DNA of 64,000 nt from Chloroflexota bacterium (GTDB lineage Bacteria > Chloroflexota > Anaerolineae > Anaerolineales > UBA11579), in assembly GCA_009391835.1 (NCBI GenBank), contig QWJF01000006.1, forward strand, positions 1 to 64,000, given 5' to 3'. Below are positions 1-64,000 of the stretch, in pieces. The position numbers and the translations under genes are program-made. Within the stretch, counting starts at the first letter, position 1. Each line of letters opens with the position of its first letter. The notes under the pieces were generated by a model. It saw only the letters and a list, made by a program, of their open reading frames with translations, was not told where the DNA came from and did not search any database.

Positions 1-30
1 CTGCAACACAGTAACCTGCCCGCCTTAAAT

Positions 31-60
31 AAAAAGGGCCCGCACTTGCGGGCCCTTTTT
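31..60 (-). terminator. Perfect-stem intrinsic terminator of the leftmost operon
   Basis: Bases 31-43 and 48-60 form a perfect 13-bp inverted repeat (AAAAAGGGCCCGC / GCGGGCCCTTTTT) around a 4-base loop. The stem has a GC core and ends in five T residues on either strand, so it should work in both directions. It lies 13 bases past the stop codon of the hydroxyacid dehydrogenase gene and closes the long minus-strand operon. Confidence 0.93.
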
Positions 61-73
61 GCTTCTTTCCTGC

Positions 74-1036
74 TTAAGGCAGCCCCAATTCCCCCGCCTC
101 AATCCCCAGCCCCGCCAACAGATTGCGGATCGTAGTCCAGTGCACCCGCTCCCAGGCCGCCGGGCTGGCATTCGCGTTGTGTGGTGCCAGTAGTACGTTA
201 TCCATCTCCAGCAGCGGGCTATCCTTCGGCAATGGCTCCGCCTCGAAAACATCCAGCCCCGCGCCGCCCACCTGCCCTGAGCGCAATCCCGCCACCAGCG
301 CGGCCTCATCAATCAGCGATCCGCGCGCCGTGTTCACCACTACCGCGCCCGGTTTGAGCATCCCGATTGTTTCCGCGTTCAGGATGTGCCGGCTCCTGGG
401 ATTCAAATCGCAGTTCAAGCTCACAAAATCCGCCTGGCCCAGCAAGGCCTCCAGCTCCAGCATTTCTACCCCCACCTCATCAATAAAATCCTGCCCGATC
501 TCCACGATATCCGTGCCCAGCAGCCGCGCCCCGAAAGATCGCGCCCGCCGCAGCACCGCCTTACCAATCGCTCCCACCCCCACCACGCCCAGCGTGCTTT
601 CCGCCAGTGAGCGCCCCGGCAGCTTCTCCCACTCTCCTGACTTTAATTTGTCATCCAGCCAGGGCGTCTGCCGCGCAAAAGCCAGCACATACGCCATCAC
701 CGAATCCGCCACCGCTTCAGTAAATGCGCCCGGCGTGTAGCGTACCGCAATTCCCAGTTCTTTCGCCGCCGTCTGGTCAATCGAATCGATCCCGGTCCCC
801 CATTTCGAGATCACCTTAAGCCGCGGCGCGCAGGCTGCCAGTACCTCAGCTGTGAAGCGGTCATCCCCGCAAATCGCCCCGTCGAACTGCCCGGCGTAGG
901 CCATCAGTGCCTCAGCCTCCATGCGCTCGTTCACCTCGGGCAGGATCAACTCGATATCGTGCTTGGCAAAAATTGGGCGGAAGCGCTCCACGCTGGGCAG
1001 CATGTAAGGCGCCGAAAGCAAAACGGCCTTATTCAT
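74..1036 (-). CDS. D-isomer-specific 2-hydroxyacid dehydrogenase (phosphoglycerate dehydrogenase-like)
   Basis: This 320-residue protein has the D-2-hydroxyacid dehydrogenase fold. The Rossmann motif GVGAIG is at residues 153-158. The catalytic triad is visible as R238 (in NTARGS), E267 (in FEAEPL) and H286 (in APHNA). The family reduces 2-keto acids or oxidises 2-hydroxy acids with NAD(H). There is no ACT or ASB regulatory domain, so this is the short form and not a dedicated serine-pathway enzyme. It overlaps the end of the upstream cytidylyltransferase gene by 8 bases and is the last gene before a strong terminator. Next to a cytidylyltransferase, a role on a keto-sugar acid or small hydroxyacid precursor of the glycan is plausible; the substrate is unknown. 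Confidence 0.88.
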   Translation of the reverse strand: MNKAVLLSAPYMLPSVERFRPIFAKHDIELILPEVNERMEAEALMAYAGQFDGAICGDDRFTAEVLAACAPRLKVISKWGTGIDSIDQTAAKELGIAVRYTPGAFTEAVADSVMAYVLAFARQTPWLDDKLKSGEWEKLPGRSLAESTLGVVGVGAIGKAVLRRARSFGARLLGTDIVEIGQDFIDEVGVEMLELEALLGQADFVSLNCDLNPRSRHILNAETIGMLKPGAVVVNTARGSLIDEAALVAGLRSGQVGGAGLDVFEAEPLPKDSPLLEMDNVLLAPHNANASPAAWERVHWTTIRNLLAGLGIEAGELGLP

Positions 1037-1721
1037 TGAGCAGGCGTTGCCGCATCAGAAAATCGGCAATTTGAAAATCCAGTTCTTCGTCAATATCCCA
1101 GGCTTCCTCCGCCGGGATCGGGAACATCATTGGGTGCTTCCCCAGCCGGTGGCCGCCCGCCGCTAGCGTCTCCCCGCTGAATAGGTAGATGCACGAATTT
1201 TCCTCGAACACGGGGGGCAGGTCCTGGGTGCGCAGCAGTTCAGCGGGATTGTGGTTCAGCGGCTTGCCAGCGCTATCATACAGTCGCGTATGCTGCGCCG
1301 TCACGCTGAAGAGCGAGTCCTTCTCGGGGTACGATCCAAGAAAAGCGGCAATCGCCGCGCTCAAGGTCTCCGGCCTCAACAGCGGGTTTGTGCTGTGGGT
1401 CTGCAAATAGAAATCCGCCGCCACCTGTTTTGTGTCGTGCAGCAGGATCTCATTCATCGGTATATCCCCGCCTCGCAAGGCCACCGGTCGGTCAATCACC
1501 ACCACCTCGGGGAAATACGCCTTCAGACCCTTCTTAATCGGCCGGCTGTCGGTATCCACCACAATTTCGGCTATCTCCGGGCAGATCCGCAGCGTCCGCA
1601 AAATATGGTGGAAGAGCGGCGCATCCGCCAGCTCGCGCATATTCTTGGCCTTCACCCGCTCCGAGTGATGGCGCATCGGCACCAAGGCCACGATCCTTGG
1701 CTTGTCAGTCACCACTGCCAT
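1029..1721 (-). CDS. Acylneuraminate/3-deoxy-manno-octulosonate-type cytidylyltransferase
   Basis: The 230-residue protein is of the CMP-sugar-acid synthetase family (PF02348 type), which couples CTP to a nonulosonic or Kdo-like acid. The N-terminal nucleotide loop is seen as VPMRHHSERVKAKN at residues 14-27, with basic residues where the family has R/K/S/K. The acidic metal-binding stretch DIDEELDF is near residues 209-216. I place the start at the ATG at 1721, preceded by GGAGC; a longer reading frame upstream is repeat-derived. The start region has been copied twice upstream (88-bp tandem repeat), giving two short upstream ORFs. It is one of three cytidylyltransferase-type genes in the window. 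Its sugar is not identifiable from sequence. Confidence 0.85.
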   Translation of the reverse strand: MAVVTDKPRIVALVPMRHHSERVKAKNMRELADAPLFHHILRTLRICPEIAEIVVDTDSRPIKKGLKAYFPEVVVIDRPVALRGGDIPMNEILLHDTKQVAADFYLQTHSTNPLLRPETLSAAIAAFLGSYPEKDSLFSVTAQHTRLYDSAGKPLNHNPAELLRTQDLPPVFEENSCIYLFSGETLAAGGHRLGKHPMMFPIPAEEAWDIDEELDFQIADFLMRQRLLNE

Positions 1722-1809
1722 GCTCCGTTCCTGCGACCATATCAAGCAAAACACTGGTGCCGCCGGGTCCCAGGGCCACGATCCTTGGCTTGTCAGTCGC
1801 CACTACCAT
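1705..1809 (-). CDS. Repeat-derived small ORF overlapping the cytidylyltransferase start (34 residues)
   Basis: This short ORF starts at an ATG preceded by the same GGAGC found before the cytidylyltransferase gene and stops at a TGA 17 bases beyond that gene's ATG. Its first residues (MVVATDKPRIVAL) closely match the start of the real protein (MAVVTDKPRIVAL); the rest has no recognisable fold. It is created by the 88-bp tandem duplication. It may be translated and couple ribosomes into the downstream gene, or it may be a by-product without function. Confidence 0.35.
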   Translation of the reverse strand: MVVATDKPRIVALGPGGTSVLLDMVAGTEHGSGD

Positions 1810-1888
1810 GCTCCGTTTCTGCGACCATGTCAAGCAAAACACTGGTGCCGCTGGGACTCAGGGCCACGATCCGCGCTTTATCGGCCAT
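1793..1888 (-). CDS. Repeat-derived small ORF overlapping the GT2 stop codon (31 residues)
   Basis: The ATG overlaps the end of the upstream GT2 gene (within GATGATGGCCGATAA). The ORF runs 31 codons to a TGA that overlaps the start of the next small ORF. The N-terminus MADKARIVAL resembles the starts of the second small ORF and of the cytidylyltransferase, and the C-terminal part (SVLLDMVAETEHGSGD) is nearly identical to that of the second small ORF. No domain is recognisable. It forms the first link of a chain of three overlapping starts. Confidence 0.33.
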   Translation of the reverse strand: MADKARIVALSPSGTSVLLDMVAETEHGSGD

Positions 1889-2846
1889 CATCCATCACTT
1901 CCGTCAACTCCCGGCGCACTTTTTTTGAGGAAGGCGGCGGGGCCAGCTCGCCCGGCGAATAATACAGCGCTTCTTTCAACGCCGGGGTCAGCTCGCCCCG
2001 CTCGTGGTATCCCCGATAGGTGCCCCAATATTGCAGCACCCGAAAGCTCACGATGCCTACCGCTTCCCGCAGCCAGCGCCCGGCCCGCCATGCCGCCGCC
2101 ATATCCGCCAGGGAATTGCGCAACGTCAGACTCGCGAGATGCCACAGGCTGAAACGACTGGTTGGCAGAATAGCCCGCAGCGCAATCGCTTCCCGTCGGT
2201 GCCGGTTCACAATCTGGCGCGGCGTCTCCTCGTGCAAATGGGCCACGCCCGCCTCCGCCACATAAGCCACCGTGTAGCCCTGTTTTTGCGCCCAGCTCGC
2301 CCAGGCAATGTCTTCCAGCCCGGTCAGTTCCTCATCAAAGGGGTGCTCTTTCCATAAAGATTTGCGCAGCGCCGCATTGGCGTTGTTGCAAAAAGGCTTA
2401 TCCGTCTGCAGGTGCGATACATCAGGGAACCAGTTACGAAAATGCCGGTCTTCCGAGAATTTGCTCCCCGCCCCGCCCCGCTGCTTGCCGTAGCTCATCG
2501 CCACTTGGGCATCCGCAAACGGCGCAATCAATTGCTCCAACCAATCATCCGCCAGCGCACGCACATGCGCGCTGGCCAGTACCACAATCTCGCCCCGCGT
2601 GGCCTCAATGCCCATGTTCAGTGAGCGCCCGAAGGTGAAATCCTGCGGCTGGATGTGCAGTACGCGCACCGGATAGCGGCCCGCAATCGCCAGCGTCTCA
2701 TCCGTCGAGCCCGAATCCACCAGCACGATATCTACATCCTGTAGGGTCTGCCGCCCGATGGCGTTCAGCAGCGCACCCAGGTGCTTTTCCTCGTTAAAGG
2801 CCCGGATCACTACCGAGCAACTTGGCATGTTTTTCCCTTTAGACAT
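1878..2846 (-). CDS. Family 2 glycosyltransferase (rhamnosyltransferase-like)
   Basis: The protein (322 residues from the first ATG) begins with a GT-A nucleotide-binding strand pattern, SVVIRAFNEE at 11-20 and VLVDSGSTD at 41-49. At the usual DXD position it reads SAH (92-94), followed by DDW, a variant I associate with rhamnosyltransferase-like GT2 enzymes. A likely catalytic region with LEDIAWASWA follows. It should transfer a sugar from a nucleotide donor on the cytosolic face. The ATG at residue 7 (2828) has a better AAAGGG ribosome-binding site and may be the true start. It lies 9 bases after the sulfotransferase gene. Confidence 0.88.
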   Translation of the reverse strand: MSKGKNMPSCSVVIRAFNEEKHLGALLNAIGRQTLQDVDIVLVDSGSTDETLAIAGRYPVRVLHIQPQDFTFGRSLNMGIEATRGEIVVLASAHVRALADDWLEQLIAPFADAQVAMSYGKQRGGAGSKFSEDRHFRNWFPDVSHLQTDKPFCNNANAALRKSLWKEHPFDEELTGLEDIAWASWAQKQGYTVAYVAEAGVAHLHEETPRQIVNRHRREAIALRAILPTSRFSLWHLASLTLRNSLADMAAAWRAGRWLREAVGIVSFRVLQYWGTYRGYHERGELTPALKEALYYSPGELAPPPSSKKVRRELTEVMDDGR

Positions 2847-2855
2847 GGTTCCATC

Positions 2856-3725
2856 TTACCAGTTACCATTTTCCTCATACCTAAGCCGTTCCAACAAGCC
2901 CCCGCACACTTGCTTAAACAATTCCTTGTGCGCCTCCGTAAAATGCTCGCGCCAGGCACCGGCTCGCCCGCTCCGGAAAGTCGGCGAGCGCTGCGGGTCT
3001 ATGGATCGCGCCAACATCTCTACGGCCGCCTCCTGCGTGCCGCGATAGCGGAAGCCGCGCTGCTCCGCGTGCGTCAGTATGCGATCGATGGTTGCCCTCG
3101 GTGCTTCAATGAAATCTTCGAAGCGCAGCGCCAACACCTCGTTTCGCTCCAGCCATCCCAGATAAGGCGCAAAGCGTTCCCCAATTCCTGGGAAGGGCTG
3201 TTCTGCTTCTGGCCGCCCAAGGATGCTCACTCGCAGCCGCTCATCAAAGGTTTTGAGCGTATTGACGTAGTAATCATGGTGAACGTGTTGTGCGTTCAGC
3301 TCGCTCACGTAAAAAACGTGCGACACCGCCACGTCCCGCGGATCCCGATATATGAAATAGTTAGCCGTGCCATCCCGACACAATTCAGCCACCAGCGCCG
3401 GAAAGGCATGCACGTGCCCGTAACCGATATCGCCTGGCAGCAAGCGTTGCACATCCTTAACTATCGCATCCACCGGGCGCGGCCTTCCGCTTTCCCCTTC
3501 AAAGGTGAGCACCGCTGGCAACCCGCTTTCCACCACCGGACCCAGTTTTGAAAGCCCGCCCACCACCTGAGTCAGTAAATGTGTGCCAGATTTCGGGAAA
3601 GAATTGAGAAAAAAGCGGGGCATTTCCGCGATTTGGCGAGATTTGCTGACAGTAAATCGCACACGCGCTAGCCCTCTGCGTAGCGCGCGCCGCGCTAAAC
3701 GGGCCTGCATTTTTAGATCAGCCAT
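2856..3725 (-). CDS. PAPS-dependent sulfotransferase (first of a tandem pair)
   Basis: This 289-residue protein has the PF00685-type sulfotransferase signatures. The 5'-phosphosulfate loop is PKSGTHLL at 44-51. The 3'-phosphate motif YRDPRDVAVSH is at 126-136, with the family Arg and Ser. The C-terminal PAPS-binding segment FRSGRAGAW is at about 250-258. No signal peptide or membrane segment is seen, so it is probably cytosolic and acts on glycan intermediates. It directly abuts a paralogue (3726-4586) with the same architecture. PAPS can be supplied by the fused ATP sulfurylase/APS kinase at 15.9-17.6 kb. The acceptor sugar is unknown. Confidence 0.92.
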   Translation of the reverse strand: MADLKMQARLARRALRRGLARVRFTVSKSRQIAEMPRFFLNSFPKSGTHLLTQVVGGLSKLGPVVESGLPAVLTFEGESGRPRPVDAIVKDVQRLLPGDIGYGHVHAFPALVAELCRDGTANYFIYRDPRDVAVSHVFYVSELNAQHVHHDYYVNTLKTFDERLRVSILGRPEAEQPFPGIGERFAPYLGWLERNEVLALRFEDFIEAPRATIDRILTHAEQRGFRYRGTQEAAVEMLARSIDPQRSPTFRSGRAGAWREHFTEAHKELFKQVCGGLLERLRYEENGNW

Positions 3726-4586
3726 CTACCAATCCGCGTCCTGCTCATAGCCTAAGCGCTGCAACAAATCCCCGGTCGCGGATTTGAAGCGCACCTTGTT
3801 CTCTGCAGTAAAATGCTCGCGCCATTCGCCCGGTTGCCCTCGCCGAAAAGTGCCCGATTTACGCGGGGCAATCGCCCCTGCCAACGCTGCCAGCGCCTGG
3901 TCCCGATCCATCTGCAAATCGAAGCCGCGCGCCACAATATGCGCCAATAAACCTTCCAAAGCGACGTCTTGCGCCAGAATCAGGTCTTCGAAGCGCATCG
4001 AGTGAACCGCGGGCTGATCGAGCCAGCCCATATAGTGGGCGTATTTTTCCCGGATCGAGGATAACTCAAAGCCCGGCTCGCCCACCCCTTCGATGGCCGC
4101 GTTCAACCGCGCCGCCATATCCGGCAACCGTTGATAATAAGCATGCATCCCGTGTCCTGGATACAGCTCGGTCGCAAAGAACACGTGCGAAACCAGCACG
4201 TCCCGCGGATCCCGATAGACGAAGAAGGCAGCCACACCATCCCGGCTCAAGGCCTCGATATAAGGACTGCGCGCATGCAAGTAGCCATAGCCTATGTCGC
4301 CGGGCTGCAGTTCTTGCAAGCGGGCCAGCACCTGACGCTCTTCGAGATTTTCGTTTGCCTCAGAGCGGGTGAGCGGCGGCATGCCTGGATCCACAAAGGG
4401 GCCGATGCGGGTCAGGCCCAACAGCACCTGGCTGAGCAGGTGTGAGCCTGATTTGGGCATGGCGTTGCCGATCACCATCGGTGCAGCACCCAACGCCTCC
4501 GCCCTATAGCGCCGCGCCCCTGCCGCCCGCCGCAGTGTCCAGCGCGCTTTCTTGATCGGGCGCTTCACTATTTGCAAAATTTTCAT
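3726..4586 (-). CDS. PAPS-dependent sulfotransferase (second of a tandem pair)
   Basis: This 286-residue sulfotransferase carries PKSGSHLL at 44-51, YRDPRDVLVSH at 124-134 and FRRGQPGEW near the C-terminus. It shares with the next gene a GDIGYG-type segment before the 3'-phosphate motif and a similar basic N-terminus. The pair therefore looks like an old tandem duplication that has diverged, with the acceptor-binding regions differing most. There is no gap between the two genes, so they are surely co-transcribed. The most likely role is sulfation of two different positions of the same polymer. Confidence 0.92.
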   Translation of the reverse strand: MKILQIVKRPIKKARWTLRRAAGARRYRAEALGAAPMVIGNAMPKSGSHLLSQVLLGLTRIGPFVDPGMPPLTRSEANENLEERQVLARLQELQPGDIGYGYLHARSPYIEALSRDGVAAFFVYRDPRDVLVSHVFFATELYPGHGMHAYYQRLPDMAARLNAAIEGVGEPGFELSSIREKYAHYMGWLDQPAVHSMRFEDLILAQDVALEGLLAHIVARGFDLQMDRDQALAALAGAIAPRKSGTFRRGQPGEWREHFTAENKVRFKSATGDLLQRLGYEQDADW

Positions 4587-4589
4587 CGG

Positions 4590-5906
4590 TTATTGGTGCG
4601 GATCGCTGGGCGCGGGCACATCGCTCAAGGAAACCAATTCGTGGCCCAACAAAATTTCCACGACGTCCCAGACAGCTTCGAACGACAAATCCAGTTCATG
4701 GGCAATATCCGCCGGCGTGCGCGTGCCGTCGCAACGATCCATGATCTCGAAGCGGCGCTTGTGCCCTTCGGCATCTTCCTTGTAATCCACCCATATCCCC
4801 GGGTAATCCGACGCAAACACCTCGCCTTTGAAATAGTTGACCACGTAACGGTTGCGGTCAAAGGCTTGCAGCAGGCCGAGCACCAAATCGCGTGAAGCTT
4901 CCAGGCGTTTCTGGCTTACGATGTCTGGCGTGTCTTTGCTGGAGTGATATTCCGGGTAAGGGGAGAAACGCGATTCGGGGGTCTCTGGTTTTTCCACTCG
5001 AGAGAGCGAGAGCATCGTTACGCGTACGCCGGGCGCATTGAATTGGCGTTCATCGTTGTCAATGATCGAGCGAAAGGGGCCGACGTAGGCACCCGGGGCA
5101 AGGCCTTGAAGGGCAGCGGTCAGAGCGCGATCCGCTTGGCTCTCCGGCAGGAAGGAGGTTTGCAGGGCGTGCGGCGCATCGTTGCCCAGCATCTCCAGGA
5201 AGAGCCCGCCGTGCATTTTTGGGATCAATTTTTCGTGCTGGCTGAGATAGGCCACCGAGCCGATTGTCTCCGGGAAAAGCAGCAAGCGATAAGAAAAATG
5301 CGGTTTAGGGCCTTCCATCAATGCGCGCATTGCATCCAGCCCAACCACCACACCGCTCAAATCATCGTTGACCATCGCTGGATGGTCAAGGTGGGCGGCG
5401 AGTACGAAGCATTCGTCCACTTCGCCCTTAACCAGCACTTCGCCGATCTTCAATTCGCCCGGGCTGAATTCAGCGCGGATCACCACCCGGTAGCGAGCTT
5501 CGCTAAGCTGGTGGCGCAGATCCCGGGTGCAGCATAAACCCCAATCGCGCTGATAATACTTGAAGACAAAGGGGATGGCATCCAGCAACTTTGGATGGAC
5601 ATGCAGGTACTCGATTAATTCCTCGTGGCTGACCTCACCCTCGAAAGGCAGTGAATATGAGACCACATGCAGCGGGTGATCAGCGTAATCAAGAATGCGC
5701 TCCCCATCCAGTGTTTCCAGATAGGCCTCATGGCAGGTCCACTTTTCGGGCACCGTCCAGGTCCATACCGGGGTGCCGGAGGGGACTTTGTGAATGGTCA
5801 TCGGGATTTCTTCGGCGAGGCGCGCCAGGGCGCGATCATAATCGTCGGAGACGATATCGCGCTTGAGGAACCAGAGTTCCTCGATAAGCTGCGTCATAGT
5901 CGCCAT
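4590..5906 (-). CDS. DUF4910-type protein with M28-like aminopeptidase domain and C-terminal winged helix
   Basis: The 438-residue protein resembles the COG4310/DUF4910 group of glycan-cluster proteins with an M28-like zinc peptidase fold. The metal motif is visible: HLDH at 172-175 followed by NDDLSG at 180-185, with a glutamate in FPETIG near 213 and a late histidine in HSSKD near 345. The last 70 residues (CDGTRTPADIAHELDL onward) look like a small winged-helix domain. No signal peptide is present. Reports of activity for this group are not known to me. Here it sits downstream of an aminoacyl-carrier ligase, a carrier protein and two acyltransferases, which suggests chemistry on an aminoacyl-sugar or aminoacyl thioester; this is inference. 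Confidence 0.82.
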   Translation of the reverse strand: MATMTQLIEELWFLKRDIVSDDYDRALARLAEEIPMTIHKVPSGTPVWTWTVPEKWTCHEAYLETLDGERILDYADHPLHVVSYSLPFEGEVSHEELIEYLHVHPKLLDAIPFVFKYYQRDWGLCCTRDLRHQLSEARYRVVIRAEFSPGELKIGEVLVKGEVDECFVLAAHLDHPAMVNDDLSGVVVGLDAMRALMEGPKPHFSYRLLLFPETIGSVAYLSQHEKLIPKMHGGLFLEMLGNDAPHALQTSFLPESQADRALTAALQGLAPGAYVGPFRSIIDNDERQFNAPGVRVTMLSLSRVEKPETPESRFSPYPEYHSSKDTPDIVSQKRLEASRDLVLGLLQAFDRNRYVVNYFKGEVFASDYPGIWVDYKEDAEGHKRRFEIMDRCDGTRTPADIAHELDLSFEAVWDVVEILLGHELVSLSDVPAPSDPHQ

Positions 5907-5913
5907 TGCCGCC

Positions 5914-6693
5914 CTATTTGCCCACCAGCACTTCGGATTTGTTCGCTACCAGAGCCCATATGTTGCGCGCCAACAGCGAATCCGCTGCAGCCACAAAATC
6001 ACGTAGCGAGCAGACCGAGAGCGCCCCAAAATTAACTTGAACTGTTTGCCATTGACCCTTGGCTTCCAGAGCGCCTTGGATCGGAGCAAGCGCCAACTTA
6101 GGATCACTCTCTAAATCGCGCACGAACATGCGGTAGCTGCGCGTTTGCCTGGTGCCATCCACTTTCACGCGGCCGCTAAACTCCTTCCAATAACGATACG
6201 GCACCGCAGCGCGCTGCTCACTGTAGTGCACGATGGAAGCGGCCTGGATATCGGCGCCGAGCAGCAGCAACTTGAAATCGAGGGCCAGCATGCGATCAAA
6301 GGCTGAGCCGTCGTCGAAGGCGGAGGGCGTGTCCAGAGCGGCGAGTTCGGCGGCACGCGCGCCGAGGATGGCCAGCGATTGCATCGGGTGCGTGGTGCGC
6401 AGTGCTGTTGGTTGCTGGCGCACGAACTCAGATAAGATGCCCATTCCTTCAGAGGGTGTGGCAGCCGGATCATAATCCTCGCCGCGGGCTAAGGCGAAAT
6501 TAAAGGTAGGAACAGCAATCGTTCCCGTAGGGCCGAGTACGGCTTGCAATGCTTTCAGATAAGTAGCCTCGCCCTGTTCAGGCTTGCCCAAGAATTGCAG
6601 TGCGGAATGCACCAGCAAACCATCGCCAGCTCGAACACCGACTACGCGCAGGGCTACTTCCAATTGAGATTGCGTGAGCTTGGGGATGGCCAT
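5914..6693 (-). CDS. AAC(3)-family N-acetyltransferase
   Basis: The 259-residue protein matches the aminoglycoside 3-N-acetyltransferase family (PF02522). Typical segments are VHSALQFLG near 28-36, THPMQSLAILG at 101-111 and HYSEQR at 156-161, the last holding the family His. The family transfers acyl groups from CoA to amino groups. Homologues in glycan clusters act on amino sugars and not on antibiotics, so resistance should not be assumed. The gene lies 2 bases after the GNAT gene and in the same block as the carrier protein and aminoacyl ligase, so an aminoacyl or acyl transfer to an amino sugar is a reasonable guess. Confidence 0.88.
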   Translation of the reverse strand: MAIPKLTQSQLEVALRVVGVRAGDGLLVHSALQFLGKPEQGEATYLKALQAVLGPTGTIAVPTFNFALARGEDYDPAATPSEGMGILSEFVRQQPTALRTTHPMQSLAILGARAAELAALDTPSAFDDGSAFDRMLALDFKLLLLGADIQAASIVHYSEQRAAVPYRYWKEFSGRVKVDGTRQTRSYRMFVRDLESDPKLALAPIQGALEAKGQWQTVQVNFGALSVCSLRDFVAAADSLLARNIWALVANKSEVLVGK

Positions 6694-6695
6694 TG

Positions 6696-7172
6696 CTAGC
6701 CCTCCAATACTTTGCGCACCAGGGTGAGGTCAAGGGCAAAACCCTGCTTGCGCCAAAAGTCAAGGCCCTGATCATTGCCCGCCTGCACCTGCACTTCCAC
6801 CGAGTGGACGCCCAGTTCAGCAAATTTCTGCATGGCCGCATCCACCAGTTGCCGGCCCGCGCCCTGGCCGCGCAGTTCATCGTCCACATAAAGATCACTG
6901 ATTTCGCCCGCCTGCACCCCACCCAAGTAAGCGGGACTCAGCTTCAGCCGCGCCAAAAGAAAGGCGCGCGGGCCATTATCGGTTTCGGCCAGCCAGACAA
7001 AACTAAAGCGCCCCAGTGTGCGCTGGAAAGAGGCAAGCCATTGACCGGGCGCATCTGTGACTTCCGGAAAGGCTAGACCGAGGCTGCGATGAAAACGATC
7101 AAGGGCGGCCCACAACTCAGCCAGGGCGGGCAAATCCTCGTCTTCAGCAGGACGAATATGGATCTTATTCAT
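6696..7172 (-). CDS. GNAT-family N-acyltransferase
   Basis: The protein is 158 residues from the ATG at 7172. It has the GNAT core LYVDDELRGQGAGRQLV at 94-110, including the RGQGAG pyrophosphate-binding loop, and a later N133...FWRKQGF motif. GNAT enzymes transfer an acyl group, usually from acyl-CoA and sometimes from an acyl carrier protein, to an amine. The start overlaps the end of the aminoacyl ligase gene by 8 bases, implying translational coupling. The tight link to a ligase plus carrier suggests that it may use an aminoacyl-carrier thioester; alternatively it is an ordinary sugar N-acetyltransferase. Confidence 0.88.
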   Translation of the reverse strand: MNKIHIRPAEDEDLPALAELWAALDRFHRSLGLAFPEVTDAPGQWLASFQRTLGRFSFVWLAETDNGPRAFLLARLKLSPAYLGGVQAGEISDLYVDDELRGQGAGRQLVDAAMQKFAELGVHSVEVQVQAGNDQGLDFWRKQGFALDLTLVRKVLEG

Positions 7173-8370
7173 TGAACGCCTCGCGCACAGGCGTGGGCCA
7201 GCGCTGGGGGTCCAGGCCAAACTGGGCCAGGAAGGCAAAGGCCATGCGCTCCAGGCCAAAGGCTACGCAGCCAGTGTGTACTGGCTTGCCATCCGGCAGG
7301 GTGATGTCCAAATTGCGGCCGAAGAAATCCTGGTGGTAGTTGTAAGAGCCGACTGCCAAAGTGCTGTTCTTGAAAGGCAATTGGGCACGAAGCTCGTACT
7401 TTAGCTGGAACGCGTTTTGGAAAGCGGCCTGGCGGCGAAATTCACCGACAAAGAAGGGATCGTTGGCGCTTTCCACCCGATAGGCCAACCCGAGGTGCTC
7501 AAAGGCTTTCTCCAAGTATTGGCGAGCGCGCTCACGATTCTCCAACACAAAATCGGCTGGGCCAACGAAAATAATCTCGCGCATGGTGAAATTCCACATG
7601 CGTTCCAGCGTGGTCATGTTGCTGGATTCGTAGCGGAAACAATTGCCCACGGCGGTTGCAACTAGTTTGCCATCCGGCAAGGGCTTATCTGCCAAGGCGA
7701 AATATAGATGGTAGCAGACGGCTGGCGAGAGCAACGCCTGGATGCGTGAAAAGGATTCGGGGGCGGTATTCAGTCCGTTGGGCGCTTCATAGGCGGCGTG
7801 TTGGGAGAACCCATTGATGACGTCCAGGTCTGGGCGCAGGTGAGTGGCGAAGGTGAGGGAGTGTGGGAAGGCGCGGAAATATTGCACGCGACCTAGCTTC
7901 TCGGCAGAGATTAGCGTCGGAAAACGGTGCGGCTTGGCGCCAAATTCGTCGGCCAGCGCCAAAAATTGGCGCTCGAAGACCTCAATCAGGCGCGTAAGCA
8001 GGGGGCCAAAACTGAAGATACCGGTGTGTTCTTCGCTTACCTCACCGCTGGACAGCAGCTCCGGCATGGGGTCTTGGTCGAACGTAGTCGGGCGGACGAG
8101 ATGATCTTCGAGGATTTCGACCTTGGGCAGCACGGCGCCTTTGGCCATCTCTTCGACGACGCTCTGCACTTTGGCCTCCAGAGCCTGCTGTTCGGCACTC
8201 TCGAGTTTGCCAGTTAGTTCCAATTGGATGCGTTGCCCATCCGGGGAGATGCTGGCGGCCGCAATGTGTTCGTCCACATAGGCGAGCTTGGATTGCACCT
8301 GCCCCACCAAATGGGCGGGGATATCGAGGGCCGACTTAATCTCAAAGGTCTCAGGCATTTTGCAGTCCAT
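7165..8370 (-). CDS. Class II aminoacyl-tRNA synthetase-like amino acid:carrier protein ligase
   Basis: This 401-residue protein has a class II synthetase catalytic core: motif 2 as FRYE (245-248) and motif 3 as GLER (372-375). It resembles the amino acid:[carrier protein] ligases, truncated seryl-tRNA-synthetase relatives that load Gly or Ala on phosphopantetheine. A plausible zinc site C219-E265-C368 has nearly the spacing I recall for that family. The long seryl-type coiled-coil tRNA arm is absent; instead there is an extra N-terminal region of about 100 residues. The carrier protein gene lies directly upstream and overlaps it by 20 bases. An alternative ATG is at 8358. The amino acid cannot be read from the sequence. 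Confidence 0.85.
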   Translation of the reverse strand: MDCKMPETFEIKSALDIPAHLVGQVQSKLAYVDEHIAAASISPDGQRIQLELTGKLESAEQQALEAKVQSVVEEMAKGAVLPKVEILEDHLVRPTTFDQDPMPELLSSGEVSEEHTGIFSFGPLLTRLIEVFERQFLALADEFGAKPHRFPTLISAEKLGRVQYFRAFPHSLTFATHLRPDLDVINGFSQHAAYEAPNGLNTAPESFSRIQALLSPAVCYHLYFALADKPLPDGKLVATAVGNCFRYESSNMTTLERMWNFTMREIIFVGPADFVLENRERARQYLEKAFEHLGLAYRVESANDPFFVGEFRRQAAFQNAFQLKYELRAQLPFKNSTLAVGSYNYHQDFFGRNLDITLPDGKPVHTGCVAFGLERMAFAFLAQFGLDPQRWPTPVREAFNE

Positions 8371-8596
8371 CTACATGCGTGAGGATCGCGGGCACGCTGG
8401 TCAGCTGGCTAATGGTCTCGGCGCTGATTTGTACACCAAAGGCCGACTCGAGGGCCAGCATCAAATCCATATGGCCCATCGAATCCCACTTGGGCAAATC
8501 GCCAAACTGAGCCTCGGCGTTGATTTCAGCGGAATCCACGTCAAAGACTTCCGCGAGCGTGCTGCGAACTTGGTCAAAAAGGGCGTTTTCACTCAT
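8351..8596 (-). CDS. Acyl/peptidyl carrier protein
   Basis: The 81-residue protein has the four-helix carrier-protein pattern, with the phosphopantetheine attachment serine S39 in WDSMGHMDLM. The motif DSM replaces the commoner DSL. Length and acidic character are typical of stand-alone carrier proteins. A ribosome-binding site (AAGG) lies about 8 bases before the ATG. It overlaps the downstream ligase gene by 20 bases, so the two are translationally coupled and likely partners. A phosphopantetheinyl transferase is not visible in the window and would have to come from elsewhere. No ketosynthase or AMP-ligase accompanies it, arguing against fatty acid or polyketide synthesis. Confidence 0.94.
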   Translation of the reverse strand: MSENALFDQVRSTLAEVFDVDSAEINAEAQFGDLPKWDSMGHMDLMLALESAFGVQISAETISQLTSVPAILTHVDGLQNA

Positions 8597-8614
8597 AAGG
8601 GCACCTTAGCTTCC

Positions 8615-10210
8615 TTATACCAGAAAAGCATCCCTGTCCACAATACCGCGGTGGACAGCCGACAGAGCCGGCGAATTCTCTGGGAGGAGCGCAGACAGTG
8701 GAAAGGCCTTGAGGCCAACATAGCCCATGCGCGGCTGAGCCTGTAGGAAGTGATCAAAAGGCAGCGAGGTGCGGAAAAGCTGGAAATAGAGCAAGCGGCG
8801 GGCCGCAAGGACGAACTCCTGGGGCTGCGCGACGTTTGCGGCGGCCAGGAAGGCGCGCGCCTGCTTCACAAAGGCCTTGCGATCTTTGGGTAGGTAGACT
8901 GTCGGGTATTGGGTGTAGCGGGCCGCGCCGCCTATGAGAACGGGTTTGCCCAAAATGGATGCCTCGAGACCAATCGAAGAGTTGTAGACCAGGACGAAAT
9001 GGGCGCGCTGGATAAGCGCATAGGATGAAAGATATTCGGTGGGCCCGACAAATACGACATTGGGCCACTGGTCAACGCCGCGCGCTCTCAACCAATCCTG
9101 AACGCTCTCACGGGTGTGCTTGCGGGTGCCTTCGCGAATCTCATCCGGGTGAGCACGAATAACAAAGAGCGTATCGGGGTGCGTTTTGATCAAGTCCACG
9201 ACTTCGGCTAGCCAGGCGAACATATCCGGGAAAAGGGTGTTGGCGTGAATCTGGCTGGTATCGAAAATCACGTTGGTGAAGACAGGCACGATGCGCTCAA
9301 ATCCGGTGGCCTTAGCTAGAAAGGCCTCGTCCAGCGCTTGCATGTGCGGCCAAAACTGGATGCCGGCCATCGTAAAGCGACCCTGGAAACGGCCTTCAAG
9401 GTATTGGTTCAATTGTGCGTCCTGGGCGTCGTCCAGTTGGAAATCAGTGGGGATCTCCATTGGGTAGGCGGTGGCCTGGCCTTCGGTGAAGAAGGCAGAA
9501 TTGGGTTGGATGCCGACCTCGTGGGTGACGACGCGGATGCCACGCGCCTGCGCTGCGCGGCGAGCCATCGCCTCAGGATACATGAGCCCATTGAAGAGCA
9601 CCACAGTTTGGGGCTGGTGCTCCTCGAGGAAGGCTTCAAATTCGCGTGCTACGTTGAAGGCGGAAAGGATATATTCACGCAGCATAAAGCGCATGTCTTG
9701 GTTATCCGGCAATGTGTGCCTGCGTAAGGCCCAGCGCAGGGAGGGGAGCACAATTTCGCCAAGCGGAACACTCTCATGACTAAAGGATTGTAGAGTAGGC
9801 ACATCCAAGCCCTGCAGAGCGGCTTTGAGTTCGTCTGATTTCTCAATGCTGAACCAGTGCGTTTGGGCCCCGGCATATAAACGCTCAGACTGTTGGATGC
9901 AACTGTGGCAAGGTGGCTCCACGGAGGCGTCATCCGGGTCGGTGCCCAGCACGCAGCGGGTCATCCCGGCGCGGCAGACGAAATGGACGACAGGGACGCC
10001 GGCCATGCGCAGGCTCCAGGCGGACAACTGGGAAAAGGCGGCGTTGAGGCTGAGATTGCGTAGTCTCGCTGAGGCATTGAAGAAGGCGACCGGGCGGCGC
10101 GAGCGATCCGCGACGGCTTGGCGGGCAACGCCGGCAGCCAGGCGCACAATGCGGGCGCGTTGGATCAGCGCGGCGGGCAAGCGGCTCAGGCGTAGGAGGA
10201 ATTTAGACAT
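8615..10210 (-). CDS. Capsule-polysaccharide-type GT-B transferase with four-cysteine N-terminal motif
   Basis: The 531-residue protein has a C-terminal GT-B half similar to capsule biosynthesis (KpsS/LipB, CDP-glycerol transferase-like) proteins. RAHPDE occurs at 352-357 and YNSSIGLEASILGKPV at about 409-424, the donor-binding part. The N-terminal half carries C79, C86, C101 and C104 (C-X6-C-X14-C-X2-C), which looks like a metal site. No membrane segment is seen. It probably transfers a sugar, possibly a Kdo or nonulosonic residue, on the cytosolic side; it follows the NeuB and CMP-nonulosonate synthetase genes, which would supply such a donor. Three other genes in the window have related C-terminal halves. 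Confidence 0.75.
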   Translation of the reverse strand: MSKFLLRLSRLPAALIQRARIVRLAAGVARQAVADRSRRPVAFFNASARLRNLSLNAAFSQLSAWSLRMAGVPVVHFVCRAGMTRCVLGTDPDDASVEPPCHSCIQQSERLYAGAQTHWFSIEKSDELKAALQGLDVPTLQSFSHESVPLGEIVLPSLRWALRRHTLPDNQDMRFMLREYILSAFNVAREFEAFLEEHQPQTVVLFNGLMYPEAMARRAAQARGIRVVTHEVGIQPNSAFFTEGQATAYPMEIPTDFQLDDAQDAQLNQYLEGRFQGRFTMAGIQFWPHMQALDEAFLAKATGFERIVPVFTNVIFDTSQIHANTLFPDMFAWLAEVVDLIKTHPDTLFVIRAHPDEIREGTRKHTRESVQDWLRARGVDQWPNVVFVGPTEYLSSYALIQRAHFVLVYNSSIGLEASILGKPVLIGGAARYTQYPTVYLPKDRKAFVKQARAFLAAANVAQPQEFVLAARRLLYFQLFRTSLPFDHFLQAQPRMGYVGLKAFPLSALLPENSPALSAVHRGIVDRDAFLV

Positions 10211-10252
10211 GGCAGGGCATGGCGCGCACAGCGTGCGAAGAATACGGAAAAT

Positions 10253-12163
10253 TTAGTCGGTGGCGCGAGCCTGGATCTCGGCCTGAGCCTTGAAATAAGC
10301 CTCGGAGAGGCGGTTGAGGGCAATCACAAAGCCTTCACCGCTGCGCTGGTGGCCGCGCCAAATCTCAGGCACCATCGTGCCGTGGTAATTCTGCATTACT
10401 TTGAAGAAATGCACCCAATCTATGGTGCCTTCGTTGATTTGCATACCCTCGCCATCCAGCCCGGCGGCATCCGAAAGATGCAGATGGGAGATATAGGGCA
10501 GGAGCACAGCTACCTGCTCGTAGAAATCCTTGTGGGCCCAATTGCAATAGAGCTTGTGGTGCGAGGTGTCGTAGCACATTTTCAGACCGCGCGGCTCGAG
10601 AAAATCGCGCACCTCGTAAGCATCCATCATGGCGTTGGTGAGCCATTGGCCACCGAAGTACCAGGGATGCGAGGGTAGATTTTCGACCAGCAGCTCAACG
10701 CCGGTGGCATCAATGTCATGGAGCGACTTATCCAGATTGTCGTAGAGGCGTTTGGGATTTTCGATGTGATGATCAAGGCTGGCTGCGCCGGGATGGACGA
10801 CCACCTTCGGGGTTCCCACAAAGGATTCGGCCAAACTCCGGGTGACATCAATAGAACGTTGAAGCAGATCCACCGAGGCCTGGCGATGCTGCTCGTCGAA
10901 GACACAGAGATCAACCAGGTGGTTGCCCCAGAATTCGGGGGCATGAACTACGAGGCCGATCTCGTGCTTGCCACCCGTATATTTTTCATCGAGGTCTTTA
11001 TCTGTGAAGTGGAATTCCAGGATCTTGGGTGCATAGGTCAGCATGCTCTCGTAATCGTTGTAGCGCACCACGAAGCCCCATTCCATCGGCAGGGTGCTGC
11101 CCACATCCAGCGTGACCTGCTCGCCGAGATCAATATCCAGGAACATTTCGTCCACTTCGAGATCGCGGACGGCGGCACGGCCAAGCAGATCATTCTTGCG
11201 TTGGGGGGAAAGCCCCTGGCCAGGGCCCTTGACGGCGATCATGTCTTCGGTAAGAGTTTCACCGGATTTGATATCGCGGGCGGCCACCAGGCTCTTGGCG
11301 AGAACTTCACGATTGAGGATCTCGCCGCGCGACATAAATTTCTCTTCGCCTGTGCCGAGGGCCGATTCGACATGGCGAATGTCTCGCACCAGCTTGCCAA
11401 AACCCTGGGGCTCGAGGCTGGAAGCATGGTCAGGGCCATCCATCGTGCGGTCGAGGGTGATATGGCGTTCGATGATACAGGCGCCAAGGGCAGCGGCCAC
11501 GGTGGAAATGGCGATGCCGCGCTCATGGCCGGAATAGCCCACGGGGACGTCAAACTCGCGCAGCTGCTCCATGAAACGCAGATTGATATCTTCGAATGAA
11601 GCTGGGTAGGCGCTGTTGCAGTGCAACAGGGCAAATTCGACGTTGCGTTTCTTGAGGAAGCTGACCGTCTGGTTGACCTCTTCCATGCGGGACATGCCCG
11701 TAGACACAATGAGGGGCTTGCGCTTGGCAGCCAGGTGCTCGATGAGGGGCAGGTTGATGAGATCGGCGGAGGCCACTTTGTAGGCGGGAACGCCGAGGGT
11801 TTCAATTAAATCGGCACTCTCGGGATCAAATGCAGAGCAGAGGAAGGTAATGCCCTTGTCCCGGCAATAGGCCACAAGTTTATGATACTGGTCGTCGGAA
11901 AGCTCTACTTTCTGGAGAATGGGGAGTAGATAGTTGAGGTTCTTCTCACCGGCGTTAGCGTTCTCGAGAAATTTGGCGGGGTAAATGTGCTTGAGGCTGC
12001 GCTTCTGAAATTTGACCGCATCGGCGCCGGTGCCCAGGGATGCGTCAATGAGCTCGATAGCCATTTCGAAGATGCCATTGTGGTTGACGCCAATCTCGGC
12101 GATGACATAAGCGGGGTGGCCATCGCCAACCAGGCGGTCGCCAATTTTTAGTTCACGGATCAT
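10253..12163 (-). CDS. NeuB-type nonulosonate synthase fused to a sugar-isomerase-like TIM barrel
   Basis: This 636-residue fusion has three parts. Residues 1-280 are the NeuB PEP-condensing barrel (IAEIGVNHNG at 21-30, YSGHERG at 210-216, GPDHASSLEP at 243-252). Residues 285-345 are the SAF/antifreeze-like domain. Residues 360-636 are a second TIM barrel of the xylose isomerase/AP endonuclease 2 type (VHPGAASLDHH, CYDTSHHKLYCN, HLHLSDAAG). NeuB enzymes condense PEP with a 6-carbon N-acyl hexosamine to give a nonulosonic acid. The second domain may make or epimerise the substrate. It overlaps the upstream CMP-synthetase/phosphatase gene by ATGA. A second, unfused NeuB lies at 25-26 kb. Confidence 0.92.
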   Translation of the reverse strand: MIRELKIGDRLVGDGHPAYVIAEIGVNHNGIFEMAIELIDASLGTGADAVKFQKRSLKHIYPAKFLENANAGEKNLNYLLPILQKVELSDDQYHKLVAYCRDKGITFLCSAFDPESADLIETLGVPAYKVASADLINLPLIEHLAAKRKPLIVSTGMSRMEEVNQTVSFLKKRNVEFALLHCNSAYPASFEDINLRFMEQLREFDVPVGYSGHERGIAISTVAAALGACIIERHITLDRTMDGPDHASSLEPQGFGKLVRDIRHVESALGTGEEKFMSRGEILNREVLAKSLVAARDIKSGETLTEDMIAVKGPGQGLSPQRKNDLLGRAAVRDLEVDEMFLDIDLGEQVTLDVGSTLPMEWGFVVRYNDYESMLTYAPKILEFHFTDKDLDEKYTGGKHEIGLVVHAPEFWGNHLVDLCVFDEQHRQASVDLLQRSIDVTRSLAESFVGTPKVVVHPGAASLDHHIENPKRLYDNLDKSLHDIDATGVELLVENLPSHPWYFGGQWLTNAMMDAYEVRDFLEPRGLKMCYDTSHHKLYCNWAHKDFYEQVAVLLPYISHLHLSDAAGLDGEGMQINEGTIDWVHFFKVMQNYHGTMVPEIWRGHQRSGEGFVIALNRLSEAYFKAQAEIQARATD

Positions 12164-13410
12164 GCAGCGCTCCTTGAGTGCGTTGCCGTACTGTTTCCAG
12201 ATAGTATCAAATCGCAGAGCTCGCGGACGGCGCCGCGCCCGCCGGGGCGTGTGAGGCGCAGATCAGCGGCGCGCAGCACTTCAGGATGGGCATCGGCCAC
12301 CACGGCTGCGCATGCCACCAGCTCGAAACAGGGCAGGTCTTTGACATCGTGGCCAGCGAAGACTACCTGTTCGGTAGGGATTTTTAATTCTTTGAGCAGG
12401 GCGCTTAGTGCAGACGCTTTATCGTCGACGCCCTGCTGGAAGGGGATGCCCAATTTCTGGCAGCGAGCGGCGACCACCGAGTTACGTTCCTTGGAGAGCA
12501 CGTAGACCTGGATGCCAGCCGTCTTGAGCAGGCCGATACCATAGCCTTCGCCGCGGTGGGCGGCGACCTGTTCACGCCCTTCGGCATCCACCCACACGCG
12601 ATCATCGGTTAGAGTGCCGTCAAAATCGAGGACGAGCAGGCGCACGTCGGCCGGCAACGGGCGCGGGGCGCGGCTGGGCCAGACAATATCGAGCTGCTCG
12701 GACGTGACGTAGGCCGCGGCGCGGTGCAAATCGTTGAGCGTGTCAATATCCACCGTGTAGCTGGGATCAATCAAGAGCGGATAAATGCTGGAGCCGCTCA
12801 TGCTGCCCTTGTCGAGGATGGTGGCGGCGCGGATGGCATCAATGTGGCCGGTTTGCCAGTAAATATCGGGGAGCGCCTGTCGGGGGGCATTGTGGGATTC
12901 GGGAATGCCCTCCACGCGGAGCAAGGGCTGCATGGGTGCGCCTTCTTTGAGCTGCCACATTTTGTGCGGGCTCTGGCCGGCGAGCACCACGCCGCGCACC
13001 GAATCGGCCTCGGGATGGTCCTGGAGCAAATCCAGGGCGCGGTCAATCAGGCCGGGTGGGCGGAGCGGCGACGTGGGGCGCAACTGGATAACCACATTGG
13101 GATGATAGTTCTCGTTTTCGGCCAGCCAGGCGAGCGCATGTTGGAAGACGGGCAAGTCGATGGTGTCGTCCTGTGCGTGCTCGGCGGGGCGCATGAAGGG
13201 CAGCTCGGCGCCATATTGGCGAGCGACAGCGGCGATCTCTTCGCTATCCGTAGACACGATGGTGCGAGTGACGCCCTCGGCCTGCAAAGCGGCGGCAATG
13301 CTGTAAGCGATCAATGGGTAGCCAACGAAGGGCTGGATGTTCTTGCCCGGAATGGTTTTCGAGCCGCCGCGCGCCGGGATGATGGCGAGAACTTCGGGTT
13401 GCTTAGCCAT
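12160..13410 (-). CDS. neuA: CMP-nonulosonate (NeuA-type) synthetase fused to KdsC-type HAD phosphatase
   Basis: The protein is 416 residues from the ATG at 13410; the open frame extends upstream but that part is the shadow of the preceding gene. Residues 1-240 are a CMP-sialate-type synthetase with IIPARGGSKTIPGKN at 9-23 and an acidic DID at 221-223. Residues 255-405 are a HAD phosphatase of the KdsC type with DFDGTLTDD at 262-270 and GHDVKDLP at 353-360. NeuA-HAD fusions are known; the HAD part would remove the 9-phosphate of the NeuB product. This fits a pathway in which a 6-phosphate sugar is condensed by the adjacent NeuB fusion. Confidence 0.92.
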   Translation of the reverse strand: MAKQPEVLAIIPARGGSKTIPGKNIQPFVGYPLIAYSIAAALQAEGVTRTIVSTDSEEIAAVARQYGAELPFMRPAEHAQDDTIDLPVFQHALAWLAENENYHPNVVIQLRPTSPLRPPGLIDRALDLLQDHPEADSVRGVVLAGQSPHKMWQLKEGAPMQPLLRVEGIPESHNAPRQALPDIYWQTGHIDAIRAATILDKGSMSGSSIYPLLIDPSYTVDIDTLNDLHRAAAYVTSEQLDIVWPSRAPRPLPADVRLLVLDFDGTLTDDRVWVDAEGREQVAAHRGEGYGIGLLKTAGIQVYVLSKERNSVVAARCQKLGIPFQQGVDDKASALSALLKELKIPTEQVVFAGHDVKDLPCFELVACAAVVADAHPEVLRAADLRLTRPGGRGAVRELCDLILSGNSTATHSRSAA

Positions 13411-15037
13411 TGGGCTGCTCCGCATCCAAGCTGGGACCGACATAGCGATAGACGTGCCAGCCGTAGGGTTCGAGGACCTCAACGAACTGGTAGTTAGCCT
13501 GGATATAGACATAGAGCGGGCGCACCACTTCGATGACTTTATCCAGATTGCGCACGCCAATCTCTGGATAGGTGACGCGTTTAATGGTGGTGTCGATAAT
13601 GACGGGATGGCTACGCTCAATATCCTGAATGTAGCCGTCAATCATCTCAGGTGTGGCATAGCCGGGGGTGAAGAAATGATCCTGAAAAATATGCCGTGAT
13701 GGCACGTCATGGCCGCTAAGCCAATTAATGGCAAGTAGCTTGCCCCAGAACAAAATGTCTTCATTGGGGCCGACATGCTTGGTGATGTAATCCAGGGCTG
13801 GGCCAAAGCGGGAGCCGGTAACATCCACGGGAGGCAAGCCGCGGGCGGCCACGGAAGCCGAAATGGTTTCCTTTGCGGGGGGCAGGATGCCGAGCAGGGG
13901 AACCAAGCTGATCGCCATCACCATGCTAAGCGTGAGCACCTTGGCAAATTGTCCGCGAGTACCGGGCTTTCGAGCGACCTCGCCTTGCTTAAGAATCACA
14001 TAGAGCAAGTAGGCCGCGGCTAGGCCGAATACGGGGAGCCAGGACATAAAGTAATGGGGGAAACCGCGCCCGGAAAGACTGGTGAGCAATAACTCCAGCG
14101 GCAGGGCGATAAACAACACCGCTAGCAGCGCAGGGTGTTGAGCCTTATCACTGTGCTCTAGCCTGCCGACTAGCGCCAGACCACTGAGCAGCCAACCCGC
14201 CAGTGCAATGCTTTGCAGGAGAGGTAGGCGCCTGAGGCCGAAGATCACGCTAGCATGACGATCAGCTGCGGTGGTATCCGAATAGATTAGGTTGTAATAG
14301 AAGGAGGCGTCCCATAGGCCGGGAAGGGCATTCTGCGCCCGGAAGGCAAGTATTACGAGCAGGCTGAGGCTGAGAAAGCCAGCCAGGATTGCGGCGATGC
14401 GCTTCCAGGCGAGGCGATCTTTTGTGACCAGCGCCTCCCAAAGCAGAAACAAGCCGATTGCCATCGAGATGCCGATCATGTTCGCGCGATCCCAAAATGC
14501 GAGGGCGGCGACCAAGCCAAGCGCAAATTCCAGCCAGCGATGCTCCGCGCGGCGCGCCGCCATAAAGAGCGCCAGCATGCCAAATTGCATGGGCAGGGCA
14601 TATTCTTCGGTGAGGTTGCCGCCATCCAGCACGGTGGGCAGCGCGGTGAGCCAGGCGACCGAGCCAAAGAGGGCCGGCCAGGCCCCAAAGGCCTTGGCGA
14701 TCAACTGGTAGCCAATCAGGGCAGCCGCGCCGACAGCCAATACCTCAAGCAGCCAGACGCCCCAGCGTGATCCGCCAGCGAGCGCGAGGCCAAGGGCGTT
14801 CACATAGAAAATCATAGGGCCCTTGTGGTCCCAGACATCGTTGTAGAGTGTGGCGCCGTCATTGATTTTTTGACCGGCGTAGAGGAAAATGCCCGAATCC
14901 GTGCCGGGATTGGGTTGGCGATGGGGCGAGACATCCATAAGAATGAAGAGGGCCAGAATAGCCAGAACCAGCTGCGGGAGCCAGGCACGCAGCCGTAGGT
15001 TGCCGATAGCCCTGATTTTATTTTTGGCGACTGCCAT
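13403..15037 (-). CDS. Polytopic GT-C-type glycosyltransferase (PMT/ArnT-like)
   Basis: This protein of about 544 residues has roughly a dozen hydrophobic segments and a C-terminal soluble part. Near the N-terminus, after the first membrane span, an acidic loop (GTDSGIFLYAGQKI, then VWDHKGP) matches the catalytic-loop pattern of lipid-linked-sugar GT-C enzymes. It should use a polyprenyl-linked sugar on the outer face of the membrane. The best start is ATG 15037 with a GGTGAG ribosome-binding site; an in-frame TTG lies 12 bases upstream. It overlaps the CMP-synthetase gene by 8 bases. Substrate unknown. Confidence 0.82.
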   Translation of the reverse strand: MAVAKNKIRAIGNLRLRAWLPQLVLAILALFILMDVSPHRQPNPGTDSGIFLYAGQKINDGATLYNDVWDHKGPMIFYVNALGLALAGGSRWGVWLLEVLAVGAAALIGYQLIAKAFGAWPALFGSVAWLTALPTVLDGGNLTEEYALPMQFGMLALFMAARRAEHRWLEFALGLVAALAFWDRANMIGISMAIGLFLLWEALVTKDRLAWKRIAAILAGFLSLSLLVILAFRAQNALPGLWDASFYYNLIYSDTTAADRHASVIFGLRRLPLLQSIALAGWLLSGLALVGRLEHSDKAQHPALLAVLFIALPLELLLTSLSGRGFPHYFMSWLPVFGLAAAYLLYVILKQGEVARKPGTRGQFAKVLTLSMVMAISLVPLLGILPPAKETISASVAARGLPPVDVTGSRFGPALDYITKHVGPNEDILFWGKLLAINWLSGHDVPSRHIFQDHFFTPGYATPEMIDGYIQDIERSHPVIIDTTIKRVTYPEIGVRNLDKVIEVVRPLYVYIQANYQFVEVLEPYGWHVYRYVGPSLDAEQPNG

Positions 15038-15042
15038 AGCAC

Positions 15043-15867
15043 TCACCAAGCGGTCCAGCCCCCATCCACAACGAGGTTGGCGCCGGTCATGTAGCTGGAG
15101 GCATCCGAGGCGAGAAAGAGCAGCGCGCCATTCATCTCGTGCGGCTGGGCCATACGACCCAACACGGCGCGGGCCGAATAGGCTTCAATGAATTCGGCAT
15201 CCTGCGTGTTTTGCACGCCGCCAGGCGTGAGAGCATTTACCCGAATGCTGCGATCTCCATAGGTGGTGGCCAGGTATTTGGTGAGCCCGAGGATGCCAGC
15301 CTTGGTCACCGTGTAATCCACGGGCTTGTAGGAGGGCGGCTGGCCTTTACGCTGATAAATGCGTTGGTCCGGGCCACCAAGGCCGTAGGTGGAGCAAAGG
15401 TTAATGATCACGCCGCCACCCACTTTGAGCATATGGCGCACGGCCGCCTGTGAGCAGAGGAAGGCGCCGTTCAGATTAACATCCAGAGCGGCCTGCCAAT
15501 CCGCGAAATCGTAGTTCTCGAAGGCACTGCTACGTTTGTCCTTCTGGGCAGCATCAAACTTGGGATCGAGGGCGGCGCTATTGACGAGGATATCGAAGCC
15601 GCCAAAAGCCTTAAGAGCCGCAGCAGCCATCTGATCTACGGATTCCGGTTGGGTGATATCGGTGGGCTGAGCCAGCGCGCGGCCGCCATCGGCCGAAATC
15701 TCTTCAGCCACCTTGCCTGCAGCTTCGGCATTGACATCAACAACCAGCACGGCCGCGCCAGCTCCTGAGAGCGAAGCGCAGAACTGGCGCCCCAATTGGC
15801 CCCCGCCGCCGGTTACAACGGCGGTGCGTCCGCTCAGATCAAAGGATTGGGCCAGCTCGGCTTTCAA
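15043..15867 (-). CDS. SDR oxidoreductase, PtmA-like
   Basis: The 274-residue classical short-chain dehydrogenase has the cofactor motif TGGGGQLG at 19-26, NSAA at 96-99, S159 and YTVTK at 185-189, so the catalytic set is complete. The segments ALDPKFD, STYGLGGPDQR and the C-terminal DGGWTAW are those I associate with PtmA, the oxidoreductase of the Campylobacter flagellin-glycan (legionaminate-type) locus. The only good start is TTG 15867, with AAGGA seven bases before it. It lies between the PAPS synthetase and CMP-nonulosonate genes, supporting a role in nonulosonate precursor synthesis. The reaction is not certain. Confidence 0.87.
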   Translation of the reverse strand: MKAELAQSFDLSGRTAVVTGGGGQLGRQFCASLSGAGAAVLVVDVNAEAAGKVAEEISADGGRALAQPTDITQPESVDQMAAAALKAFGGFDILVNSAALDPKFDAAQKDKRSSAFENYDFADWQAALDVNLNGAFLCSQAAVRHMLKVGGGVIINLCSTYGLGGPDQRIYQRKGQPPSYKPVDYTVTKAGILGLTKYLATTYGDRSIRVNALTPGGVQNTQDAEFIEAYSARAVLGRMAQPHEMNGALLFLASDASSYMTGANLVVDGGWTAW

Positions 15868-15881
15868 ATCAGTCCTTACGG

Positions 15882-17737
<1,856 letters not shown>

Positions 17738-17764
17738 AAAAACAGCCTGCTCAAGAGCAGGCTG
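17738..17764 (-). terminator. Intrinsic terminator after the Gfo/Idh gene
   Basis: On the minus strand the sequence folds as CAGCCTGCTC / GAGCAGGCTG (17743-17752 with 17755-17764) around a tight loop and is followed by TTTTT. It ends the operon that runs from the PseB-type gene to the Gfo/Idh oxidoreductase. The 68 bases between it and that gene hold nothing else I recognise. Confidence 0.88.
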
Positions 17765-17832
17765 CGAGTGCAACGTGGCGCTCATAATACCACGCTGACA
17801 TTGCAATTGGGCCTGCCCGTATTAATAACGAA

Positions 17833-18825
17833 CTAGAAATCAATACGCAATCCTGACGCTGCCGAATCGTGAACCGCGAGCGCAATTTCGAGGGCGCGGC
17901 GCCCATCTTCCAACGTGGTGAGAGGGTCTGACTTACCGGTAACCATGTCCAAAAAGTGGCTGGTTTGGGCCAAAAACATCTGATTGCGCTCATAATCACG
18001 AGCCGGTGGTATCTCTTCTTTTTGGCCGGTGGCATTGTCATACAACTTTACGTAGCCGGTAGTATCGTCCCACTGGATATAGCCGTCGGTGCAAAGAATT
18101 TCCAGCCAGTGTGCCTTGGGGCGCTGGAGGTAATCAAGCTGCACGGTGCCGGTGACCCCGCCTGCGAAGGCCAGACGGGCCTCAGCCTGCTCCTCAACTT
18201 CAATTTCGAGAATGCCGCGGTTGTGCGTGAAGCCGTGCACGCTGCGCACCTCCCCCAGCAACCAGCGCAGATAATCAAAGGGGTGGCACAGGGTGAGAAC
18301 CACGCCTCCGCCCAAATCGTTGCGGGCACTATAGCTCTTGCGGTAGTCCTCCCAGGGATGCCAATCAGGGAGATATTCGCCCCAATGAACACGGGCAATG
18401 AGTGGCGCACCGAGAGCGCCGGAAGTGAGGCGCTCTTTGGCTAATCGAAGGCCGGGGTTGAAGCGGAACTGAAAGCCCATCAAAAACTTGCCGCCACCTT
18501 CGGCAAGCGCCTGCTGCAATTCGTCCATCTGATCAAGGCTTTGGGCAATGGGTTTTTCAACCAGCAGGTGCGCACCAGCGCGGGCAGCGGGGATGGCGAC
18601 ATCCATATGTAGGGCCGTAGGGTTGGCCGCGATGACAGCATCGGGTTGATGGGCGAGGGCAGCCTCTAGATCAGTTTCGACAATGAAACCTTCCAGATCC
18701 CTTTCTTGCTCCGGGAGACGGCTTTTTCCCGAACGATAGAAGAGGATATCGTGCTGGTCGAGGGACTTCAGATTTTGAAAGTGGCGGCGGCCGATGGAGC
18801 CAAAGCCGGCGATAAGAAATTTCAT
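17833..18825 (-). CDS. Gfo/Idh/MocA-family NAD(P)-dependent sugar oxidoreductase
   Basis: The 330-residue protein has an N-terminal Rossmann domain with GFGSIG at 7-12 and the family EKP motif at 90-92, then a C-terminal Gfo/Idh fold. Members oxidise or reduce nucleotide sugars or related compounds. Similar proteins occur in nonulosonate clusters such as ptm loci. It lies 4 bases after a sulfotransferase gene and is the last gene of its operon. The substrate cannot be assigned from sequence. Confidence 0.9.
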   Translation of the reverse strand: MKFLIAGFGSIGRRHFQNLKSLDQHDILFYRSGKSRLPEQERDLEGFIVETDLEAALAHQPDAVIAANPTALHMDVAIPAARAGAHLLVEKPIAQSLDQMDELQQALAEGGGKFLMGFQFRFNPGLRLAKERLTSGALGAPLIARVHWGEYLPDWHPWEDYRKSYSARNDLGGGVVLTLCHPFDYLRWLLGEVRSVHGFTHNRGILEIEVEEQAEARLAFAGGVTGTVQLDYLQRPKAHWLEILCTDGYIQWDDTTGYVKLYDNATGQKEEIPPARDYERNQMFLAQTSHFLDMVTGKSDPLTTLEDGRRALEIALAVHDSAASGLRIDF

Positions 18826-18829
18826 TCAG

Positions 18830-19849
18830 CTACCAATCCAGGGACTCTTCGTAGCCCCAATCTATGAGAGTTTGGCCGGCGATCTGCTTGACCACAGTTT
18901 TATCGGACTGGGTAAAGAACTCGCGCCAAGAGCCAGTTTTGCCCTTTTCGAGGGCTTGGGCAAGCTCAGGGGCCTTCTCTTGCTGCCAATCGGCATCCGG
19001 GTTGCTCTGCATTTCGGCGAGCACCTTCTCTTCCATTGTGCTGGGTTCAGCATCCAGCATACGCCAGATGCGGGCGACCATCTCGAAGGGGCGAGCGAGC
19101 AAATCTTCGTAGCGTAGCGCGTAGTAGCGGTCGGCGAAGAGCTGGCGGCCAAGGGCGTGCGTATCGGTAACGTTGTCTACCCAACTGTGGGCCATACGTT
19201 TGAGTGCGGCGGGGGTGTAGAGTGAGCGCTTGCCAGCCAGATAAGGAGCGGGGTCGTGGGCAAAATCATCGCGGATGCGCAGATCGGCGCGCTTGAGGAA
19301 CTGAGGGCCATCAATGAAATTCTGGAAACGGTGCGAGATGAGGGCATCGCGCCCATCGCGGACAATATAGATGAGGAAGGCGTCCGGATAGAGACAGACG
19401 AGTTCTTCGACGGCTTGACCGCCAAGAATCACATTGGGGCTTTTATCGCCGACGATGGTTTTGCCCTCGCGGGCAGCATCGCGCTCCAGGATGTAATCGC
19501 TCATGGCGCGCAGCGCAACGGGGGAGAGATCGCGGCCGCGATTCCAGCGATTGCTGCGGCGGTTGAGCCAATCCTCAAAACGTTGCTCGGCGAGCAGGCC
19601 GCTGAGTAAGGGCGGACGGGTGAAGAAATGGGCCTGCCAGTTGCAGTGCACGTCCGGATGCAGGCGGATAAGGCGGGCAAGCAGCGTGGTGCCAGAGCGG
19701 GCGTGGCCGAAGATGAAGAACTTGGGCATGGGGAAGAAACGTTGGGCTTCGGCGACCTCGTCCGGGGCGATGGCGGGAATTTCGCGTAGTCCGTGGGGTT
19801 GGGCGCGGCCGGTGAGCAGCAGGCGCAAGGCGCTAGTGAGGCGGTTCAT
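18830..19849 (-). CDS. Sulfotransferase family protein
   Basis: The protein is 339 residues from the ATG at 19849, which overlaps the previous stop as ATGA. It carries HARSGTTLL at 49-57 (5'-phosphosulfate loop), GDKSP at 134-138 and VRDGRDALIS at 163-172 (3'-phosphate site). This places it in the PAPS sulfotransferase superfamily but in a different branch from the 2.9-4.6 kb pair. No signal peptide is seen. Its neighbours are a capsule-type transferase and a Gfo/Idh oxidoreductase. It probably sulfates a sugar of the glycan. Confidence 0.9.
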   Translation of the reverse strand: MNRLTSALRLLLTGRAQPHGLREIPAIAPDEVAEAQRFFPMPKFFIFGHARSGTTLLARLIRLHPDVHCNWQAHFFTRPPLLSGLLAEQRFEDWLNRRSNRWNRGRDLSPVALRAMSDYILERDAAREGKTIVGDKSPNVILGGQAVEELVCLYPDAFLIYIVRDGRDALISHRFQNFIDGPQFLKRADLRIRDDFAHDPAPYLAGKRSLYTPAALKRMAHSWVDNVTDTHALGRQLFADRYYALRYEDLLARPFEMVARIWRMLDAEPSTMEEKVLAEMQSNPDADWQQEKAPELAQALEKGKTGSWREFFTQSDKTVVKQIAGQTLIDWGYEESLDW

Positions 19850-21288
19850 TGGGCGTGCTTTCCGATGCGGGAGAGCAGATATTCGCCCGTGCGGCGACCG
19901 GCACTGCCATCTGTGTAAGTGCATTCGCGAGCGATAAAGGCCTGGCGCTTGCTCATTTGAGCCTCTGGATTTTCGAGGTAGTAATTGAGGGCGGCGCGCA
20001 GTTCGTCTGGGGTGAGGGCCACGCGGCCAGCCCCGGATTGGCGAAAACGCTGGTGGGTGGGCCAGCGGCCAATGGCGGAGAGGGGCAAGGTGAGATTGTT
20101 GGGCCAGCCCTCCTCGGAATCAATGCAGGCGGCGACCACCGGACGGTTGTGGACGGATGCTTCGACCACCATCGTGGAGTAGACGGTGACGAAAACATCC
20201 GAAAGGGCCAGCATTGAAGCTTTCTCGGGCATATCTTCGCCGGAATAATAACCCAGGGAGCCGCCGAGGGGCACGGGTTCGACAACGTGGACGTGGGGAT
20301 GTTTGGCTGCCAAAGCCTGAATCTGTTCGCGCTCGCTGGCAAAGCGGGCCACGTCGGCAAAATGGTTAGGGTGCAGGCGGACAAGCAATTGGGCAGGCCG
20401 GGCAAGTTGATCAGCAGAGATCAGTTCAACGAGGGCCTCAATGTTCTGAATGTTGGGCGAATAGGTAATGAAACTGCTGGCGTAGGCAATCAGGGCAAGC
20501 TTGGGATCCAGGCCGTGGTGCTTGAAATAGTCGGCACGGGTTAATTGCCAGCGGTGCTCGAAATAACCATCGTAGGAGGGGATGCCAGCGATGTTGACTT
20601 GCTCAGATCGCCAATCGTCGCCACGAACCAGCTCATCTTTTTGGATATCCGACCAGCAGGTGATCCAATCCATATCGGCGCCGGGCAGGCTGTAGCTGCT
20701 GGGATTGTCCCAGCCGACAATGACGGAGGCGGTGGGGATGCCGCGAGCGGCCGCCTCGCGCAGCAGGTAGCGATCCAGGCGCCAACCCGGCGTGCTGGCG
20801 ATGACCAGTTCGGGCTGGTAGTGTTCGAAGAGATCCGAGTAGATGCTGGGGGTGAAGCGGCGCTGCAGGCGGGCAAGCAGGCGGCGAAGGAGCCGCGAGC
20901 GACGGATGATCCAGACGAGGACATTGATGAAGACAAGCAGGAAGCGGCGGCGGGGGCCAGCGTCCTCCTTGACCAGCAGCAGATTGCTATCCACGGCTTC
21001 GAGATTGATGCGGGCGGAGGGCGCCGCGCGGCGCAGATAGTCCAGCCACCATTGAGCGCTGGTGGCATGGGAGCTAAAGTAAGCCTGCGCCTGATCGAGG
21101 CGCAAGCCCTCAATGACGAGACCATCCCGGCCAAAGCGTTCGCGAATGCGCTCGGTGAGGGCATCGTCGGTGAGCAGCACGACTTCGACGCCCCCCGCAA
21201 TCAAGGTGTCGACCACATCACTTTGCAGGAAGTAGACAATGGCGAGGCCGTGATCGGCGCTGATGAAGACGCGGCGAGGATCAGTCAT
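19846..21288 (-). CDS. GT-B-like surface-carbohydrate transferase
   Basis: The 480-residue protein, from the ATG at 21288, resembles capsule and CDP-glycerol-type GT-B proteins. Its C-terminal half has VRLHPNHFADVARF and, later, VYSTMVVEASVHNRPVV, the usual donor-binding pattern. One strongly hydrophobic stretch (FLLVFINVLVWII near residue 117) followed by a very basic region may attach it to the membrane. The start overlaps the end of the GT2 gene by 8 bases and there is no good ribosome-binding site, consistent with coupled translation. Donor and acceptor are unknown. Confidence 0.72.
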   Translation of the reverse strand: MTDPRRVFISADHGLAIVYFLQSDVVDTLIAGGVEVVLLTDDALTERIRERFGRDGLVIEGLRLDQAQAYFSSHATSAQWWLDYLRRAAPSARINLEAVDSNLLLVKEDAGPRRRFLLVFINVLVWIIRRSRLLRRLLARLQRRFTPSIYSDLFEHYQPELVIASTPGWRLDRYLLREAAARGIPTASVIVGWDNPSSYSLPGADMDWITCWSDIQKDELVRGDDWRSEQVNIAGIPSYDGYFEHRWQLTRADYFKHHGLDPKLALIAYASSFITYSPNIQNIEALVELISADQLARPAQLLVRLHPNHFADVARFASEREQIQALAAKHPHVHVVEPVPLGGSLGYYSGEDMPEKASMLALSDVFVTVYSTMVVEASVHNRPVVAACIDSEEGWPNNLTLPLSAIGRWPTHQRFRQSGAGRVALTPDELRAALNYYLENPEAQMSKRQAFIARECTYTDGSAGRRTGEYLLSRIGKHAQ

Positions 21289-22216
21289 TGCGGTAAAGGA
21301 GGGTAAAGATGCGGTCATAGATCCATTGCAGTAGCTTGCGTAATGGGCCGCGCAGGCGGCGGACACGGCGCGGCTTGGCTGGAGAAAGGCTCCCATCGGG
21401 TAGCGTGTTGCCCATATGCTCGACGTAGCACTCAGGCGTGCTGAGGCGCAGATAGCCTTTGGAGTTAATCAATTCGTCCAGTAGGCGGACGCGGCCCATC
21501 GGGCGCTCGGCGGGGATAGGCAAGATGGCTTCGAGGGCGGCTTTGGGGGCCGCAAATTGAAAGTGCGCTGCGCCGATAAAATAGCGCGCTTTGCCCTTGC
21601 TGATCTGGATGGTAGGGTTGAAGTCGTAGAAAGCGCGGGCGGTGGGTTCATCGTCGCCCAGGGTGCGAGCGTGACGCCAGAATTCCTGCCAGGTAATCAG
21701 CGGGCCGCGTTCCAGCTTGACATTCTTTTGGGCGTTGGCCCAATCAATCGTGGCGCTGGAAAATTTCTCGGGGGTCAGAATGGGTAGCCCGGAAACCATG
21801 CCTGCCTGCGGGAAAGCTTTGAGCGCGGCCAAATGGGCTGGCAGCCAACCGGGGTGGAAGAACACGTCACTATCGGCGTAGACCACCACGTTGCCAGGCG
21901 CGGCGGCCAAGGCGATGTTCCAGGCGCCGGCTTTACCGAAATTACGTTCGGAGAGCGTGAGGTATTGGATGCGGCCGGCGGCCTGTTCCTCCAGCAAGTA
22001 AGCGCGCACCTCTGCGCAGGAGCCATTGTCGAAAAGCATCAGATCGTAATCGCCATCCGTGTTGGCGGCGATGCTGCCCAGGCAGCGCTTGAGAATTTCA
22101 AGGCTTTGGGCGTAGTAGCCCGCCAGGAAGGGGATGTAGCTGATGACTACCACGGTAACCGGGGCAGGCGGCGCGATGCTTTCCACTGATTTAACAGGAT
22201 TCTGACCGACGCGCAT
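21281..22216 (-). CDS. Family 2 glycosyltransferase
   Basis: The 311-residue GT-A enzyme has the nucleotide-binding strand TVVVISYIPF near residue 21, FDNGSC at 62-67 and the metal-binding DSD motif in YADSDVFF (D115, D117). A proline-rich N-terminal extension precedes the catalytic domain, and the C-terminus is very basic (RRVRRLRGPLRK), possibly for membrane association. It shares ATGA with the upstream gene. The sugar donor is not predictable. Confidence 0.9.
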   Translation of the reverse strand: MRVGQNPVKSVESIAPPAPVTVVVISYIPFLAGYYAQSLEILKRCLGSIAANTDGDYDLMLFDNGSCAEVRAYLLEEQAAGRIQYLTLSERNFGKAGAWNIALAAAPGNVVVYADSDVFFHPGWLPAHLAALKAFPQAGMVSGLPILTPEKFSSATIDWANAQKNVKLERGPLITWQEFWRHARTLGDDEPTARAFYDFNPTIQISKGKARYFIGAAHFQFAAPKAALEAILPIPAERPMGRVRLLDELINSKGYLRLSTPECYVEHMGNTLPDGSLSPAKPRRVRRLRGPLRKLLQWIYDRIFTLLYRND

Positions 22217-23124
22217 CAGCTCTCCTCTACTCTTAGCAAGTGGCGACGCAGGCGGCGCAAGCGGCGCAAAAGTGCCCAGCGCCAGCCTGTGCCAGCACGC
22301 TCATCGGGTTGCAGCCAACGTTCGACCCGGCGAACACTGCGTGCCAAATTTGGGCGCTTGGCACGCATTTTCCCGGCGCGCAGCTCCAGATTGACGTCCA
22401 ATAGCGTGTAAATATGGCGCATCCCACCAGCCAGGCGGGTATTCTCATCAGTTTCGGCGACGCGATAATGGGCGCGGCCCTGGGGCAAATGAGCGTAGTC
22501 ATGGGTCTGGTGAATGATGGGTAGGGCAGACGTGGCATCCACAGCCAGCCAGGGTTGGGTGACGGCTTCGTGAATCATCCAGTTGTCCCAACCGGCGCGG
22601 CCAATGGCGAAATCGGGGACGCGGTTATAAAGGTGGCGTGGGAAGATGAAATAATCGCTACCGCCCTGGGGGTGTAGGAGTCCGGCACGCTGGATTTCGG
22701 CTTGCAGTTGACCCACCCAATTGCCGTTGAAATCAAGCGAGTCCTTGACCTGTAGATCGTAGCGCTGGCCCATCAGCACGAATTGCTCAGCTTGGCCGCG
22801 GACTTGCTCCAGGACGGGCAGCGTTTCGGGCAGCAGGATGATATCGGCGTTCACAACCGCGAGCACAGGCGCCTCGCTGGAGGCTCGGGCGGCTGCAAGC
22901 ATGGCGCTGACCAACGGCGTGCCCTGCGCATTGCGGGCCACATCTTTAATATGCTGGACACCAAGTTCTTTGGCGGCTTTGGCTATCCCCGGTTCGTCGC
23001 CCTGCAACCACACCTCAACCTGATCGCCGAGAGCGGCCCAGGAGTGGATGGCGTTGCGCTGAATGGTGTTGATGTGCGCATCCGTGAAAGGCTTGGGGGC
23101 AGTGAAAATGGCAAGGGTGCTCAT
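22216..23124 (-). CDS. Putative GT-A-type glycosyltransferase, family unassigned
   Basis: This 302-residue protein begins with a short strand (LAIFTAPKPF) and has VVNADIILLPE near residues 90-100, a DXD-like NAD motif of nucleotide-sugar-binding proteins. The middle (GGSDYFIFPRHLY, RAGWDNWMIHEA) looks like an acceptor-binding and catalytic region. The C-terminus is strongly basic (RRLRRLRRHLLR). I do not recognise a named family, but the pattern and neighbourhood between GT2 and SpsF-like genes favour a glycosyltransferase. It overlaps its upstream neighbour by ATGA. Confidence 0.65.
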   Translation of the reverse strand: MSTLAIFTAPKPFTDAHINTIQRNAIHSWAALGDQVEVWLQGDEPGIAKAAKELGVQHIKDVARNAQGTPLVSAMLAAARASSEAPVLAVVNADIILLPETLPVLEQVRGQAEQFVLMGQRYDLQVKDSLDFNGNWVGQLQAEIQRAGLLHPQGGSDYFIFPRHLYNRVPDFAIGRAGWDNWMIHEAVTQPWLAVDATSALPIIHQTHDYAHLPQGRAHYRVAETDENTRLAGGMRHIYTLLDVNLELRAGKMRAKRPNLARSVRRVERWLQPDERAGTGWRWALLRRLRRLRRHLLRVEES

Positions 23125-23882
23125 CGGCGCTCATCCACCTCGCGGTAGCCGCGGTGCTGTACGTCGGCATTGATCTCGGCAAGCCGGGGATTGGCCTCAA
23201 CCAGGGCAAGCACCTGCTGCCAGGTGAAATCGTCGCCTTTGAAAGCAGAGACCAACTCCTGCAGCAGTTCCAGATCCTCAGCAGTATCCAGCGTCCAGCG
23301 GTGCTGGCCCAAATCGGGCTCGTGGCGGATGTGCAGGATGTTGAAGCGCTCGGGGTGCTCATAGAAGTAGGGCATCACATGTTCGCGCTCGTGAGGCTGC
23401 TGGGCTTCCTTCCAAGCAGTTTCAAGCGCGGCGAAGGTGCAGAATTCCGCGTCCAAACCAATGGGGATTGTGCGCTCTCCCGGCAGGCGATTGGCGGCAA
23501 AATCCAGCAGCGGATCGGCGCTAAGGAAAGCAGCCAAATTGGCATCCAGCATACCAGGGTCAATCAAGGGGCAATCGCCTGTGAGGCGCACGATGACATC
23601 CGCATTGGCCTCACGGGCCGCCTGATAGTAGCGATCGAGCACGTCGTGCATTGAGCCGCGGGTGTAGGGGTAGCCGTGTGTTTCGCAGAATTCGGAGATA
23701 GCGTCGTCTTCCGGGCTGACCGTGGTAGCAACCAGCACCTGGTGGATGCGCTCAGCGCGACCAGCGCGGCGCAGGACCCAATCCAGCACCGGGCGACCGC
23801 CCAGATTCGCCAGCACCTTGCCGGGCAAGCGACTGGAGCTCATGCGGGCCTGCACGATGGCGACGACGCGCGGCTCAGGCAT
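23121..23882 (-). CDS. spsF: SpsF-like cytidylyltransferase family protein
   Basis: The protein is 253 residues from the ATG at 23882; the frame continues upstream but only as a shadow of the GT4 gene. It has the nucleotide loop QARMSSSRLPGKVL at 11-24 and RLTGDCPLIDP at 99-109, typical of the SpsF branch of the acylneuraminate cytidylyltransferase superfamily. Such proteins accompany NeuB-like genes in spore-coat and flagellin-glycan loci, but their exact reaction is not settled. Here it lies two genes downstream of an unfused NeuB. It may activate the product of that NeuB. Confidence 0.88.
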   Translation of the reverse strand: MPEPRVVAIVQARMSSSRLPGKVLANLGGRPVLDWVLRRAGRAERIHQVLVATTVSPEDDAISEFCETHGYPYTRGSMHDVLDRYYQAAREANADVIVRLTGDCPLIDPGMLDANLAAFLSADPLLDFAANRLPGERTIPIGLDAEFCTFAALETAWKEAQQPHEREHVMPYFYEHPERFNILHIRHEPDLGQHRWTLDTAEDLELLQELVSAFKGDDFTWQQVLALVEANPRLAEINADVQHRGYREVDERR

Positions 23883-24987
23883 GCAGCCTGGCCAGTTCGT
23901 AAGCACGTTGGATGCCCAGCTTGTTCTGCTGCCAATCGGCGCGCTCTTCGGCGCGGGCGCGCGCAGTGTGGCGCATTGCGGAGAAGTCGGTTTCTTCCTG
24001 CGCGGCATGCAGGATGGCCGCGGCCAGCGCATCGGCGTCGTCTACCGGGAAGAGCCAACCTTGTGCACCGGGTTCAATCCATTCACGGTTGCCGGGAATA
24101 TCGGATACCAGCGCGGGTAGGCCGCTGGCCAGCGCCTCCATCAGCGAGACGGATGAGCCATCGCTGTGGCTGGCGCTGAGGTAAAGGTCGGCAGCCTGGT
24201 AGTAAGCCGGGAGTTCAGATTGGGACACCTGGCCTGCGAAATGGACACGATCCAGCACCCTACCCTGCTCGAAAACGGATTTAGTTTCCTGTTCCAGCGA
24301 TCCGTTACCCAACAGGAGCAGGCGCAGACCCTCGTGCTGCTGGGCGGCGCGGACAAAGCTCTGTGCCAGCGCTAAGACACCGTAAAGCGGCTCCCAGGCA
24401 CGCGTGTGCAGCATAACGAAGGCATTTTCCCAGCCGAGCCGCTCGCGCAGCGGGCTGGTTTCTTCCAAGGGCGAGAACTTTTCCAAATCCACACCCCAGG
24501 CAAAACGCACGACCGAGGTACGCGGAAAATCGAATTGGGCTGCGGCGTCTTCGACCGCCATGCAATCGGCCATCAAGGCATCCGCTTGGCCCAGCGCAAA
24601 GCGGATATTGCTTGCGGCACGCGTGCTTTGCTGGGCTTCCCGCAAAATATCAGAGCCCCAGGACATAAGCGCCAGCGGATGAAAGCCGGCGCGGGCAGCC
24701 AGCGCGCCGCAGGTGTGCAGCGGGCCGGCGTGAATCAGATCGGGCTGCAAATGCTGGATCACGCGGCGCAGGCTCCGGACCAAATGTGGGGCACGCGACC
24801 AGGCGAAAGGGCCTTGCCCGCCATCCCATTCGATCTCGATGGCGCCCTCCGGAAAATGTCGTTCCTCCAGCCGCGGGCCGCGCTGCTCAAGGCGCAGAAA
24901 ATGAGCCTCATGCCCAGCTTCAACAATGGCTGCCAAAAAACGATGATCGTGCGTGGCGTAATCACGGCTGAAGTACAGAACTTTCAT
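23875..24987 (-). CDS. Family 4 glycosyltransferase
   Basis: The 370-residue GT-B protein has the GT4 C-terminal signature: ASHSDGSSVSLMEALASGLPALVSDIPG, with the E-x7-E-type glutamate region near 290-300, preceded by LLLLGNGSLE. The N-terminus (MKVLYFSRDY) is a typical first Rossmann strand. It is cytosolic, retaining in mechanism by family. Its start shares ATGA with the NeuB gene, so the enzyme may transfer a sugar made by that module. Confidence 0.92.
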   Translation of the reverse strand: MKVLYFSRDYATHDHRFLAAIVEAGHEAHFLRLEQRGPRLEERHFPEGAIEIEWDGGQGPFAWSRAPHLVRSLRRVIQHLQPDLIHAGPLHTCGALAARAGFHPLALMSWGSDILREAQQSTRAASNIRFALGQADALMADCMAVEDAAAQFDFPRTSVVRFAWGVDLEKFSPLEETSPLRERLGWENAFVMLHTRAWEPLYGVLALAQSFVRAAQQHEGLRLLLLGNGSLEQETKSVFEQGRVLDRVHFAGQVSQSELPAYYQAADLYLSASHSDGSSVSLMEALASGLPALVSDIPGNREWIEPGAQGWLFPVDDADALAAAILHAAQEETDFSAMRHTARARAEERADWQQNKLGIQRAYELARLHA

Positions 24988-26048
24988 ACCAGATCAGTGG
25001 ATCGAATTTCCCTGCCAAAGGGCAAATCGGCGGCGGCTTTTTTGCCGAGCACGGTGGGCAAATCCCAGGCCATCAGCGCACCCGGGGTGGCCGGGCGCAG
25101 CACTTCGAGCATCTCCTCGGTGAATACCTCGCCGGCTTTGATGTCGCAGGCGGCGCGCAGACAGCTACGTTGGACAACGTAGGTTTCCTTCTCGTTGTCA
25201 GCGACCCTCTTTTCGGTGGAGCCCAGGGCGCGCTCGAGGATGCGGACCTCCTCCACCATGTGCGCCCAATTGTCCGGGTTCAATGCAAACTTGTGATCGG
25301 GACCCTCGCGCTCGTTGCTGTCTGTGAAGTGGCGCTCGATCACGCGGGCACCCAGGGCCACAGCGCCCACTACAGGCGCGGCGCTCTGGGTGTGATCGGA
25401 GAGGCCAAGGACCACATCCGGCCATTTCTGATGATAAGTCTTAAGCACATTGAGGTGCAGATGATCGTAGTTGCTTTCGGCGGCGGTGTAATTCGTGTTG
25501 CACTGCAGGAGGACGATTTGCTTGTTCACCGGCTGGACGAGATCCATTACTCGTTCGACATCAGCCATCTCGCTGTCGCCGGTGGCAATCAGGATTGGTT
25601 TGTTAAATTTGGCCATACGCAAAATGGCATCCGGCCAGGACATCAGTCCGGAGCCTGCCTTATAGGCGGGAATATAGGGATCGAGCATGTCAATGGCATC
25701 GTAATCGTAGGGCGAAGAGAAATAATGGATATCAAACTCGTCGCAGGCTTCTTTGAGCGTGGGGGTCCACTCGAAAGGAATGGAGGCATCATCGTAGACC
25801 TCATAGACACTCTTTTTCCAGGCGGCCTGGTGGGAGAGCTGTTCCCCCAGGGATTTGAAGCCATAATCAGAGACGATTTTGGGCGCGCTGAAATTCTGAA
25901 ATTTGGCGGCATCGGCGCCGGCCTGCTTGGCGAGGCGGATCAGCTCGATGGCACGCTGGAGATCGCCATCGTGGTTGGCAGCGATGTCGGCGATAAAGTA
26001 GGTGGGGTGCGTGAGTCCGACCTTTTGACCCTGAATCTCAATATCCAT
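24984..26048 (-). CDS. neuB: NeuB-family nonulosonate synthase (unfused)
   Basis: The 354-residue protein has ADIAANHDGD at 20-29 in the PEP-binding barrel, GLSDHTQS and ERHFTDSNEREGPDHKFAL in the active-site region, and a C-terminal SAF domain from about residue 290. The length is normal for NeuB, LegI or PseI. It differs clearly from the fused NeuB at 10.3-12.2 kb (for example, NHDGD instead of NHNG). It probably uses a different sugar. It sits after PseB-type and RmlD-like genes and before a GT4 and an SpsF-like gene. No PseC or PseG homologue is beside it, so pseudaminate cannot be claimed. Confidence 0.92.
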   Translation of the reverse strand: MDIEIQGQKVGLTHPTYFIADIAANHDGDLQRAIELIRLAKQAGADAAKFQNFSAPKIVSDYGFKSLGEQLSHQAAWKKSVYEVYDDASIPFEWTPTLKEACDEFDIHYFSSPYDYDAIDMLDPYIPAYKAGSGLMSWPDAILRMAKFNKPILIATGDSEMADVERVMDLVQPVNKQIVLLQCNTNYTAAESNYDHLHLNVLKTYHQKWPDVVLGLSDHTQSAAPVVGAVALGARVIERHFTDSNEREGPDHKFALNPDNWAHMVEEVRILERALGSTEKRVADNEKETYVVQRSCLRAACDIKAGEVFTEEMLEVLRPATPGALMAWDLPTVLGKKAAADLPFGREIRSTDLV

Positions 26049-26059
26049 CCTGGCTCCTT

Positions 26060-26989
26060 CTAGTGAACTCGCTCAACGGCCATCGCCCTCAGGCGATCTG
26101 GATAGCCCTCGCGATGAAGTGCGTGGAGGCGATTGAGCCCCGTATGGACGTCGGGTAGATCGGCGCCTCGGGCAGCGGTGAGTTTGTCCACATTGAGGGT
26201 GAGATTGCCCGCGCGCGGGGCAGCATATGCGAGGCTGGGCGATTCGGTGGCCATCACCAAATCGGGATCAAAAGCAAAGCGTTCGGCTATGGCAACACCA
26301 AAATCGTATTTACTCAGTGAGACGGGACTGGCGACGTGAAAGAGCCCGGCCAATTCCAGTTCCATCATGCGCATGAGGAGCAGACCAAGATCATTGGCCA
26401 ACAATGGGCTGAACCAGCGGTGGGTGAGGCCGGGAACGGATTCCCCGGCACTCAATTTATTATAGAAAAACTCGGCCAAGCTACGAGAGCCTGCCAAGGA
26501 CCAACCGAAAAAATTCACGCGTGCCACAAGGGCATCCGGGTCTACCGCCATCACGGCTTCTTCCCCAGCCAGTTTGGTGGCGGCATAGATGCTCAGGGGG
26601 TGGGGGGCATCGTCCTCGGCGTAATTGCCCTTCTGGCCATCAAAGACGGCGTCGGTGGAAATATGCAGCAAGCGAATGCCGCGTTGGGCGGCTTGTTGGG
26701 CAAGGCGAGCGGGCAGATCCGCGTTCAGGTGTTGAGCCAGTTCAGGTTGGGCTTCGCAGGCATCCAGGTTGGCGAGCGCCACACAATGGATGAGCCATTC
26801 GGGCTTGAATTCATCCAGCAGGGGGTCGAGGGCGGCCTCGTCCAATAGATCGATCTGGCGCGTGGCGAAAGGCGCATCCACCAAAAGGTGGCTGTGCACC
26901 AAGCCGAGCACTTCGTGCTGGGGCGCGGCTTCCAGAGCCAGGTTGAGGCCCAGTAGACCGCTAGCGCCAGTGATCAGGATACGCGCCAT
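26060..26989 (-). CDS. RmlD-like NAD(P)-dependent sugar reductase/epimerase
   Basis: The 309-residue extended SDR starts at ATG 26989, one base after the previous stop. It has TGASGLLG at 7-14, a STDAVFDG segment and YAATK as the Tyr/Lys pair, and resembles dTDP-4-dehydrorhamnose reductase (RmlD). No RmlA, RmlB or RmlC is present in the window. A reductase acting on the 4-keto product of the adjacent PseB-type dehydratase is therefore an attractive alternative to dTDP-rhamnose synthesis. Confidence 0.88.
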   Translation of the reverse strand: MARILITGASGLLGLNLALEAAPQHEVLGLVHSHLLVDAPFATRQIDLLDEAALDPLLDEFKPEWLIHCVALANLDACEAQPELAQHLNADLPARLAQQAAQRGIRLLHISTDAVFDGQKGNYAEDDAPHPLSIYAATKLAGEEAVMAVDPDALVARVNFFGWSLAGSRSLAEFFYNKLSAGESVPGLTHRWFSPLLANDLGLLLMRMMELELAGLFHVASPVSLSKYDFGVAIAERFAFDPDLVMATESPSLAYAAPRAGNLTLNVDKLTAARGADLPDVHTGLNRLHALHREGYPDRLRAMAVERVH

Positions 26990-26990
26990 G

Positions 26991-27992
26991 CTAGCCGGCA
27001 GCCTGTATTTCCGCTTCAAAGGGGGCGATCAGGGCAGCGATCTCTTTCTCGGAGAGCCTCTGCTGGTTCTCGTCGCTGGCATAGCGGAAGCCCTCGGGGA
27101 GGGCTTTGCCCTTCTTCTCCCAAGCGTGAACAAAGAAGGGACCCTGGGCGGGCTGGATCACGTACATATCGTCCAACTCGCGGGTGGTGCGGGCCTCATC
27201 CTCGGAGATAAGCATTTCGTGGAGTTTTTCGCCGGGTCGGATGCCGATGATCTCAAGTTTAGCGTCCGGGGCGATAACCCTGGCCAAATCGGTAAGGGTG
27301 GTGCTGGGCAGCTTGGGCACAAAAACCTCGCCGCCCTGCATCTGCTCGATACAGCGCAACACAAATTTCACGCCCTGCTCGAGAGAAAGCCAGAAACGGG
27401 TCATGCGTTCGTCGGTGATGGTGATGGCGCCGGATTGACGCTGGCGGATGAACATGGGCACCACACTGCCGCGGCTCCCGACCACGTTGCCGTAACGCAC
27501 GCAGCTAAAGCGGGTGGGACGGTCTCCGGAGTAGGCGTTGCTCTGCACGGTGAGCTTTTCGGCGGCCAGCTTAGTGGCGCCGTAGAGGTTGGCGGGGCTG
27601 ACAGCCTTATCGGTGCTGAGCGCCATCACTTTTTCCACGCGACACTCGAGGGCGGCCTCAACCACGTTGCTGGTGCCCAAAATGTTGGTTTTGATTGCTT
27701 CCATAGGATTGTATTCACAAGCAGGCACCTGCTTGAGGGCCGCGGCGTGCACCACGACATCCACGCCATCCATCGCGCGGGTGAGGCGCGGTAGGTCGCG
27801 GATATCGCCGATGAAATAGCGCAGGTTGGCCTGGTCGAAGCCGGCGACGCGCATCTCGTGCTGTTTGAGTTCGTCGCGGCTGAAGACGATCACCTTCTCA
27901 GGCTTATATTCCTCCAGCAAGATGCGGATGAAAGCCCTGCCAAAGGAACCAGTGCCGCCCGTAACAAGAACGGTTTTATTTTTCCAATCCAT
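26991..27992 (-). CDS. pseB: UDP-N-acetylglucosamine 4,6-dehydratase (PseB/FlaA1 type)
   Basis: The protein has 333 residues from the ATG at 27992, which has an AGGAG ribosome-binding site five bases upstream; a GTG lies 6 bases further out. It has TGGTGSFG at 11-18, AALKQVPACEYNP at 84-96, STDKA at 126-130 and YGATK at 137-141, all typical of inverting UDP-GlcNAc 4,6-dehydratases. The product would be a UDP-4-keto-6-deoxy-HexNAc. It heads the operon running to 17.8 kb and begins the path to the sugar used by the adjacent reductase and NeuB. Confidence 0.93.
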   Translation of the reverse strand: MDWKNKTVLVTGGTGSFGRAFIRILLEEYKPEKVIVFSRDELKQHEMRVAGFDQANLRYFIGDIRDLPRLTRAMDGVDVVVHAAALKQVPACEYNPMEAIKTNILGTSNVVEAALECRVEKVMALSTDKAVSPANLYGATKLAAEKLTVQSNAYSGDRPTRFSCVRYGNVVGSRGSVVPMFIRQRQSGAITITDERMTRFWLSLEQGVKFVLRCIEQMQGGEVFVPKLPSTTLTDLARVIAPDAKLEIIGIRPGEKLHEMLISEDEARTTRELDDMYVIQPAQGPFFVHAWEKKGKALPEGFRYASDENQQRLSEKEIAALIAPFEAEIQAAG

Positions 27993-28048
27993 ATTCACTC
28001 CTAGTTCACACCAAGCCCATATGCCGAATTAGGTAAAATGGCCGAATC

Positions 28049-28078
28049 ATTGTAAGCCGACTGAGAGAGGCCATGCAA
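28049..28078 (-). promoter_or_regulatory. Putative sigma70-type promoter for the pseB operon
   Basis: On the minus strand, TTGCAT (28073-28078) and TACAAT (28049-28054) are separated by 18 bases. The -35 falls in the first codons of the divergent plus-strand gene. Between this and the ATG lies a direct repeat GCCGAAT at 28023 and 28041, 18 bases apart, which could bind a regulator. For the plus-strand gene only a weak TAAAAT (28034-28039) without a well-spaced -35 is seen. Confidence 0.55.
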
Positions 28079-29701
28079 ACTGCGCGTAAATTTCAAATTG
28101 CTTTTATTGTTCTGGTCGCGGTTTTTCTGATCTATGCCGGGACCTATATTTTTCGCAGCAGTTTCGTCGTCGAGGGCGAACGATATTTTGTGTTGAACGA
28201 CGATGCCATGATCTCGATGCGCTACGCCCACAATCTGGTGCGCGGAGAGGGGGCGGTGTGGAACGCCGGCGAGCGCGTGGAGGGCTACAGCAACCCGGTG
28301 TGGATGCTCTATATGGCCTTCTGGCATCTGCTGCCCATCTCGTTGTCCAAGATGAGCCTGCCGATCCAGATTACCGGCGCGCTGCTGCTGGCAACCAATT
28401 TGGTGTTCGCGCGTCGTATCGCCCTTCTGCTCACTAAAAATGAATGGATCGCGCTGGGAGCGGCGACGATGACCGCCTTCTATGGCCCCTTGAATAACTG
28501 GGGGCTGCTGGGCATGGAGGTCAGCGCGCTGGTGCTGATGGTGAGTATCGCCACCTGGTGGACGCTGAAGGCCGCCGGGGACGGACGTTTCGACTACCGA
28601 CCCTATATCCTGTTGGCAGTGGGCACGCTGGTGCGCATGGATATGGCCGTGCCGTTTTTGACCCTGCTGGGGATCAATCTTTGGCTGGATAAGGCGCATC
28701 GCAGCCAGCACCTCAAATTTGGTTTTGGCTGGCTGGCGGCCGGGCTCGGCCTGCAGACGATCCTGCGGCTGGCCTACTATGGCGAGTGGCTGCCCAACAC
28801 GTATTACCTCAAAGTGACGGGCATGCCGCTGCTGGTGCGCGTCGGCAATGGGCTGATCGCGCTGTTCAAACTGGTGTGGAACACGGGCTGGCTGCTGGCA
28901 CTTTTGCCCTTCAGCGCACTGCTCTACCGACGCGAGCGTGCCACGCTGACTCTGCTGGCACTTTTCGCCGATCAGGTAGCCTACAGCGTCTACGTGGGCG
29001 GCGACGCCTGGGAGCACAAAGGCGGGGCCAACCGCTATATCTCGTTGGCGATGCCGCTTTTCTTTATTTTGCTGACCACCGCGGCCAGCACCTTGATTGA
29101 GAAGCTGGCCACGCTGAGGGATGGCAAGCGGCTCCCTGCGCAAAACCTCAAGCACGGGCTGCTGATCGCCTTCGTGCTGCTCACGCTCGTGCAGGTCAAC
29201 AGCACACTTTCTACCGATCTTTCGATCACCTGCTGTCCGCTGCGCATTTCGCTGTTCACCAGTTCGGGCTACCGCAGCAACATCGATTTCACGGTGGCCA
29301 ACGAGGAATACGTGCGCATTGCGCGCGCGTTGAACCACATGAGCACACCTGAGGCGAGCATCGCGGTGGTGGCGGCGGGCGCCATCCCCTATTTCAGCGA
29401 CTTGCCGGCCATTGATCTGCTTGGCAAGAGCGACGCGGTGATTGCCCGCACCGAGAGCCACCTGCCCCAGGCGCCACTGGCACGCCTGACCAGCTTCCGG
29501 CCGGGGCACAGCAAGTGGGATTACAGCTACTCGCTGGGCGTGCTGCACCCGGATATCGTCGTGCAGTTGTGGGAGGATGCCGACCAGGCTCAAGAATTCC
29601 TCCACGAATACGTGACAGTGGAAATCGACGGATTCCAGTTCACGGCACGGCAGGATTCACCGCAGATTCTTTGGGACCAGGTAACCATCATCGACGAATA
29701 A
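28073..29701 (+). CDS. Polytopic GT-C-type glycosyltransferase (AftB/PMT-like)
   Basis: The 542-residue membrane protein has an N-terminal span, then an acidic loop, VLNDDAMISMRYAHNL (41-54) and GERVEGYSNPVW, which is the hallmark of one GT-C group that includes AftB-like arabinosyltransferases. About ten more membrane segments and a soluble C-terminal domain follow. It should use a polyprenyl-phosphate sugar outside the membrane. It is the only plus-strand gene here, with GAGAGAGG as ribosome-binding site, and faces the methyltransferase gene tail to tail with 4 bases between the stop codons. The substrate is unknown. Confidence 0.85.
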   Translation: MQTARKFQIAFIVLVAVFLIYAGTYIFRSSFVVEGERYFVLNDDAMISMRYAHNLVRGEGAVWNAGERVEGYSNPVWMLYMAFWHLLPISLSKMSLPIQITGALLLATNLVFARRIALLLTKNEWIALGAATMTAFYGPLNNWGLLGMEVSALVLMVSIATWWTLKAAGDGRFDYRPYILLAVGTLVRMDMAVPFLTLLGINLWLDKAHRSQHLKFGFGWLAAGLGLQTILRLAYYGEWLPNTYYLKVTGMPLLVRVGNGLIALFKLVWNTGWLLALLPFSALLYRRERATLTLLALFADQVAYSVYVGGDAWEHKGGANRYISLAMPLFFILLTTAASTLIEKLATLRDGKRLPAQNLKHGLLIAFVLLTLVQVNSTLSTDLSITCCPLRISLFTSSGYRSNIDFTVANEEYVRIARALNHMSTPEASIAVVAAGAIPYFSDLPAIDLLGKSDAVIARTESHLPQAPLARLTSFRPGHSKWDYSYSLGVLHPDIVVQLWEDADQAQEFLHEYVTVEIDGFQFTARQDSPQILWDQVTIIDE

Positions 29702-29705
29702 ACGC

Positions 29706-30530
29706 TCATTTTTGAATGACCACCAGGGGGTAAAGGCCGCGCTCGCCAAAGAAGCGCGGGAAGCGATCTTCCAGCCAAAAAAGCAGACGCAGCCAATAGC
29801 GGCCACCCCATTCTGGGCGAATGAAGAAACGCATCACGTTGGTGCTCATTGTGCGCCAGACGCGGATGCGGTAATTAAGGCGCCCATCCAGAGCCTGGCG
29901 CAGCCAGCGCGCATCGTGCTTGACCACGTGGGTACCCGCTTCTTTTTCTTCTGCATCCATCTCCTTGAAAGCGACGCCCTTGCGGGTTTTCATCCAGCCC
30001 TTTAGCGTATCCAGGCGATCCATGAGCGGCGAACGATCCCAGCCGTTGACCACCGCAGCGCGGCGCCCAAGGGCCAGTACGCGGGCCAACTCCAAATATG
30101 CGGATACATGGTCCTCTTCGGGGAGATGGTGAATAGTGTGCAGGGAGACTACGCCATCAAAGACTTCTGGGGCAAAGGGCAGCCGAGACACGTCGGAAAC
30201 GGCAAAGAGGCCATGATCCCCGATGCGCTGGCGAGCGGCGATAAGGGCGGTGTGCGAAATGTCGGCGCAGACGCGCTTCTCATATCCGTGTGAGTATTCA
30301 AGATATTCAGGATACTGGATGGGGCCGGAGCCAGCATCCAGAAAGAAGCGGCCGCGTGGCGCAATATAGCGCTGCACGCGCTGATGGCAGCGATGAATGT
30401 ATTCCTGCGCAATGGGGCGCAAATCCTCGTAGCGGGCGTTCTGGTAGAGACCCTCTGAAATTTCTTTCCAACCCACGCGGTTGTAGAAGGTGCGCACCTG
30501 GCGCTTGATCTCAGCGTCAGTCGGGGTCAT
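29706..30530 (-). CDS. Class I SAM-dependent methyltransferase
   Basis: The protein of about 274 residues has the SAM motif I LDAGSGP, an acidic residue at the end of strand 2 (CADIS) and SLHTIHHLP typical of the UbiE-like (methyltransferase 11) group. I chose ATG 30530 because it forms ATGA with the stop of the previous gene; another ATG lies 12 bases upstream. It is the last gene of the ABC-exporter operon. Methylation of a terminal sugar is a known chain-ending step for ABC-exported glycans, so that role is possible. Confidence 0.85.
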   Translation of the reverse strand: MTPTDAEIKRQVRTFYNRVGWKEISEGLYQNARYEDLRPIAQEYIHRCHQRVQRYIAPRGRFFLDAGSGPIQYPEYLEYSHGYEKRVCADISHTALIAARQRIGDHGLFAVSDVSRLPFAPEVFDGVVSLHTIHHLPEEDHVSAYLELARVLALGRRAAVVNGWDRSPLMDRLDTLKGWMKTRKGVAFKEMDAEEKEAGTHVVKHDARWLRQALDGRLNYRIRVWRTMSTNVMRFFIRPEWGGRYWLRLLFWLEDRFPRFFGERGLYPLVVIQK

Positions 30531-32113
30531 GACGGATTCCATTCGAAGGCTGTTCCGGTAAGGTAGTCAAAACTGGCGGCGTATTGCCCCTGGCCTTCCG
30601 GCGAAAAAAGATCAGCAGGCGAAACCGCAGAGGTATCCTCGGCGAAGTGCAACAAATGCCAAGGGAAGGGCTGCGGATAATCAAAGAAAAAGCGGTAGGC
30701 GTAGTGCCAGGCAGTATCCACCTGCTCGGGGGTCGGGCGGGCAGCCGACAGATCGGCCAGGCTGGCTTCAAGGTCGGCGAAATATTCCTCCCAGCTGTGG
30801 GGATCGCGGGTGAAGCCCTTGCTGCGGTAATGGGTCTGGCCCACGACGATGACGGGCAGGCCGCTCATAGCCATCTCAAGACCCACGGTGGTGGTATAGA
30901 CCATGCCCAGGTCAGCGGCTTCGATGAGATCGTAGGTGTTGACAGGGTCACCAGCGGCCACCAGGCGCATATGGGCGGGCAGCTTGGGCAGTATTTGAGC
31001 GACCAAATCAGCCACGGAAGGCCCATCCAGGTTGCGCTCGCCAGGGTGCACGCGCAGGACGAATTGCACGTTTTGGCGGGCTGCAAAAAACTCGAGTGTG
31101 CGGCGCAACCAGGTGCTCATATCGCCGCTAAAGGTAGCGCGGCCCAGCGTAAGGCTGTCGCCGATCACGTTGGCGGCCAGCAGCACGACGGGGCGCGCAT
31201 CAAGGTTCAGCCTGGCGCGCACCTTTTGGGCGCCCTCGGAGGGCACATCCTGCCATTTACGATAGAAGTTTTGAAACAGGCCAGCCTGCTGGCGGGTGGC
31301 AAAGAGTGCGCGCACTTTCTCGCGCTGGGCATCGTCAAAGGGCAAATTGCGGCGCGCCGCCCACATCGCATCCGTGTCTTGAAGCATCACGGAAGCATCC
31401 TGCGCCAACCAGATGCGGCCACGCTGCTCGCCAAATTCGTAGGAAACCGCAGGCACACCGGCATGCTGCGCAGCTTGAAACACGGCCCCGAATTCAAGGA
31501 TGAGACCATTGGGCACGATGACCACATCCGGCTGATTGGCCTCAATCCAGCGCAAAGCGGCAGCAGCCGCCTGCGTGTTGCGAGCCAGGCGCAATTGATA
31601 AAGCTGCGAGGTTCTATCGACTTCCTCCACCTGGAGCGTGTACTGGGTATCCATGATCGAGACCCGTTCAACAGCCGCGGCCAGCGTGGTTGGCAACGCG
31701 GGCACGTCCGTCGTCAGTAAGGATTCGAGGTGAATGAGCTCTTTGGCGGGCTGGAACAAATCGCGGGTGTAGAGTTCCCGGCGGCGCAGATCAAATTTGG
31801 AGACTGGTTTGCGCCAATTCGAATAAGGCGAATAAGCCAGAGTCACGTTGTGGCCGAGGCCAGCCAGCGCCAGGCCGGAGAGCGCAGCATGCTCCAGCCA
31901 ATAGTGGAGCGTGGCGTAGAGCAGCACCTTTTTGCCTGATTGCGCTCGCAACGGGGAGGCAACTGCCTGGCGCACCCATTCCGGCAGGGTCGCCCGCAGG
32001 CCCTCCAGCTTGAAGCCGCCCACCGGCTCTTTGCGGCCGTGCAGGGCCCAATCGATCTCGGCTGCCAGGGGCAAATGGCCCAACACGCGTTTTATTCGGG
32101 GGCTGCGCAACAT
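30527..32113 (-). CDS. Capsule-polysaccharide-type GT-B transferase
   Basis: The 528-residue protein resembles capsule biosynthesis GT-B proteins. It has VQFVLRVHPGERN near residues 343-355 and VYTTTVGLEMAMSGLPVIVVG further on, the donor-site pattern. No transmembrane helix is evident. It begins one base after the end of the Wzt gene, so it belongs to the export operon. It could build the linker or cap of the exported polymer, as KpsC/KpsS-type proteins do in capsule systems. That assignment is by analogy only. Confidence 0.73.
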   Translation of the reverse strand: MLRSPRIKRVLGHLPLAAEIDWALHGRKEPVGGFKLEGLRATLPEWVRQAVASPLRAQSGKKVLLYATLHYWLEHAALSGLALAGLGHNVTLAYSPYSNWRKPVSKFDLRRRELYTRDLFQPAKELIHLESLLTTDVPALPTTLAAAVERVSIMDTQYTLQVEEVDRTSQLYQLRLARNTQAAAAALRWIEANQPDVVIVPNGLILEFGAVFQAAQHAGVPAVSYEFGEQRGRIWLAQDASVMLQDTDAMWAARRNLPFDDAQREKVRALFATRQQAGLFQNFYRKWQDVPSEGAQKVRARLNLDARPVVLLAANVIGDSLTLGRATFSGDMSTWLRRTLEFFAARQNVQFVLRVHPGERNLDGPSVADLVAQILPKLPAHMRLVAAGDPVNTYDLIEAADLGMVYTTTVGLEMAMSGLPVIVVGQTHYRSKGFTRDPHSWEEYFADLEASLADLSAARPTPEQVDTAWHYAYRFFFDYPQPFPWHLLHFAEDTSAVSPADLFSPEGQGQYAASFDYLTGTAFEWNPS

Positions 32114-32114
32114 C

Positions 32115-33392
32115 TCAGACCTTAACCTTCTTTATAGCCCAATCCAGCTGAGGGCGAACCAGGCCCTGGCGCGGCTCTGTCCATTGCATACCAGGGGCGC
32201 CCATCGCATCCACATTGAAAGCCAGGGCACGCTCATCGTAGAAAAAGCGGCGCACACGGAAGGCGCTGGCGTTCATGCCGAGCACATATTGGCCTTCATT
32301 GAGCCAGTTGGCCGGAATCTGAGCCTGACTGAGAAAACGCCCGGCGGCGCGGCTGCCAAACTTCTCGTAGGTCTTGGGGGCATCGGTATCGAAGGAAGTG
32401 AAAACAATTTCGCCACGGATGGTTTGCAAATAGACGCCCACGCGCAGGCCCTGAATGGGCTCGCTGAGTTCGTATTCAATCTCGATATCCAGCGGTTCTT
32501 TGGAGAGCACCGTATCGGCTACCTTGCCGCGCGGATCGCGCACGCGTAAAGCGATGGGCTTGAAAGGAGCCGCGTCGGCGGGGATTTCATCGGCAGACCA
32601 GGTGCGTTCGCCGCTCTGTGAGAAACCGGAGGCCATGTAGTAGTCCACCGCTTCGCGAGTGGAGGCGGAATGCACGATCTGGCCGTGATCCAACACGATG
32701 GCCTGCTCTGTGAGGCGCAGGATGGCGGACATGTTGTGAGACACGAAGAGCACGGTGCGGCCCGCCTCGGCAACATCGCTCATCTTGCCCAGACACTTGC
32801 GCTGGAACTCCGCATCACCGACAGCGAGCACTTCGTCCACCACGAGGATCTCGGGTTCCAGATGGGCAGCCACGGAGAAGGCCAGGCGCAAATACATGCC
32901 GGATGAATAGCGCTTCACCGGCGTATCGATGAACTGGCTAACGCCGGCAAACTCCACGATTTCGTCGAATTTGGTGGCAATCTCCTGGCGCCTCATGCCC
33001 AATACAGCACCGTTGAGGAAAATGTTCTCGCGGCCGCTCAGCTCGGGGTGGAAACCGGTGCCCACCTCAAGCAGCGAGCCTACTCGGCCGGTTACTTCGG
33101 CATAACCTTCGGTAGGCTCTGTAACGCGCGAGAGGATTTTGAGCAGCGTGCTCTTGCCGGCGCCGTTGCGGCCAATCACGCCAAGGACCTGGCCCTTGAG
33201 CAGGTCGAAGGATACGTCCCGCAACGCCCAAATGGTCTGGGCATTATCGGCGAGTTCACCGCGCAAAAGGCGCCCGGGCCATGATGCAGCGCGCGCAATT
33301 GAATCGCGCAAGGTGCGATAACGGGTTTCGGCCTGGCCGCCAATACGATACTGTTTGCCGAGGCCGGCGACGCGGATGGCGTAATCTGTCAT
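32115..33392 (-). CDS. wzt: ABC transporter ATP-binding protein of glycan export (Wzt), with C-terminal domain
   Basis: The 425-residue ATPase has Walker A GRNGAGKST at 74-82, signature YSSGM at 162-166, Walker B ILVVDEVLAVGD at 182-193 and the switch H219. Residues from about 260 form an extra beta-rich domain (IEIEYELSEPIQGLRVGVYLQT) like the Wzt carbohydrate-binding domain that recognises a modified chain end. It pairs with the permease just upstream. The presence of the domain suggests export coupled to a terminal modification such as methylation. Confidence 0.95.
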   Translation of the reverse strand: MTDYAIRVAGLGKQYRIGGQAETRYRTLRDSIARAASWPGRLLRGELADNAQTIWALRDVSFDLLKGQVLGVIGRNGAGKSTLLKILSRVTEPTEGYAEVTGRVGSLLEVGTGFHPELSGRENIFLNGAVLGMRRQEIATKFDEIVEFAGVSQFIDTPVKRYSSGMYLRLAFSVAAHLEPEILVVDEVLAVGDAEFQRKCLGKMSDVAEAGRTVLFVSHNMSAILRLTEQAIVLDHGQIVHSASTREAVDYYMASGFSQSGERTWSADEIPADAAPFKPIALRVRDPRGKVADTVLSKEPLDIEIEYELSEPIQGLRVGVYLQTIRGEIVFTSFDTDAPKTYEKFGSRAAGRFLSQAQIPANWLNEGQYVLGMNASAFRVRRFFYDERALAFNVDAMGAPGMQWTEPRQGLVRPQLDWAIKKVKV

Positions 33393-33395
33393 GGC

Positions 33396-34256
33396 TTAGA
33401 CCGTATCCGCAAAGGTGCGTTCCATACTGCGGAAGTAGAAGAGGCCGCTCACCAGCAGGACCACGGCGACAAGTACCGAAATCCAAATGACTTCGCCCGA
33501 ATAAATTTCGGAACCCAAGAGGACGTTACGAAAACCTTCGATAACGCCGACCATCGGATTGAGGGCATACAACCAACCCCAACCTTCAGGCAGGCGATCA
33601 AAGACTTCTTTCGCCAGGTAAGCGATCGGCGAGGCAAGCATCCAGAACTGGGTGAGGAAGGGGATCAGGTAGCGCACGTCGCGGTAATGCACGTTGAGGG
33701 CTGCCAGCCAGAGGCCCACGCCAAGGGCGGTGGTGAGGCCGAGGAGCAGGTAGAGAGGCAGCAGCCAGATCGCCGAAGTGGGGGCGATGCCGTAATAGAT
33801 CATCATGCCAATCAGAATGACAAACGCGATAGCAAAATCAACCACACCGCTGAGAATGGAGGAAAGCGGCACGATCAGGCGTGGGAAATAAACCTTGGTG
33901 ATCATGTTGCGGCTGGTGACCAGCGAACGCCCGGCATCGCTGATGGCCGTGGAGAAGAGGTTCCAGGGCAGCAGCGCGGCGTAGGTAAAGATTGGGCGGG
34001 GTACGCCGCCGGTGGAAAGACCGGCGAGATCGCCGAATAGCACATTGAAGACCAACATTTGCAGTACGGGCTGGAGGATGGCCCAGCCGGCGCCAAGCAG
34101 CGTTTGCTTGTAGCGCACCTTGATATCGCGCCAGGTGAGAAAATAAATCAGTTCACGAAAGAGCCACAGATCACGCAGATTCAACGAGGCGAGGCCCTTT
34201 TGAGGCTTGATCGTAAAGGTGTTCATTTCAGCCGAAGCGGGTTGGGCAGCATTCAT
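33396..34256 (-). CDS. wzm: ABC transporter permease of glycan export (Wzm)
   Basis: The 286-residue ABC-2 permease starts at ATG 34256 (ATGA overlap). It has a cytosolic N-terminal part with [19 protein letters not shown], the conserved amphipathic entry of Wzm/TagG proteins, and six hydrophobic segments. A later ATG at residue 11 is possible. With the adjacent Wzt it forms the exporter for the polymer. No Wzx, Wzy or Wzz gene is seen, so the ABC route is the only export system in the window. Confidence 0.95.
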
Positions 34257-35212
34257 ACTGGGATGCGCTCGCGATGCTCGCGGTACCAATCAATGGTGTT
34301 GCGCAGACCGGTTTCGAAATCGGTGCCGGCTTTGAAGCCGAAATACTCTTCAGCGCGGCTGACGTCCAAACGACGGCGGGGCTGGCCATTTGGTTTGCTC
34401 GTGTCCCAAACGAATTCTCCCTTGAAACCAGTGAGACGGCCAATCAGCTCGGAGAGGTCCTTGATGCTGATCTCTATGCCCGAACCGAGATTCACCGGCT
34501 CAGCGCCGTCATAATTTTCAGCAGCCAGCAGAAGGCCCCTGGCGCAGTCTTCCACGTAGAGGAACTCACGGGTGGGTGAGCCATCGCCCCAGAGCTCAAC
34601 CCGCTCCTCGCCGCGATCCTGAGCTTCAATGCATTTGCGCACCAGAGCGGGGACAACATGCGAGGTAGCCAAATCAAAATTATCGCGCGGGCCATAGAGG
34701 TTCACCGGCAACAAGTAGATGGCATTGAAGCCATACTGCTTGCGGTAGGCTTGGGCTTGGACGAGAAGCATCTTCTTGGCGAGGCCGTAGGGCGCGTTGG
34801 TTTCTTCCGGGTAGCCCTCCCAAAGTTCCTCCTCGTGAAACGGGATGTCGGCAAACTTGGGATAGGCGCAGATGGTGCCGAGAGCGACAAACTTCTCCAC
34901 ACCGCGCTCATAGGCCTGGTGCATGAGCGGCACACCCATCATCAGGTTGTAGTAGAAAAAATCCGCGGGGCGATCCTGGTTGGCGCCGATGCCGCCTGCC
35001 AGGGCGGCAATGTGCAGGAGGATATCGGGGCGGCCATCGTCCAGCATGCGGGTGATCTGGTCGGGCTGCACCAAGTCATAGTCGGCGCTGCGGGGCACAA
35101 AAATATCCTTGACGCCTTTTTTCTGGAGCTGCTCAACGACAAAAGAGCCGAGAAATCCGCTGCCGCCGGTCACGGTAACGCGCTTATCCTGCCAAAAGTT
35201 TTTCGCTATCAT
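34253..35212 (-). CDS. fcl: GDP-L-fucose synthase
   Basis: The 319-residue extended SDR has TGGSGFLGS at 15-23, [17 protein letters not shown] around 69-85, GTICAYP at 112-118 and YGLAKK at 142-147 with the catalytic Tyr and Lys. These match GDP-4-keto-6-deoxymannose 3,5-epimerase/4-reductase. It makes GDP-L-fucose, but the partner GDP-mannose 4,6-dehydratase (gmd) is not in the window and must be elsewhere. The gene shares ATGA with wzm. Confidence 0.93.
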
Positions 35213-35223
35213 AGTTGCCTGCC

Positions 35224-36234
35224 TTACTGCACAATGAACTGTGCATTGCGGTAGCGCTCGTTTTGTGGATCGTGGATCAGGCCAGTCTGGAGGGCGTCAA
35301 GCACTTCGCGCACGCCATCATCCACGTCGAATTGGGTTTGGAAGCCGAGACCTTTGCGCACCTTTTCAAAGGAGGCGGTGATATCACGCATATCGCCGCC
35401 AAAAGTGAGATTCTTGTATTGCACACTAGTTTCGGGGAGGCGCTTAAGCACCAGAGCAACGATATCGTCTTTGCTGTAATTGCCCTGCTCAGCGCCTAAA
35501 TTGTAGATTTCACCGCGAATCTTCTTCTCGGAAGCACCCAAGGCAAGCAGCATACCGGCAACTACGTCGCGCACGTGCACGAAAGAGCGTGAATAGCCGC
35601 GCTGGTAAATCAAGAGCTTGCGCTGGGTGTAGGCCTCAAGCACAAATTGGTTAACGATCAAGTCGAACCGGGTGCGCGGTGAAATGCCGTAGAGCGTGGC
35701 CAGGCGAAAAATCATAGGCGCGCAGATAGCGGCTTTTTGCGAGAGGAGGAATTCCTCAGCGGCAATTTTGGTTTCGGCATACAGGGATTGGGGTTTGAGC
35801 GGAGAGTCTTCGGTGACGGGTTCACCCCCATCCGATGCGCCATAGTTACTGTAGGTGGAGGAAAAAATGAAGCGGCCGGCGCCCAACTCCTCCGCCTGCT
35901 CAAAAACGCGCTGGGTGGTTTCAACGTTGTATCGCCAGGCGACTTCGCGCCCAACAGCCTGGCAGGCGGGAAAGCCTACGATTGCCGCCAAATGAACGAT
36001 AGAGTCCGGTGGGGATTCGTCGCCCTTGACGGCTTCACGCAAGGCGCGCGGCTCCCAGACATCCGACTTGACGAAGTGGAAATTCGGGTTGGGGAGATAG
36101 GCCATGAGTGAATCACCACCGAAGAGCAATTTATCCAGCACCGTGACGCGATGGCCGGCGCGCAGTAATTCGCCGGTGAGCAGCGAGCCGATGTAACCGG
36201 CGCCGCCGGTGATCAGGACGTGCTGGGGCTTCAC
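35224..36234 (-). CDS. NAD-dependent epimerase/dehydratase (extended SDR)
   Basis: The 336-residue protein starts at GTG 36234, which overlaps the regulator stop as GTGA; upstream residues in the open frame are a shadow of the regulator gene. It has TGGAGYIG at 9-16, STYSNYG near 125-131 and YAETK for the Tyr/Lys pair, so it is catalytically complete. It resembles UDP-glucose 4-epimerase-like or nucleotide-sugar dehydratase proteins, but I cannot choose a substrate. Confidence 0.87.
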
Positions 36235-36728
36235 GAATGCCCGTCCATAATGAGCTGAACCTTGGGGCCGCGCACGCGAAGAGTGGGCGCGGAGGAATCG
36301 CCGTTTAGGATGGTGAGGCCCTTTTCCATGCATGTCAGACGGCAAATATCGGTGATGTCGTCGGGGCTCTCGGTTTCGGTTTCTATGCGCACGCCCTCAT
36401 AACCCGCGGCGCGCACATCATCCAGCATTTCCGCTACCTGCATGCGAGTTTTGCGATAGAGGCGCATGGAGCGGTCCACATATTCGACGGTCAGGCGGGC
36501 GCGCAGCGCGATGCCTTGGGGTGTGATCAGGTAGCGCAGTTTGCGGCGCTGGGCGCGCTTGACCTTCACGTAGCCCTTCTCAATCAGTCGCTTGATATGC
36601 CAGTTCACCGTACCCACCGCGACTCCCAAGTTGGAAGCCAGGGATGCCTGAGTCACGTCTGGATCGTTTTCGATGTGTTCGAGGAGGAGCCGGTCGCGAG
36701 CCGATTCAGTAGTTTGCTCGATTGCCAT
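36231..36728 (-). CDS. Winged-helix transcriptional regulator heading the export operon
   Basis: The 165-residue protein has a winged helix-turn-helix at about 20-70: helices TQASLASNLG and VGTVNWHIKRLIEKG, then a basic wing VKVKRAQRRKLRYLITP. A helical linker and a C-terminal alpha/beta part follow. This resembles the MarR-like regulators found in exopolysaccharide clusters. It is the first gene behind a strong promoter that contains a palindrome at the start site, so autoregulation is likely. Its effector is unknown; residues 110-165 (with C129 and C133) may be a sensing domain. Confidence 0.87.
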   Translation of the reverse strand: MAIEQTTESARDRLLLEHIENDPDVTQASLASNLGVAVGTVNWHIKRLIEKGYVKVKRAQRRKLRYLITPQGIALRARLTVEYVDRSMRLYRKTRMQVAEMLDDVRAAGYEGVRIETETESPDDITDICRLTCMEKGLTILNGDSSAPTLRVRGPKVQLIMDGHS

Positions 36729-36747
36729 TCACAGGTCGCTTTCTAAA

Positions 36748-36762
36748 ATTCAAGTGTTGAAT
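36748..36762. promoter_or_regulatory. Palindromic operator candidate at the regulator start site
   Basis: ATTCAA-GTG-TTGAAT is a perfect 6-3-6 palindrome. It begins within the -10 box and covers the expected transcription start of the regulator operon. A dimer bound here would block RNA polymerase. The winged-helix protein encoded just downstream is the obvious candidate to bind it. Confidence 0.65.
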
Positions 36763-36788
36763 TATAACCCGTGAAATAAAAAGGTCAA
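36761..36788 (-). promoter_or_regulatory. Strong sigma70-type promoter of the regulator/exporter operon
   Basis: On the minus strand TTGACC (36783-36788) and TATAAT (36761-36766) are 16 bases apart, close to consensus. The -35 lies inside the last codons of the upstream membrane protein gene. The predicted leader is about 25 bases. It is the best promoter match I found in the window. Confidence 0.8.
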
Positions 36789-38308
36789 GACCCCACCCAA
36801 TCCCAAATAGCATATAACGCGGCGGTGGCAAGCCCCAAGCCAATCACGTGGTGAAGTTCAACAATGGGCCAATCGAGCGTTCCATAACGGCGCAAATACC
36901 AGGGGGCAAACCAGGCAACCATTGCCAGCACCCCGCCAATCGCTCGCCGCAACCAAGGGTCGCGGCTTTCACGCTGCTGCACTATAGCCCAGGCAGCGAG
37001 CATGAGCTGAATACCCGCAAAGGCCGTGCGATAGCGGGGGCTATCCCAGAGGTCACCGCCACCGCGGTAGGAGGCCAACAGCACCACAACCCAGTTGGAC
37101 AGCAGCAGGACACCGGGGAGCTTGAACCATTGCCTGAATCGGGTGGCAAGATAGCTGGAATAGAAGAGCAGGGCCAGTACGACTGTCCAGCCAAGGGCAC
37201 GCCAGACCGCGACCACGCGCCAGAGTGGCAGGCCATCCGCAAAAATGGCGGCGGGCAACAAGGGGCGAAAGACACCGTAAATGAGCAGGAAGGGGATCTG
37301 TCCCCAAAGCGGCATGCGTTCGAACTGGCGGGCCACCCAGCCGGACGCGTTGGCGCTGATATAAGCCTGCCAACGGGCGGACTGCACAATCCAGAGGTCG
37401 CCGCGCAGGAGCACAAAAGCCAGGGCAACAACTGCCAACAATATAAGCACGATCCACACGCTGCTTCGGCGAGAGACCTGCCAATTGCCCAGCGCGAGGG
37501 CCACAAAGGCGAGCAAGCCGAGCAAGGAGAGCGCGAAGGGCAGGGAAAGGGGCAGCGCCAAAAGCAGGGGAACGATCACAAAGGCAAGGCCGCCTCGCGA
37601 GCGTGAAGCGTGCAGACGATGCAGACCGTAGAGGGCGGCGACTGTAAGCGTAATCGAGAAGGCCTCGCGCATCTGCGAACTGCCCAGCAGCATCGCTTCG
37701 GGATACAAGGCCAGACCCCAGGCCGCCAGCCGAGCGGCAGGCTCGCCCCAGGCACGGCGTGCAAAAGCCCAGGCAAAGAGCAATGCGCTTGCCGAGACGA
37801 CCGCGGCGATAGCTAGCAAAAGTAAGGGTTGGTGAAGCGGCCCTCCCAAGAAGCGATACACAAACGCACTGAGAAAGAGCAGGCCGCCGTATTGATCGCT
37901 GGCGCTAAAGCCGCGGAAGGCATCAAAAAGCGGCAGATCGGATTGGGCCAACTCCCAAGCGGCAGTATCACGGTTGAAGGCATCCTCCATAACATAACCG
38001 GCTTGCTGAACCGGCGTGTCGTAGCCCAACGCGGGAAGACCGACCAGCCAGACAACGCCAAGAGTGAGGCGCAGCAGGGCGGCGGCGATGAGGAGGACTA
38101 GCAGCCAGCGAGGCGGCGAATCGGCACGGATGGCGCGCCAAGTCAGCGCCAGGATAACGGCGCAAACCACAAGGACAAGGAAGAAGGAACCCCAGCCCGT
38201 TAGAGACGAGAAACCCATGGAAATCCAGGCAAGCGGCAGCGCCAATCCCGCAAGAGGCAACGCGAGCCGTGCCGAAAAACGAAGCGTGTTTTGATTAAGG
38301 GAAAGCAT
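36785..38308 (-). CDS. Large polytopic membrane protein, GT-C-like
   Basis: The 507-residue protein is almost entirely hydrophobic, with about twelve predicted membrane segments. After the third span comes an acidic loop (ALGYDTPVQQAGYVMEDAFNRD) followed by SASDQYGGLLFLSAFVYRF, which resembles the first outer loop of GT-C glycosyltransferases. No other motif is clear. It is the third of three consecutive large membrane proteins. It may be a lipid-linked-sugar transferase; a ligase or polymerase is another possibility. Confidence 0.68.
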   Translation of the reverse strand: MLSLNQNTLRFSARLALPLAGLALPLAWISMGFSSLTGWGSFFLVLVVCAVILALTWRAIRADSPPRWLLVLLIAAALLRLTLGVVWLVGLPALGYDTPVQQAGYVMEDAFNRDTAAWELAQSDLPLFDAFRGFSASDQYGGLLFLSAFVYRFLGGPLHQPLLLLAIAAVVSASALLFAWAFARRAWGEPAARLAAWGLALYPEAMLLGSSQMREAFSITLTVAALYGLHRLHASRSRGGLAFVIVPLLLALPLSLPFALSLLGLLAFVALALGNWQVSRRSSVWIVLILLAVVALAFVLLRGDLWIVQSARWQAYISANASGWVARQFERMPLWGQIPFLLIYGVFRPLLPAAIFADGLPLWRVVAVWRALGWTVVLALLFYSSYLATRFRQWFKLPGVLLLSNWVVVLLASYRGGGDLWDSPRYRTAFAGIQLMLAAWAIVQQRESRDPWLRRAIGGVLAMVAWFAPWYLRRYGTLDWPIVELHHVIGLGLATAALYAIWDWVGS

Positions 38309-38321
38309 CAGGAGCCCGCGA

Positions 38322-38327
38322 ATTATA
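38322..38327 (-). promoter_or_regulatory. Possible internal -10 element before a GT-C-like gene
   Basis: The 39-base gap between two membrane protein genes contains TATAAT on the minus strand, 13 bases before the ATG at 38308. No good -35 is seen. A leaderless or very short leader transcript would result. Confidence 0.3.
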
Positions 38328-38347
38328 GCCTGAGCGAGGATGCGCGC

Positions 38348-40906
38348 CTATTCGCAGGCAGTGGCCGGATCGCCGGCATAGAGCCAGCGTGGATCACCAT
38401 TGGACACTAGTTCGAGCAAACCAGCAGCGCGCCCGACACCGCCGCGACAGGCAAAGACAATGACATCCACGCCCGATTTTGGCCTCGATTTATAAACAAA
38501 AACAGGGTCACTCGGCAGCCAGAATGGGGTTGGCAAAGAAACGCTTAAAGGTTCAGGCCCAACTAAGTAAAAGGTGAGCCGACTGAACGGTTGAACGGCT
38601 GTGAGTGCAAAATCCGAGTCGGGCTCCCCTTCATTGGCGTCGTATTCGCGGGGGTAAAGAGCGCGACCCACATAAGGCGTCACCTGGTTGGTTTCCAGGA
38701 GATGGACCAGCGCCGCACTCTGTTGATTATGAAAAGCTGCATCTAAAATCAAAGCTGCTTCTTCGCGGGTCATGGGCTGAAAGCGAGGCGGGATTAAACG
38801 CTCCACAGCAATTGGGGTGCATCCAAGGGCAATGATCAGGATTGGGGCCAATGCAGGCGCGACCCAGCTTGGGAGTCGGGAGGGTTTTCGGGGCTTTGGT
38901 TCGGGACTGGAGGGCGTCATCCAAGCTGTTTTGCCAATCAGGGCAAGGACCCAAATTAGCAATTGCGCCAGCCCGAGCGCATAATAAAGCATCAAAGTCC
39001 AATCGACGGGCTGGTTGTAGCGCCATCCAGAGACACGCGCCAAAGCCAAATTGAGGCTGAATCCAAGATTAAGCGCCAGCGGCACCAAGCCGGCCCAACG
39101 CAAATGTCGCCAGGCCAGCGCGATACCCAACGCAATGAGGGCAAGATTGAATGTAAGTGGCAGCAGGGTCTCTGATAGCAGTGCGCCGTCCCAGGAGGGC
39201 CAATAGGGCAGCTCACGCACATGGGCTTCCAGTCCGCGCAGCTCAAAGGAGAGCGGCAGCGGCATCACGGTGAGATAAAGATTACGCAGGTAGTTATCGG
39301 CCACAAAACCCGCCACCTTGCCAGGCTGCTCTGCGATGAAGCCTTTAACTTGCGCCATATGGCGGGCATAGTATTCGCCTTCCGTCTCGCCGGGCAGAAA
39401 GTCGGTTTGGATGGAAGCCGGGTCATCGCTGTATCGCTGCGCCAAGTAGCTGGCTGCCGTGGATTGCTCAATGATCCATTCGCTAGTGAGCGCGTGGTTT
39501 CGCAGCAACCAGGGGCCAACCGCAAGCATGATACCAACCACAAAAAGGGCCAGCGAAAACCAAACCGAACGCCAGGGCATCTGTTTTGAGCGCAGCGCAG
39601 GAATGGCAAGCAGAGCCAGGGCCGGGATCAAGGTCAGGTTTTGCGAGCGGAGCAGAAGCAGCAAGCCCAAAACGCCGCCGGTCCACAGGGCAAGCCGGCG
39701 CTGCTCGGGATAGGTCAGCCAATGAACCGCGAGTAGCCCAAGACCGGCAAGACCGAGCGCCGCCGGCAAATCGGCCATCAGCAACTGGGCATGAGATACA
39801 TTGATAATCCCGCTAAGATGGACCCCATTGGCTTCACGGATTAACACAAACCCGGCCATTAACAGCCCGGCGAGGTGGCTATGCAAGCGGCGACCCAGAA
39901 AATAGAGAATAAAGGGAAAGAAGATTAAGATGCGCATCTGATCGTTCAGTAAATCACGGTAATCGCCCTCAGTAATTTTGTGCAAGCCGGCCAATACCAG
40001 TGCATAGAGCGGTTTTCGTACGGCTTGCAGATCATTGAAACGAAAACCTTCGCCTATTAGAACGTTGTTAGCGATCACATCATGATTGAAGGCATCTGAA
40101 AGGGGATAACCTTCGAAACTGGGGGGAACAGGAGGGCTGCTGTAGTAGCTAGGGGCGGCAACTGGAAACAACCAAAAAAGGGGAAACATCAAAAGAAAAA
40201 TAATGCCTAAGTATTTGTTCCAAAAGCCAGGCCATTGTTTTGCCAAGGCTAGAACGACAAGAGACACAAAACCAACCAGGAATATCTGACTAGAAAGCAG
40301 TGGGGCTCCGGGCGCGTTCCATTCGGTGAGGTCAAAGCCCAGACCGAGGCCGGTGAGCTTGATCACCAGCCAAATCAGGAGAAAACCCGCAAAGAGAAGC
40401 GCTGCTAGCCGCAAGGCAGGGCGTTCATTATTAAAAACCTCTGTGCGAAGGCCAAAGCGGTGGGCCAGAATCAATGCTAAGGCCACCGCTGCACCCACGA
40501 TCAGTTGGCCTAATAAAGGCGCCAAGCGCGGCAAATAAAGCGCCATTGGCCCAAGCAACGCCGCGGCGCGATCCGGGGGCAGGAAGTAGAAGCTCCAGGC
40601 CGCCGTGAGGGTTAAGAGGCTGATCCCAACTGCTACAGCAAAGGTGATGCCGTTCGCCAGCCGTTCCTCCAATTGCTGGCTGACTCCCTCTACCCATTCT
40701 GGATCTCGCCGGGCTTTCAAAGTGAATATTGTGGCCACTACCGCGAGCAGGAAGTGTAGTCCCACCAATAGTAGGCGTTGGGCCGAGTAACTGAACAAGA
40801 CCACGCTGCCGACTTCTGAGGGAACCGACCCTGCCACGAGAAGGGCTAGCCACGCAGTCAATGCGACAATAAGCGCCGCAGGTCGGAGGAGCGTCTTAGC
40901 AGTCAA
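38348..40906 (-). CDS. Very large polytopic membrane protein (852 residues), GT-C-like
   Basis: The protein has many hydrophobic segments over its first 650 residues, and a soluble C-terminal domain. Between spans it has YPLSDAFNHDVIANNVLIGEG, then RKPLYALVLAGLHKI, similar to GT-C catalytic loops, though it lies unusually late (after residue 270). The only usable start is TTG 40906, overlapping the previous gene by 11 bases. It has no identifiable substrate. An O-mannosyltransferase or arabinosyltransferase-like role at the outer face is possible. Confidence 0.66.
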   Translation of the reverse strand: MTAKTLLRPAALIVALTAWLALLVAGSVPSEVGSVVLFSYSAQRLLLVGLHFLLAVVATIFTLKARRDPEWVEGVSQQLEERLANGITFAVAVGISLLTLTAAWSFYFLPPDRAAALLGPMALYLPRLAPLLGQLIVGAAVALALILAHRFGLRTEVFNNERPALRLAALLFAGFLLIWLVIKLTGLGLGFDLTEWNAPGAPLLSSQIFLVGFVSLVVLALAKQWPGFWNKYLGIIFLLMFPLFWLFPVAAPSYYSSPPVPPSFEGYPLSDAFNHDVIANNVLIGEGFRFNDLQAVRKPLYALVLAGLHKITEGDYRDLLNDQMRILIFFPFILYFLGRRLHSHLAGLLMAGFVLIREANGVHLSGIINVSHAQLLMADLPAALGLAGLGLLAVHWLTYPEQRRLALWTGGVLGLLLLLRSQNLTLIPALALLAIPALRSKQMPWRSVWFSLALFVVGIMLAVGPWLLRNHALTSEWIIEQSTAASYLAQRYSDDPASIQTDFLPGETEGEYYARHMAQVKGFIAEQPGKVAGFVADNYLRNLYLTVMPLPLSFELRGLEAHVRELPYWPSWDGALLSETLLPLTFNLALIALGIALAWRHLRWAGLVPLALNLGFSLNLALARVSGWRYNQPVDWTLMLYYALGLAQLLIWVLALIGKTAWMTPSSPEPKPRKPSRLPSWVAPALAPILIIALGCTPIAVERLIPPRFQPMTREEAALILDAAFHNQQSAALVHLLETNQVTPYVGRALYPREYDANEGEPDSDFALTAVQPFSRLTFYLVGPEPLSVSLPTPFWLPSDPVFVYKSRPKSGVDVIVFACRGGVGRAAGLLELVSNGDPRWLYAGDPATACE

Positions 40907-42992
40907 AATCGCGATCTATGGGGACAAACAACTGGATGGCGGCTTCCCGCCGATTGGCGACCGATTCATAATAGTCCAGCAAAGGAACCGTCACCCACCG
41001 CACCCAAGCGTTGTTTTCCTCGATGAGGCTATCGCCAAGCTGGTCGGCATCGGAATACTTGTAACGCAGGGCCTGGCGCTCTGTCAGGATCATGGCAAAT
41101 CGTCCGGCTTCAAGGTCGGTGCGAAATTGATCGAAGTAAGCCTCATTGTCCGAGAGGGCTTGGTTCATGACATACTTTTTCTCATACTCCACCACCAGGG
41201 GCAGATCGCCAAGCTCGCCGAAGGTGAGCAATTGGCGCTGGTCCATCAACAGCACGTCTCCATGTTGGGCGGCACAGGCGACGCGCTCCTGGAGACGCTC
41301 CAGCTCCCATTGCGTTTGGGCGGGATCCAGCCTTTCTGGGGGGCGTCCGGCCACAATTGGCCAAAAGGCGGGGATCAGAACCATGACAGCCAGCAAGCCC
41401 CGCACGTAGGGGGAAGCGGCCAGCCATTCAAGCAGCCTGCCATGCAAGCCTGCCTCCCATGCCAGTCCGGCCACCAAAATCAAGGCTAGCAGGAACATGT
41501 CTAGATTGTGGAGGTCGGCCCCGCCGCCAATCTTGGCTGAGGCAATAATGCCCACAACCAGGAAAGCGAGCAAACCGCCCACGGTAAACACACGTTGCCA
41601 AAGGGTGGTTTTCCAGACGCCTTTGTGGATGGCATAAATAAGTAAAAGGATGAGCGGTAAAGTGGCGAGGAGCAATCCGAAGAGGATTCCGGGCGCGTAG
41701 ACCTCGTTGGGCAGCAGGCGATACCAGAGCAAATCCTGGCGGGTGGTGGCCTGGGTGAGGCCTTCCAGCGTTTCAATTGAGGCGCGTAGCGTGGGCGTGG
41801 GTAGCGGGCCGCTCGCTACTGGGAACGCTGTAGCGCGCGGTGCAGATGTGGCCGCGGGTGCTGAAGCCAGCAAGCCGGACGCCACGCCGATCAAAATGGG
41901 CAAGCCCTTGGACCAGATGCCGGCGAGGCCCAGCGCGATAGCGCGCAGCCAATCGCGCGTACGCAACTCAGCATGCAACAGCACAGCATCACCCAATGCC
42001 AGCATCACAGCCCACATGCCAGGGGCAAAGCGCCAACTAAAGCGACTGACACCCGCATAATGGCCGGCCAGGAAGACCAGCGGCAGCGCAACCCAAAGCG
42101 GTCTGCGCCGCGCGCCAGCCACCAAGATAGCACTCAGGACTAGCGGCGTATAAATCGGCCCCTGGCTCAGAAAAATCAGCGCCCATAGGCCGGTTAGAGC
42201 CCACAGGCTGCGGCTCTCCTTGAGAGGGCGAAAGGCAATCCAACCCAGCAGTGCGTAAGGCAGGGTTACCAGGATCGCGCCCCACAAACGAACAATCTGG
42301 ATCGAGACATCCGGGATCAGGAAGGGCAGGCCCCATAAGGCCTGACGGCCACGATCAATGAAGGCGAAGATCTCCTTGCCCGCCGGGTAGTTGTAACGGC
42401 CCGAGTCGAAAAGCACAGAATAATCCCAGATGCGGTTGCCCTCCGACCAATGCTGTGAGAAGGGATAAGCACTGACCAGCGAGAAGGATTCGGTCAGGGT
42501 AAGCAGGACGCCGATGAAGAGGCCGGCCAAGAGCAAGGCAGGCAAGCTAAGTAGTTTGTCCGGGTCTCTTTCTATAAAGAGTGAGGCGCCGAGTAGGGCC
42601 AGGGCGAAGATGAGGAAGCGGGTGGGCAAGCTTACAAAGAGAGCGCCCCAGGGCGAAAAAAAGACGAACCAGGCGGGCAGGGCAGCGATGAGGAGGGTCG
42701 GAATCCAACGAGCGCGGCCGAGACGAGCGCGTAAATTCTGGATTCGCTGGCGAAGCGGGGACAGACGGTTGGGTTGATAAAGGGCAAGCACAGCCAGCCC
42801 AAAGAGTGCAAGCGCCAGGAGTAAGTATACGGAAAGGGCCATAGCCCATTTGGCCGAAAAGCTGCCAACCAGGCGGCCCGAGCCATAGCCCAGTGTATAA
42901 AACTCAATGCCAACCAAAACAAGCACCAGGTTTCCAACAACCAATGCAGCAGGTCGAGCAAAGCGAGATTTTGCATCTCGGGCGGTGCTCAC
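40896..42992 (-). CDS. Large polytopic membrane protein (698 residues), possible GT-C
   Basis: The GTG start at 42992 overlaps the previous stop as GTGA. About a dozen hydrophobic segments cover residues 15-560, interrupted by a long loop (SAPAATSAPRATAFPV, about 375-420) rich in Ala, Thr and Pro. The last 140 residues are soluble. A loop with YPFSQHWSEGNRIWDYSVLFDSGRYNYP is plausible as an extracytoplasmic active-site loop. It shares size and organisation with the next two genes but shows no obvious sequence repeat with them. Function unknown. Confidence 0.62.
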   Translation of the reverse strand: MSTARDAKSRFARPAALVVGNLVLVLVGIEFYTLGYGSGRLVGSFSAKWAMALSVYLLLALALFGLAVLALYQPNRLSPLRQRIQNLRARLGRARWIPTLLIAALPAWFVFFSPWGALFVSLPTRFLIFALALLGASLFIERDPDKLLSLPALLLAGLFIGVLLTLTESFSLVSAYPFSQHWSEGNRIWDYSVLFDSGRYNYPAGKEIFAFIDRGRQALWGLPFLIPDVSIQIVRLWGAILVTLPYALLGWIAFRPLKESRSLWALTGLWALIFLSQGPIYTPLVLSAILVAGARRRPLWVALPLVFLAGHYAGVSRFSWRFAPGMWAVMLALGDAVLLHAELRTRDWLRAIALGLAGIWSKGLPILIGVASGLLASAPAATSAPRATAFPVASGPLPTPTLRASIETLEGLTQATTRQDLLWYRLLPNEVYAPGILFGLLLATLPLILLLIYAIHKGVWKTTLWQRVFTVGGLLAFLVVGIIASAKIGGGADLHNLDMFLLALILVAGLAWEAGLHGRLLEWLAASPYVRGLLAVMVLIPAFWPIVAGRPPERLDPAQTQWELERLQERVACAAQHGDVLLMDQRQLLTFGELGDLPLVVEYEKKYVMNQALSDNEAYFDQFRTDLEAGRFAMILTERQALRYKYSDADQLGDSLIEENNAWVRWVTVPLLDYYESVANRREAAIQLFVPIDRDFDC

Positions 42993-44158
42993 ACAGGAAC
43001 CTCATTGAGCTGTTTTTTTAGCAAGGCTTCATATTCGACGGCCATGCGATCTACGCTGTAATGGGCTTTTGCGTGGGCTTGCCCGGCGCGGCCCAGGCGC
43101 TGTCGAAGGGCAGGGTCGGCTACCAGCCTGAGAATCGCAGCGGCCAAGGCAGCCGAATCGTTCGGCGGGACAAGTAGGCCCGTGTTGCCACCCTCGATCA
43201 CATCCACCACGCCTTCCACGCGAGTGGCCAGCACCGGCGTACCGGAGAGCAAGGCTTCCAGCATGGCCAGCGAAAGGCCCTCCCAAAGCGAAGGCTGCAC
43301 AAAGATATCGGTAGCCAACAACAGTTGATCCACATCCCGGCGCAGGCCAAGGAACCGTACCTGCTTGGCGATGCCCAATTGGGCAGCCTGGGCCTCCAGC
43401 GTGGGACGTTGCGGGCCTTCGCCAGCGAAGGCAAAGACCACATGGGGAATTTGGGGCGCGACGCGCGCGATAGCCTGCAACAGCACGGTGTGCCCTTTTT
43501 GAATGGTGAGGCGCCCGGTGGTTAGCAGCAAGAGGCCCATTTGGGGCACGTCCAGCTCAGCGCGCAGAGCCGCGTTGTCGGTTGCCTTCAGAGTATTAAT
43601 TGCCAACGGCTCAATGCCATTTTCGATGACAGTTACCCGTTCGGGGCGCACACCTTCGCGTTGCACGGCATAGTCCAACACTTGTTTGGAGACAGCCACC
43701 ATGTGGGTGGCGATGCCTGAATTCACGACCCAGCCGTGCAAGCGGGCCACCCAAGCGGGCGAAGCCTCGATCAGGCCGTGGTGGGTGGCAATCCGAACGG
43801 ATACACGCGCCAGCCAAGCAATCGGCAAGCTCAGAAGATTGCTATCGGGGGTAAAGGCCACTACGGCGCGCACCCCGCGCAAGCGGGCAAATAGACGCAG
43901 CATGCCAAAAGGCAGGCGAAGCAGGTTAAAGAGCGGGAAGTCGCCATGTTTCCATGCATTCAGCGAAATCACAGGAAAATCGTTTTGGGCAGACCAATCA
44001 GCAGCCAGGCCCTGTTTGTCGTAGAAAAAGACGGCTTGCACAGAGTACCCGCGTGCATGGAAGGCGCGGGCCAATGAGAGCAGTACGCGCTGAGCGCCCG
44101 CCATTTCCATCTGCGTGCCGAGAAAGAGGATGGGGTTTTTCATTGTGGGGGACGGCAT
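42989..44158 (-). CDS. Family 4 glycosyltransferase
   Basis: The 389-residue GT-B enzyme has the N-terminal glycine-rich loop LGTQMEMAGAQRVLLSLA, a donor-side GRLTIQKGH motif near 216-224, and the GT4 signature PSLWEGLSLAMLEALLSGTPVLAT near 293-316. These resemble N-acetylgalactosamine-type GT4 transferases (PglH/PglJ-like), but the donor is uncertain. An ATG at residue 6 (44143) is an alternative start; neither has a clear ribosome-binding site. Confidence 0.92.
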   Translation of the reverse strand: MPSPTMKNPILFLGTQMEMAGAQRVLLSLARAFHARGYSVQAVFFYDKQGLAADWSAQNDFPVISLNAWKHGDFPLFNLLRLPFGMLRLFARLRGVRAVVAFTPDSNLLSLPIAWLARVSVRIATHHGLIEASPAWVARLHGWVVNSGIATHMVAVSKQVLDYAVQREGVRPERVTVIENGIEPLAINTLKATDNAALRAELDVPQMGLLLLTTGRLTIQKGHTVLLQAIARVAPQIPHVVFAFAGEGPQRPTLEAQAAQLGIAKQVRFLGLRRDVDQLLLATDIFVQPSLWEGLSLAMLEALLSGTPVLATRVEGVVDVIEGGNTGLLVPPNDSAALAAAILRLVADPALRQRLGRAGQAHAKAHYSVDRMAVEYEALLKKQLNEVPV

Positions 44159-44170
44159 AGATTTCTATGG

Positions 44171-44197
44171 GCGCGGTGAGCCGCGCAGCAAATTATA
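44171..44197 (-). promoter_or_regulatory. Possible internal promoter with leader hairpin
   Basis: The 44-base gap before the GT4 gene contains TATAAT (minus strand, 44192-44197) followed by a GC-rich hairpin GCGCGG-CTCA-CCGCGC (44171-44186). There is no T-run after the hairpin, so it is not a standard terminator. It may be an internal promoter with a structured leader. Confidence 0.3.
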
Positions 44198-44202
44198 GCT
44201 GC

Positions 44203-45153
44203 TCAGCGTGCCCGGGCCGGATAGCGAAAGGCGCGCAACCGGGCCGCCAGCCAATGGCGCAAGCTCCGCGGCAGCCAGGAAGCTATCCAGGCGGCCCACA
44301 CGCCGGCATTCAGCGGCCGATAGCCCAGGGCAGCCCGTGCGTGCTGGCGTGCCATCCCCATCAGCTCGGGCGCGCCCTCACCGAGCAGATTTTGCGCCAG
44401 GTTGGTGTACATATTGGCGTAGGCGCGGCGGCGCAGGGCTGCTGGAAGATCCGGATCTTCGGCGAAAGCTTTGTCGAGGGCGAAGCGATATCCATCCGCG
44501 GCGCCGATCTTAGCGGCGGTGCTAGCTCCGGAATGGACGCGCATGCGGTTGAGTACTTCAGGGACCACGCCGACAGGGTAGCGGCGGCCCACGCGCCGGT
44601 AAAGGTCAATATCTTCGGCCCAGGTCATGCGCTCGTCAAAACCGCCCACCTCAAGCACAGCGTCGCGCTTGAGCATGAGGCTGGAGGTGCCCAGCAGCAC
44701 GGACCATTCTGCCAACATCCAGGGGTAAATCCAGCCTTGATAGACAATGGTATCGCGCAGGCCAAGATCCTGGCCTTGTTGGTTGAATTTACTGAATTGG
44801 GAGTGGACCAAGCCCAAGTCGGGATGGGCCTCAAAGAGCGCCAACTGCTTTTCGAGCTTGGTGGGCAGAAAAAGGTCGTCCGAATCGAGGAGCGCCACGT
44901 AAGAGGCGCGCGCCAACTGAATGCCGCGGTTGCGGGCCGCGGAAACGCCGCTTTTGTCCTGGTATTCATAGCGGACGCGCCTGGATTTGATATGCGGAGC
45001 CAGGCGCTGGCGAGTGTCGTCCGCGGAACCATCGTCGACTACGATGATCTCGTAATCGGTGATGGTTTGGGCAAAAACACTGGCAAGCGCCTCGAGCAGG
45101 AAGGCGGCACGGTTGTGGGTGGGGATGATAACGGACACACGCGGGTCGGTCAT
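44203..45153 (-). CDS. Family 2 glycosyltransferase
   Basis: The 316-residue GT-A enzyme has all textbook GT2 elements: VSVIIPTHNRAAFLLEAL at 6-23, VVDDGSADDT near 38-47, the DXD motif in LLDSDDLFLP near 89-98 and EDIDLYRR with the catalytic acidic residues near 180. A C-terminal basic segment follows. It lies 3 bases after another GT2 gene. The donor is unknown. Confidence 0.94.
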   Translation of the reverse strand: MTDPRVSVIIPTHNRAAFLLEALASVFAQTITDYEIIVVDDGSADDTRQRLAPHIKSRRVRYEYQDKSGVSAARNRGIQLARASYVALLDSDDLFLPTKLEKQLALFEAHPDLGLVHSQFSKFNQQGQDLGLRDTIVYQGWIYPWMLAEWSVLLGTSSLMLKRDAVLEVGGFDERMTWAEDIDLYRRVGRRYPVGVVPEVLNRMRVHSGASTAAKIGAADGYRFALDKAFAEDPDLPAALRRRAYANMYTNLAQNLLGEGAPELMGMARQHARAALGYRPLNAGVWAAWIASWLPRSLRHWLAARLRAFRYPARAR

Positions 45154-45156
45154 TGC

Positions 45157-46107
45157 TCAGAGCTCGCGTTTCAGATAACGGCGCTGGAGCGCATAAAGTC
45201 CGTCGAGGATGCCGAGACGGCGCAGCAGGGCACGCGCTTTGTTGCGCAACCAGCCCAGCAGCCAAAGCGGGCGACGCAGGTGCAGGGTGCGGGCATAGCC
45301 GGGAAGGTAGGTCTCTAGGGGCTGCCACTCGCCGAAGCTGAGCACCGCATCCAGACGGTAGCGGCGGGCAACTTCCAAATGCTCGGGGCGCACCTTGTCG
45401 TAGACGCCGTAGCGCAGTTGAATGGCGGTGCGATCAATGGCTGAAGGCTGTGCGCCTTCTCGAGTGCTAAGTCCCTGGGCGGCATCCGTAAAATAACCGA
45501 GAATGCCCTTTACGCGACCCATGCGCAGGCCGCGCGAAGCGAGGCGGGCCGAGTAATCAAAATCTGGGCCGACACGCAACTGCTCATCGAAGTAGCCCAA
45601 CTCGGCACTGAGCCCGGCGCGAAATAGCCAGAAAGCACCGCCTTGAGGCTGGGCGCGGCGGAAAAAGCGCGGCGAATAGCGCGGGGTGTGGCGGCGCTGG
45701 CCGAGATCGTCCCCATAGTGGGCAACCAACAAATAATCCCCATAGCAAAGCTGCCAATCTGGGTGGGCTTCGAGAGCCGCAGCTTGGCGCTCAAGTGAAT
45801 CGGCGAGGCGGCGATCATCCACGTTCCAGATCGCGAGATAGGGTGCGGTGGCGGCCTGCCAAGCGCGATTCCAGGAGGCGCCCAGCGTTTCCACCGGGCT
45901 GACGCGTAAACGCTTTACCTGATTGGCATACTTGCGCTGGAAGTCGGCAGCCAGCTTTTCTTCTTCGTCCTCGGGATCATTGAGCACCAGAACCAGTTCG
46001 CAGACATCAAAAATAGTTTGGGCCTGAACCTCGTCCAGGAATTGGGGCAGGTATTCGGCGGCGCGATAGAGCGATGTAAGAATGCTGATGCGGGGGGCAA
46101 AAGCCAT
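45157..46107 (-). CDS. Family 2 glycosyltransferase
   Basis: The 316-residue protein starts at ATG 46107; a GTG lies 27 bases upstream. It has ISILTSLYRAAEYLPQFL at the N-terminus, NVDDRRLADSLERQ as the DXD-like motif, and GPDFDYSARLASRGL as the acceptor-side acidic motif. It is a diverged GT2 enzyme. The pattern NVDDRR resembles that of enzymes annotated generally as glycosyltransferase family 2 in Anaerolineae-like genomes; donor and acceptor are unknown. Confidence 0.88.
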   Translation of the reverse strand: MAFAPRISILTSLYRAAEYLPQFLDEVQAQTIFDVCELVLVLNDPEDEEEKLAADFQRKYANQVKRLRVSPVETLGASWNRAWQAATAPYLAIWNVDDRRLADSLERQAAALEAHPDWQLCYGDYLLVAHYGDDLGQRRHTPRYSPRFFRRAQPQGGAFWLFRAGLSAELGYFDEQLRVGPDFDYSARLASRGLRMGRVKGILGYFTDAAQGLSTREGAQPSAIDRTAIQLRYGVYDKVRPEHLEVARRYRLDAVLSFGEWQPLETYLPGYARTLHLRRPLWLLGWLRNKARALLRRLGILDGLYALQRRYLKREL

Positions 46108-46121
46108 AGTGGAGTTTGGCG

Positions 46122-47315
46122 CTATTCGCGCCACACGCGCCGGATGGGTTCGAATTCGTCGAGAATGCCAAGGGCACTGCGCACAAAATCGTCCGTGGTC
46201 CAGGAGGCGGCGCGCTTGCGGCCGCGTTGCACAAGGCCGATGCGCAGCATATCGTCGTTGACGAGCTTGCGGATGGCGGCCGCAATGTCTTTGGGTTTAT
46301 CCGGCGGCACCAAAAGCGCGGCATCGCCCATCTGCTCTTGCGCGCCGCTCACGTCTGCGGCGATCACTGGGCAACCGAGGGCCATCGCTTCCAGCGGGGG
46401 CAAGTTCTCGGGCCCAAAGAAACTCACATAGGTGAGGGCCAGGGCATTTTGATAGAGCGCCACCAATTCGTCCTGGCTGACGAAACCAAGGATGTGCACC
46501 TGGTCTGCCAGGCCGAGCGCCTGTACCTGTTCGCGGATAAATTCCTGATTGCCGAAATCGGAACCCACCAACACCAGGCCCGGGGTGAACTTATCGGCTG
46601 CGCGCAACTCTTTGAGTGCCAGCAGCAGATTGACATGATTCTTGTGGGGCCAGAATTGGGCAGGGTAGAGCAAATAGCTTTCAGGTAAGCCGAGATGGCT
46701 GAGCGCGGGAGTCGATTCGGCTTCACCGGCGCGCAGGGCAAAGGCCGGCGTGGGGTGCGGAAGGATGTGGATGCGCTCTTCGGGAACGCGATAGAAACGT
46801 GCAATTTCCTCTTTGCCAGCCTGTGTACCAGCAAGTATGGCGGCGGCGCGCGGCAGAAAGCGGGCCAAGCCACGCTGGCGGATTTCCCATTCGCCCCAAC
46901 GGCTAACTTCCGGGAACCAGGGCTGCAGACGATGCTGCAGATCGAGCACAATGGTCATAAAGGGCAGATCCATTGGCTTGGGCCGCGGGCTCAAGAACCA
47001 GACAAACTGCACGCCGGCCCTGCGAGCGATGAGCTCCAACCCACTGCTCCATTTTCGGGATTTACGCCAATTGGGCCAGTTGCGAGCGGTAAAGGCCCAG
47101 ACCTTTTCAATCAGCCCCGGCTTGCGATAGGCCAGCACTGCGAGGTCGGTGCCGGAAATGCGTTCGCCGAGTTCATTCGGATGGGATGTAATGAGGACAA
47201 ATTCGTGCTGGCTCTCCAGGGTGAGCCTGATCAGGCTATCCAGCACCTCATTTTGAAAGGTGTGTGCGCCCCCGTCTTCGGGATTGTATTCGTCGAGGAA
47301 AATACCGACTTTCAT
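46122..47315 (-). CDS. Family 4 glycosyltransferase (mannosyltransferase-like)
   Basis: The 397-residue GT-B protein has a donor-site segment PAQFWPHKNHVNLLLAL near 219-235 and SFFGPENLPPLEAMALGCPVIAAD near 297-320, the E-x7-E-type signature of GT4. The N-terminal half starts with VGIFLDEYNPEDGGAHTFQ. Enzymes with the WPHKNH motif are commonly mannosyl- or related transferases, but this is only suggestive. It lies 15 bases after the methyltransferase gene. Confidence 0.92.
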   Translation of the reverse strand: MKVGIFLDEYNPEDGGAHTFQNEVLDSLIRLTLESQHEFVLITSHPNELGERISGTDLAVLAYRKPGLIEKVWAFTARNWPNWRKSRKWSSGLELIARRAGVQFVWFLSPRPKPMDLPFMTIVLDLQHRLQPWFPEVSRWGEWEIRQRGLARFLPRAAAILAGTQAGKEEIARFYRVPEERIHILPHPTPAFALRAGEAESTPALSHLGLPESYLLYPAQFWPHKNHVNLLLALKELRAADKFTPGLVLVGSDFGNQEFIREQVQALGLADQVHILGFVSQDELVALYQNALALTYVSFFGPENLPPLEAMALGCPVIAADVSGAQEQMGDAALLVPPDKPKDIAAAIRKLVNDDMLRIGLVQRGRKRAASWTTDDFVRSALGILDEFEPIRRVWRE

Positions 47316-47330
47316 TGCGAATTCACAGGT

Positions 47331-48098
47331 TCAGGCACGCTGAGCCACAGCCAATACGTGCCAAGTTTGATCGTTTAACTCTTGATCCCAAGTGTACCCA
47401 TTTAGCCAGTCCAGCGCCCTGAAATCGGCAGCACGAAGGAAGGCGTCCATTTCGGAAACCGTAAAAAAGCGGTTTACCTGCGTTTCCGTAAGCGTGGCAT
47501 ACGTGTGGTCATCGCGCAACTCGAAGATTTGGTAGTTGACCTCTGCCAAATTGCCCTGATCCAGGAGCTGCGTGGTGGCAATGCGCAGTAATTCGCCGTT
47601 TGGCATCGGCCAGCGGCGTACCCGCAAGGGGTCATAGTGGGAAAGCATGGCAGGCGCATGCCAGAATTCAAAGATAATAAGGCCATCGGGACGCAAATGG
47701 CGATGAACGCCACTGAGCACGCTGGCTATCGCCGCATCAGTTTGCACGTAGCCGATGGAATCGAAGAGGCAGATAGCGGCGTCGAAGCTTGGTGACTCGA
47801 GCTCCAGGGTGCGCATATCGGCCAGTTGGAAGTCGACAGAGGAAGCGCGCTGCGCCGCCTTTTTGCGGGCGACATCCAAGAGATCTAGTGAATAATCCGT
47901 AGCGAGAACAGAATAACCGAGTTGCTCCAGCTGGAAGGCATGATTGCCCGAACCGCAGGCCAATTCTAGCAATCGCTGGGTCTCTCCGTGGCCATAGCGC
48001 TTGATGCAGGCTTGCACAAAGGCCGCTTCCTGGGCGTAGGGTTTTTCCTTGTAGATGATGTCGTAATATTCGGCATGCTTGCCGAGGTAGGAAGTCAT
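47331..48098 (-). CDS. Class I SAM-dependent methyltransferase
   Basis: The protein is 255 residues from ATG 48098, which shares ATGA with the aminotransferase stop; the open frame extends upstream only as a shadow. SAM motif I is LELACGSGNHAFQL near 44-57, followed by ATDYSLDLL and CLFDSIGYV. The organisation matches small-molecule methyltransferases such as N-methyltransferases of deoxyamino sugars (DesVI-like). Coupling to a DegT aminotransferase gene supports methylation of the amino group that the aminotransferase installs. Confidence 0.88.
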   Translation of the reverse strand: MTSYLGKHAEYYDIIYKEKPYAQEAAFVQACIKRYGHGETQRLLELACGSGNHAFQLEQLGYSVLATDYSLDLLDVARKKAAQRASSVDFQLADMRTLELESPSFDAAICLFDSIGYVQTDAAIASVLSGVHRHLRPDGLIIFEFWHAPAMLSHYDPLRVRRWPMPNGELLRIATTQLLDQGNLAEVNYQIFELRDDHTYATLTETQVNRFFTVSEMDAFLRAADFRALDWLNGYTWDQELNDQTWHVLAVAQRA

Positions 48099-49219
48099 GC
48101 GGCTGCTTTCCAAGCCCCCGGAGCACGGCGGATCGCGTCGCAAATGTGGGCGATGGTGTTCTCGTCCAAGGTCCAGGTGGAGGGCAGATACAGGCCGGTT
48201 TCCCACAAGCGGTCGGCAACCGGAGCCAGTACGGCTTTATAGCCAGGTTGAGCTTCGAGCACGGGTTGCTGGTTCATGGGGCAAAAAAATGTGCGGGTTT
48301 GGATGCCTTCAGCCTCCAGTGCAGCAGTCAATGCATCGCGGCTGAGGCCAAACTCGGGATGCACAACAAGGCCAACCATCCAATAGATGTTGCGGGCCCA
48401 ATCCAGCTCCACCGGGAGTTGCAAACCCGGAATATCCTTCAGGTTCTTTATGTAGGCATGGGCCACGCGACGCTTGTTCTCGATGATGCGTTCGATTTTG
48501 TGAAATTGCGAAAGACCCAGGGCCGCCACGTAGGCTGGCATACGGTAATTAAAGCCCGCTATTTCGTGGCGGAAACGCGGCTCAGTGAAGGCCAGGTTGC
48601 GTAGCAAGCGCAGGCGCTCCGCAAGGGCCTCGTCGTTGGTGGTCACCATGCCGCCCTCGCCGGTGGTGATGACCTTGTTAGCGTAAAAACTGAAGCAAGC
48701 CATGTGGCCAAAGGAGCCGGTCATGCGGCCGCGCACTGTGGCACCATGCGATTCGGCGCAATCCTCAATGACCAACAAGCCATGCTCGTCGGCGATCCTC
48801 ATTAATTCATCCATATCCACAGGGTGGCCATACAGATGTACCGGGATAATCGCCTTGGTGCGCGGCGTGATGAGCTCTTCAAGCAGTTCAAGGTCCAGAT
48901 TCCAGGTGTGGGGTTCCGAATCAACGGGAACGGGCAGGGCACCATTGTGCAGCGCGGCCAACGCGGTGGCTATGTTGGTGCTGGCGCTGACCAGCACCTC
49001 GTCCCCCTCACCAATGTCAGCCGCAGCGACTGCCAACTGGAGCGCCGAAGTGCCGCTGTTGACTGCCACGGCGTATTTACAGCCTACATAAGCGGCAAAT
49101 TCATTTTCAAAATCTGTGATGCTCTGCCCAAAAGTTCCGGATACCTCACCGTTGCGCAGAGCGTTGGCAACGGCCTCAATATCATCTTCTTCGATAACCG
49201 GCTCGAAAACAGGGATCAT
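48095..49219 (-). CDS. DegT/DnrJ/EryC1/StrS-family PLP sugar aminotransferase
   Basis: The 374-residue enzyme has the fold-type I sugar aminotransferase pattern: NSGTSALQLA at 54-63, EDCAESHGA at 152-160 and the PLP lysine K182 in SFYANKVITTGEGG. The start MIPVFEPVIEEDD and length suit the perosamine synthetase/ArnB-like group, which aminates 4-keto sugars. The substrate would be a nucleotide 4-keto-6-deoxy sugar. It lies between a methyltransferase and a cupin, which together look like a small amino-sugar tailoring set. Confidence 0.92.
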   Translation of the reverse strand: MIPVFEPVIEEDDIEAVANALRNGEVSGTFGQSITDFENEFAAYVGCKYAVAVNSGTSALQLAVAAADIGEGDEVLVSASTNIATALAALHNGALPVPVDSEPHTWNLDLELLEELITPRTKAIIPVHLYGHPVDMDELMRIADEHGLLVIEDCAESHGATVRGRMTGSFGHMACFSFYANKVITTGEGGMVTTNDEALAERLRLLRNLAFTEPRFRHEIAGFNYRMPAYVAALGLSQFHKIERIIENKRRVAHAYIKNLKDIPGLQLPVELDWARNIYWMVGLVVHPEFGLSRDALTAALEAEGIQTRTFFCPMNQQPVLEAQPGYKAVLAPVADRLWETGLYLPSTWTLDENTIAHICDAIRRAPGAWKAAA

Positions 49220-49629
49220 TTTTTAACATCCACGAAAACTTTGTCTTCAGCTTCACCAAGAAAAGGGCCCTGCTTCACACTGATGCACTGCATATCTTCG
49301 ATCACACGGATGGCGTGTACGCCGTGAATCAGCACAATGGCATCCCCAGCGCGCATTTCAATCTCGCGCAACAGGTCGCCCTCATCGCTGTATAGCTCCA
49401 CAGCCAAGACGCCGCGCTGAACTACAAACATCTGTTGCAAGTCATCAATGCTGCGTTCAATCGGCTTGTGAAAGTGGGGAGGCTCCTTGAAACCAGCTTC
49501 ATGGGCCAATAATCCGAACTGAAAAGAGGATTCAGCAGGAGAGTAGAAGGTGGTCTTATCCACTTTCGTGTTGGCCCAGATGATCTCGGCGTATTTTACG
49601 CCGCCATATTCAACGGTTTCAACTGTCAT
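49216..49629 (-). CDS. Small cupin protein
   Basis: The 137-residue protein, starting at ATG 49629, is a single-domain cupin. H52, H54 and E58 in PPHFHKPIERS and a later H103/H105 in VLIHGVHAIRV could bind one metal. Cupins of this size in glycan loci (WxcM-like, FdtA-like or WbuC-like) act as sugar isomerases or as accessory proteins. It is coupled by ATGA to the aminotransferase, which hints at 3,4-ketoisomerisation before amination, as FdtA does; sequence alone does not prove this. Confidence 0.8.
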   Translation of the reverse strand: MTVETVEYGGVKYAEIIWANTKVDKTTFYSPAESSFQFGLLAHEAGFKEPPHFHKPIERSIDDLQQMFVVQRGVLAVELYSDEGDLLREIEMRAGDAIVLIHGVHAIRVIEDMQCISVKQGPFLGEAEDKVFVDVKK

Positions 49630-49647
49630 AACAAACCTCGAAGCCCG

Positions 49648-49653
49648 ATTATA
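49648..49653 (-). promoter_or_regulatory. Possible internal -10 element before the cupin gene
   Basis: TATAAT lies on the minus strand in the 40-base gap upstream of the cupin gene, 18 bases before its ATG. No convincing -35 is visible. It could drive the cupin-aminotransferase-methyltransferase set separately. Confidence 0.3.
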
Positions 49654-49669
49654 GTGCCTGGGTGTGGCA

Positions 49670-50698
49670 TTAGGCCGTGCGGCGGGCACGGGCCTTACGC
49701 CGCAGGCGCCACCAACTGCGCACTCGCCAATAAGGGGGCATCAGGATGCGGAGCAGCCGTGTCGCCAAGAGGTAAAGCGGGGAGGCCAACAAACGCTGAA
49801 TGTCGGTTTCGTCTCGCTGAGGCTCGGTTACGCGTCCCGATTCTAGATCCGCGCGCAATTCCAGAATGGCTTGCGGGTGCTGCCCTCGATAACGCTCCAA
49901 CCACTGTAGGATGGGCCAACCCTGCTCACCCAGAAAGAGCGGCCGTTTGAGCGCCTGATAGCTCTCGTGAAACCATTGCTCATTGCGTCGAAATGTGTCG
50001 CTCCAGGCCACGTTGCTGTAGTAGCCAACCTTCTGGCGGGCCTGCTTGGGAAACACGTAGGAGTAGTGATACATAAAGATGCCGCGGCGGCGCAGCTCTT
50101 TGCCGGAAAGCCAGGCTGATTCGTACCGATCACGGCCCCGCTCGTCCAATACAGTGGGCGGGCGATGGGTGGTATAGGTGTGTCCGGGCCCCCAACGGAA
50201 GATGCGGCGCACCTCGGTAAATTCCTGCAAATACCATTTGCCCGTCGTAATCGCATCAAAGCTGCCCCAGAATTCATGGAAGGGGAATGAGATACCGCCC
50301 AATTCGGGACGCTCAGCGAGTAACTGGAGGACAGTCTGTTTGTCTGCATCGAGGTAAAACTCATCGCTATCCACCTGCCAGAGCCAATCGCCCGTAGCGC
50401 GCCGCGCATAAGCCTGGGACATTTCGTCTTTCTCAGGCCAGAAGCCATCCGTGTAACCTTCGTCCTTTGCAGCCACAAGAAGCACTTTGTTCTCGGGATC
50501 ATGCTGCTTTTGAAACTCCTGGATCACAGTAAGCGTATCGTCTTTGGAGTGGCCGTCCGGCTTTGCCAGGCTGGCCGCGGCGCGCGCGGCCCCCTCGACA
50601 ACAATAATCTGGTGCGCGAAGGGGTAGAGAGCCTTCAGGTTGTATTCCAGAAAGGGTTGGGCGTTAAGCGCAATGATACCGAAGGTTACACGGGTCAT
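49670..50698 (-). CDS. Glycosyltransferase family 2-like protein
   Basis: The 342-residue protein starts VTFGIIALNAQPFLEYNL, a diverged GT2 opening, and has WQVDSDEFYLDAD near 112-124 as metal-binding DXD motif. A conserved FMYHYSYVFPKQ segment follows later. The C-terminus is strongly basic with an amphipathic stretch (RVRSWWRLRRKARARR) that may bind the membrane. It shares ATGA with the following GT4 gene. Confidence 0.82.
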   Translation of the reverse strand: MTRVTFGIIALNAQPFLEYNLKALYPFAHQIIVVEGAARAAASLAKPDGHSKDDTLTVIQEFQKQHDPENKVLLVAAKDEGYTDGFWPEKDEMSQAYARRATGDWLWQVDSDEFYLDADKQTVLQLLAERPELGGISFPFHEFWGSFDAITTGKWYLQEFTEVRRIFRWGPGHTYTTHRPPTVLDERGRDRYESAWLSGKELRRRGIFMYHYSYVFPKQARQKVGYYSNVAWSDTFRRNEQWFHESYQALKRPLFLGEQGWPILQWLERYRGQHPQAILELRADLESGRVTEPQRDETDIQRLLASPLYLLATRLLRILMPPYWRVRSWWRLRRKARARRTA

Positions 50699-51900
50699 AG
50701 ACTGTTAATTAGCTGTGCGTAGGCTTGAGTAATTTTCTCGGGATCGAACTTTTTTCGAGTAAACGTGAGCGTATTTTTGCGGAGCTTTGAAAGTTTTTTG
50801 GGGTCAAGCAAAACCGTCGCGTGTAGCACAAGCTGATCTGCATCGCCGAGTTTGACAAGCTCACCATTTTGGCCGGAGACAATGATATCGGGGTTGCCAC
50901 CCGTGTCAAAGGCCAACATTGGCACGCCAAGCCATAAAGCTTCAAGCAAAGCCATGCTGAAATTTTCCATCAACGAGGGGGAGATGCCAAATGAGCAAGC
51001 CCTTACAATGGCCAAATGCTCTTTGTAGGGAATTTGGCCGGGTATATGGAGGGGAATTTTCCGCGACAGGGCTTTGAATTGAGCCGCGTAGCGCGGCTCA
51101 AGATAGCCTGGGACATAGAAGCCAATCGGTTGTTTTGCCAAATCGGCTAACCGCCAAATAATCTGCAGTGCATAGTCAGCACCTTTCAAGTAGCTGCCCG
51201 CCGAAGGCAAGTAGAGCAAAGGCGAGGCAGCATCAAGACCCAACTCGGCGCGCAAATCCTTTGCGGGGATATCCGCCAGTGCCTCCTTCTCGATGAGGTT
51301 GGGCAACAATTCCACGCGTCCTGAGAATTGATAGCTGCGCTCAAACCAGGCACGCATATAGTGCGAGGGACAAACCACCGCATCGACTTTGTCAACCACT
51401 TTCTGCTCAAGGCGCAGTGCAAGATGCCCGTCAAGAGTCGAATAATCAGGGGGGGCAGGTGGTTTCAGGAAGCGCTCCGGATTGTGATGCGACATCAGGA
51501 TCAGGTTGCGATCCGCTTTTTTAGCGATCGCCAAGCCGGGCGCACCGTGGTCGGAGAGGATCACGGTTTGGGGATTGAACGCGTCGATGGCGCGGGCCAT
51601 GCGACGGGCGCCAGCATAGGAAGCCAGGATATCCAGCGTTTGGTAGGCGCGCTTGCCGGGCTGAATCAGGCTGAAGACCAGTTTATTTACCCAGGTAAGC
51701 AGCTTGCGCAGCCAAGTGGGAGCCCCGCGGCGCACAATCATCTCTCCATCGGCAGCATGCTCATCACCAAAGGTAAAAAGGTTGGCTTCAAAGCCGTGAC
51801 GGCGCAGGGCAAGCATGAGGTTATATTGCGCGCTGGCCACCCCACCAGCGCTATAGGGCGGCGCGGAATAAGCCACGATGGCGACGCGCTGATTTACCAT
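50695..51900 (-). CDS. Family 4 glycosyltransferase
   Basis: The 401-residue protein starts at ATG 51900, sharing one base with the previous TGA. It has YSAGGVASAQYNLMLALR near the N-terminus as the acceptor-side glycine loop, and SPSLMENFSMALLEALWLGVPMLAFDTGGNP as the GT4 signature near 300-330. It is a cytosolic retaining GT-B enzyme; the donor is unknown. It belongs to a run of coupled GT genes between 49.7 and 54.0 kb. Confidence 0.92.
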   Translation of the reverse strand: MVNQRVAIVAYSAPPYSAGGVASAQYNLMLALRRHGFEANLFTFGDEHAADGEMIVRRGAPTWLRKLLTWVNKLVFSLIQPGKRAYQTLDILASYAGARRMARAIDAFNPQTVILSDHGAPGLAIAKKADRNLILMSHHNPERFLKPPAPPDYSTLDGHLALRLEQKVVDKVDAVVCPSHYMRAWFERSYQFSGRVELLPNLIEKEALADIPAKDLRAELGLDAASPLLYLPSAGSYLKGADYALQIIWRLADLAKQPIGFYVPGYLEPRYAAQFKALSRKIPLHIPGQIPYKEHLAIVRACSFGISPSLMENFSMALLEALWLGVPMLAFDTGGNPDIIVSGQNGELVKLGDADQLVLHATVLLDPKKLSKLRKNTLTFTRKKFDPEKITQAYAQLINSL

Positions 51901-52928
51901 CACGAGCGCAGCCCCCACTCACGCGCCAGCGCTTTGAGCCAGAATTGAGTGCGTTCCAGTGGGCTGCGACCTGCGGCGCGTGCCAATTCAGAACTGGAAT
52001 ATCGCCTCCAGCTTGCCATGCCGCTTGAAAGATTGACACGGCAGGCCGCCCACCAGCGTGCTTCGAGCGTTTTGGCGAAAGGCAGTGAGGCATAGCGTGC
52101 GCTCTTGCGGTTGGCATCAGCCAATTTGAGCAACCAGGCTTCAACCTGGTCAAGATGCTCTAGGCTGGTCTCGAATTGCCAACGGCTGATGGCGTTATGG
52201 CGTTTAAGTTCTGACGCGGTGGGTTTGAGGCCCAGATCGCGTAGCAATCCGGCGCGCATCTGATCGGCCATCACCTGCTGTTCGGCTGAGTGGAGAGCGC
52301 CGACCTGCCCGACATGAACACGGTAGCGCAGCAAGACCTTACCGAGATTGGCGAAACGCAGATGAGGCGCAGCGCGCACCCACAATTCGTAATCCTGGGC
52401 GCGCGCAATTTTTGGGTCGTAGCGCAGGTTGTGGCGCTCAAAGCTGGAGCGGCGCAGCATGGCCGAGCTATGCACGATCACAGAAGCAAACAGCATCTCG
52501 GCGCGAATCTCTGCGTCCGTTCGTGGATAGCGCCAGGTTTGCTCGGTCTGCAGGCCGATAGTGCGCGTCCAGGTGCCGCACACATCAATTTCCGGGTGTG
52601 CATCCATGTATGCGACCTGCTCGGCAAGGCGCGCGGGCAAACTGAGATCGTCGTGATCCATGCGCGCCACGTAGTCGCCACGGGCGACATCCAGGCCGAG
52701 GTTTAGGGATCGGCTGAGGCCTAGGTTCTCCTTGTTGGTCAGGATGCGGATGCGGGCATCCGTCAGAGACGCTAAATAGGTGGCACTGCCATCTGTGCTG
52801 GCATCATCCGCAACGAGAAACTCTAAGTCCCCAAAAGACTGCTCCAGGATACTGTCCACCGCTTTTGGCAGATATGGCATGCCATTGTAGACAGCCATGA
52901 GCACAGTAACTTTAGGCACCCGTGGCAC
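51900..52928 (-). CDS. Family 2 glycosyltransferase
   Basis: The 342-residue enzyme has VTVLMAVYNGMPYLPKAV at 7-24, VADDASTDGS near 39-48, DHDDLSLP near 90-97 as the metal motif, and the catalytic acidic RAQDYELW. It is a standard GT2 protein with a C-terminal extension of about 100 residues. I use the GTG at 52928 because AGGA lies 6 bases upstream; an in-frame GTG at 52919 is an alternative. It overlaps the upstream GT4 gene by 17 bases. Confidence 0.93.
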   Translation of the reverse strand: MPRVPKVTVLMAVYNGMPYLPKAVDSILEQSFGDLEFLVADDASTDGSATYLASLTDARIRILTNKENLGLSRSLNLGLDVARGDYVARMDHDDLSLPARLAEQVAYMDAHPEIDVCGTWTRTIGLQTEQTWRYPRTDAEIRAEMLFASVIVHSSAMLRRSSFERHNLRYDPKIARAQDYELWVRAAPHLRFANLGKVLLRYRVHVGQVGALHSAEQQVMADQMRAGLLRDLGLKPTASELKRHNAISRWQFETSLEHLDQVEAWLLKLADANRKSARYASLPFAKTLEARWWAACRVNLSSGMASWRRYSSSELARAAGRSPLERTQFWLKALAREWGLRS

Positions 52929-54024
52929 TCATTTCCTGGTAGAGGGCCAATTCAAGGTCCAGAACTCGATCCAGAGAGAAATTTTTGAGGACAAAATGGC
53001 GCGCCGCGGCACCCAATCTGGTGCGCAATTTTTTGTCGTCCAGCAAAGTCTCGAACGCGGCCCGCAAGCTGTCCGGCGTGGTTTCGGTGAGCACACCTGT
53101 TTTGCCGTCAAGGAGCAACTCCTGGATACCAGGCACCAGCGTGCCAACCACCGGCAGCCCGCAAGACATAGCCTCGAGCAGTGCTTTTGGGTGGCCCTCG
53201 TAAAGGGACGGCATAATAAAAATGTCGCAACTTGTAAGCAAGGCAGCTAATTCAAGATGCGGGAGGTTTCCGAGAAAGCGCACCTCGGCTTTACTCGTGG
53301 CAGCAGCGAGTTCCAACTCGGCACGCTGCGGTCCCTCGCCAACGATGAGAAGCTCAACGTCCAGCGGAGCGACTGCTTCCAGCAATGCAGAGAGGTTCTT
53401 TTGTGGTTCCAAACGGCCGACAAAGCCGACACGTTGGAGCGATCTGGGTTCAACTTTTCGGGGGGAAAAGATATCAGTTTGTACATAATTGGGGATCACG
53501 CGGATTTTAGCCGCATCCACACGGTAGCGCTCGATAAGGACGGACTGCATGGCCGCGGTGGTAACCACCGCCCTGTCTGCGCCACTAAATACGCGCTGCT
53601 CTAACCCCCGGGCGGCGATCGCTTGCGAGGAGCTTTCGCCGTGCTTGCGGGCCTCAAAATCAGAGAGTAGATAACCGCAGCGGGCAACGAAGGCCGCGCC
53701 AGCGCGGCGGGCAGAAGCCAAAGCAAAATCAGCGCCAGCTACCTGGTTGCTCTTGAAAATCTGGGGGCGGGCGCTTCGCAGCTTGCGGCTCAGCCAGCCT
53801 TGATATAGTGCCTTGGGCAAGCCCCAGCGGTTACAGAGCACTTCAATATCTGGCAGGTTGGCCGCTAGCCTGGCGTCGCGGCGATCGCCATACGTGACGA
53901 AACGTACCGAGTTCCCCTGCTCTCGAAGGCGCTTATACAGCGCAATTTCGCGCTCCAGCATACCGACTTCATTCCATGTTTGTAACGAGACCCCTTCTGT
54001 GAAGAAAAGAGTTATTTGCGTCAA
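52912..54024 (-). CDS. Family 4 glycosyltransferase
   Basis: The 370-residue protein has the GT4 GFVGRLEPQKNLSALLEAV donor segment near 199-217 and PSLYEGHPKALLEAMSCGLPVVGT near 275-298. No ATG fits the family's N-terminus; the TTG at 54024 gives the expected start (TQITLFFTEGVSL), although without a clear ribosome-binding site. A 133-base non-coding gap precedes it, so a promoter may lie there. The donor is not predictable. Confidence 0.88.
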   Translation of the reverse strand: MTQITLFFTEGVSLQTWNEVGMLEREIALYKRLREQGNSVRFVTYGDRRDARLAANLPDIEVLCNRWGLPKALYQGWLSRKLRSARPQIFKSNQVAGADFALASARRAGAAFVARCGYLLSDFEARKHGESSSQAIAARGLEQRVFSGADRAVVTTAAMQSVLIERYRVDAAKIRVIPNYVQTDIFSPRKVEPRSLQRVGFVGRLEPQKNLSALLEAVAPLDVELLIVGEGPQRAELELAAATSKAEVRFLGNLPHLELAALLTSCDIFIMPSLYEGHPKALLEAMSCGLPVVGTLVPGIQELLLDGKTGVLTETTPDSLRAAFETLLDDKKLRTRLGAAARHFVLKNFSLDRVLDLELALYQEMSATGA

Positions 54025-54157
54025 GTGGCAGGCGCGGGAGAGCGAAATTTGTTTGGGTAAGTCCAGTATTTTGAAATCTGAACAGGGCGTTTTATTTTGG
54101 ACATTTCAAATAACCTAAATTAACCCGGAGCATACTCGTGCCGACTGATAAAGGACG
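54025..54157. other. AT-rich intergenic region with an 8-bp inverted repeat
   Basis: This gap of 133 bases is longer than nearly all others. It contains TTTGAAAT (54070-54077) and its inverted copy ATTTCAAA (54103-54110), 25 bases apart. There is no T-run suitable for termination. No convincing promoter pair was found, though the AT-rich minus strand (AAAATAAAAC) could hold one. It marks the change from GC-rich to AT-richer genes. Confidence 0.5.
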
Positions 54158-54931
54158 TCATTCCTTAATGCTTACATACAACATCATGTGCCCCATGTGT
54201 CGTTCAGCCCATTTCCAATTCATTAAGAATTTTTTTATCCTCCAGCCTTGAGGCAGTTCAAACAATCTCTTCAGCCACGGAAACTCATCAACCAGTCCTT
54301 TATAGCCACTGTATTGAAAGTGTTCGACAACCTTAAATCCTGCAGCTTGAAGAAATTGGTTAAATTCTTGTGGCAAAAACACGTACTGATAGAATTGCAT
54401 GTTTTTATGGTCGCCTTGGTAAACTCCTAGTTTCGCCTTCACTCGACGAAGAATATTCAAATACGGAACCGATATCAAAGCTACACTTCCTGGAGAAAGG
54501 ATTCGATACGCTTCCTTTAAAAATTTTTCCGGACCTGATTCGTCGTGCTCCATTACACCTAACGAAATATATCCTGCGTAATGACCATCTGACACATCCA
54601 GACCTGTTACATCTCCTACTCGAATGTTCAATTCGGGATATTCACTCTTAACCCGTGCGATTGTTTTCTTTGCATAGTCAACACCCTCGACATCAAATCC
54701 GAGTATATGAAGAGCCAGAACGAATTGTGCTATTCCACAGCCCGCCTCAAGAACCTTACCCGTCTTAGGGAGATATTTAGGAAATATGTTACTGTAATAA
54801 CCAAGATCTCCTTGTTTAGCTCGTTCGTAAATTTGTGAATTCTCTTGTTTGGCCCAAACAGCATCCCAGTGCTTCGCTGTTGACTTTTTTTTATAATAGA
54901 CTAAGCGACTTTTTTTATAGATACGAATCAT
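54158..54931 (-). CDS. Class I SAM-dependent methyltransferase (AT-rich gene)
   Basis: The 257-residue protein has SAM motif I VLEAGCGIAQFVLAL near 60-74, EGVDYAKKT at the end of strand 2 and YISLGVMEHDESGPEKFL as the post-II motif, typical of the UbiE/methyltransferase 11 group. The gene is visibly AT-richer than its left-hand neighbours and uses A/T-ending codons more often, a hint of separate origin. It is flanked by gaps of 133 and 57 bases. The substrate is unknown; O- or N-methylation of a glycan sugar is the default guess. Confidence 0.87.
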   Translation of the reverse strand: MIRIYKKSRLVYYKKKSTAKHWDAVWAKQENSQIYERAKQGDLGYYSNIFPKYLPKTGKVLEAGCGIAQFVLALHILGFDVEGVDYAKKTIARVKSEYPELNIRVGDVTGLDVSDGHYAGYISLGVMEHDESGPEKFLKEAYRILSPGSVALISVPYLNILRRVKAKLGVYQGDHKNMQFYQYVFLPQEFNQFLQAAGFKVVEHFQYSGYKGLVDEFPWLKRLFELPQGWRIKKFLMNWKWAERHMGHMMLYVSIKE

Positions 54932-54988
54932 ATGAATGTCCCAATTCTGAACGGAGGCGAGATTTCAACGGCCTTTCCATTTTTGACA

Positions 54989-56101
54989 TCAAACATAGAC
55001 TCTGTCTTTCAGTAAGGGTCGATAAACAAGTTCATAATATTGGTTAGCCAATTCTACCCAGTCAAAAGCAGCTACTTTGGTTCTTCCCGCCGCAACTAGA
55101 CTGCCCGCAAAGAGTTTGTCTTCTGCAATTCGATTCAAATGATCGAGCAGAGAGCTCACATCTTCAACTGGTGCAAGTAGCCCATCTTCTCCATGAGTAA
55201 TCACGTCTGGAGCCATGCCCACTTCAGTGCTTACTAAAGGAATTCCGCTTGCAAGCGCTTCCAACACGCCTTTGGGGCCGCCTTCTTCGCGTGACGTGAC
55301 CAAATACGCATCTAATGCTCCATAGAGCGGTGCGAGATCCGGATAGTTTTCAAATACCCGGTGCGTGTAAGCAATCCCGGCTTTTTCCAAACCGCGTCTC
55401 ACATACCCGCGAGTGGGGGCAGTCAGCAGGACATGAAGTTTGTGACGTTTGGCGAGCTTTGCAAGCACCTCCACAAGGATATCGGGGCCTTTAATCAGCT
55501 TGGGCTGTAAGCCCTCTTCCCAACCGACCCCATCCTTTTGAAAGGACCCCACACAAAAAGCATCTTCGGGGATGCCGAGGCGATTGCGAATGTTAGCGCG
55601 GGCTTGAAGGCTACTTGGCTTGAACAATGTTAGATCAACACCGAGCGGAATGCGCTCGATTTTTTCAGCAGGAACCCCCCAATCGCGAAAGCGATTTTCC
55701 ATAATTCGGTTGGCAACAACAATTTTTTCGAATTGCTCTTGATTCTCTATTAGCTGGTCAACCGCCTCCGCAAGAGTATCATTATCACCCTGACGATCCC
55801 CGTGGAAGATGGTGGCGACGATCGCGTTGCGTAAATTCTGCTTTGAACCCAAACTGCCAACAGCTTCCCAGAGCGAGCCATAGTGTATGATCTGACCCGC
55901 TAACCAGCGCGGGTTTGAGATCAAGTGGGCGCGCAGGCCAAATTGGCCCCGCACATTTTGTGTGATATAGCGGCCATCCCAATCCGTCGACCAATTTGCT
56001 TCTGGAACGACATAGTAGACAGACGGTCTATAACCGGGAAGCACGCTGCCCAGGATCTGTGATGCCAGCGTGAAACGGTTCAGGATTTTTGAGAATTTCA
56101 T
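54989..56101 (-). CDS. Family 4 glycosyltransferase
   Basis: The 370-residue GT-B protein has a GSFQKDGVGWEEGLQPKLIKG donor-entry segment near 189-209 and TSREEGGPKGVLEALASGIPLVSTEVG near 275-301, the GT4 signature. The N-terminus (SVYYVVPEANWSTDWDGRYI) differs from common GT4 openings and may shape a special acceptor site. It starts 4 bases after the stop of the zinc-ribbon sulfotransferase-like gene and is co-transcribed with it. Confidence 0.9.
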   Translation of the reverse strand: MKFSKILNRFTLASQILGSVLPGYRPSVYYVVPEANWSTDWDGRYITQNVRGQFGLRAHLISNPRWLAGQIIHYGSLWEAVGSLGSKQNLRNAIVATIFHGDRQGDNDTLAEAVDQLIENQEQFEKIVVANRIMENRFRDWGVPAEKIERIPLGVDLTLFKPSSLQARANIRNRLGIPEDAFCVGSFQKDGVGWEEGLQPKLIKGPDILVEVLAKLAKRHKLHVLLTAPTRGYVRRGLEKAGIAYTHRVFENYPDLAPLYGALDAYLVTSREEGGPKGVLEALASGIPLVSTEVGMAPDVITHGEDGLLAPVEDVSSLLDHLNRIAEDKLFAGSLVAAGRTKVAAFDWVELANQYYELVYRPLLKDRVYV

Positions 56102-56105
56102 CCGC

Positions 56106-57083
56106 TTAGATTTTTAAAGAAGCCATTAAACCGTTAAACAGACCTGTGAAATGGTGCTGTGAGCCCTTTTCCAAATAGCTTTCTTTTATAAAGAAAGCCA
56201 TCAAGCCAGATCCCAGCAGCCGCTCAAAGCGGGAGGCAAGCTCGTCGGCGTGGTCCTTGGTTTTCCAGCCCGCCAATCTTTCCGCAGCCACTTTGCGAAT
56301 GTAGTTGTAACCGCCGGGGCCGATATAGAAGCGATCGCAGGATGGGCAATGGAGCAATTCCTCATTGCGGGAGCCCACATTGCCCCGCTTTACCTCCAGC
56401 TTGTGCCCGCAGGTTTCACAAAACTCCAACACTTGCAATTCAGCATCTTTGAGGATTGGAACATCCAGCGTCTGCCAAATAAGTTCAAGATTGTCATCCA
56501 GTTGCGCCGCAAAAGATTCAAGGCTGATTGTGCAATCCTGGCCTGGATCATACGCCTGTGCAAAGCTGGTCAAAGAAATGCGGTACTCGCGCTCCACCGA
56601 ATCAGCCACCGCCTGCCAGCTTGGGGTACGCCCATAAATTTCGCGTCCAACTTCGCTCATGGAAGCGAACCGTGAGTGGAAAAGCGCGATTGGATTGCGC
56701 AAGCAGTAGATGAGGCGCATCTCAGTGCGGTGAAAAAGGAATTGATGGGTCAAATAGGCGATTTGGGGCTTGTTGACCACCAGCCAACTAAGGTCCGCGA
56801 AATCCTGCGTTCTGGGTCGCAGTTGTGAGGCCTGTATCTCAGCAATAGGAAAATCGCCGCGCATATAGAATTTCAATTCAGGATACAAAGCTCCCTGGGT
56901 TAGGGCCAATATCTGGGGATGGCCGTGCATTTTGTGGAGCAAAAAATGCGAACCTCCTGCAGGTAAGCCAATCAAAGCAGCCACATTCGGGCTGGGTTGG
57001 TCGTATTTTGCCCGCCAGTCGCGCACAAAACCATCAGGTGTGCGGGGCTCCGGGCGAAACGATTTGCTCAGCTTATGGAACAA
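56106..57083 (-). CDS. Sulfotransferase-like protein with inserted zinc ribbon
   Basis: The 325-residue protein has a sulfotransferase-like layout: GLPAGGSHFLLHKM at 39-52 in place of the phosphosulfate loop and LIYCLRNPIALFHSRFAS near 124-141 as the 3'-phosphate motif. Between them and the C-terminus is CETC (222-225) and CPSC (246-249), a zinc-ribbon insertion not usual in the family. The first loop lacks the common K/R-S-G-T, so PAPS use is uncertain. The start is TTG 57083. It lies between a GT2 and a GT4 gene. Confidence 0.72.
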   Translation of the reverse strand: MFHKLSKSFRPEPRTPDGFVRDWRAKYDQPSPNVAALIGLPAGGSHFLLHKMHGHPQILALTQGALYPELKFYMRGDFPIAEIQASQLRPRTQDFADLSWLVVNKPQIAYLTHQFLFHRTEMRLIYCLRNPIALFHSRFASMSEVGREIYGRTPSWQAVADSVEREYRISLTSFAQAYDPGQDCTISLESFAAQLDDNLELIWQTLDVPILKDAELQVLEFCETCGHKLEVKRGNVGSRNEELLHCPSCDRFYIGPGGYNYIRKVAAERLAGWKTKDHADELASRFERLLGSGLMAFFIKESYLEKGSQHHFTGLFNGLMASLKI

Positions 57084-57099
57084 GAAGCGAAGCCTTCAT

Positions 57100-58080
57100 T
57101 TAAATTTCCACACCTTTGACCGATGGGTGAATCCACTCAAAAGGATCGTTTTGCGCTTTGCCTGGCTTGATAAAGTGCCCTTTGCTATCGTAGGCAAAGT
57201 CAAATCCAATAGGGACGGCAAAATCATCAATCCCAACCGAGGGCACCCGCTCCAGATAGGGTAGCAGATCCTTCTCGGTGCGCAGTTGATAATAGAAAGA
57301 GCCTTCGTTCGGGGGCATGTAGCGACTGAAACGCCGATTGCCGCGCACATAGGCCGTCGTGTTGCCCGGCGGAGTGACAATGCGAGCTGCCATTGGAATG
57401 CGGGGCAGAATGCGCTCCATCTTCAAACCCATTTTATGGAAACGGATATGCATATCATCTTCCCCCCCGCCGGTTGAATCGCCTTGCGTTTGGCCACCGG
57501 TCACTTTCCAGGGTCCGAGATGATCCCAAACCTCTTTGCGAGTGAGGCTGGTGATCCCTGCTGGCTGAATGCCGACCTTTGAATCACCATACCCCAGGAA
57601 TTCCCTGCCCGAAGTTGTACGATAATGTGATCGCCTGGGGGCGCGCCTTAACAACGGTTTTTTGCGTCCAAAAACTTCAGCAACCGTTACGTTGCGCTGA
57701 GCGTCGAGGGTGATGCTGCCAACCTGCTGATTATCACGCATAAGTTCAACTACGTCTACTAGCCATTTGCCTTTAAGGATGAATTGGATGTCGTCGGGAA
57801 TTATGGCCATGTAACTAGCGCTGCTCACCTCGAGCAACGTATTCATGGCCTCGATATGCTCGTGCGCAGGATTGCGTTTCTCTCGCACTATGAGATGATC
57901 AACAAAATCTAGAGTGGCTAAATAGTCCCGCATGCCCTCCTCAACCGAGGCGTTATCAATCACTACCCATTCAAGGTTAGGATAATCAATGCAGGCGCGG
58001 GCCGATTCGATCAAGGCGCGGAAATAGTGCAAGCGATTACACCCAATCACGCCAATAGTCACCTTTGGAAAATCGCTCAA
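57100..58080 (-). CDS. Family 2 glycosyltransferase
   Basis: The 326-residue GT-A protein has [18 protein letters not shown] at 7-24, [11 protein letters not shown] near 39-49 and [10 protein letters not shown] near 93-102 as the DXD-like motif; [15 protein letters not shown] later supplies the acidic catalytic residues. The best start is TTG 58080, overlapping the upstream stop as TTGA. It belongs to the coupled run 63.3-56.1 kb. The donor is unknown. Confidence 0.87.
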
Positions 58081-59144
58081 GCGGCCGCCTTTGAGCGCAG
58101 CGACTCAAACTCAACTAGCTCTCGCACGATACCCTCCAGCGAACGCGTAATCTCCCAATCCGGATAATGGCTTTTAATTTTGGCCAGGTTACTGTAATAG
58201 CAAATATGATCGCCAGCCCGATTCTGTTCGTTGTACTCATAGTTCGGGGGCTCCCCTGTGATGGCTTCGATCATCTGCATCGATTCAAGGATGGAGGCAC
58301 TATTGGCTTTGCCGCCCCCCAGGTTGTAAACCTCACCGGGGCGCGGTGCGTTCATAAAAGCTTCGAAAGCAGCCACGACATCATGGCTGTGGATTTGATC
58401 GCGCACCTGCTTGCCCTTATAGCCAAAAATCGTATATTTGCCGCCTGTGACGGCAACTTTAACCAGATAGGAAAGAAAGCCATGCAATTCCACGCCGCTG
58501 TGGTTTGGGCCCGTCAGGCAGCCGCCGCGGAAGGAGGCGGTAGGCATGCCGAAATAACGCCCGTATTCCTGGGTAAGGATATCTGCAGCTGCTTTCGAAG
58601 CCCCGAACAGGCTGTGCTTGCTCTGGTCGATCCGCAATGTTTCGTCTATCCCTTGGCTGTCATCGGGATTAGCGTATTCCCAACGAGTGTCTAATTCAAC
58701 TAGCGGCAGCTCATTGGGTGCATCTCCATAAACTTTGTTGGTGCTCATCAAGATAAAGGGTGAATCGGCTGCATAATTGCGAGTGGCTTCAAGTAGATTC
58801 AGTGTGCCGACAGCGTTCACATCGAAATCGTCGTAAGGGCGGCTGGCAGCCAAATCATGCGAGGGTTGGGCAGCGGTGTGGATTACGGCATCGATTTTGT
58901 TTGCCTTAAAGAAATCACTCACTTTTTTCCTGTCGCGAATATCCACATTGAAGGGCTCAAAGTTTTGAGTTTCGGAAACCAGGCGTTTCAGGTTCCAAGT
59001 AGTATCCCCCTTTGGTCCAAAGAAGTCTGCGCGCATATTGTTGTCCATACCAAGCACCTTGTGGCCCACTCGGTCAAAATAGGACACGGCTTCAGAGCCA
59101 ATCAGGCCGCTGCTACCGGTTACGAGGATGGTTTTCTCAGCCAT
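58077..59144 (-). CDS. CDP-paratose 2-epimerase-like NAD-dependent epimerase
   Basis: The 355-residue extended SDR has TGSSGLIGS at 9-17, HTAAQPSHD at 89-97, [11 protein letters not shown] at 134-144 and FRGGCLTGP, together typical of the CDP-paratose (tyvelose) 2-epimerase group. At the usual YxxxK position it reads F180-G-A-S-K184, so the tyrosine is replaced by phenylalanine; I have the impression that this occurs in part of the group. No CDP-glucose pathway gene (RfbF, RfbG) is in the window. The true substrate may therefore be another nucleotide sugar. Confidence 0.82.
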
Positions 59145-60096
59145 TGCCTCTCTTTCTACAAGTATGTTTCAATAATTCTCTTTTTAGCTTCCGAATAAAA
59201 GCGCGGATACGAGTAGCAAATCGCAACGCCCAAGGAAATTCAATTATCGTCTTCAACATTGTGTTTACCGATTGATCGCCATGCCGGGCAATGATAATCA
59301 CTTGCTCAAAGGGTGAGTTTTGGTCAACGATGGGCACACGGATCTGGTTACGAATCCCTTCAAATTCTGAAACTCTAATATGTGTGGGTCTCTTATTTGT
59401 AAGAAGGCCAAAGCCAAAGTTAGATGAAATCACATTTGTCAACCTATCGTAAGGAAACACATCGATTAACTCAGGCTCGGGAGTGTCCAGTTTTGTAAAA
59501 TGGGCGGTCTCTACAAATATTAGGTTGGTAGCTGTGCAAGCCGCCAATTGATACCCTTTTTGATGAGCAAGGTCAAGCAAAGCCTTGGCAGAGGAGCCTA
59601 CATGCATCGGGCTCTTCACCTTATCGATGTAGGACATGTGTGGCGGAATTGACGAATTAAACTCAATCACTACAACTTTAGGTTGGTATTTTCGCACCCC
59701 ATTCCAAATATGGTAATCGTCTCCATCAACATCAACGGAAAGCAGTTCAAAGTCGGGTGGGATTGGCAATGAGGCTAGCACCCTGTCCAGACGAGTGGGT
59801 CCCGTATGCGAAACAAAAGAATTCAGGGCGTGAACCCCTTGAAAACCTTCTACATTCTGGTTTAGCAACTCAGCCTTTTGAGGATCTCCTTCTATCAATG
59901 CAGCTTGCCACCCTTTTTCGTGCCAAAGCGACCAAGTATTAGATAGGGTTACTCCATCCCAAGCTCCAAACTCAACGCACCAACCAATATCGACGGCCAG
60001 TCGTTTAAATAGTTCCTGCAAAATTCCATCTTCACCGCTCTGAGAAGTGAAATTTCTTTTGAATTTAGAAAACGCTTCTATGTTTGTTATTTTCAA
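59137..60096 (-). CDS. FkbM-like SAM-dependent methyltransferase (AT-rich gene)
   Basis: The 319-residue protein has [16 protein letters not shown] near 18-33, [15 protein letters not shown] near 39-53 as the SAM loop and [13 protein letters not shown] near 118-130, typical of an FkbM-related group in glycan clusters. The TTG start at 60096 overlaps the sulfatase-like stop as TTGA. The C-terminus is basic. The gene and its upstream neighbour are AT-richer than the rest. It probably O-methylates a sugar. Confidence 0.84.
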
Positions 60097-61376
60097 TCTA
60101 AGTAGCCCATATCCCTTAGTCTTTGTTCGACAATTTCGGTTTGCTCAGCACTCAATCCTTCTCGAGTTAAACCAAGTTCATATCCTTTTGATTCTAGAGT
60201 AGTTTGTCGGGAGCTCATTGATGTTTGATGCGTCTTAATTAAGCTATGTCCCGTGGTTTCTAAAAACGTGTCAGTTATTTTAGCAATTTCAAGTATTGTC
60301 GGTCGAACATCTAGAATTGAAACTTTCTCATTAACCTCCCCAGGGATTATTAGGTCCTTCGGTCCGAATACCAACAAAGGGATATGAGCGAGTTCTGTGA
60401 ATTCAGGCAAGCTGTGAGTGAAATAGCCGTGCTCACCTAGCAACTCCGAATGATCGGCCAAAATAATAAATACTGTGTTATTAAGTTCACCGATTTCATT
60501 AAGCATTCTGGAAAAATGCATGATTTGAGAGTCAACATAATAAAGGCACCGATCATAATTCCACCGGAGTAATTCGATCGTGTCTTGGTCTAAGTCGCTA
60601 ATTTCCTTCCAATGTGTTTTTTGACCGGTCTTCGCTAAGGAAGGGCGATTTCGTAAGTCTCCGTTGAAATCACTAGTTGGCGTAAAGTTGAAATCTTCAC
60701 TAACCTCGGGCGGGACAATATAGGGATCGTGGCAATCCATTAAGTTTGCGAACAAAAAGAATGGCTCACGATCAGCCTCATCATCATTTCGAATTGCTTC
60801 AAACACGAGCTTGAACACGCGATCAGCTGTAGCATGTACTGCGTTACGATTCGCCACACTATCCCTCAGGCCGTAAGCCCTAAGTTTTTGATTAACAGAG
60901 GGAGAATCGATACCTTCGAACAGTGCCTGGTTTAAAAAGGTAGAGAAGTCTGAGTAGGCCTCTATGGTCTCAGGCGAGACCAACTGATTAGCACTGATAC
61001 CTATAGTTCGATAGCCAGCACCGTTTAACAAGGCTAGGATAGAATGCCTATCATGTCTGTAGCCCGCGACATAGTCGGTTAAACCAATTAATCGCAGGAC
61101 TCTTTGAGCATAGTATTTTAGCCTACTAAACAAATTCGATTCTCGAATCCATGCTCGGCCGCCCCAATCGGGTTGACCAGTGAGCAGCGCAAAGTGGGAA
61201 AGGGGTGTCGAAGTGGCTACGCTATAAGCTTGGCGAAATAGGCGGCCTTCGCGCGCCAGAATTTCCATAAAGGGCGTCGTTTTGCGATAATAACCATATG
61301 CTGAAAAGTGATCCGCTCGGCCACAATCGATTACGATCACGGCAATGTTTGGCTGGCTGTTTGGGGCTACTGCCAC
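60093..61376 (-). CDS. Sulfatase-fold (alkaline phosphatase superfamily) protein with Thr at the nucleophile position
   Basis: The 427-residue protein has the sulfatase-type start NIAVIVIDCGRADHFSAYGYYR with metal ligand D17, then TSTPLSHFALLTG at 55-67, and ADHSELLGEHGYFTH in the C-terminal part. The CxPSR motif needed for formylglycine is absent; the aligned residue is T57. This fits phosphoethanolamine/phosphoglycerol transferase-like relatives better than a true sulfatase. No signal peptide or membrane helix is seen, so it is probably cytosolic. The start is GTG 61376 with GGGAGG upstream. The gene is AT-rich. Confidence 0.78.
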   Translation of the reverse strand: MAVAPNSQPNIAVIVIDCGRADHFSAYGYYRKTTPFMEILAREGRLFRQAYSVATSTPLSHFALLTGQPDWGGRAWIRESNLFSRLKYYAQRVLRLIGLTDYVAGYRHDRHSILALLNGAGYRTIGISANQLVSPETIEAYSDFSTFLNQALFEGIDSPSVNQKLRAYGLRDSVANRNAVHATADRVFKLVFEAIRNDDEADREPFFLFANLMDCHDPYIVPPEVSEDFNFTPTSDFNGDLRNRPSLAKTGQKTHWKEISDLDQDTIELLRWNYDRCLYYVDSQIMHFSRMLNEIGELNNTVFIILADHSELLGEHGYFTHSLPEFTELAHIPLLVFGPKDLIIPGEVNEKVSILDVRPTILEIAKITDTFLETTGHSLIKTHQTSMSSRQTTLESKGYELGLTREGLSAEQTEIVEQRLRDMGYLD

Positions 61377-61961
61377 TTAGCTGCCTCCCACCCGCTGCCG
61401 ATACAGTTTGGGATCCACCACCTCGGCCATTGCGTCGGTGTCCAGGTCGCTATCGATAAATGCGCTCAATGGTCCAAGCACCGGATCGGGCTCCGCGACC
61501 AGAGCCGCATAATCCACCTGGATGAGGTCCACATTAGGCGCCGCCTCCATCCAGGCCAGCACCTCGTCAAGCTGTTTTTCAAAGGCGGAAGCGATTACTT
61601 CGTCCGGGATAGCATTTGGATCTTGGCCGCGGCGCTCCAGCATCTTTTTCTGGGAAGCCAGGATTTCGGGCATCGCACGTCGCATGAAGATGATCTTATA
61701 CTCTTGGTGTTCAGGTAGATACTTGAGCAGCGGCGCGACTACTTTAACTACCTTGCCGCGCGCCTCGGTTACCCAGGAATTGTCTCCATCCTTCATCGCT
61801 TTCACAGGTTCAAATTCATAATAACCCCTGGGGTTATCTTCATCCGCTTTCCGCACATGGTCCACTAGAAGAGGAATGCCGGCTGCTTCGAGCATTTTCA
61901 TCATTAAGCTGGTTCCAGAGCGCGGAAGGCCTGAGACCAGAATGATTGCGTCGTTTACCAC
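61377..61961 (-). CDS. Short sulfotransferase family protein
   Basis: The 194-residue protein has a P-loop-like SGLPRSGTSLMMKML at 10-24 (phosphosulfate loop) and IIFMRRAMPEILASQKKML near 90-108 as the second cofactor motif. It is shorter than classical sulfotransferases, matching a compact group often labelled sulfotransferase family. The GTG start at 61961 shares a base with the previous TAG. It sits beside the sulfatase-fold gene; whether it transfers sulfate is not proven. Confidence 0.8.
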   Translation of the reverse strand: MVNDAIILVSGLPRSGTSLMMKMLEAAGIPLLVDHVRKADEDNPRGYYEFEPVKAMKDGDNSWVTEARGKVVKVVAPLLKYLPEHQEYKIIFMRRAMPEILASQKKMLERRGQDPNAIPDEVIASAFEKQLDEVLAWMEAAPNVDLIQVDYAALVAEPDPVLGPLSAFIDSDLDTDAMAEVVDPKLYRQRVGGS

Positions 61962-63304
61962 TAGAGCGACCTTTCAGTATTCACTATCTTTGCCTGCTTT
62001 GATTTTTTGGGACTTATCAAATGCAAGAAGGACTCTAGCAGGCGCTGGCTGCTGCTTTGGTCGGTAACACCCAAGTAATGTTGCATATATTCGTGGCGAG
62101 CGGTCTCATCGTAAGGGATGTCCGCAAAGGTCTTGCTCGCAAGCCACTCAGGAGCCCGCCGCCAACTCACGGAGTTCACCACTCCGGGGAAATTGGTCGG
62201 GCTGGGATGCGCCTGATCAAAGGTAGCTGAGTAATAGCGGTTGAATTCCTCCACACGGTGGTCGGGCACTTTGGCTTTATCCACATAGGGGAGCGCCACG
62301 TTGAGCACGGGAACGCCGGCAACTACCGCCTCAGCCACAGCCAGGCTCATAGCCGTTATGCATAGATCGGCAGCGGCCATCAGTTGGTAGGTTGTGAAAG
62401 CCGGATAATAGACATCCTCACGCCCTTCCAAATACACATCGGCGGCCTCAACTAGATAATCAGGGTCATCGTGCTTGGCGCGCGACTTGACCACCAGCAA
62501 TGCGTCATTATGGTCGCAAAAGCGGCGCACACTGCGCACAAAATCCGCAAAGGTCGGCCCGGTCCAGATATCCCACAGGTGCGCCCATTTACCCTGGCGC
62601 AGCGCCTGGCGTGTGCGGCGCAGCTTGCTGGGCGTGCGCCACACGCCAAAACGCCACGGCGTGTCCGCAGTCACCACTGGCGCAACCAGCAGCACCATCT
62701 TCCTATCGGCGGGCAGGCCCAGCTCGCGGCGTGCATCCGAGAAATCGCCAAAGCGCTGCTGATCAAACACCGGCGAGCTGACCACTTCATACTTCTCGGC
62801 GCTGGCACGCTGGCGCACCAGCCGCTCGCCTCCATCCAGCTGCACGTCAAAATGCAAATCGGCGCCAAACTCGCTCATGTAATAAACCTTATCGAAGCGA
62901 TCCAAAAATTCAATCGGCCGCAGCGCGGTCTCAAAGAAGCTGGCCAACGAAACCACCTGGACGCCCAGCGCCTGGATCTCTTGGACCACATCCAGCCGAT
63001 CCTTTGCGCCCACATCGCCGTCCAGCGTAATCAATATTTCGGGATGAGCCGCTGCGCAGATCTGCACCAGCGTCTCCAGCGTGAACTCCACCAGTTCGGT
63101 GTGCGGCGAGGCAAAGGGCTCGAGCTCCCGCTTGGTCACCCGTTGCGACGCTTTGGTGCCGCGCGCCGCTTCCGGGCTGTAGAACAGCACCACGTGGTGG
63201 CCGTCGTCCAGCGCCTGCTGAATCACCGGTCCAAAATCCTTGAGGAAAGGCGCCCGCGGGATCACGAAGCCCAGACGCAGCGATGGGGTGGCAGCCGCGT
63301 TCAT
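61961..63304 (-). CDS. GT-B-like surface-carbohydrate transferase
   Basis: The 447-residue protein begins with LRLGFVIPRAPFLKDFGPV and shows GT-B features: LLVVKSRAKHDDPDYL in the second domain and a donor-side CITAMSLAVAEAVVAGVPVLNVALPY. It resembles CDP-glycerol-transferase-like or UDP-GlcNAc-2-epimerase-like folds but no specific family is certain. Its start shares ATGA with the UDP-GlcNAc 2-epimerase gene. The product may be an early step in chain assembly. Confidence 0.7.
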   Translation of the reverse strand: MNAAATPSLRLGFVIPRAPFLKDFGPVIQQALDDGHHVVLFYSPEAARGTKASQRVTKRELEPFASPHTELVEFTLETLVQICAAAHPEILITLDGDVGAKDRLDVVQEIQALGVQVVSLASFFETALRPIEFLDRFDKVYYMSEFGADLHFDVQLDGGERLVRQRASAEKYEVVSSPVFDQQRFGDFSDARRELGLPADRKMVLLVAPVVTADTPWRFGVWRTPSKLRRTRQALRQGKWAHLWDIWTGPTFADFVRSVRRFCDHNDALLVVKSRAKHDDPDYLVEAADVYLEGREDVYYPAFTTYQLMAAADLCITAMSLAVAEAVVAGVPVLNVALPYVDKAKVPDHRVEEFNRYYSATFDQAHPSPTNFPGVVNSVSWRRAPEWLASKTFADIPYDETARHEYMQHYLGVTDQSSSQRLLESFLHLISPKKSKQAKIVNTERSL

Positions 63305-64000
63305 TGTGCTTTCAGCACCTCAACGATGCGCCCTGCAGTCTGCCCATCCCACAGCGCGGGTGCCTTGCCCTCGCCCGGCGCCTGCTGCATGGCAGCTTCA
63401 AAGCCCTGAAGAATGCCCTGCTTGCTCGTCCCCACCAACTGATTGGTGCCCTCACTAATCGTGATCGGCCGCTCGGTGTTCTCGCGCACCGTCAGGCAGG
63501 GCACACCCAGCACGGTGGTCTCTTCCTGGATGCCGCCCGAATCGGTCAGCACCACCCGGGCATGGCTCATCAGATTAAGGAATTCGAGGTATCCCAGTGG
63601 GTCAATCACTTGCACTCCGGCGGCTTCCAGCGGCTGCAGGAAGCCAAAGGCCTCGAGCTTGGCCCGCGTGCGCGGATGCACCGGGAATATAACCGGCAAC
63701 TCCTCGCCGATTTGCATCAGCGCGCCGAGCACATCATCCAAGTCTTCACGCGCGTCCACGTTGGACGGTCGATGCAACGTCACCAGCGCATAGCCCCTCG
63801 GTTCCACGCCCAGAAACGCTGGCTGATCCAGCGTTTCGGCTGTAGGCAGGAAACCCAGCAGGCTGTCCACCATGATGTTGCCCACCCGATGAATGCGCTC
63901 CACCGGAGTGCCTTCCTTCTTGAGATTTTCATCACCGTCCGGCGAAGGCGTAAACAGCAAATCGGAGAGCCGGTCGGTGAGCACCCGGTTGTGCTCTTCA
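63301..64000 (-). CDS. wecB: UDP-N-acetylglucosamine 2-epimerase (partial, N-terminus outside the window)
   Basis: The frame is open to the window edge (EEHNRVLTDRLSD at the edge), so the N-terminal part is missing; 233 residues are visible. They include VTLHRPSNVD, FPVHPRT, DSGGIQEETTVLGVPCLTVRENTERPI, all diagnostic of the non-hydrolysing WecB family. The enzyme interconverts UDP-GlcNAc and UDP-ManNAc, providing a ManNAc donor. A hydrolysing (NeuC-type) relative is less likely given the motifs, but cannot be fully excluded from the fragment. Confidence 0.93.
   Translation of the reverse strand, partial: EEHNRVLTDRLSDLLFTPSPDGDENLKKEGTPVERIHRVGNIMVDSLLGFLPTAETLDQPAFLGVEPRGYALVTLHRPSNVDAREDLDDVLGALMQIGEELPVIFPVHPRTRAKLEAFGFLQPLEAAGVQVIDPLGYLEFLNLMSHARVVLTDSGGIQEETTVLGVPCLTVRENTERPITISEGTNQLVGTSKQGILQGFEAAMQQAPGEGKAPALWDGQTAGRIVEVLKAQ

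Follow-up and report, generated by a model that had tools for sequence, protein, structure and literature searches.

Amino acid:[carrier protein] ligases of the Bll0957 type, which combine a class II aaRS-like core and zinc ligands with an adjacent stand-alone carrier, reportedly charge carrier proteins, according to work from 2010; to our knowledge, the purpose of the carriers so charged has been mostly unclear since then. In the Dlt system (DltA, DltB, DltC, and DltD), an amino acid is adenylated, attached to a carrier, and then transferred onto a surface polymer. In Campylobacter jejuni, genetics showed that Cj1295 is required for 5-N-di-O-methylglyceroyl-pseudaminate, and removal of the 5-N-acetyl group was suggested as the protein's function (PMC3068675). 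The adjoining AAC(3) gene, Cj1296/7, proved to be out of frame in each of the two flagellin variants of strain 11168 that were examined, and AAC(3) may therefore not be needed for that modification. A role in sugar modification has already been proposed for CA_C2195 of Clostridium acetobutylicum (structure 3k9t), a DUF4910/DUF2172/HTH_47 protein that has a non-peptidase active site and is encoded with NeuB, an ACP, and aminosugar N-acetyltransferases (Das et al. 2014, PMC4000134). Bacterial polysaccharides are known to contain amino sugars with N-acetylglycyl or N-acetylalanyl groups (PMC3210612). A limited literature search yielded no publication that connects aaRS-like ligases with glycan clusters.

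The window analyzed here is a stretch of 64,000 nucleotides from an Anaerolineales bacterium (Chloroflexota). Profile searches of the window found a cassette of five genes on the minus strand at positions 4590 to 8596, with overlaps of up to 20 bp or gaps of at most 7 bp between adjacent genes. The cassette and its neighbors are as follows, from upstream to downstream.

12160..13641, minus strand: CMP-sugar synthetase (PseF-like) fused to a KdsC-like phosphatase (TIGR03584, 2.4e-44; PRK09484, 4.9e-38)
10253..12163, minus strand: NeuB fused to a xylose isomerase-like TIM barrel, a nonulosonate synthase (PF03102, 7.2e-84; PF01261, 3.6e-27)
8615..10210, minus strand: capsule-type glycosyltransferase-like protein (PF05159, weak; NF046086, 8.6e-10)
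8351..8596, minus strand: stand-alone carrier protein, ACP (PF00550, 2.2e-8; DSM motif with Ser39)
7165..8370, minus strand: class II aaRS-like amino acid:[carrier protein] ligase homologue (NF005479, 4.7e-51; PDB 3mey/4h2s family)
6696..7178, minus strand: GNAT, which would N-acetylate the amino acid on the carrier (PF00583, 3.9e-14)
5914..6693, minus strand: AAC(3)-family acyltransferase, proposed to transfer an (N-acyl)aminoacyl group to a sugar amine (PF02522, 3.6e-41)
4590..5906, minus strand: DUF4910/DUF2172 M28-like protein, a candidate for release or exchange of a sugar N-acyl group (PF16254, 3.8e-63; DUF2172, 2.1e-27; PDB 3k9t, 5.4e-56)
3726..4586, minus strand: sulfotransferase, the next downstream gene (PF00685, 2.7e-7)
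2856..3725, minus strand: second sulfotransferase (PF00685, 2.9e-11)

Profile matches and spacing thus bear out the five coupled genes of an earlier, sequence-only reading, as well as the setting it had described, with NeuB and CMP-sugar synthetase genes upstream and two sulfotransferase genes downstream. Translation of the ligase probably starts at 8358, judging from a conserved MPE... start among orthologues, and that of the GNAT probably at the ATG at 7178. We give a probability of roughly 0.5 to the reading that the cassette serves aminoacyl decoration of a nonulosonate-containing surface glycan, in which an N-capped small amino acid would be placed on the amine of a nonulosonate, a sialic acid-like sugar. 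On our best reading, an interchangeable loader (ligase and carrier) and a capper (GNAT or formyltransferase) feed an acyl-exchange pair, AAC(3) and DUF4910.

Each of the described systems shares part of this arrangement. Unlike Bll0957-type enzymes, the cassette ligase has an N-terminal domain of ∼100 amino acids, scores below the NF005479 cut-off, and sits in a fixed glycan cassette. Cj1295, likened to the DUF4910 protein by description and gene context, is likewise an M28-like aminopeptidase-fold protein and is needed for an acyl-modified nonulosonate, with an adjoining AAC(3) gene and homologues in NeuB clusters; however, the acyl group there derives from glyceric acid, an aaRS-like ligase has not been reported for it, and the AAC(3) gene is out of frame in the tested strains. 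The earlier statement that no described system has this set is true of the set, but Cj1295 is a close functional precedent, the nearest one described. At the CA_C2195 locus, an ATP-grasp aminoacyl ligase replaces the aaRS-like ligase, and no fixed five-gene order has been described. Compared with Dlt, the cassette ligase is class II aaRS-like rather than an ANL adenylase, and the proposed bond would be an amide rather than an ester; annotation of the window revealed no DltB-type MBOAT, an expected component of a Dlt system.

The ligase matches the NCBIfam amino acid--[ACP] ligase model NF005479 at 173.6 bits, below the 357-bit equivalog cut-off, and its best PDB match is Bradyrhizobium Bll0957 (2.5e-40). 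C219, E265, and C368 are invariant and align with the corresponding residues of Bll0957, which we take to be its zinc ligands Cys/Glu/Cys. The GCVAFG region of Bll0957 is also kept, by which the substrate would be a "small" amino acid, as far as sequence can specify it. The predicted structure has a usable core (mean pLDDT, 79.5) and reveals nothing beyond the aaRS fold; in Foldseek searches, 3pzc/4h2s were matched, and the whole model also aligned to archaeal-type SerRS. Ligases of this family are expected to lack a tRNA-binding domain, an expectation against which the additional N-terminal domain and this SerRS alignment have to be set. A role as the host's tRNA synthetase was judged improbable, since the genome encodes a separate SerRS (448.6 bits) on contig C11. 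D38 and S39 of the carrier are conserved in at least 95% of 27 orthologues, and the host has its own ACPS-type phosphopantetheinyl transferase.

The cassette recurs as a unit in dozens of bacteria of the Anaerolineales, in most of the examined loci among nonulosonate, sulfotransferase, and glycosyltransferase genes and with the capsule-type glycosyltransferase-like gene immediately upstream of the ACP gene. Counted over Chloroflexota ligase loci with enough flank to check each gene, the carrier adjoined the ligase in 38 of 39, AAC(3) was present in 36 of 36, and the DUF4910/M28-like gene was present in 30 of 31, with the GNAT being variable. These counts rule out chance adjacency of the five genes, answering the earlier call for a check of gene order across genomes.

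The two acyltransferases are not equivalent: the GNAT travels with the ligase and AAC(3) with DUF4910. Chloroflexota loci usually have one GNAT gene; three have two, five have none, and one (L089) has a formyltransferase gene instead, between the ligase and AAC(3) genes. GNAT orthologues also follow the ligase in Acidobacteria, scoring 116 to 136 bits with the Chloroflexota model, against ∼30 bits with a related model for the host's next-best GNAT. Neither AAC(3) nor DUF4910 was found near these acidobacterial loci, and a DltB-like MBOAT is present there; the GNAT thus appears to belong with the loader and not with the sugar. The GNAT or formyltransferase could alternatively act on a sugar amine, which would count against the best reading.

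AAC(3) and DUF4910, in turn, occur together without the ligase. They are adjacent in nine further clusters of Anaerolineales, of which eight also have PseB-, RmlD-, or NeuB-type genes, and accompany pseudaminate genes in Agrobacterium and Tritonibacter. No aminotransferase match was found in the ligase-free Anaerolineales clusters, which leaves a nitrogen that is already acetylated as the sole obvious one there. Fusion of AAC(3) to an FkbH/HAD loader occurs in Maritalea and Sinorhizobium RAC02, where DUF4910 and a protein matching ACPs lie next to it. The cassette AAC(3) matches FrbF/AAC(3) structures, and its H102, H156, and E159 are invariant in 41 sequences. It is a clear PF02522 member but scores 104.6 bits with the resistance equivalog NF033082 (cut-off, 270); a function in aminoglycoside resistance was rejected on this score and on the fixed biosynthetic context.

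The DUF4910 protein matches PF16254 and PF09940 above cut-off and HTH_47 weakly (0.013); as is typical of the family, DUF2172 is inserted into DUF4910, and the gene lies in a carbohydrate context (NeuB, glycosyltransferase). A single-metal set (H175/D181/H321) is kept, as is a DER motif, but A177 and P212 stand where the catalytic Asp and Glu of an M28 metallopeptidase are expected. CA_C2195 carries Ser191 and Pro225 at those positions, likewise with a single-metal, non-peptidase residue set (PMC4000134). Because the catalytic residues are absent, as published for the DUF4910 family, a role as peptidase or thioester editor is unlikely and was rejected; homologues also occur in sugar clusters that have no aminoacyl carrier at all. 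The core of the earlier proposal, an amino acid passed from a carrier thioester to an amino sugar, fits the comparative evidence. Deacylation by DUF4910 would have to use other residues, since the M28 general base and one of the Asp residues are absent (PMC4000134). DUF4910 is also found in rhizobial exopolysaccharide (EPS) clusters without nonulosonate genes, which counts against the best reading.

A working mechanism can be outlined from these comparisons. The ligase would adenylate a small amino acid, most likely glycine or alanine, and load it onto the carrier phosphopantetheine, as family and context suggest. The GNAT would then N-acetylate the carrier-bound aminoacyl group, consistent with its co-occurrence and replacement; in variants, a formyltransferase would provide the cap or capping would be absent. 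Family and context point to the AAC(3)-type enzyme as the one that would move the capped aminoacyl group from the thioester to a sugar amine, in the simplest case the nitrogen at C5 (or C7) of the nonulosonate or its precursor. From the Cj1295 genetic precedent and the fold, the DUF4910 protein would remove the resident N-acetyl group or perform the exchange itself. The nearest NeuB and its KdsC-like phosphatase are reminiscent of 9-phosphate-type pathways, and the modified amine might therefore be on another sugar.

Other assignments of these enzymes were weighed. DUF4910 may itself be the acyltransferase or transacylase, with AAC(3) accessory or setting a second N-acyl group and with ligase, carrier, and GNAT only supplying the donor. 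The conserved metal site and DER motif would suit such a role, and the C. jejuni modification occurs with Cj1296/7 out of frame; however, the presence of AAC(3) in all 36 cassettes and its fusion to a loader in two alphaproteobacteria make this unlikely. We also doubt that GNAT and AAC(3) are ordinary sugar N-acetyltransferases of a diamino nonulosonate, with ligase and carrier serving a separate modification such as an O-linked amino acid ester. Both families do include CoA-dependent sugar or antibiotic N-acetyltransferases, and the same ligase has DltB-like O-acyl partners in other phyla, but the acidobacterial GNAT follows the ligase without AAC(3) or DUF4910, several cassettes lack the GNAT or have a formyltransferase in its place, and the annotated genes of the window include no MBOAT. 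A small secreted aminoacyl metabolite or peptide made by NRPS-like chemistry, rather than a glycan decoration, is very improbable: ligase relatives do occur in NRPS/PKS clusters, e.g., a Streptomyces locus (L153) with an acyl-CoA dehydrogenase, an ACP, and a condensation domain, but the Anaerolineales cassette mostly lies within glycan genes, and the annotated genes include neither a condensation nor an NRPS domain.

If decoration of a nonulosonate amine is correct, the cassette would give the amino acid:[carrier protein] ligase family a natural job and name likely downstream partners of its charged carriers; the predicted product is a nonulosonate whose amine bears an N-capped amino acid. It would propose a route to the N-acetylglycyl- and N-acetylalanyl-type amino sugars of bacterial polysaccharides and bring the DUF4910 and AAC(3)-like genes found in flagellin-glycan loci under one shared scheme based on acyl carriers, in a unit small enough for in vitro reconstitution. 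Ligase and carrier relatives in Paenibacillus, Acidobacteria, and Rhodospirillaceae adjoin a DltB-like MBOAT. Tentatively, and at somewhat less than even odds, aaRS-derived ligases may serve quite generally to load amino acids for the decoration of surfaces, with a single ligase-carrier module plugging into either AAC(3) and DUF4910 (giving nonulosonate amides whose acetyl or formyl caps are interchangeable) or a DltB-like MBOAT (giving polymer esters). Such modular glycan aminoacylation would parallel Dlt and account for part of the orphan ligases. In a few genomes, the cassette contains or adjoins inserts (AAA/RloB, a DUF4143 ATPase, or adenylate cyclase/TPR) that look like unrelated insertions.

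The sequence-only reading had described five coupled genes combining a carrier protein, an amino acid:carrier ligase, two acyltransferases and a peptidase-fold protein. All five were recovered, each family assignment being backed by both Pfam and NCBIfam:

8351-8596, minus strand: acyl carrier protein (ACP)
7165-8370, minus strand: aminoacyl-tRNA synthetase-like ligase
6696-7178, minus strand: GNAT acyltransferase
5914-6693, minus strand: AAC(3) acyltransferase
4590-5906, minus strand: DUF4910/DUF2172 M28-like protein

Junctions are overlaps of ≤20 bp or gaps of ≤7 bp. Genes for a NeuB fused to an isomerase and for a CMP-sugar synthetase/KdsC-like protein lie 5' of the cassette, and two sulfotransferase genes 3' of it. 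The window also encodes a bifunctional ATP sulfurylase/APS kinase, at 15882-17645.

Ligase homologues were present in 28 of 101 related genomes and 13 of 57 genera, counting the window's own genome, and the named relatives that carry one are Anaerolineales (Chloroflexota). Among Chloroflexota loci with enough flank, ACP adjoined the ligase in 38 of 39, AAC(3) was kept with it in 36 of 36, and the M28-like gene in 30 of 31; the two misses (L083, with a truncated ligase match, and L076) are on short contigs. Most loci share an upstream glycosyltransferase-like gene, NeuB, CMP-sugar synthetase, PAPS synthase, sulfotransferases and GT2. By these counts the five genes are not randomly associated in related genomes, the outcome that the sequence-only reading had named as refuting it. 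Apparently unrelated genes are inserted in or beside the cassette at L066 (3649-5581, AAA_21 and RloB), L078 (16557-17789, AAA_14/DUF4143) and L084 (12766-15555, an adenylate cyclase/TPR protein).

The ligase matched NF005479 (amino acid--[ACP] ligase) at 4.7e-51 and 173.6 bits, below the 357-bit cut-off. Its closest solved structures were Bradyrhizobium Bll0957 and then archaeal-type SerRS by sequence, and the reverse by predicted fold. C219, E265, C368 and the GCVAFG segment agree with Bll0957, which points to a small amino acid as the likely substrate. An ACPS-type phosphopantetheinyl transferase and a separate SerRS are encoded in the same genome. We put the probability that the ligase loads an amino acid on the carrier at roughly 0.85.

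The position after the ligase is variable. Most Chloroflexota loci have one GNAT (the ORF is present in L091), three have two (L053, L056, and L090), and five have none (L060, L063, L065, L073, and L075). In L089, a formyltransferase (Formyl_trans_N and Formyl_trans_C; top NCBIfam matches PRK06988 formyltransferase and Met-tRNA formyltransferase, both below cut-off) takes GNAT's place, with the ligase on one side and AAC(3) on the other. This variation fits a capping step with acetyl, formyl or no group. In L060 and L063, an opposite-strand methyltransferase gene separates AAC(3) from the M28-like gene.

The ligase also occurs beside MBOAT proteins; in Acidobacteria, neither AAC(3) nor DUF4910 was found nearby. 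Gene order is MBOAT, ACP, ligase, GNAT in Acidobacteria L092 and L096 (L095 has the MBOAT homologue, ligase and GNAT, with the carrier overlapping in the gene call); ACP, SGNH/AlgX-like, MBOAT, ligase in Rhodospirillaceae L085 and L087; and ACP, ligase, unknown protein, MBOAT at about two dozen Paenibacillus loci (for example, L100 9584-13383, with homologous loci L101-L127). DltB was the sole match of the four MBOATs scanned (TIGR04091, 57 to 182 bits, below the 375 cut-off), and these loci (L085, L087, L092, L095, L096, and L100-L127) possibly encode a Dlt-like system without DltA. Acidobacterial GNATs scored 116-136 bits against the Chloroflexota GNAT model; a related model, built from 19 rows of which three are acidobacterial, gave ∼30 bits for the best unrelated GNAT in the host genome. 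That GNAT follows the loading pair into an AAC(3)-free context speaks for the aminoacyl group as its target, and we somewhat favor its being the cap-adding enzyme. Rhodospirillaceae rows fell among Chloroflexota rows in the ligase tree, suggesting a possible partner switch, uncertain given the long branches. Elsewhere, Myxococcota L097 and L098 (5997-11170) have a ligase homologue directly 3' of rpoD (sigma-70) and a conserved ∼617-aa gene, with no carrier protein found nearby; in L153 (6563-9200, Streptomyces sp. NBC_00557 plasmid) the homologue adjoins ACP and an acyl-CoA dehydrogenase in an NRPS/PKS-like cluster.

The other two genes also travel without the ligase. A search of 151 Chloroflexota genomes gave a DUF4910 match in 18, of which 15 exceeded the cut-off. 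AAC(3) adjoins DUF4910 in nine clusters retrieved from a single further Anaerolineales family. Eight of these, all except that on the shortest contig, lie inside PseB, RmlD-like, NeuB, glycosyltransferase and cytidylyltransferase genes homologous to the window's 21-33 kb; neither a ligase nor a match to the window's DegT aminotransferase was found in those stretches. Pseudaminate genes accompany the pair in Agrobacterium and Tritonibacter. In Maritalea and Sinorhizobium RAC02, a fusion of AAC(3) and FkbH/HAD domains adjoins DUF4910 and an SDR-type protein that gave an ACP-like match. Rhizobial EPS clusters have DUF4910 without AAC(3). Fusions of this type near DUF4910 span L150 5943-8402 and L154 5760-8318.

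H29, H102, H156 and E159 of AAC(3) are invariant in 41 sequences, and the protein is probably a transferase. Cassette DUF4910 proteins keep the single-metal set H175, D181 and H321, and all 43 sequences compared share a DER motif. In the window protein, Ala and Pro replace the catalytic Asp and Glu of M28 enzymes, resembling Clostridium acetobutylicum CA_C2195, which carries Ser/Pro there (Das et al.). Campylobacter jejuni Cj1295 is needed for 5-N-di-O-methylglyceroyl-pseudaminate, by knockout and complementation, and was suggested to remove the 5-N-acetyl group (Hitchen et al.). By analogy, the window protein could have a Cj1295-type role; that it is a deacylase or exchanger we hold tentatively, at even odds or somewhat below.

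The cassette's parts are known families. As far as our searches show, the fixed five-gene combination, the interchangeable loader (ligase and carrier) and capper (GNAT or formyltransferase), and the connection with a DltB-like variant were undescribed before. Long glycan-operon ORFs at 36785-42992, 28001-29605 and 22216-23124 of the window had zero Pfam matches at the thresholds applied. Positions 54000-62000 have a G+C of 0.46-0.52, compared with ∼0.59 in the rest, and may be acquired DNA.
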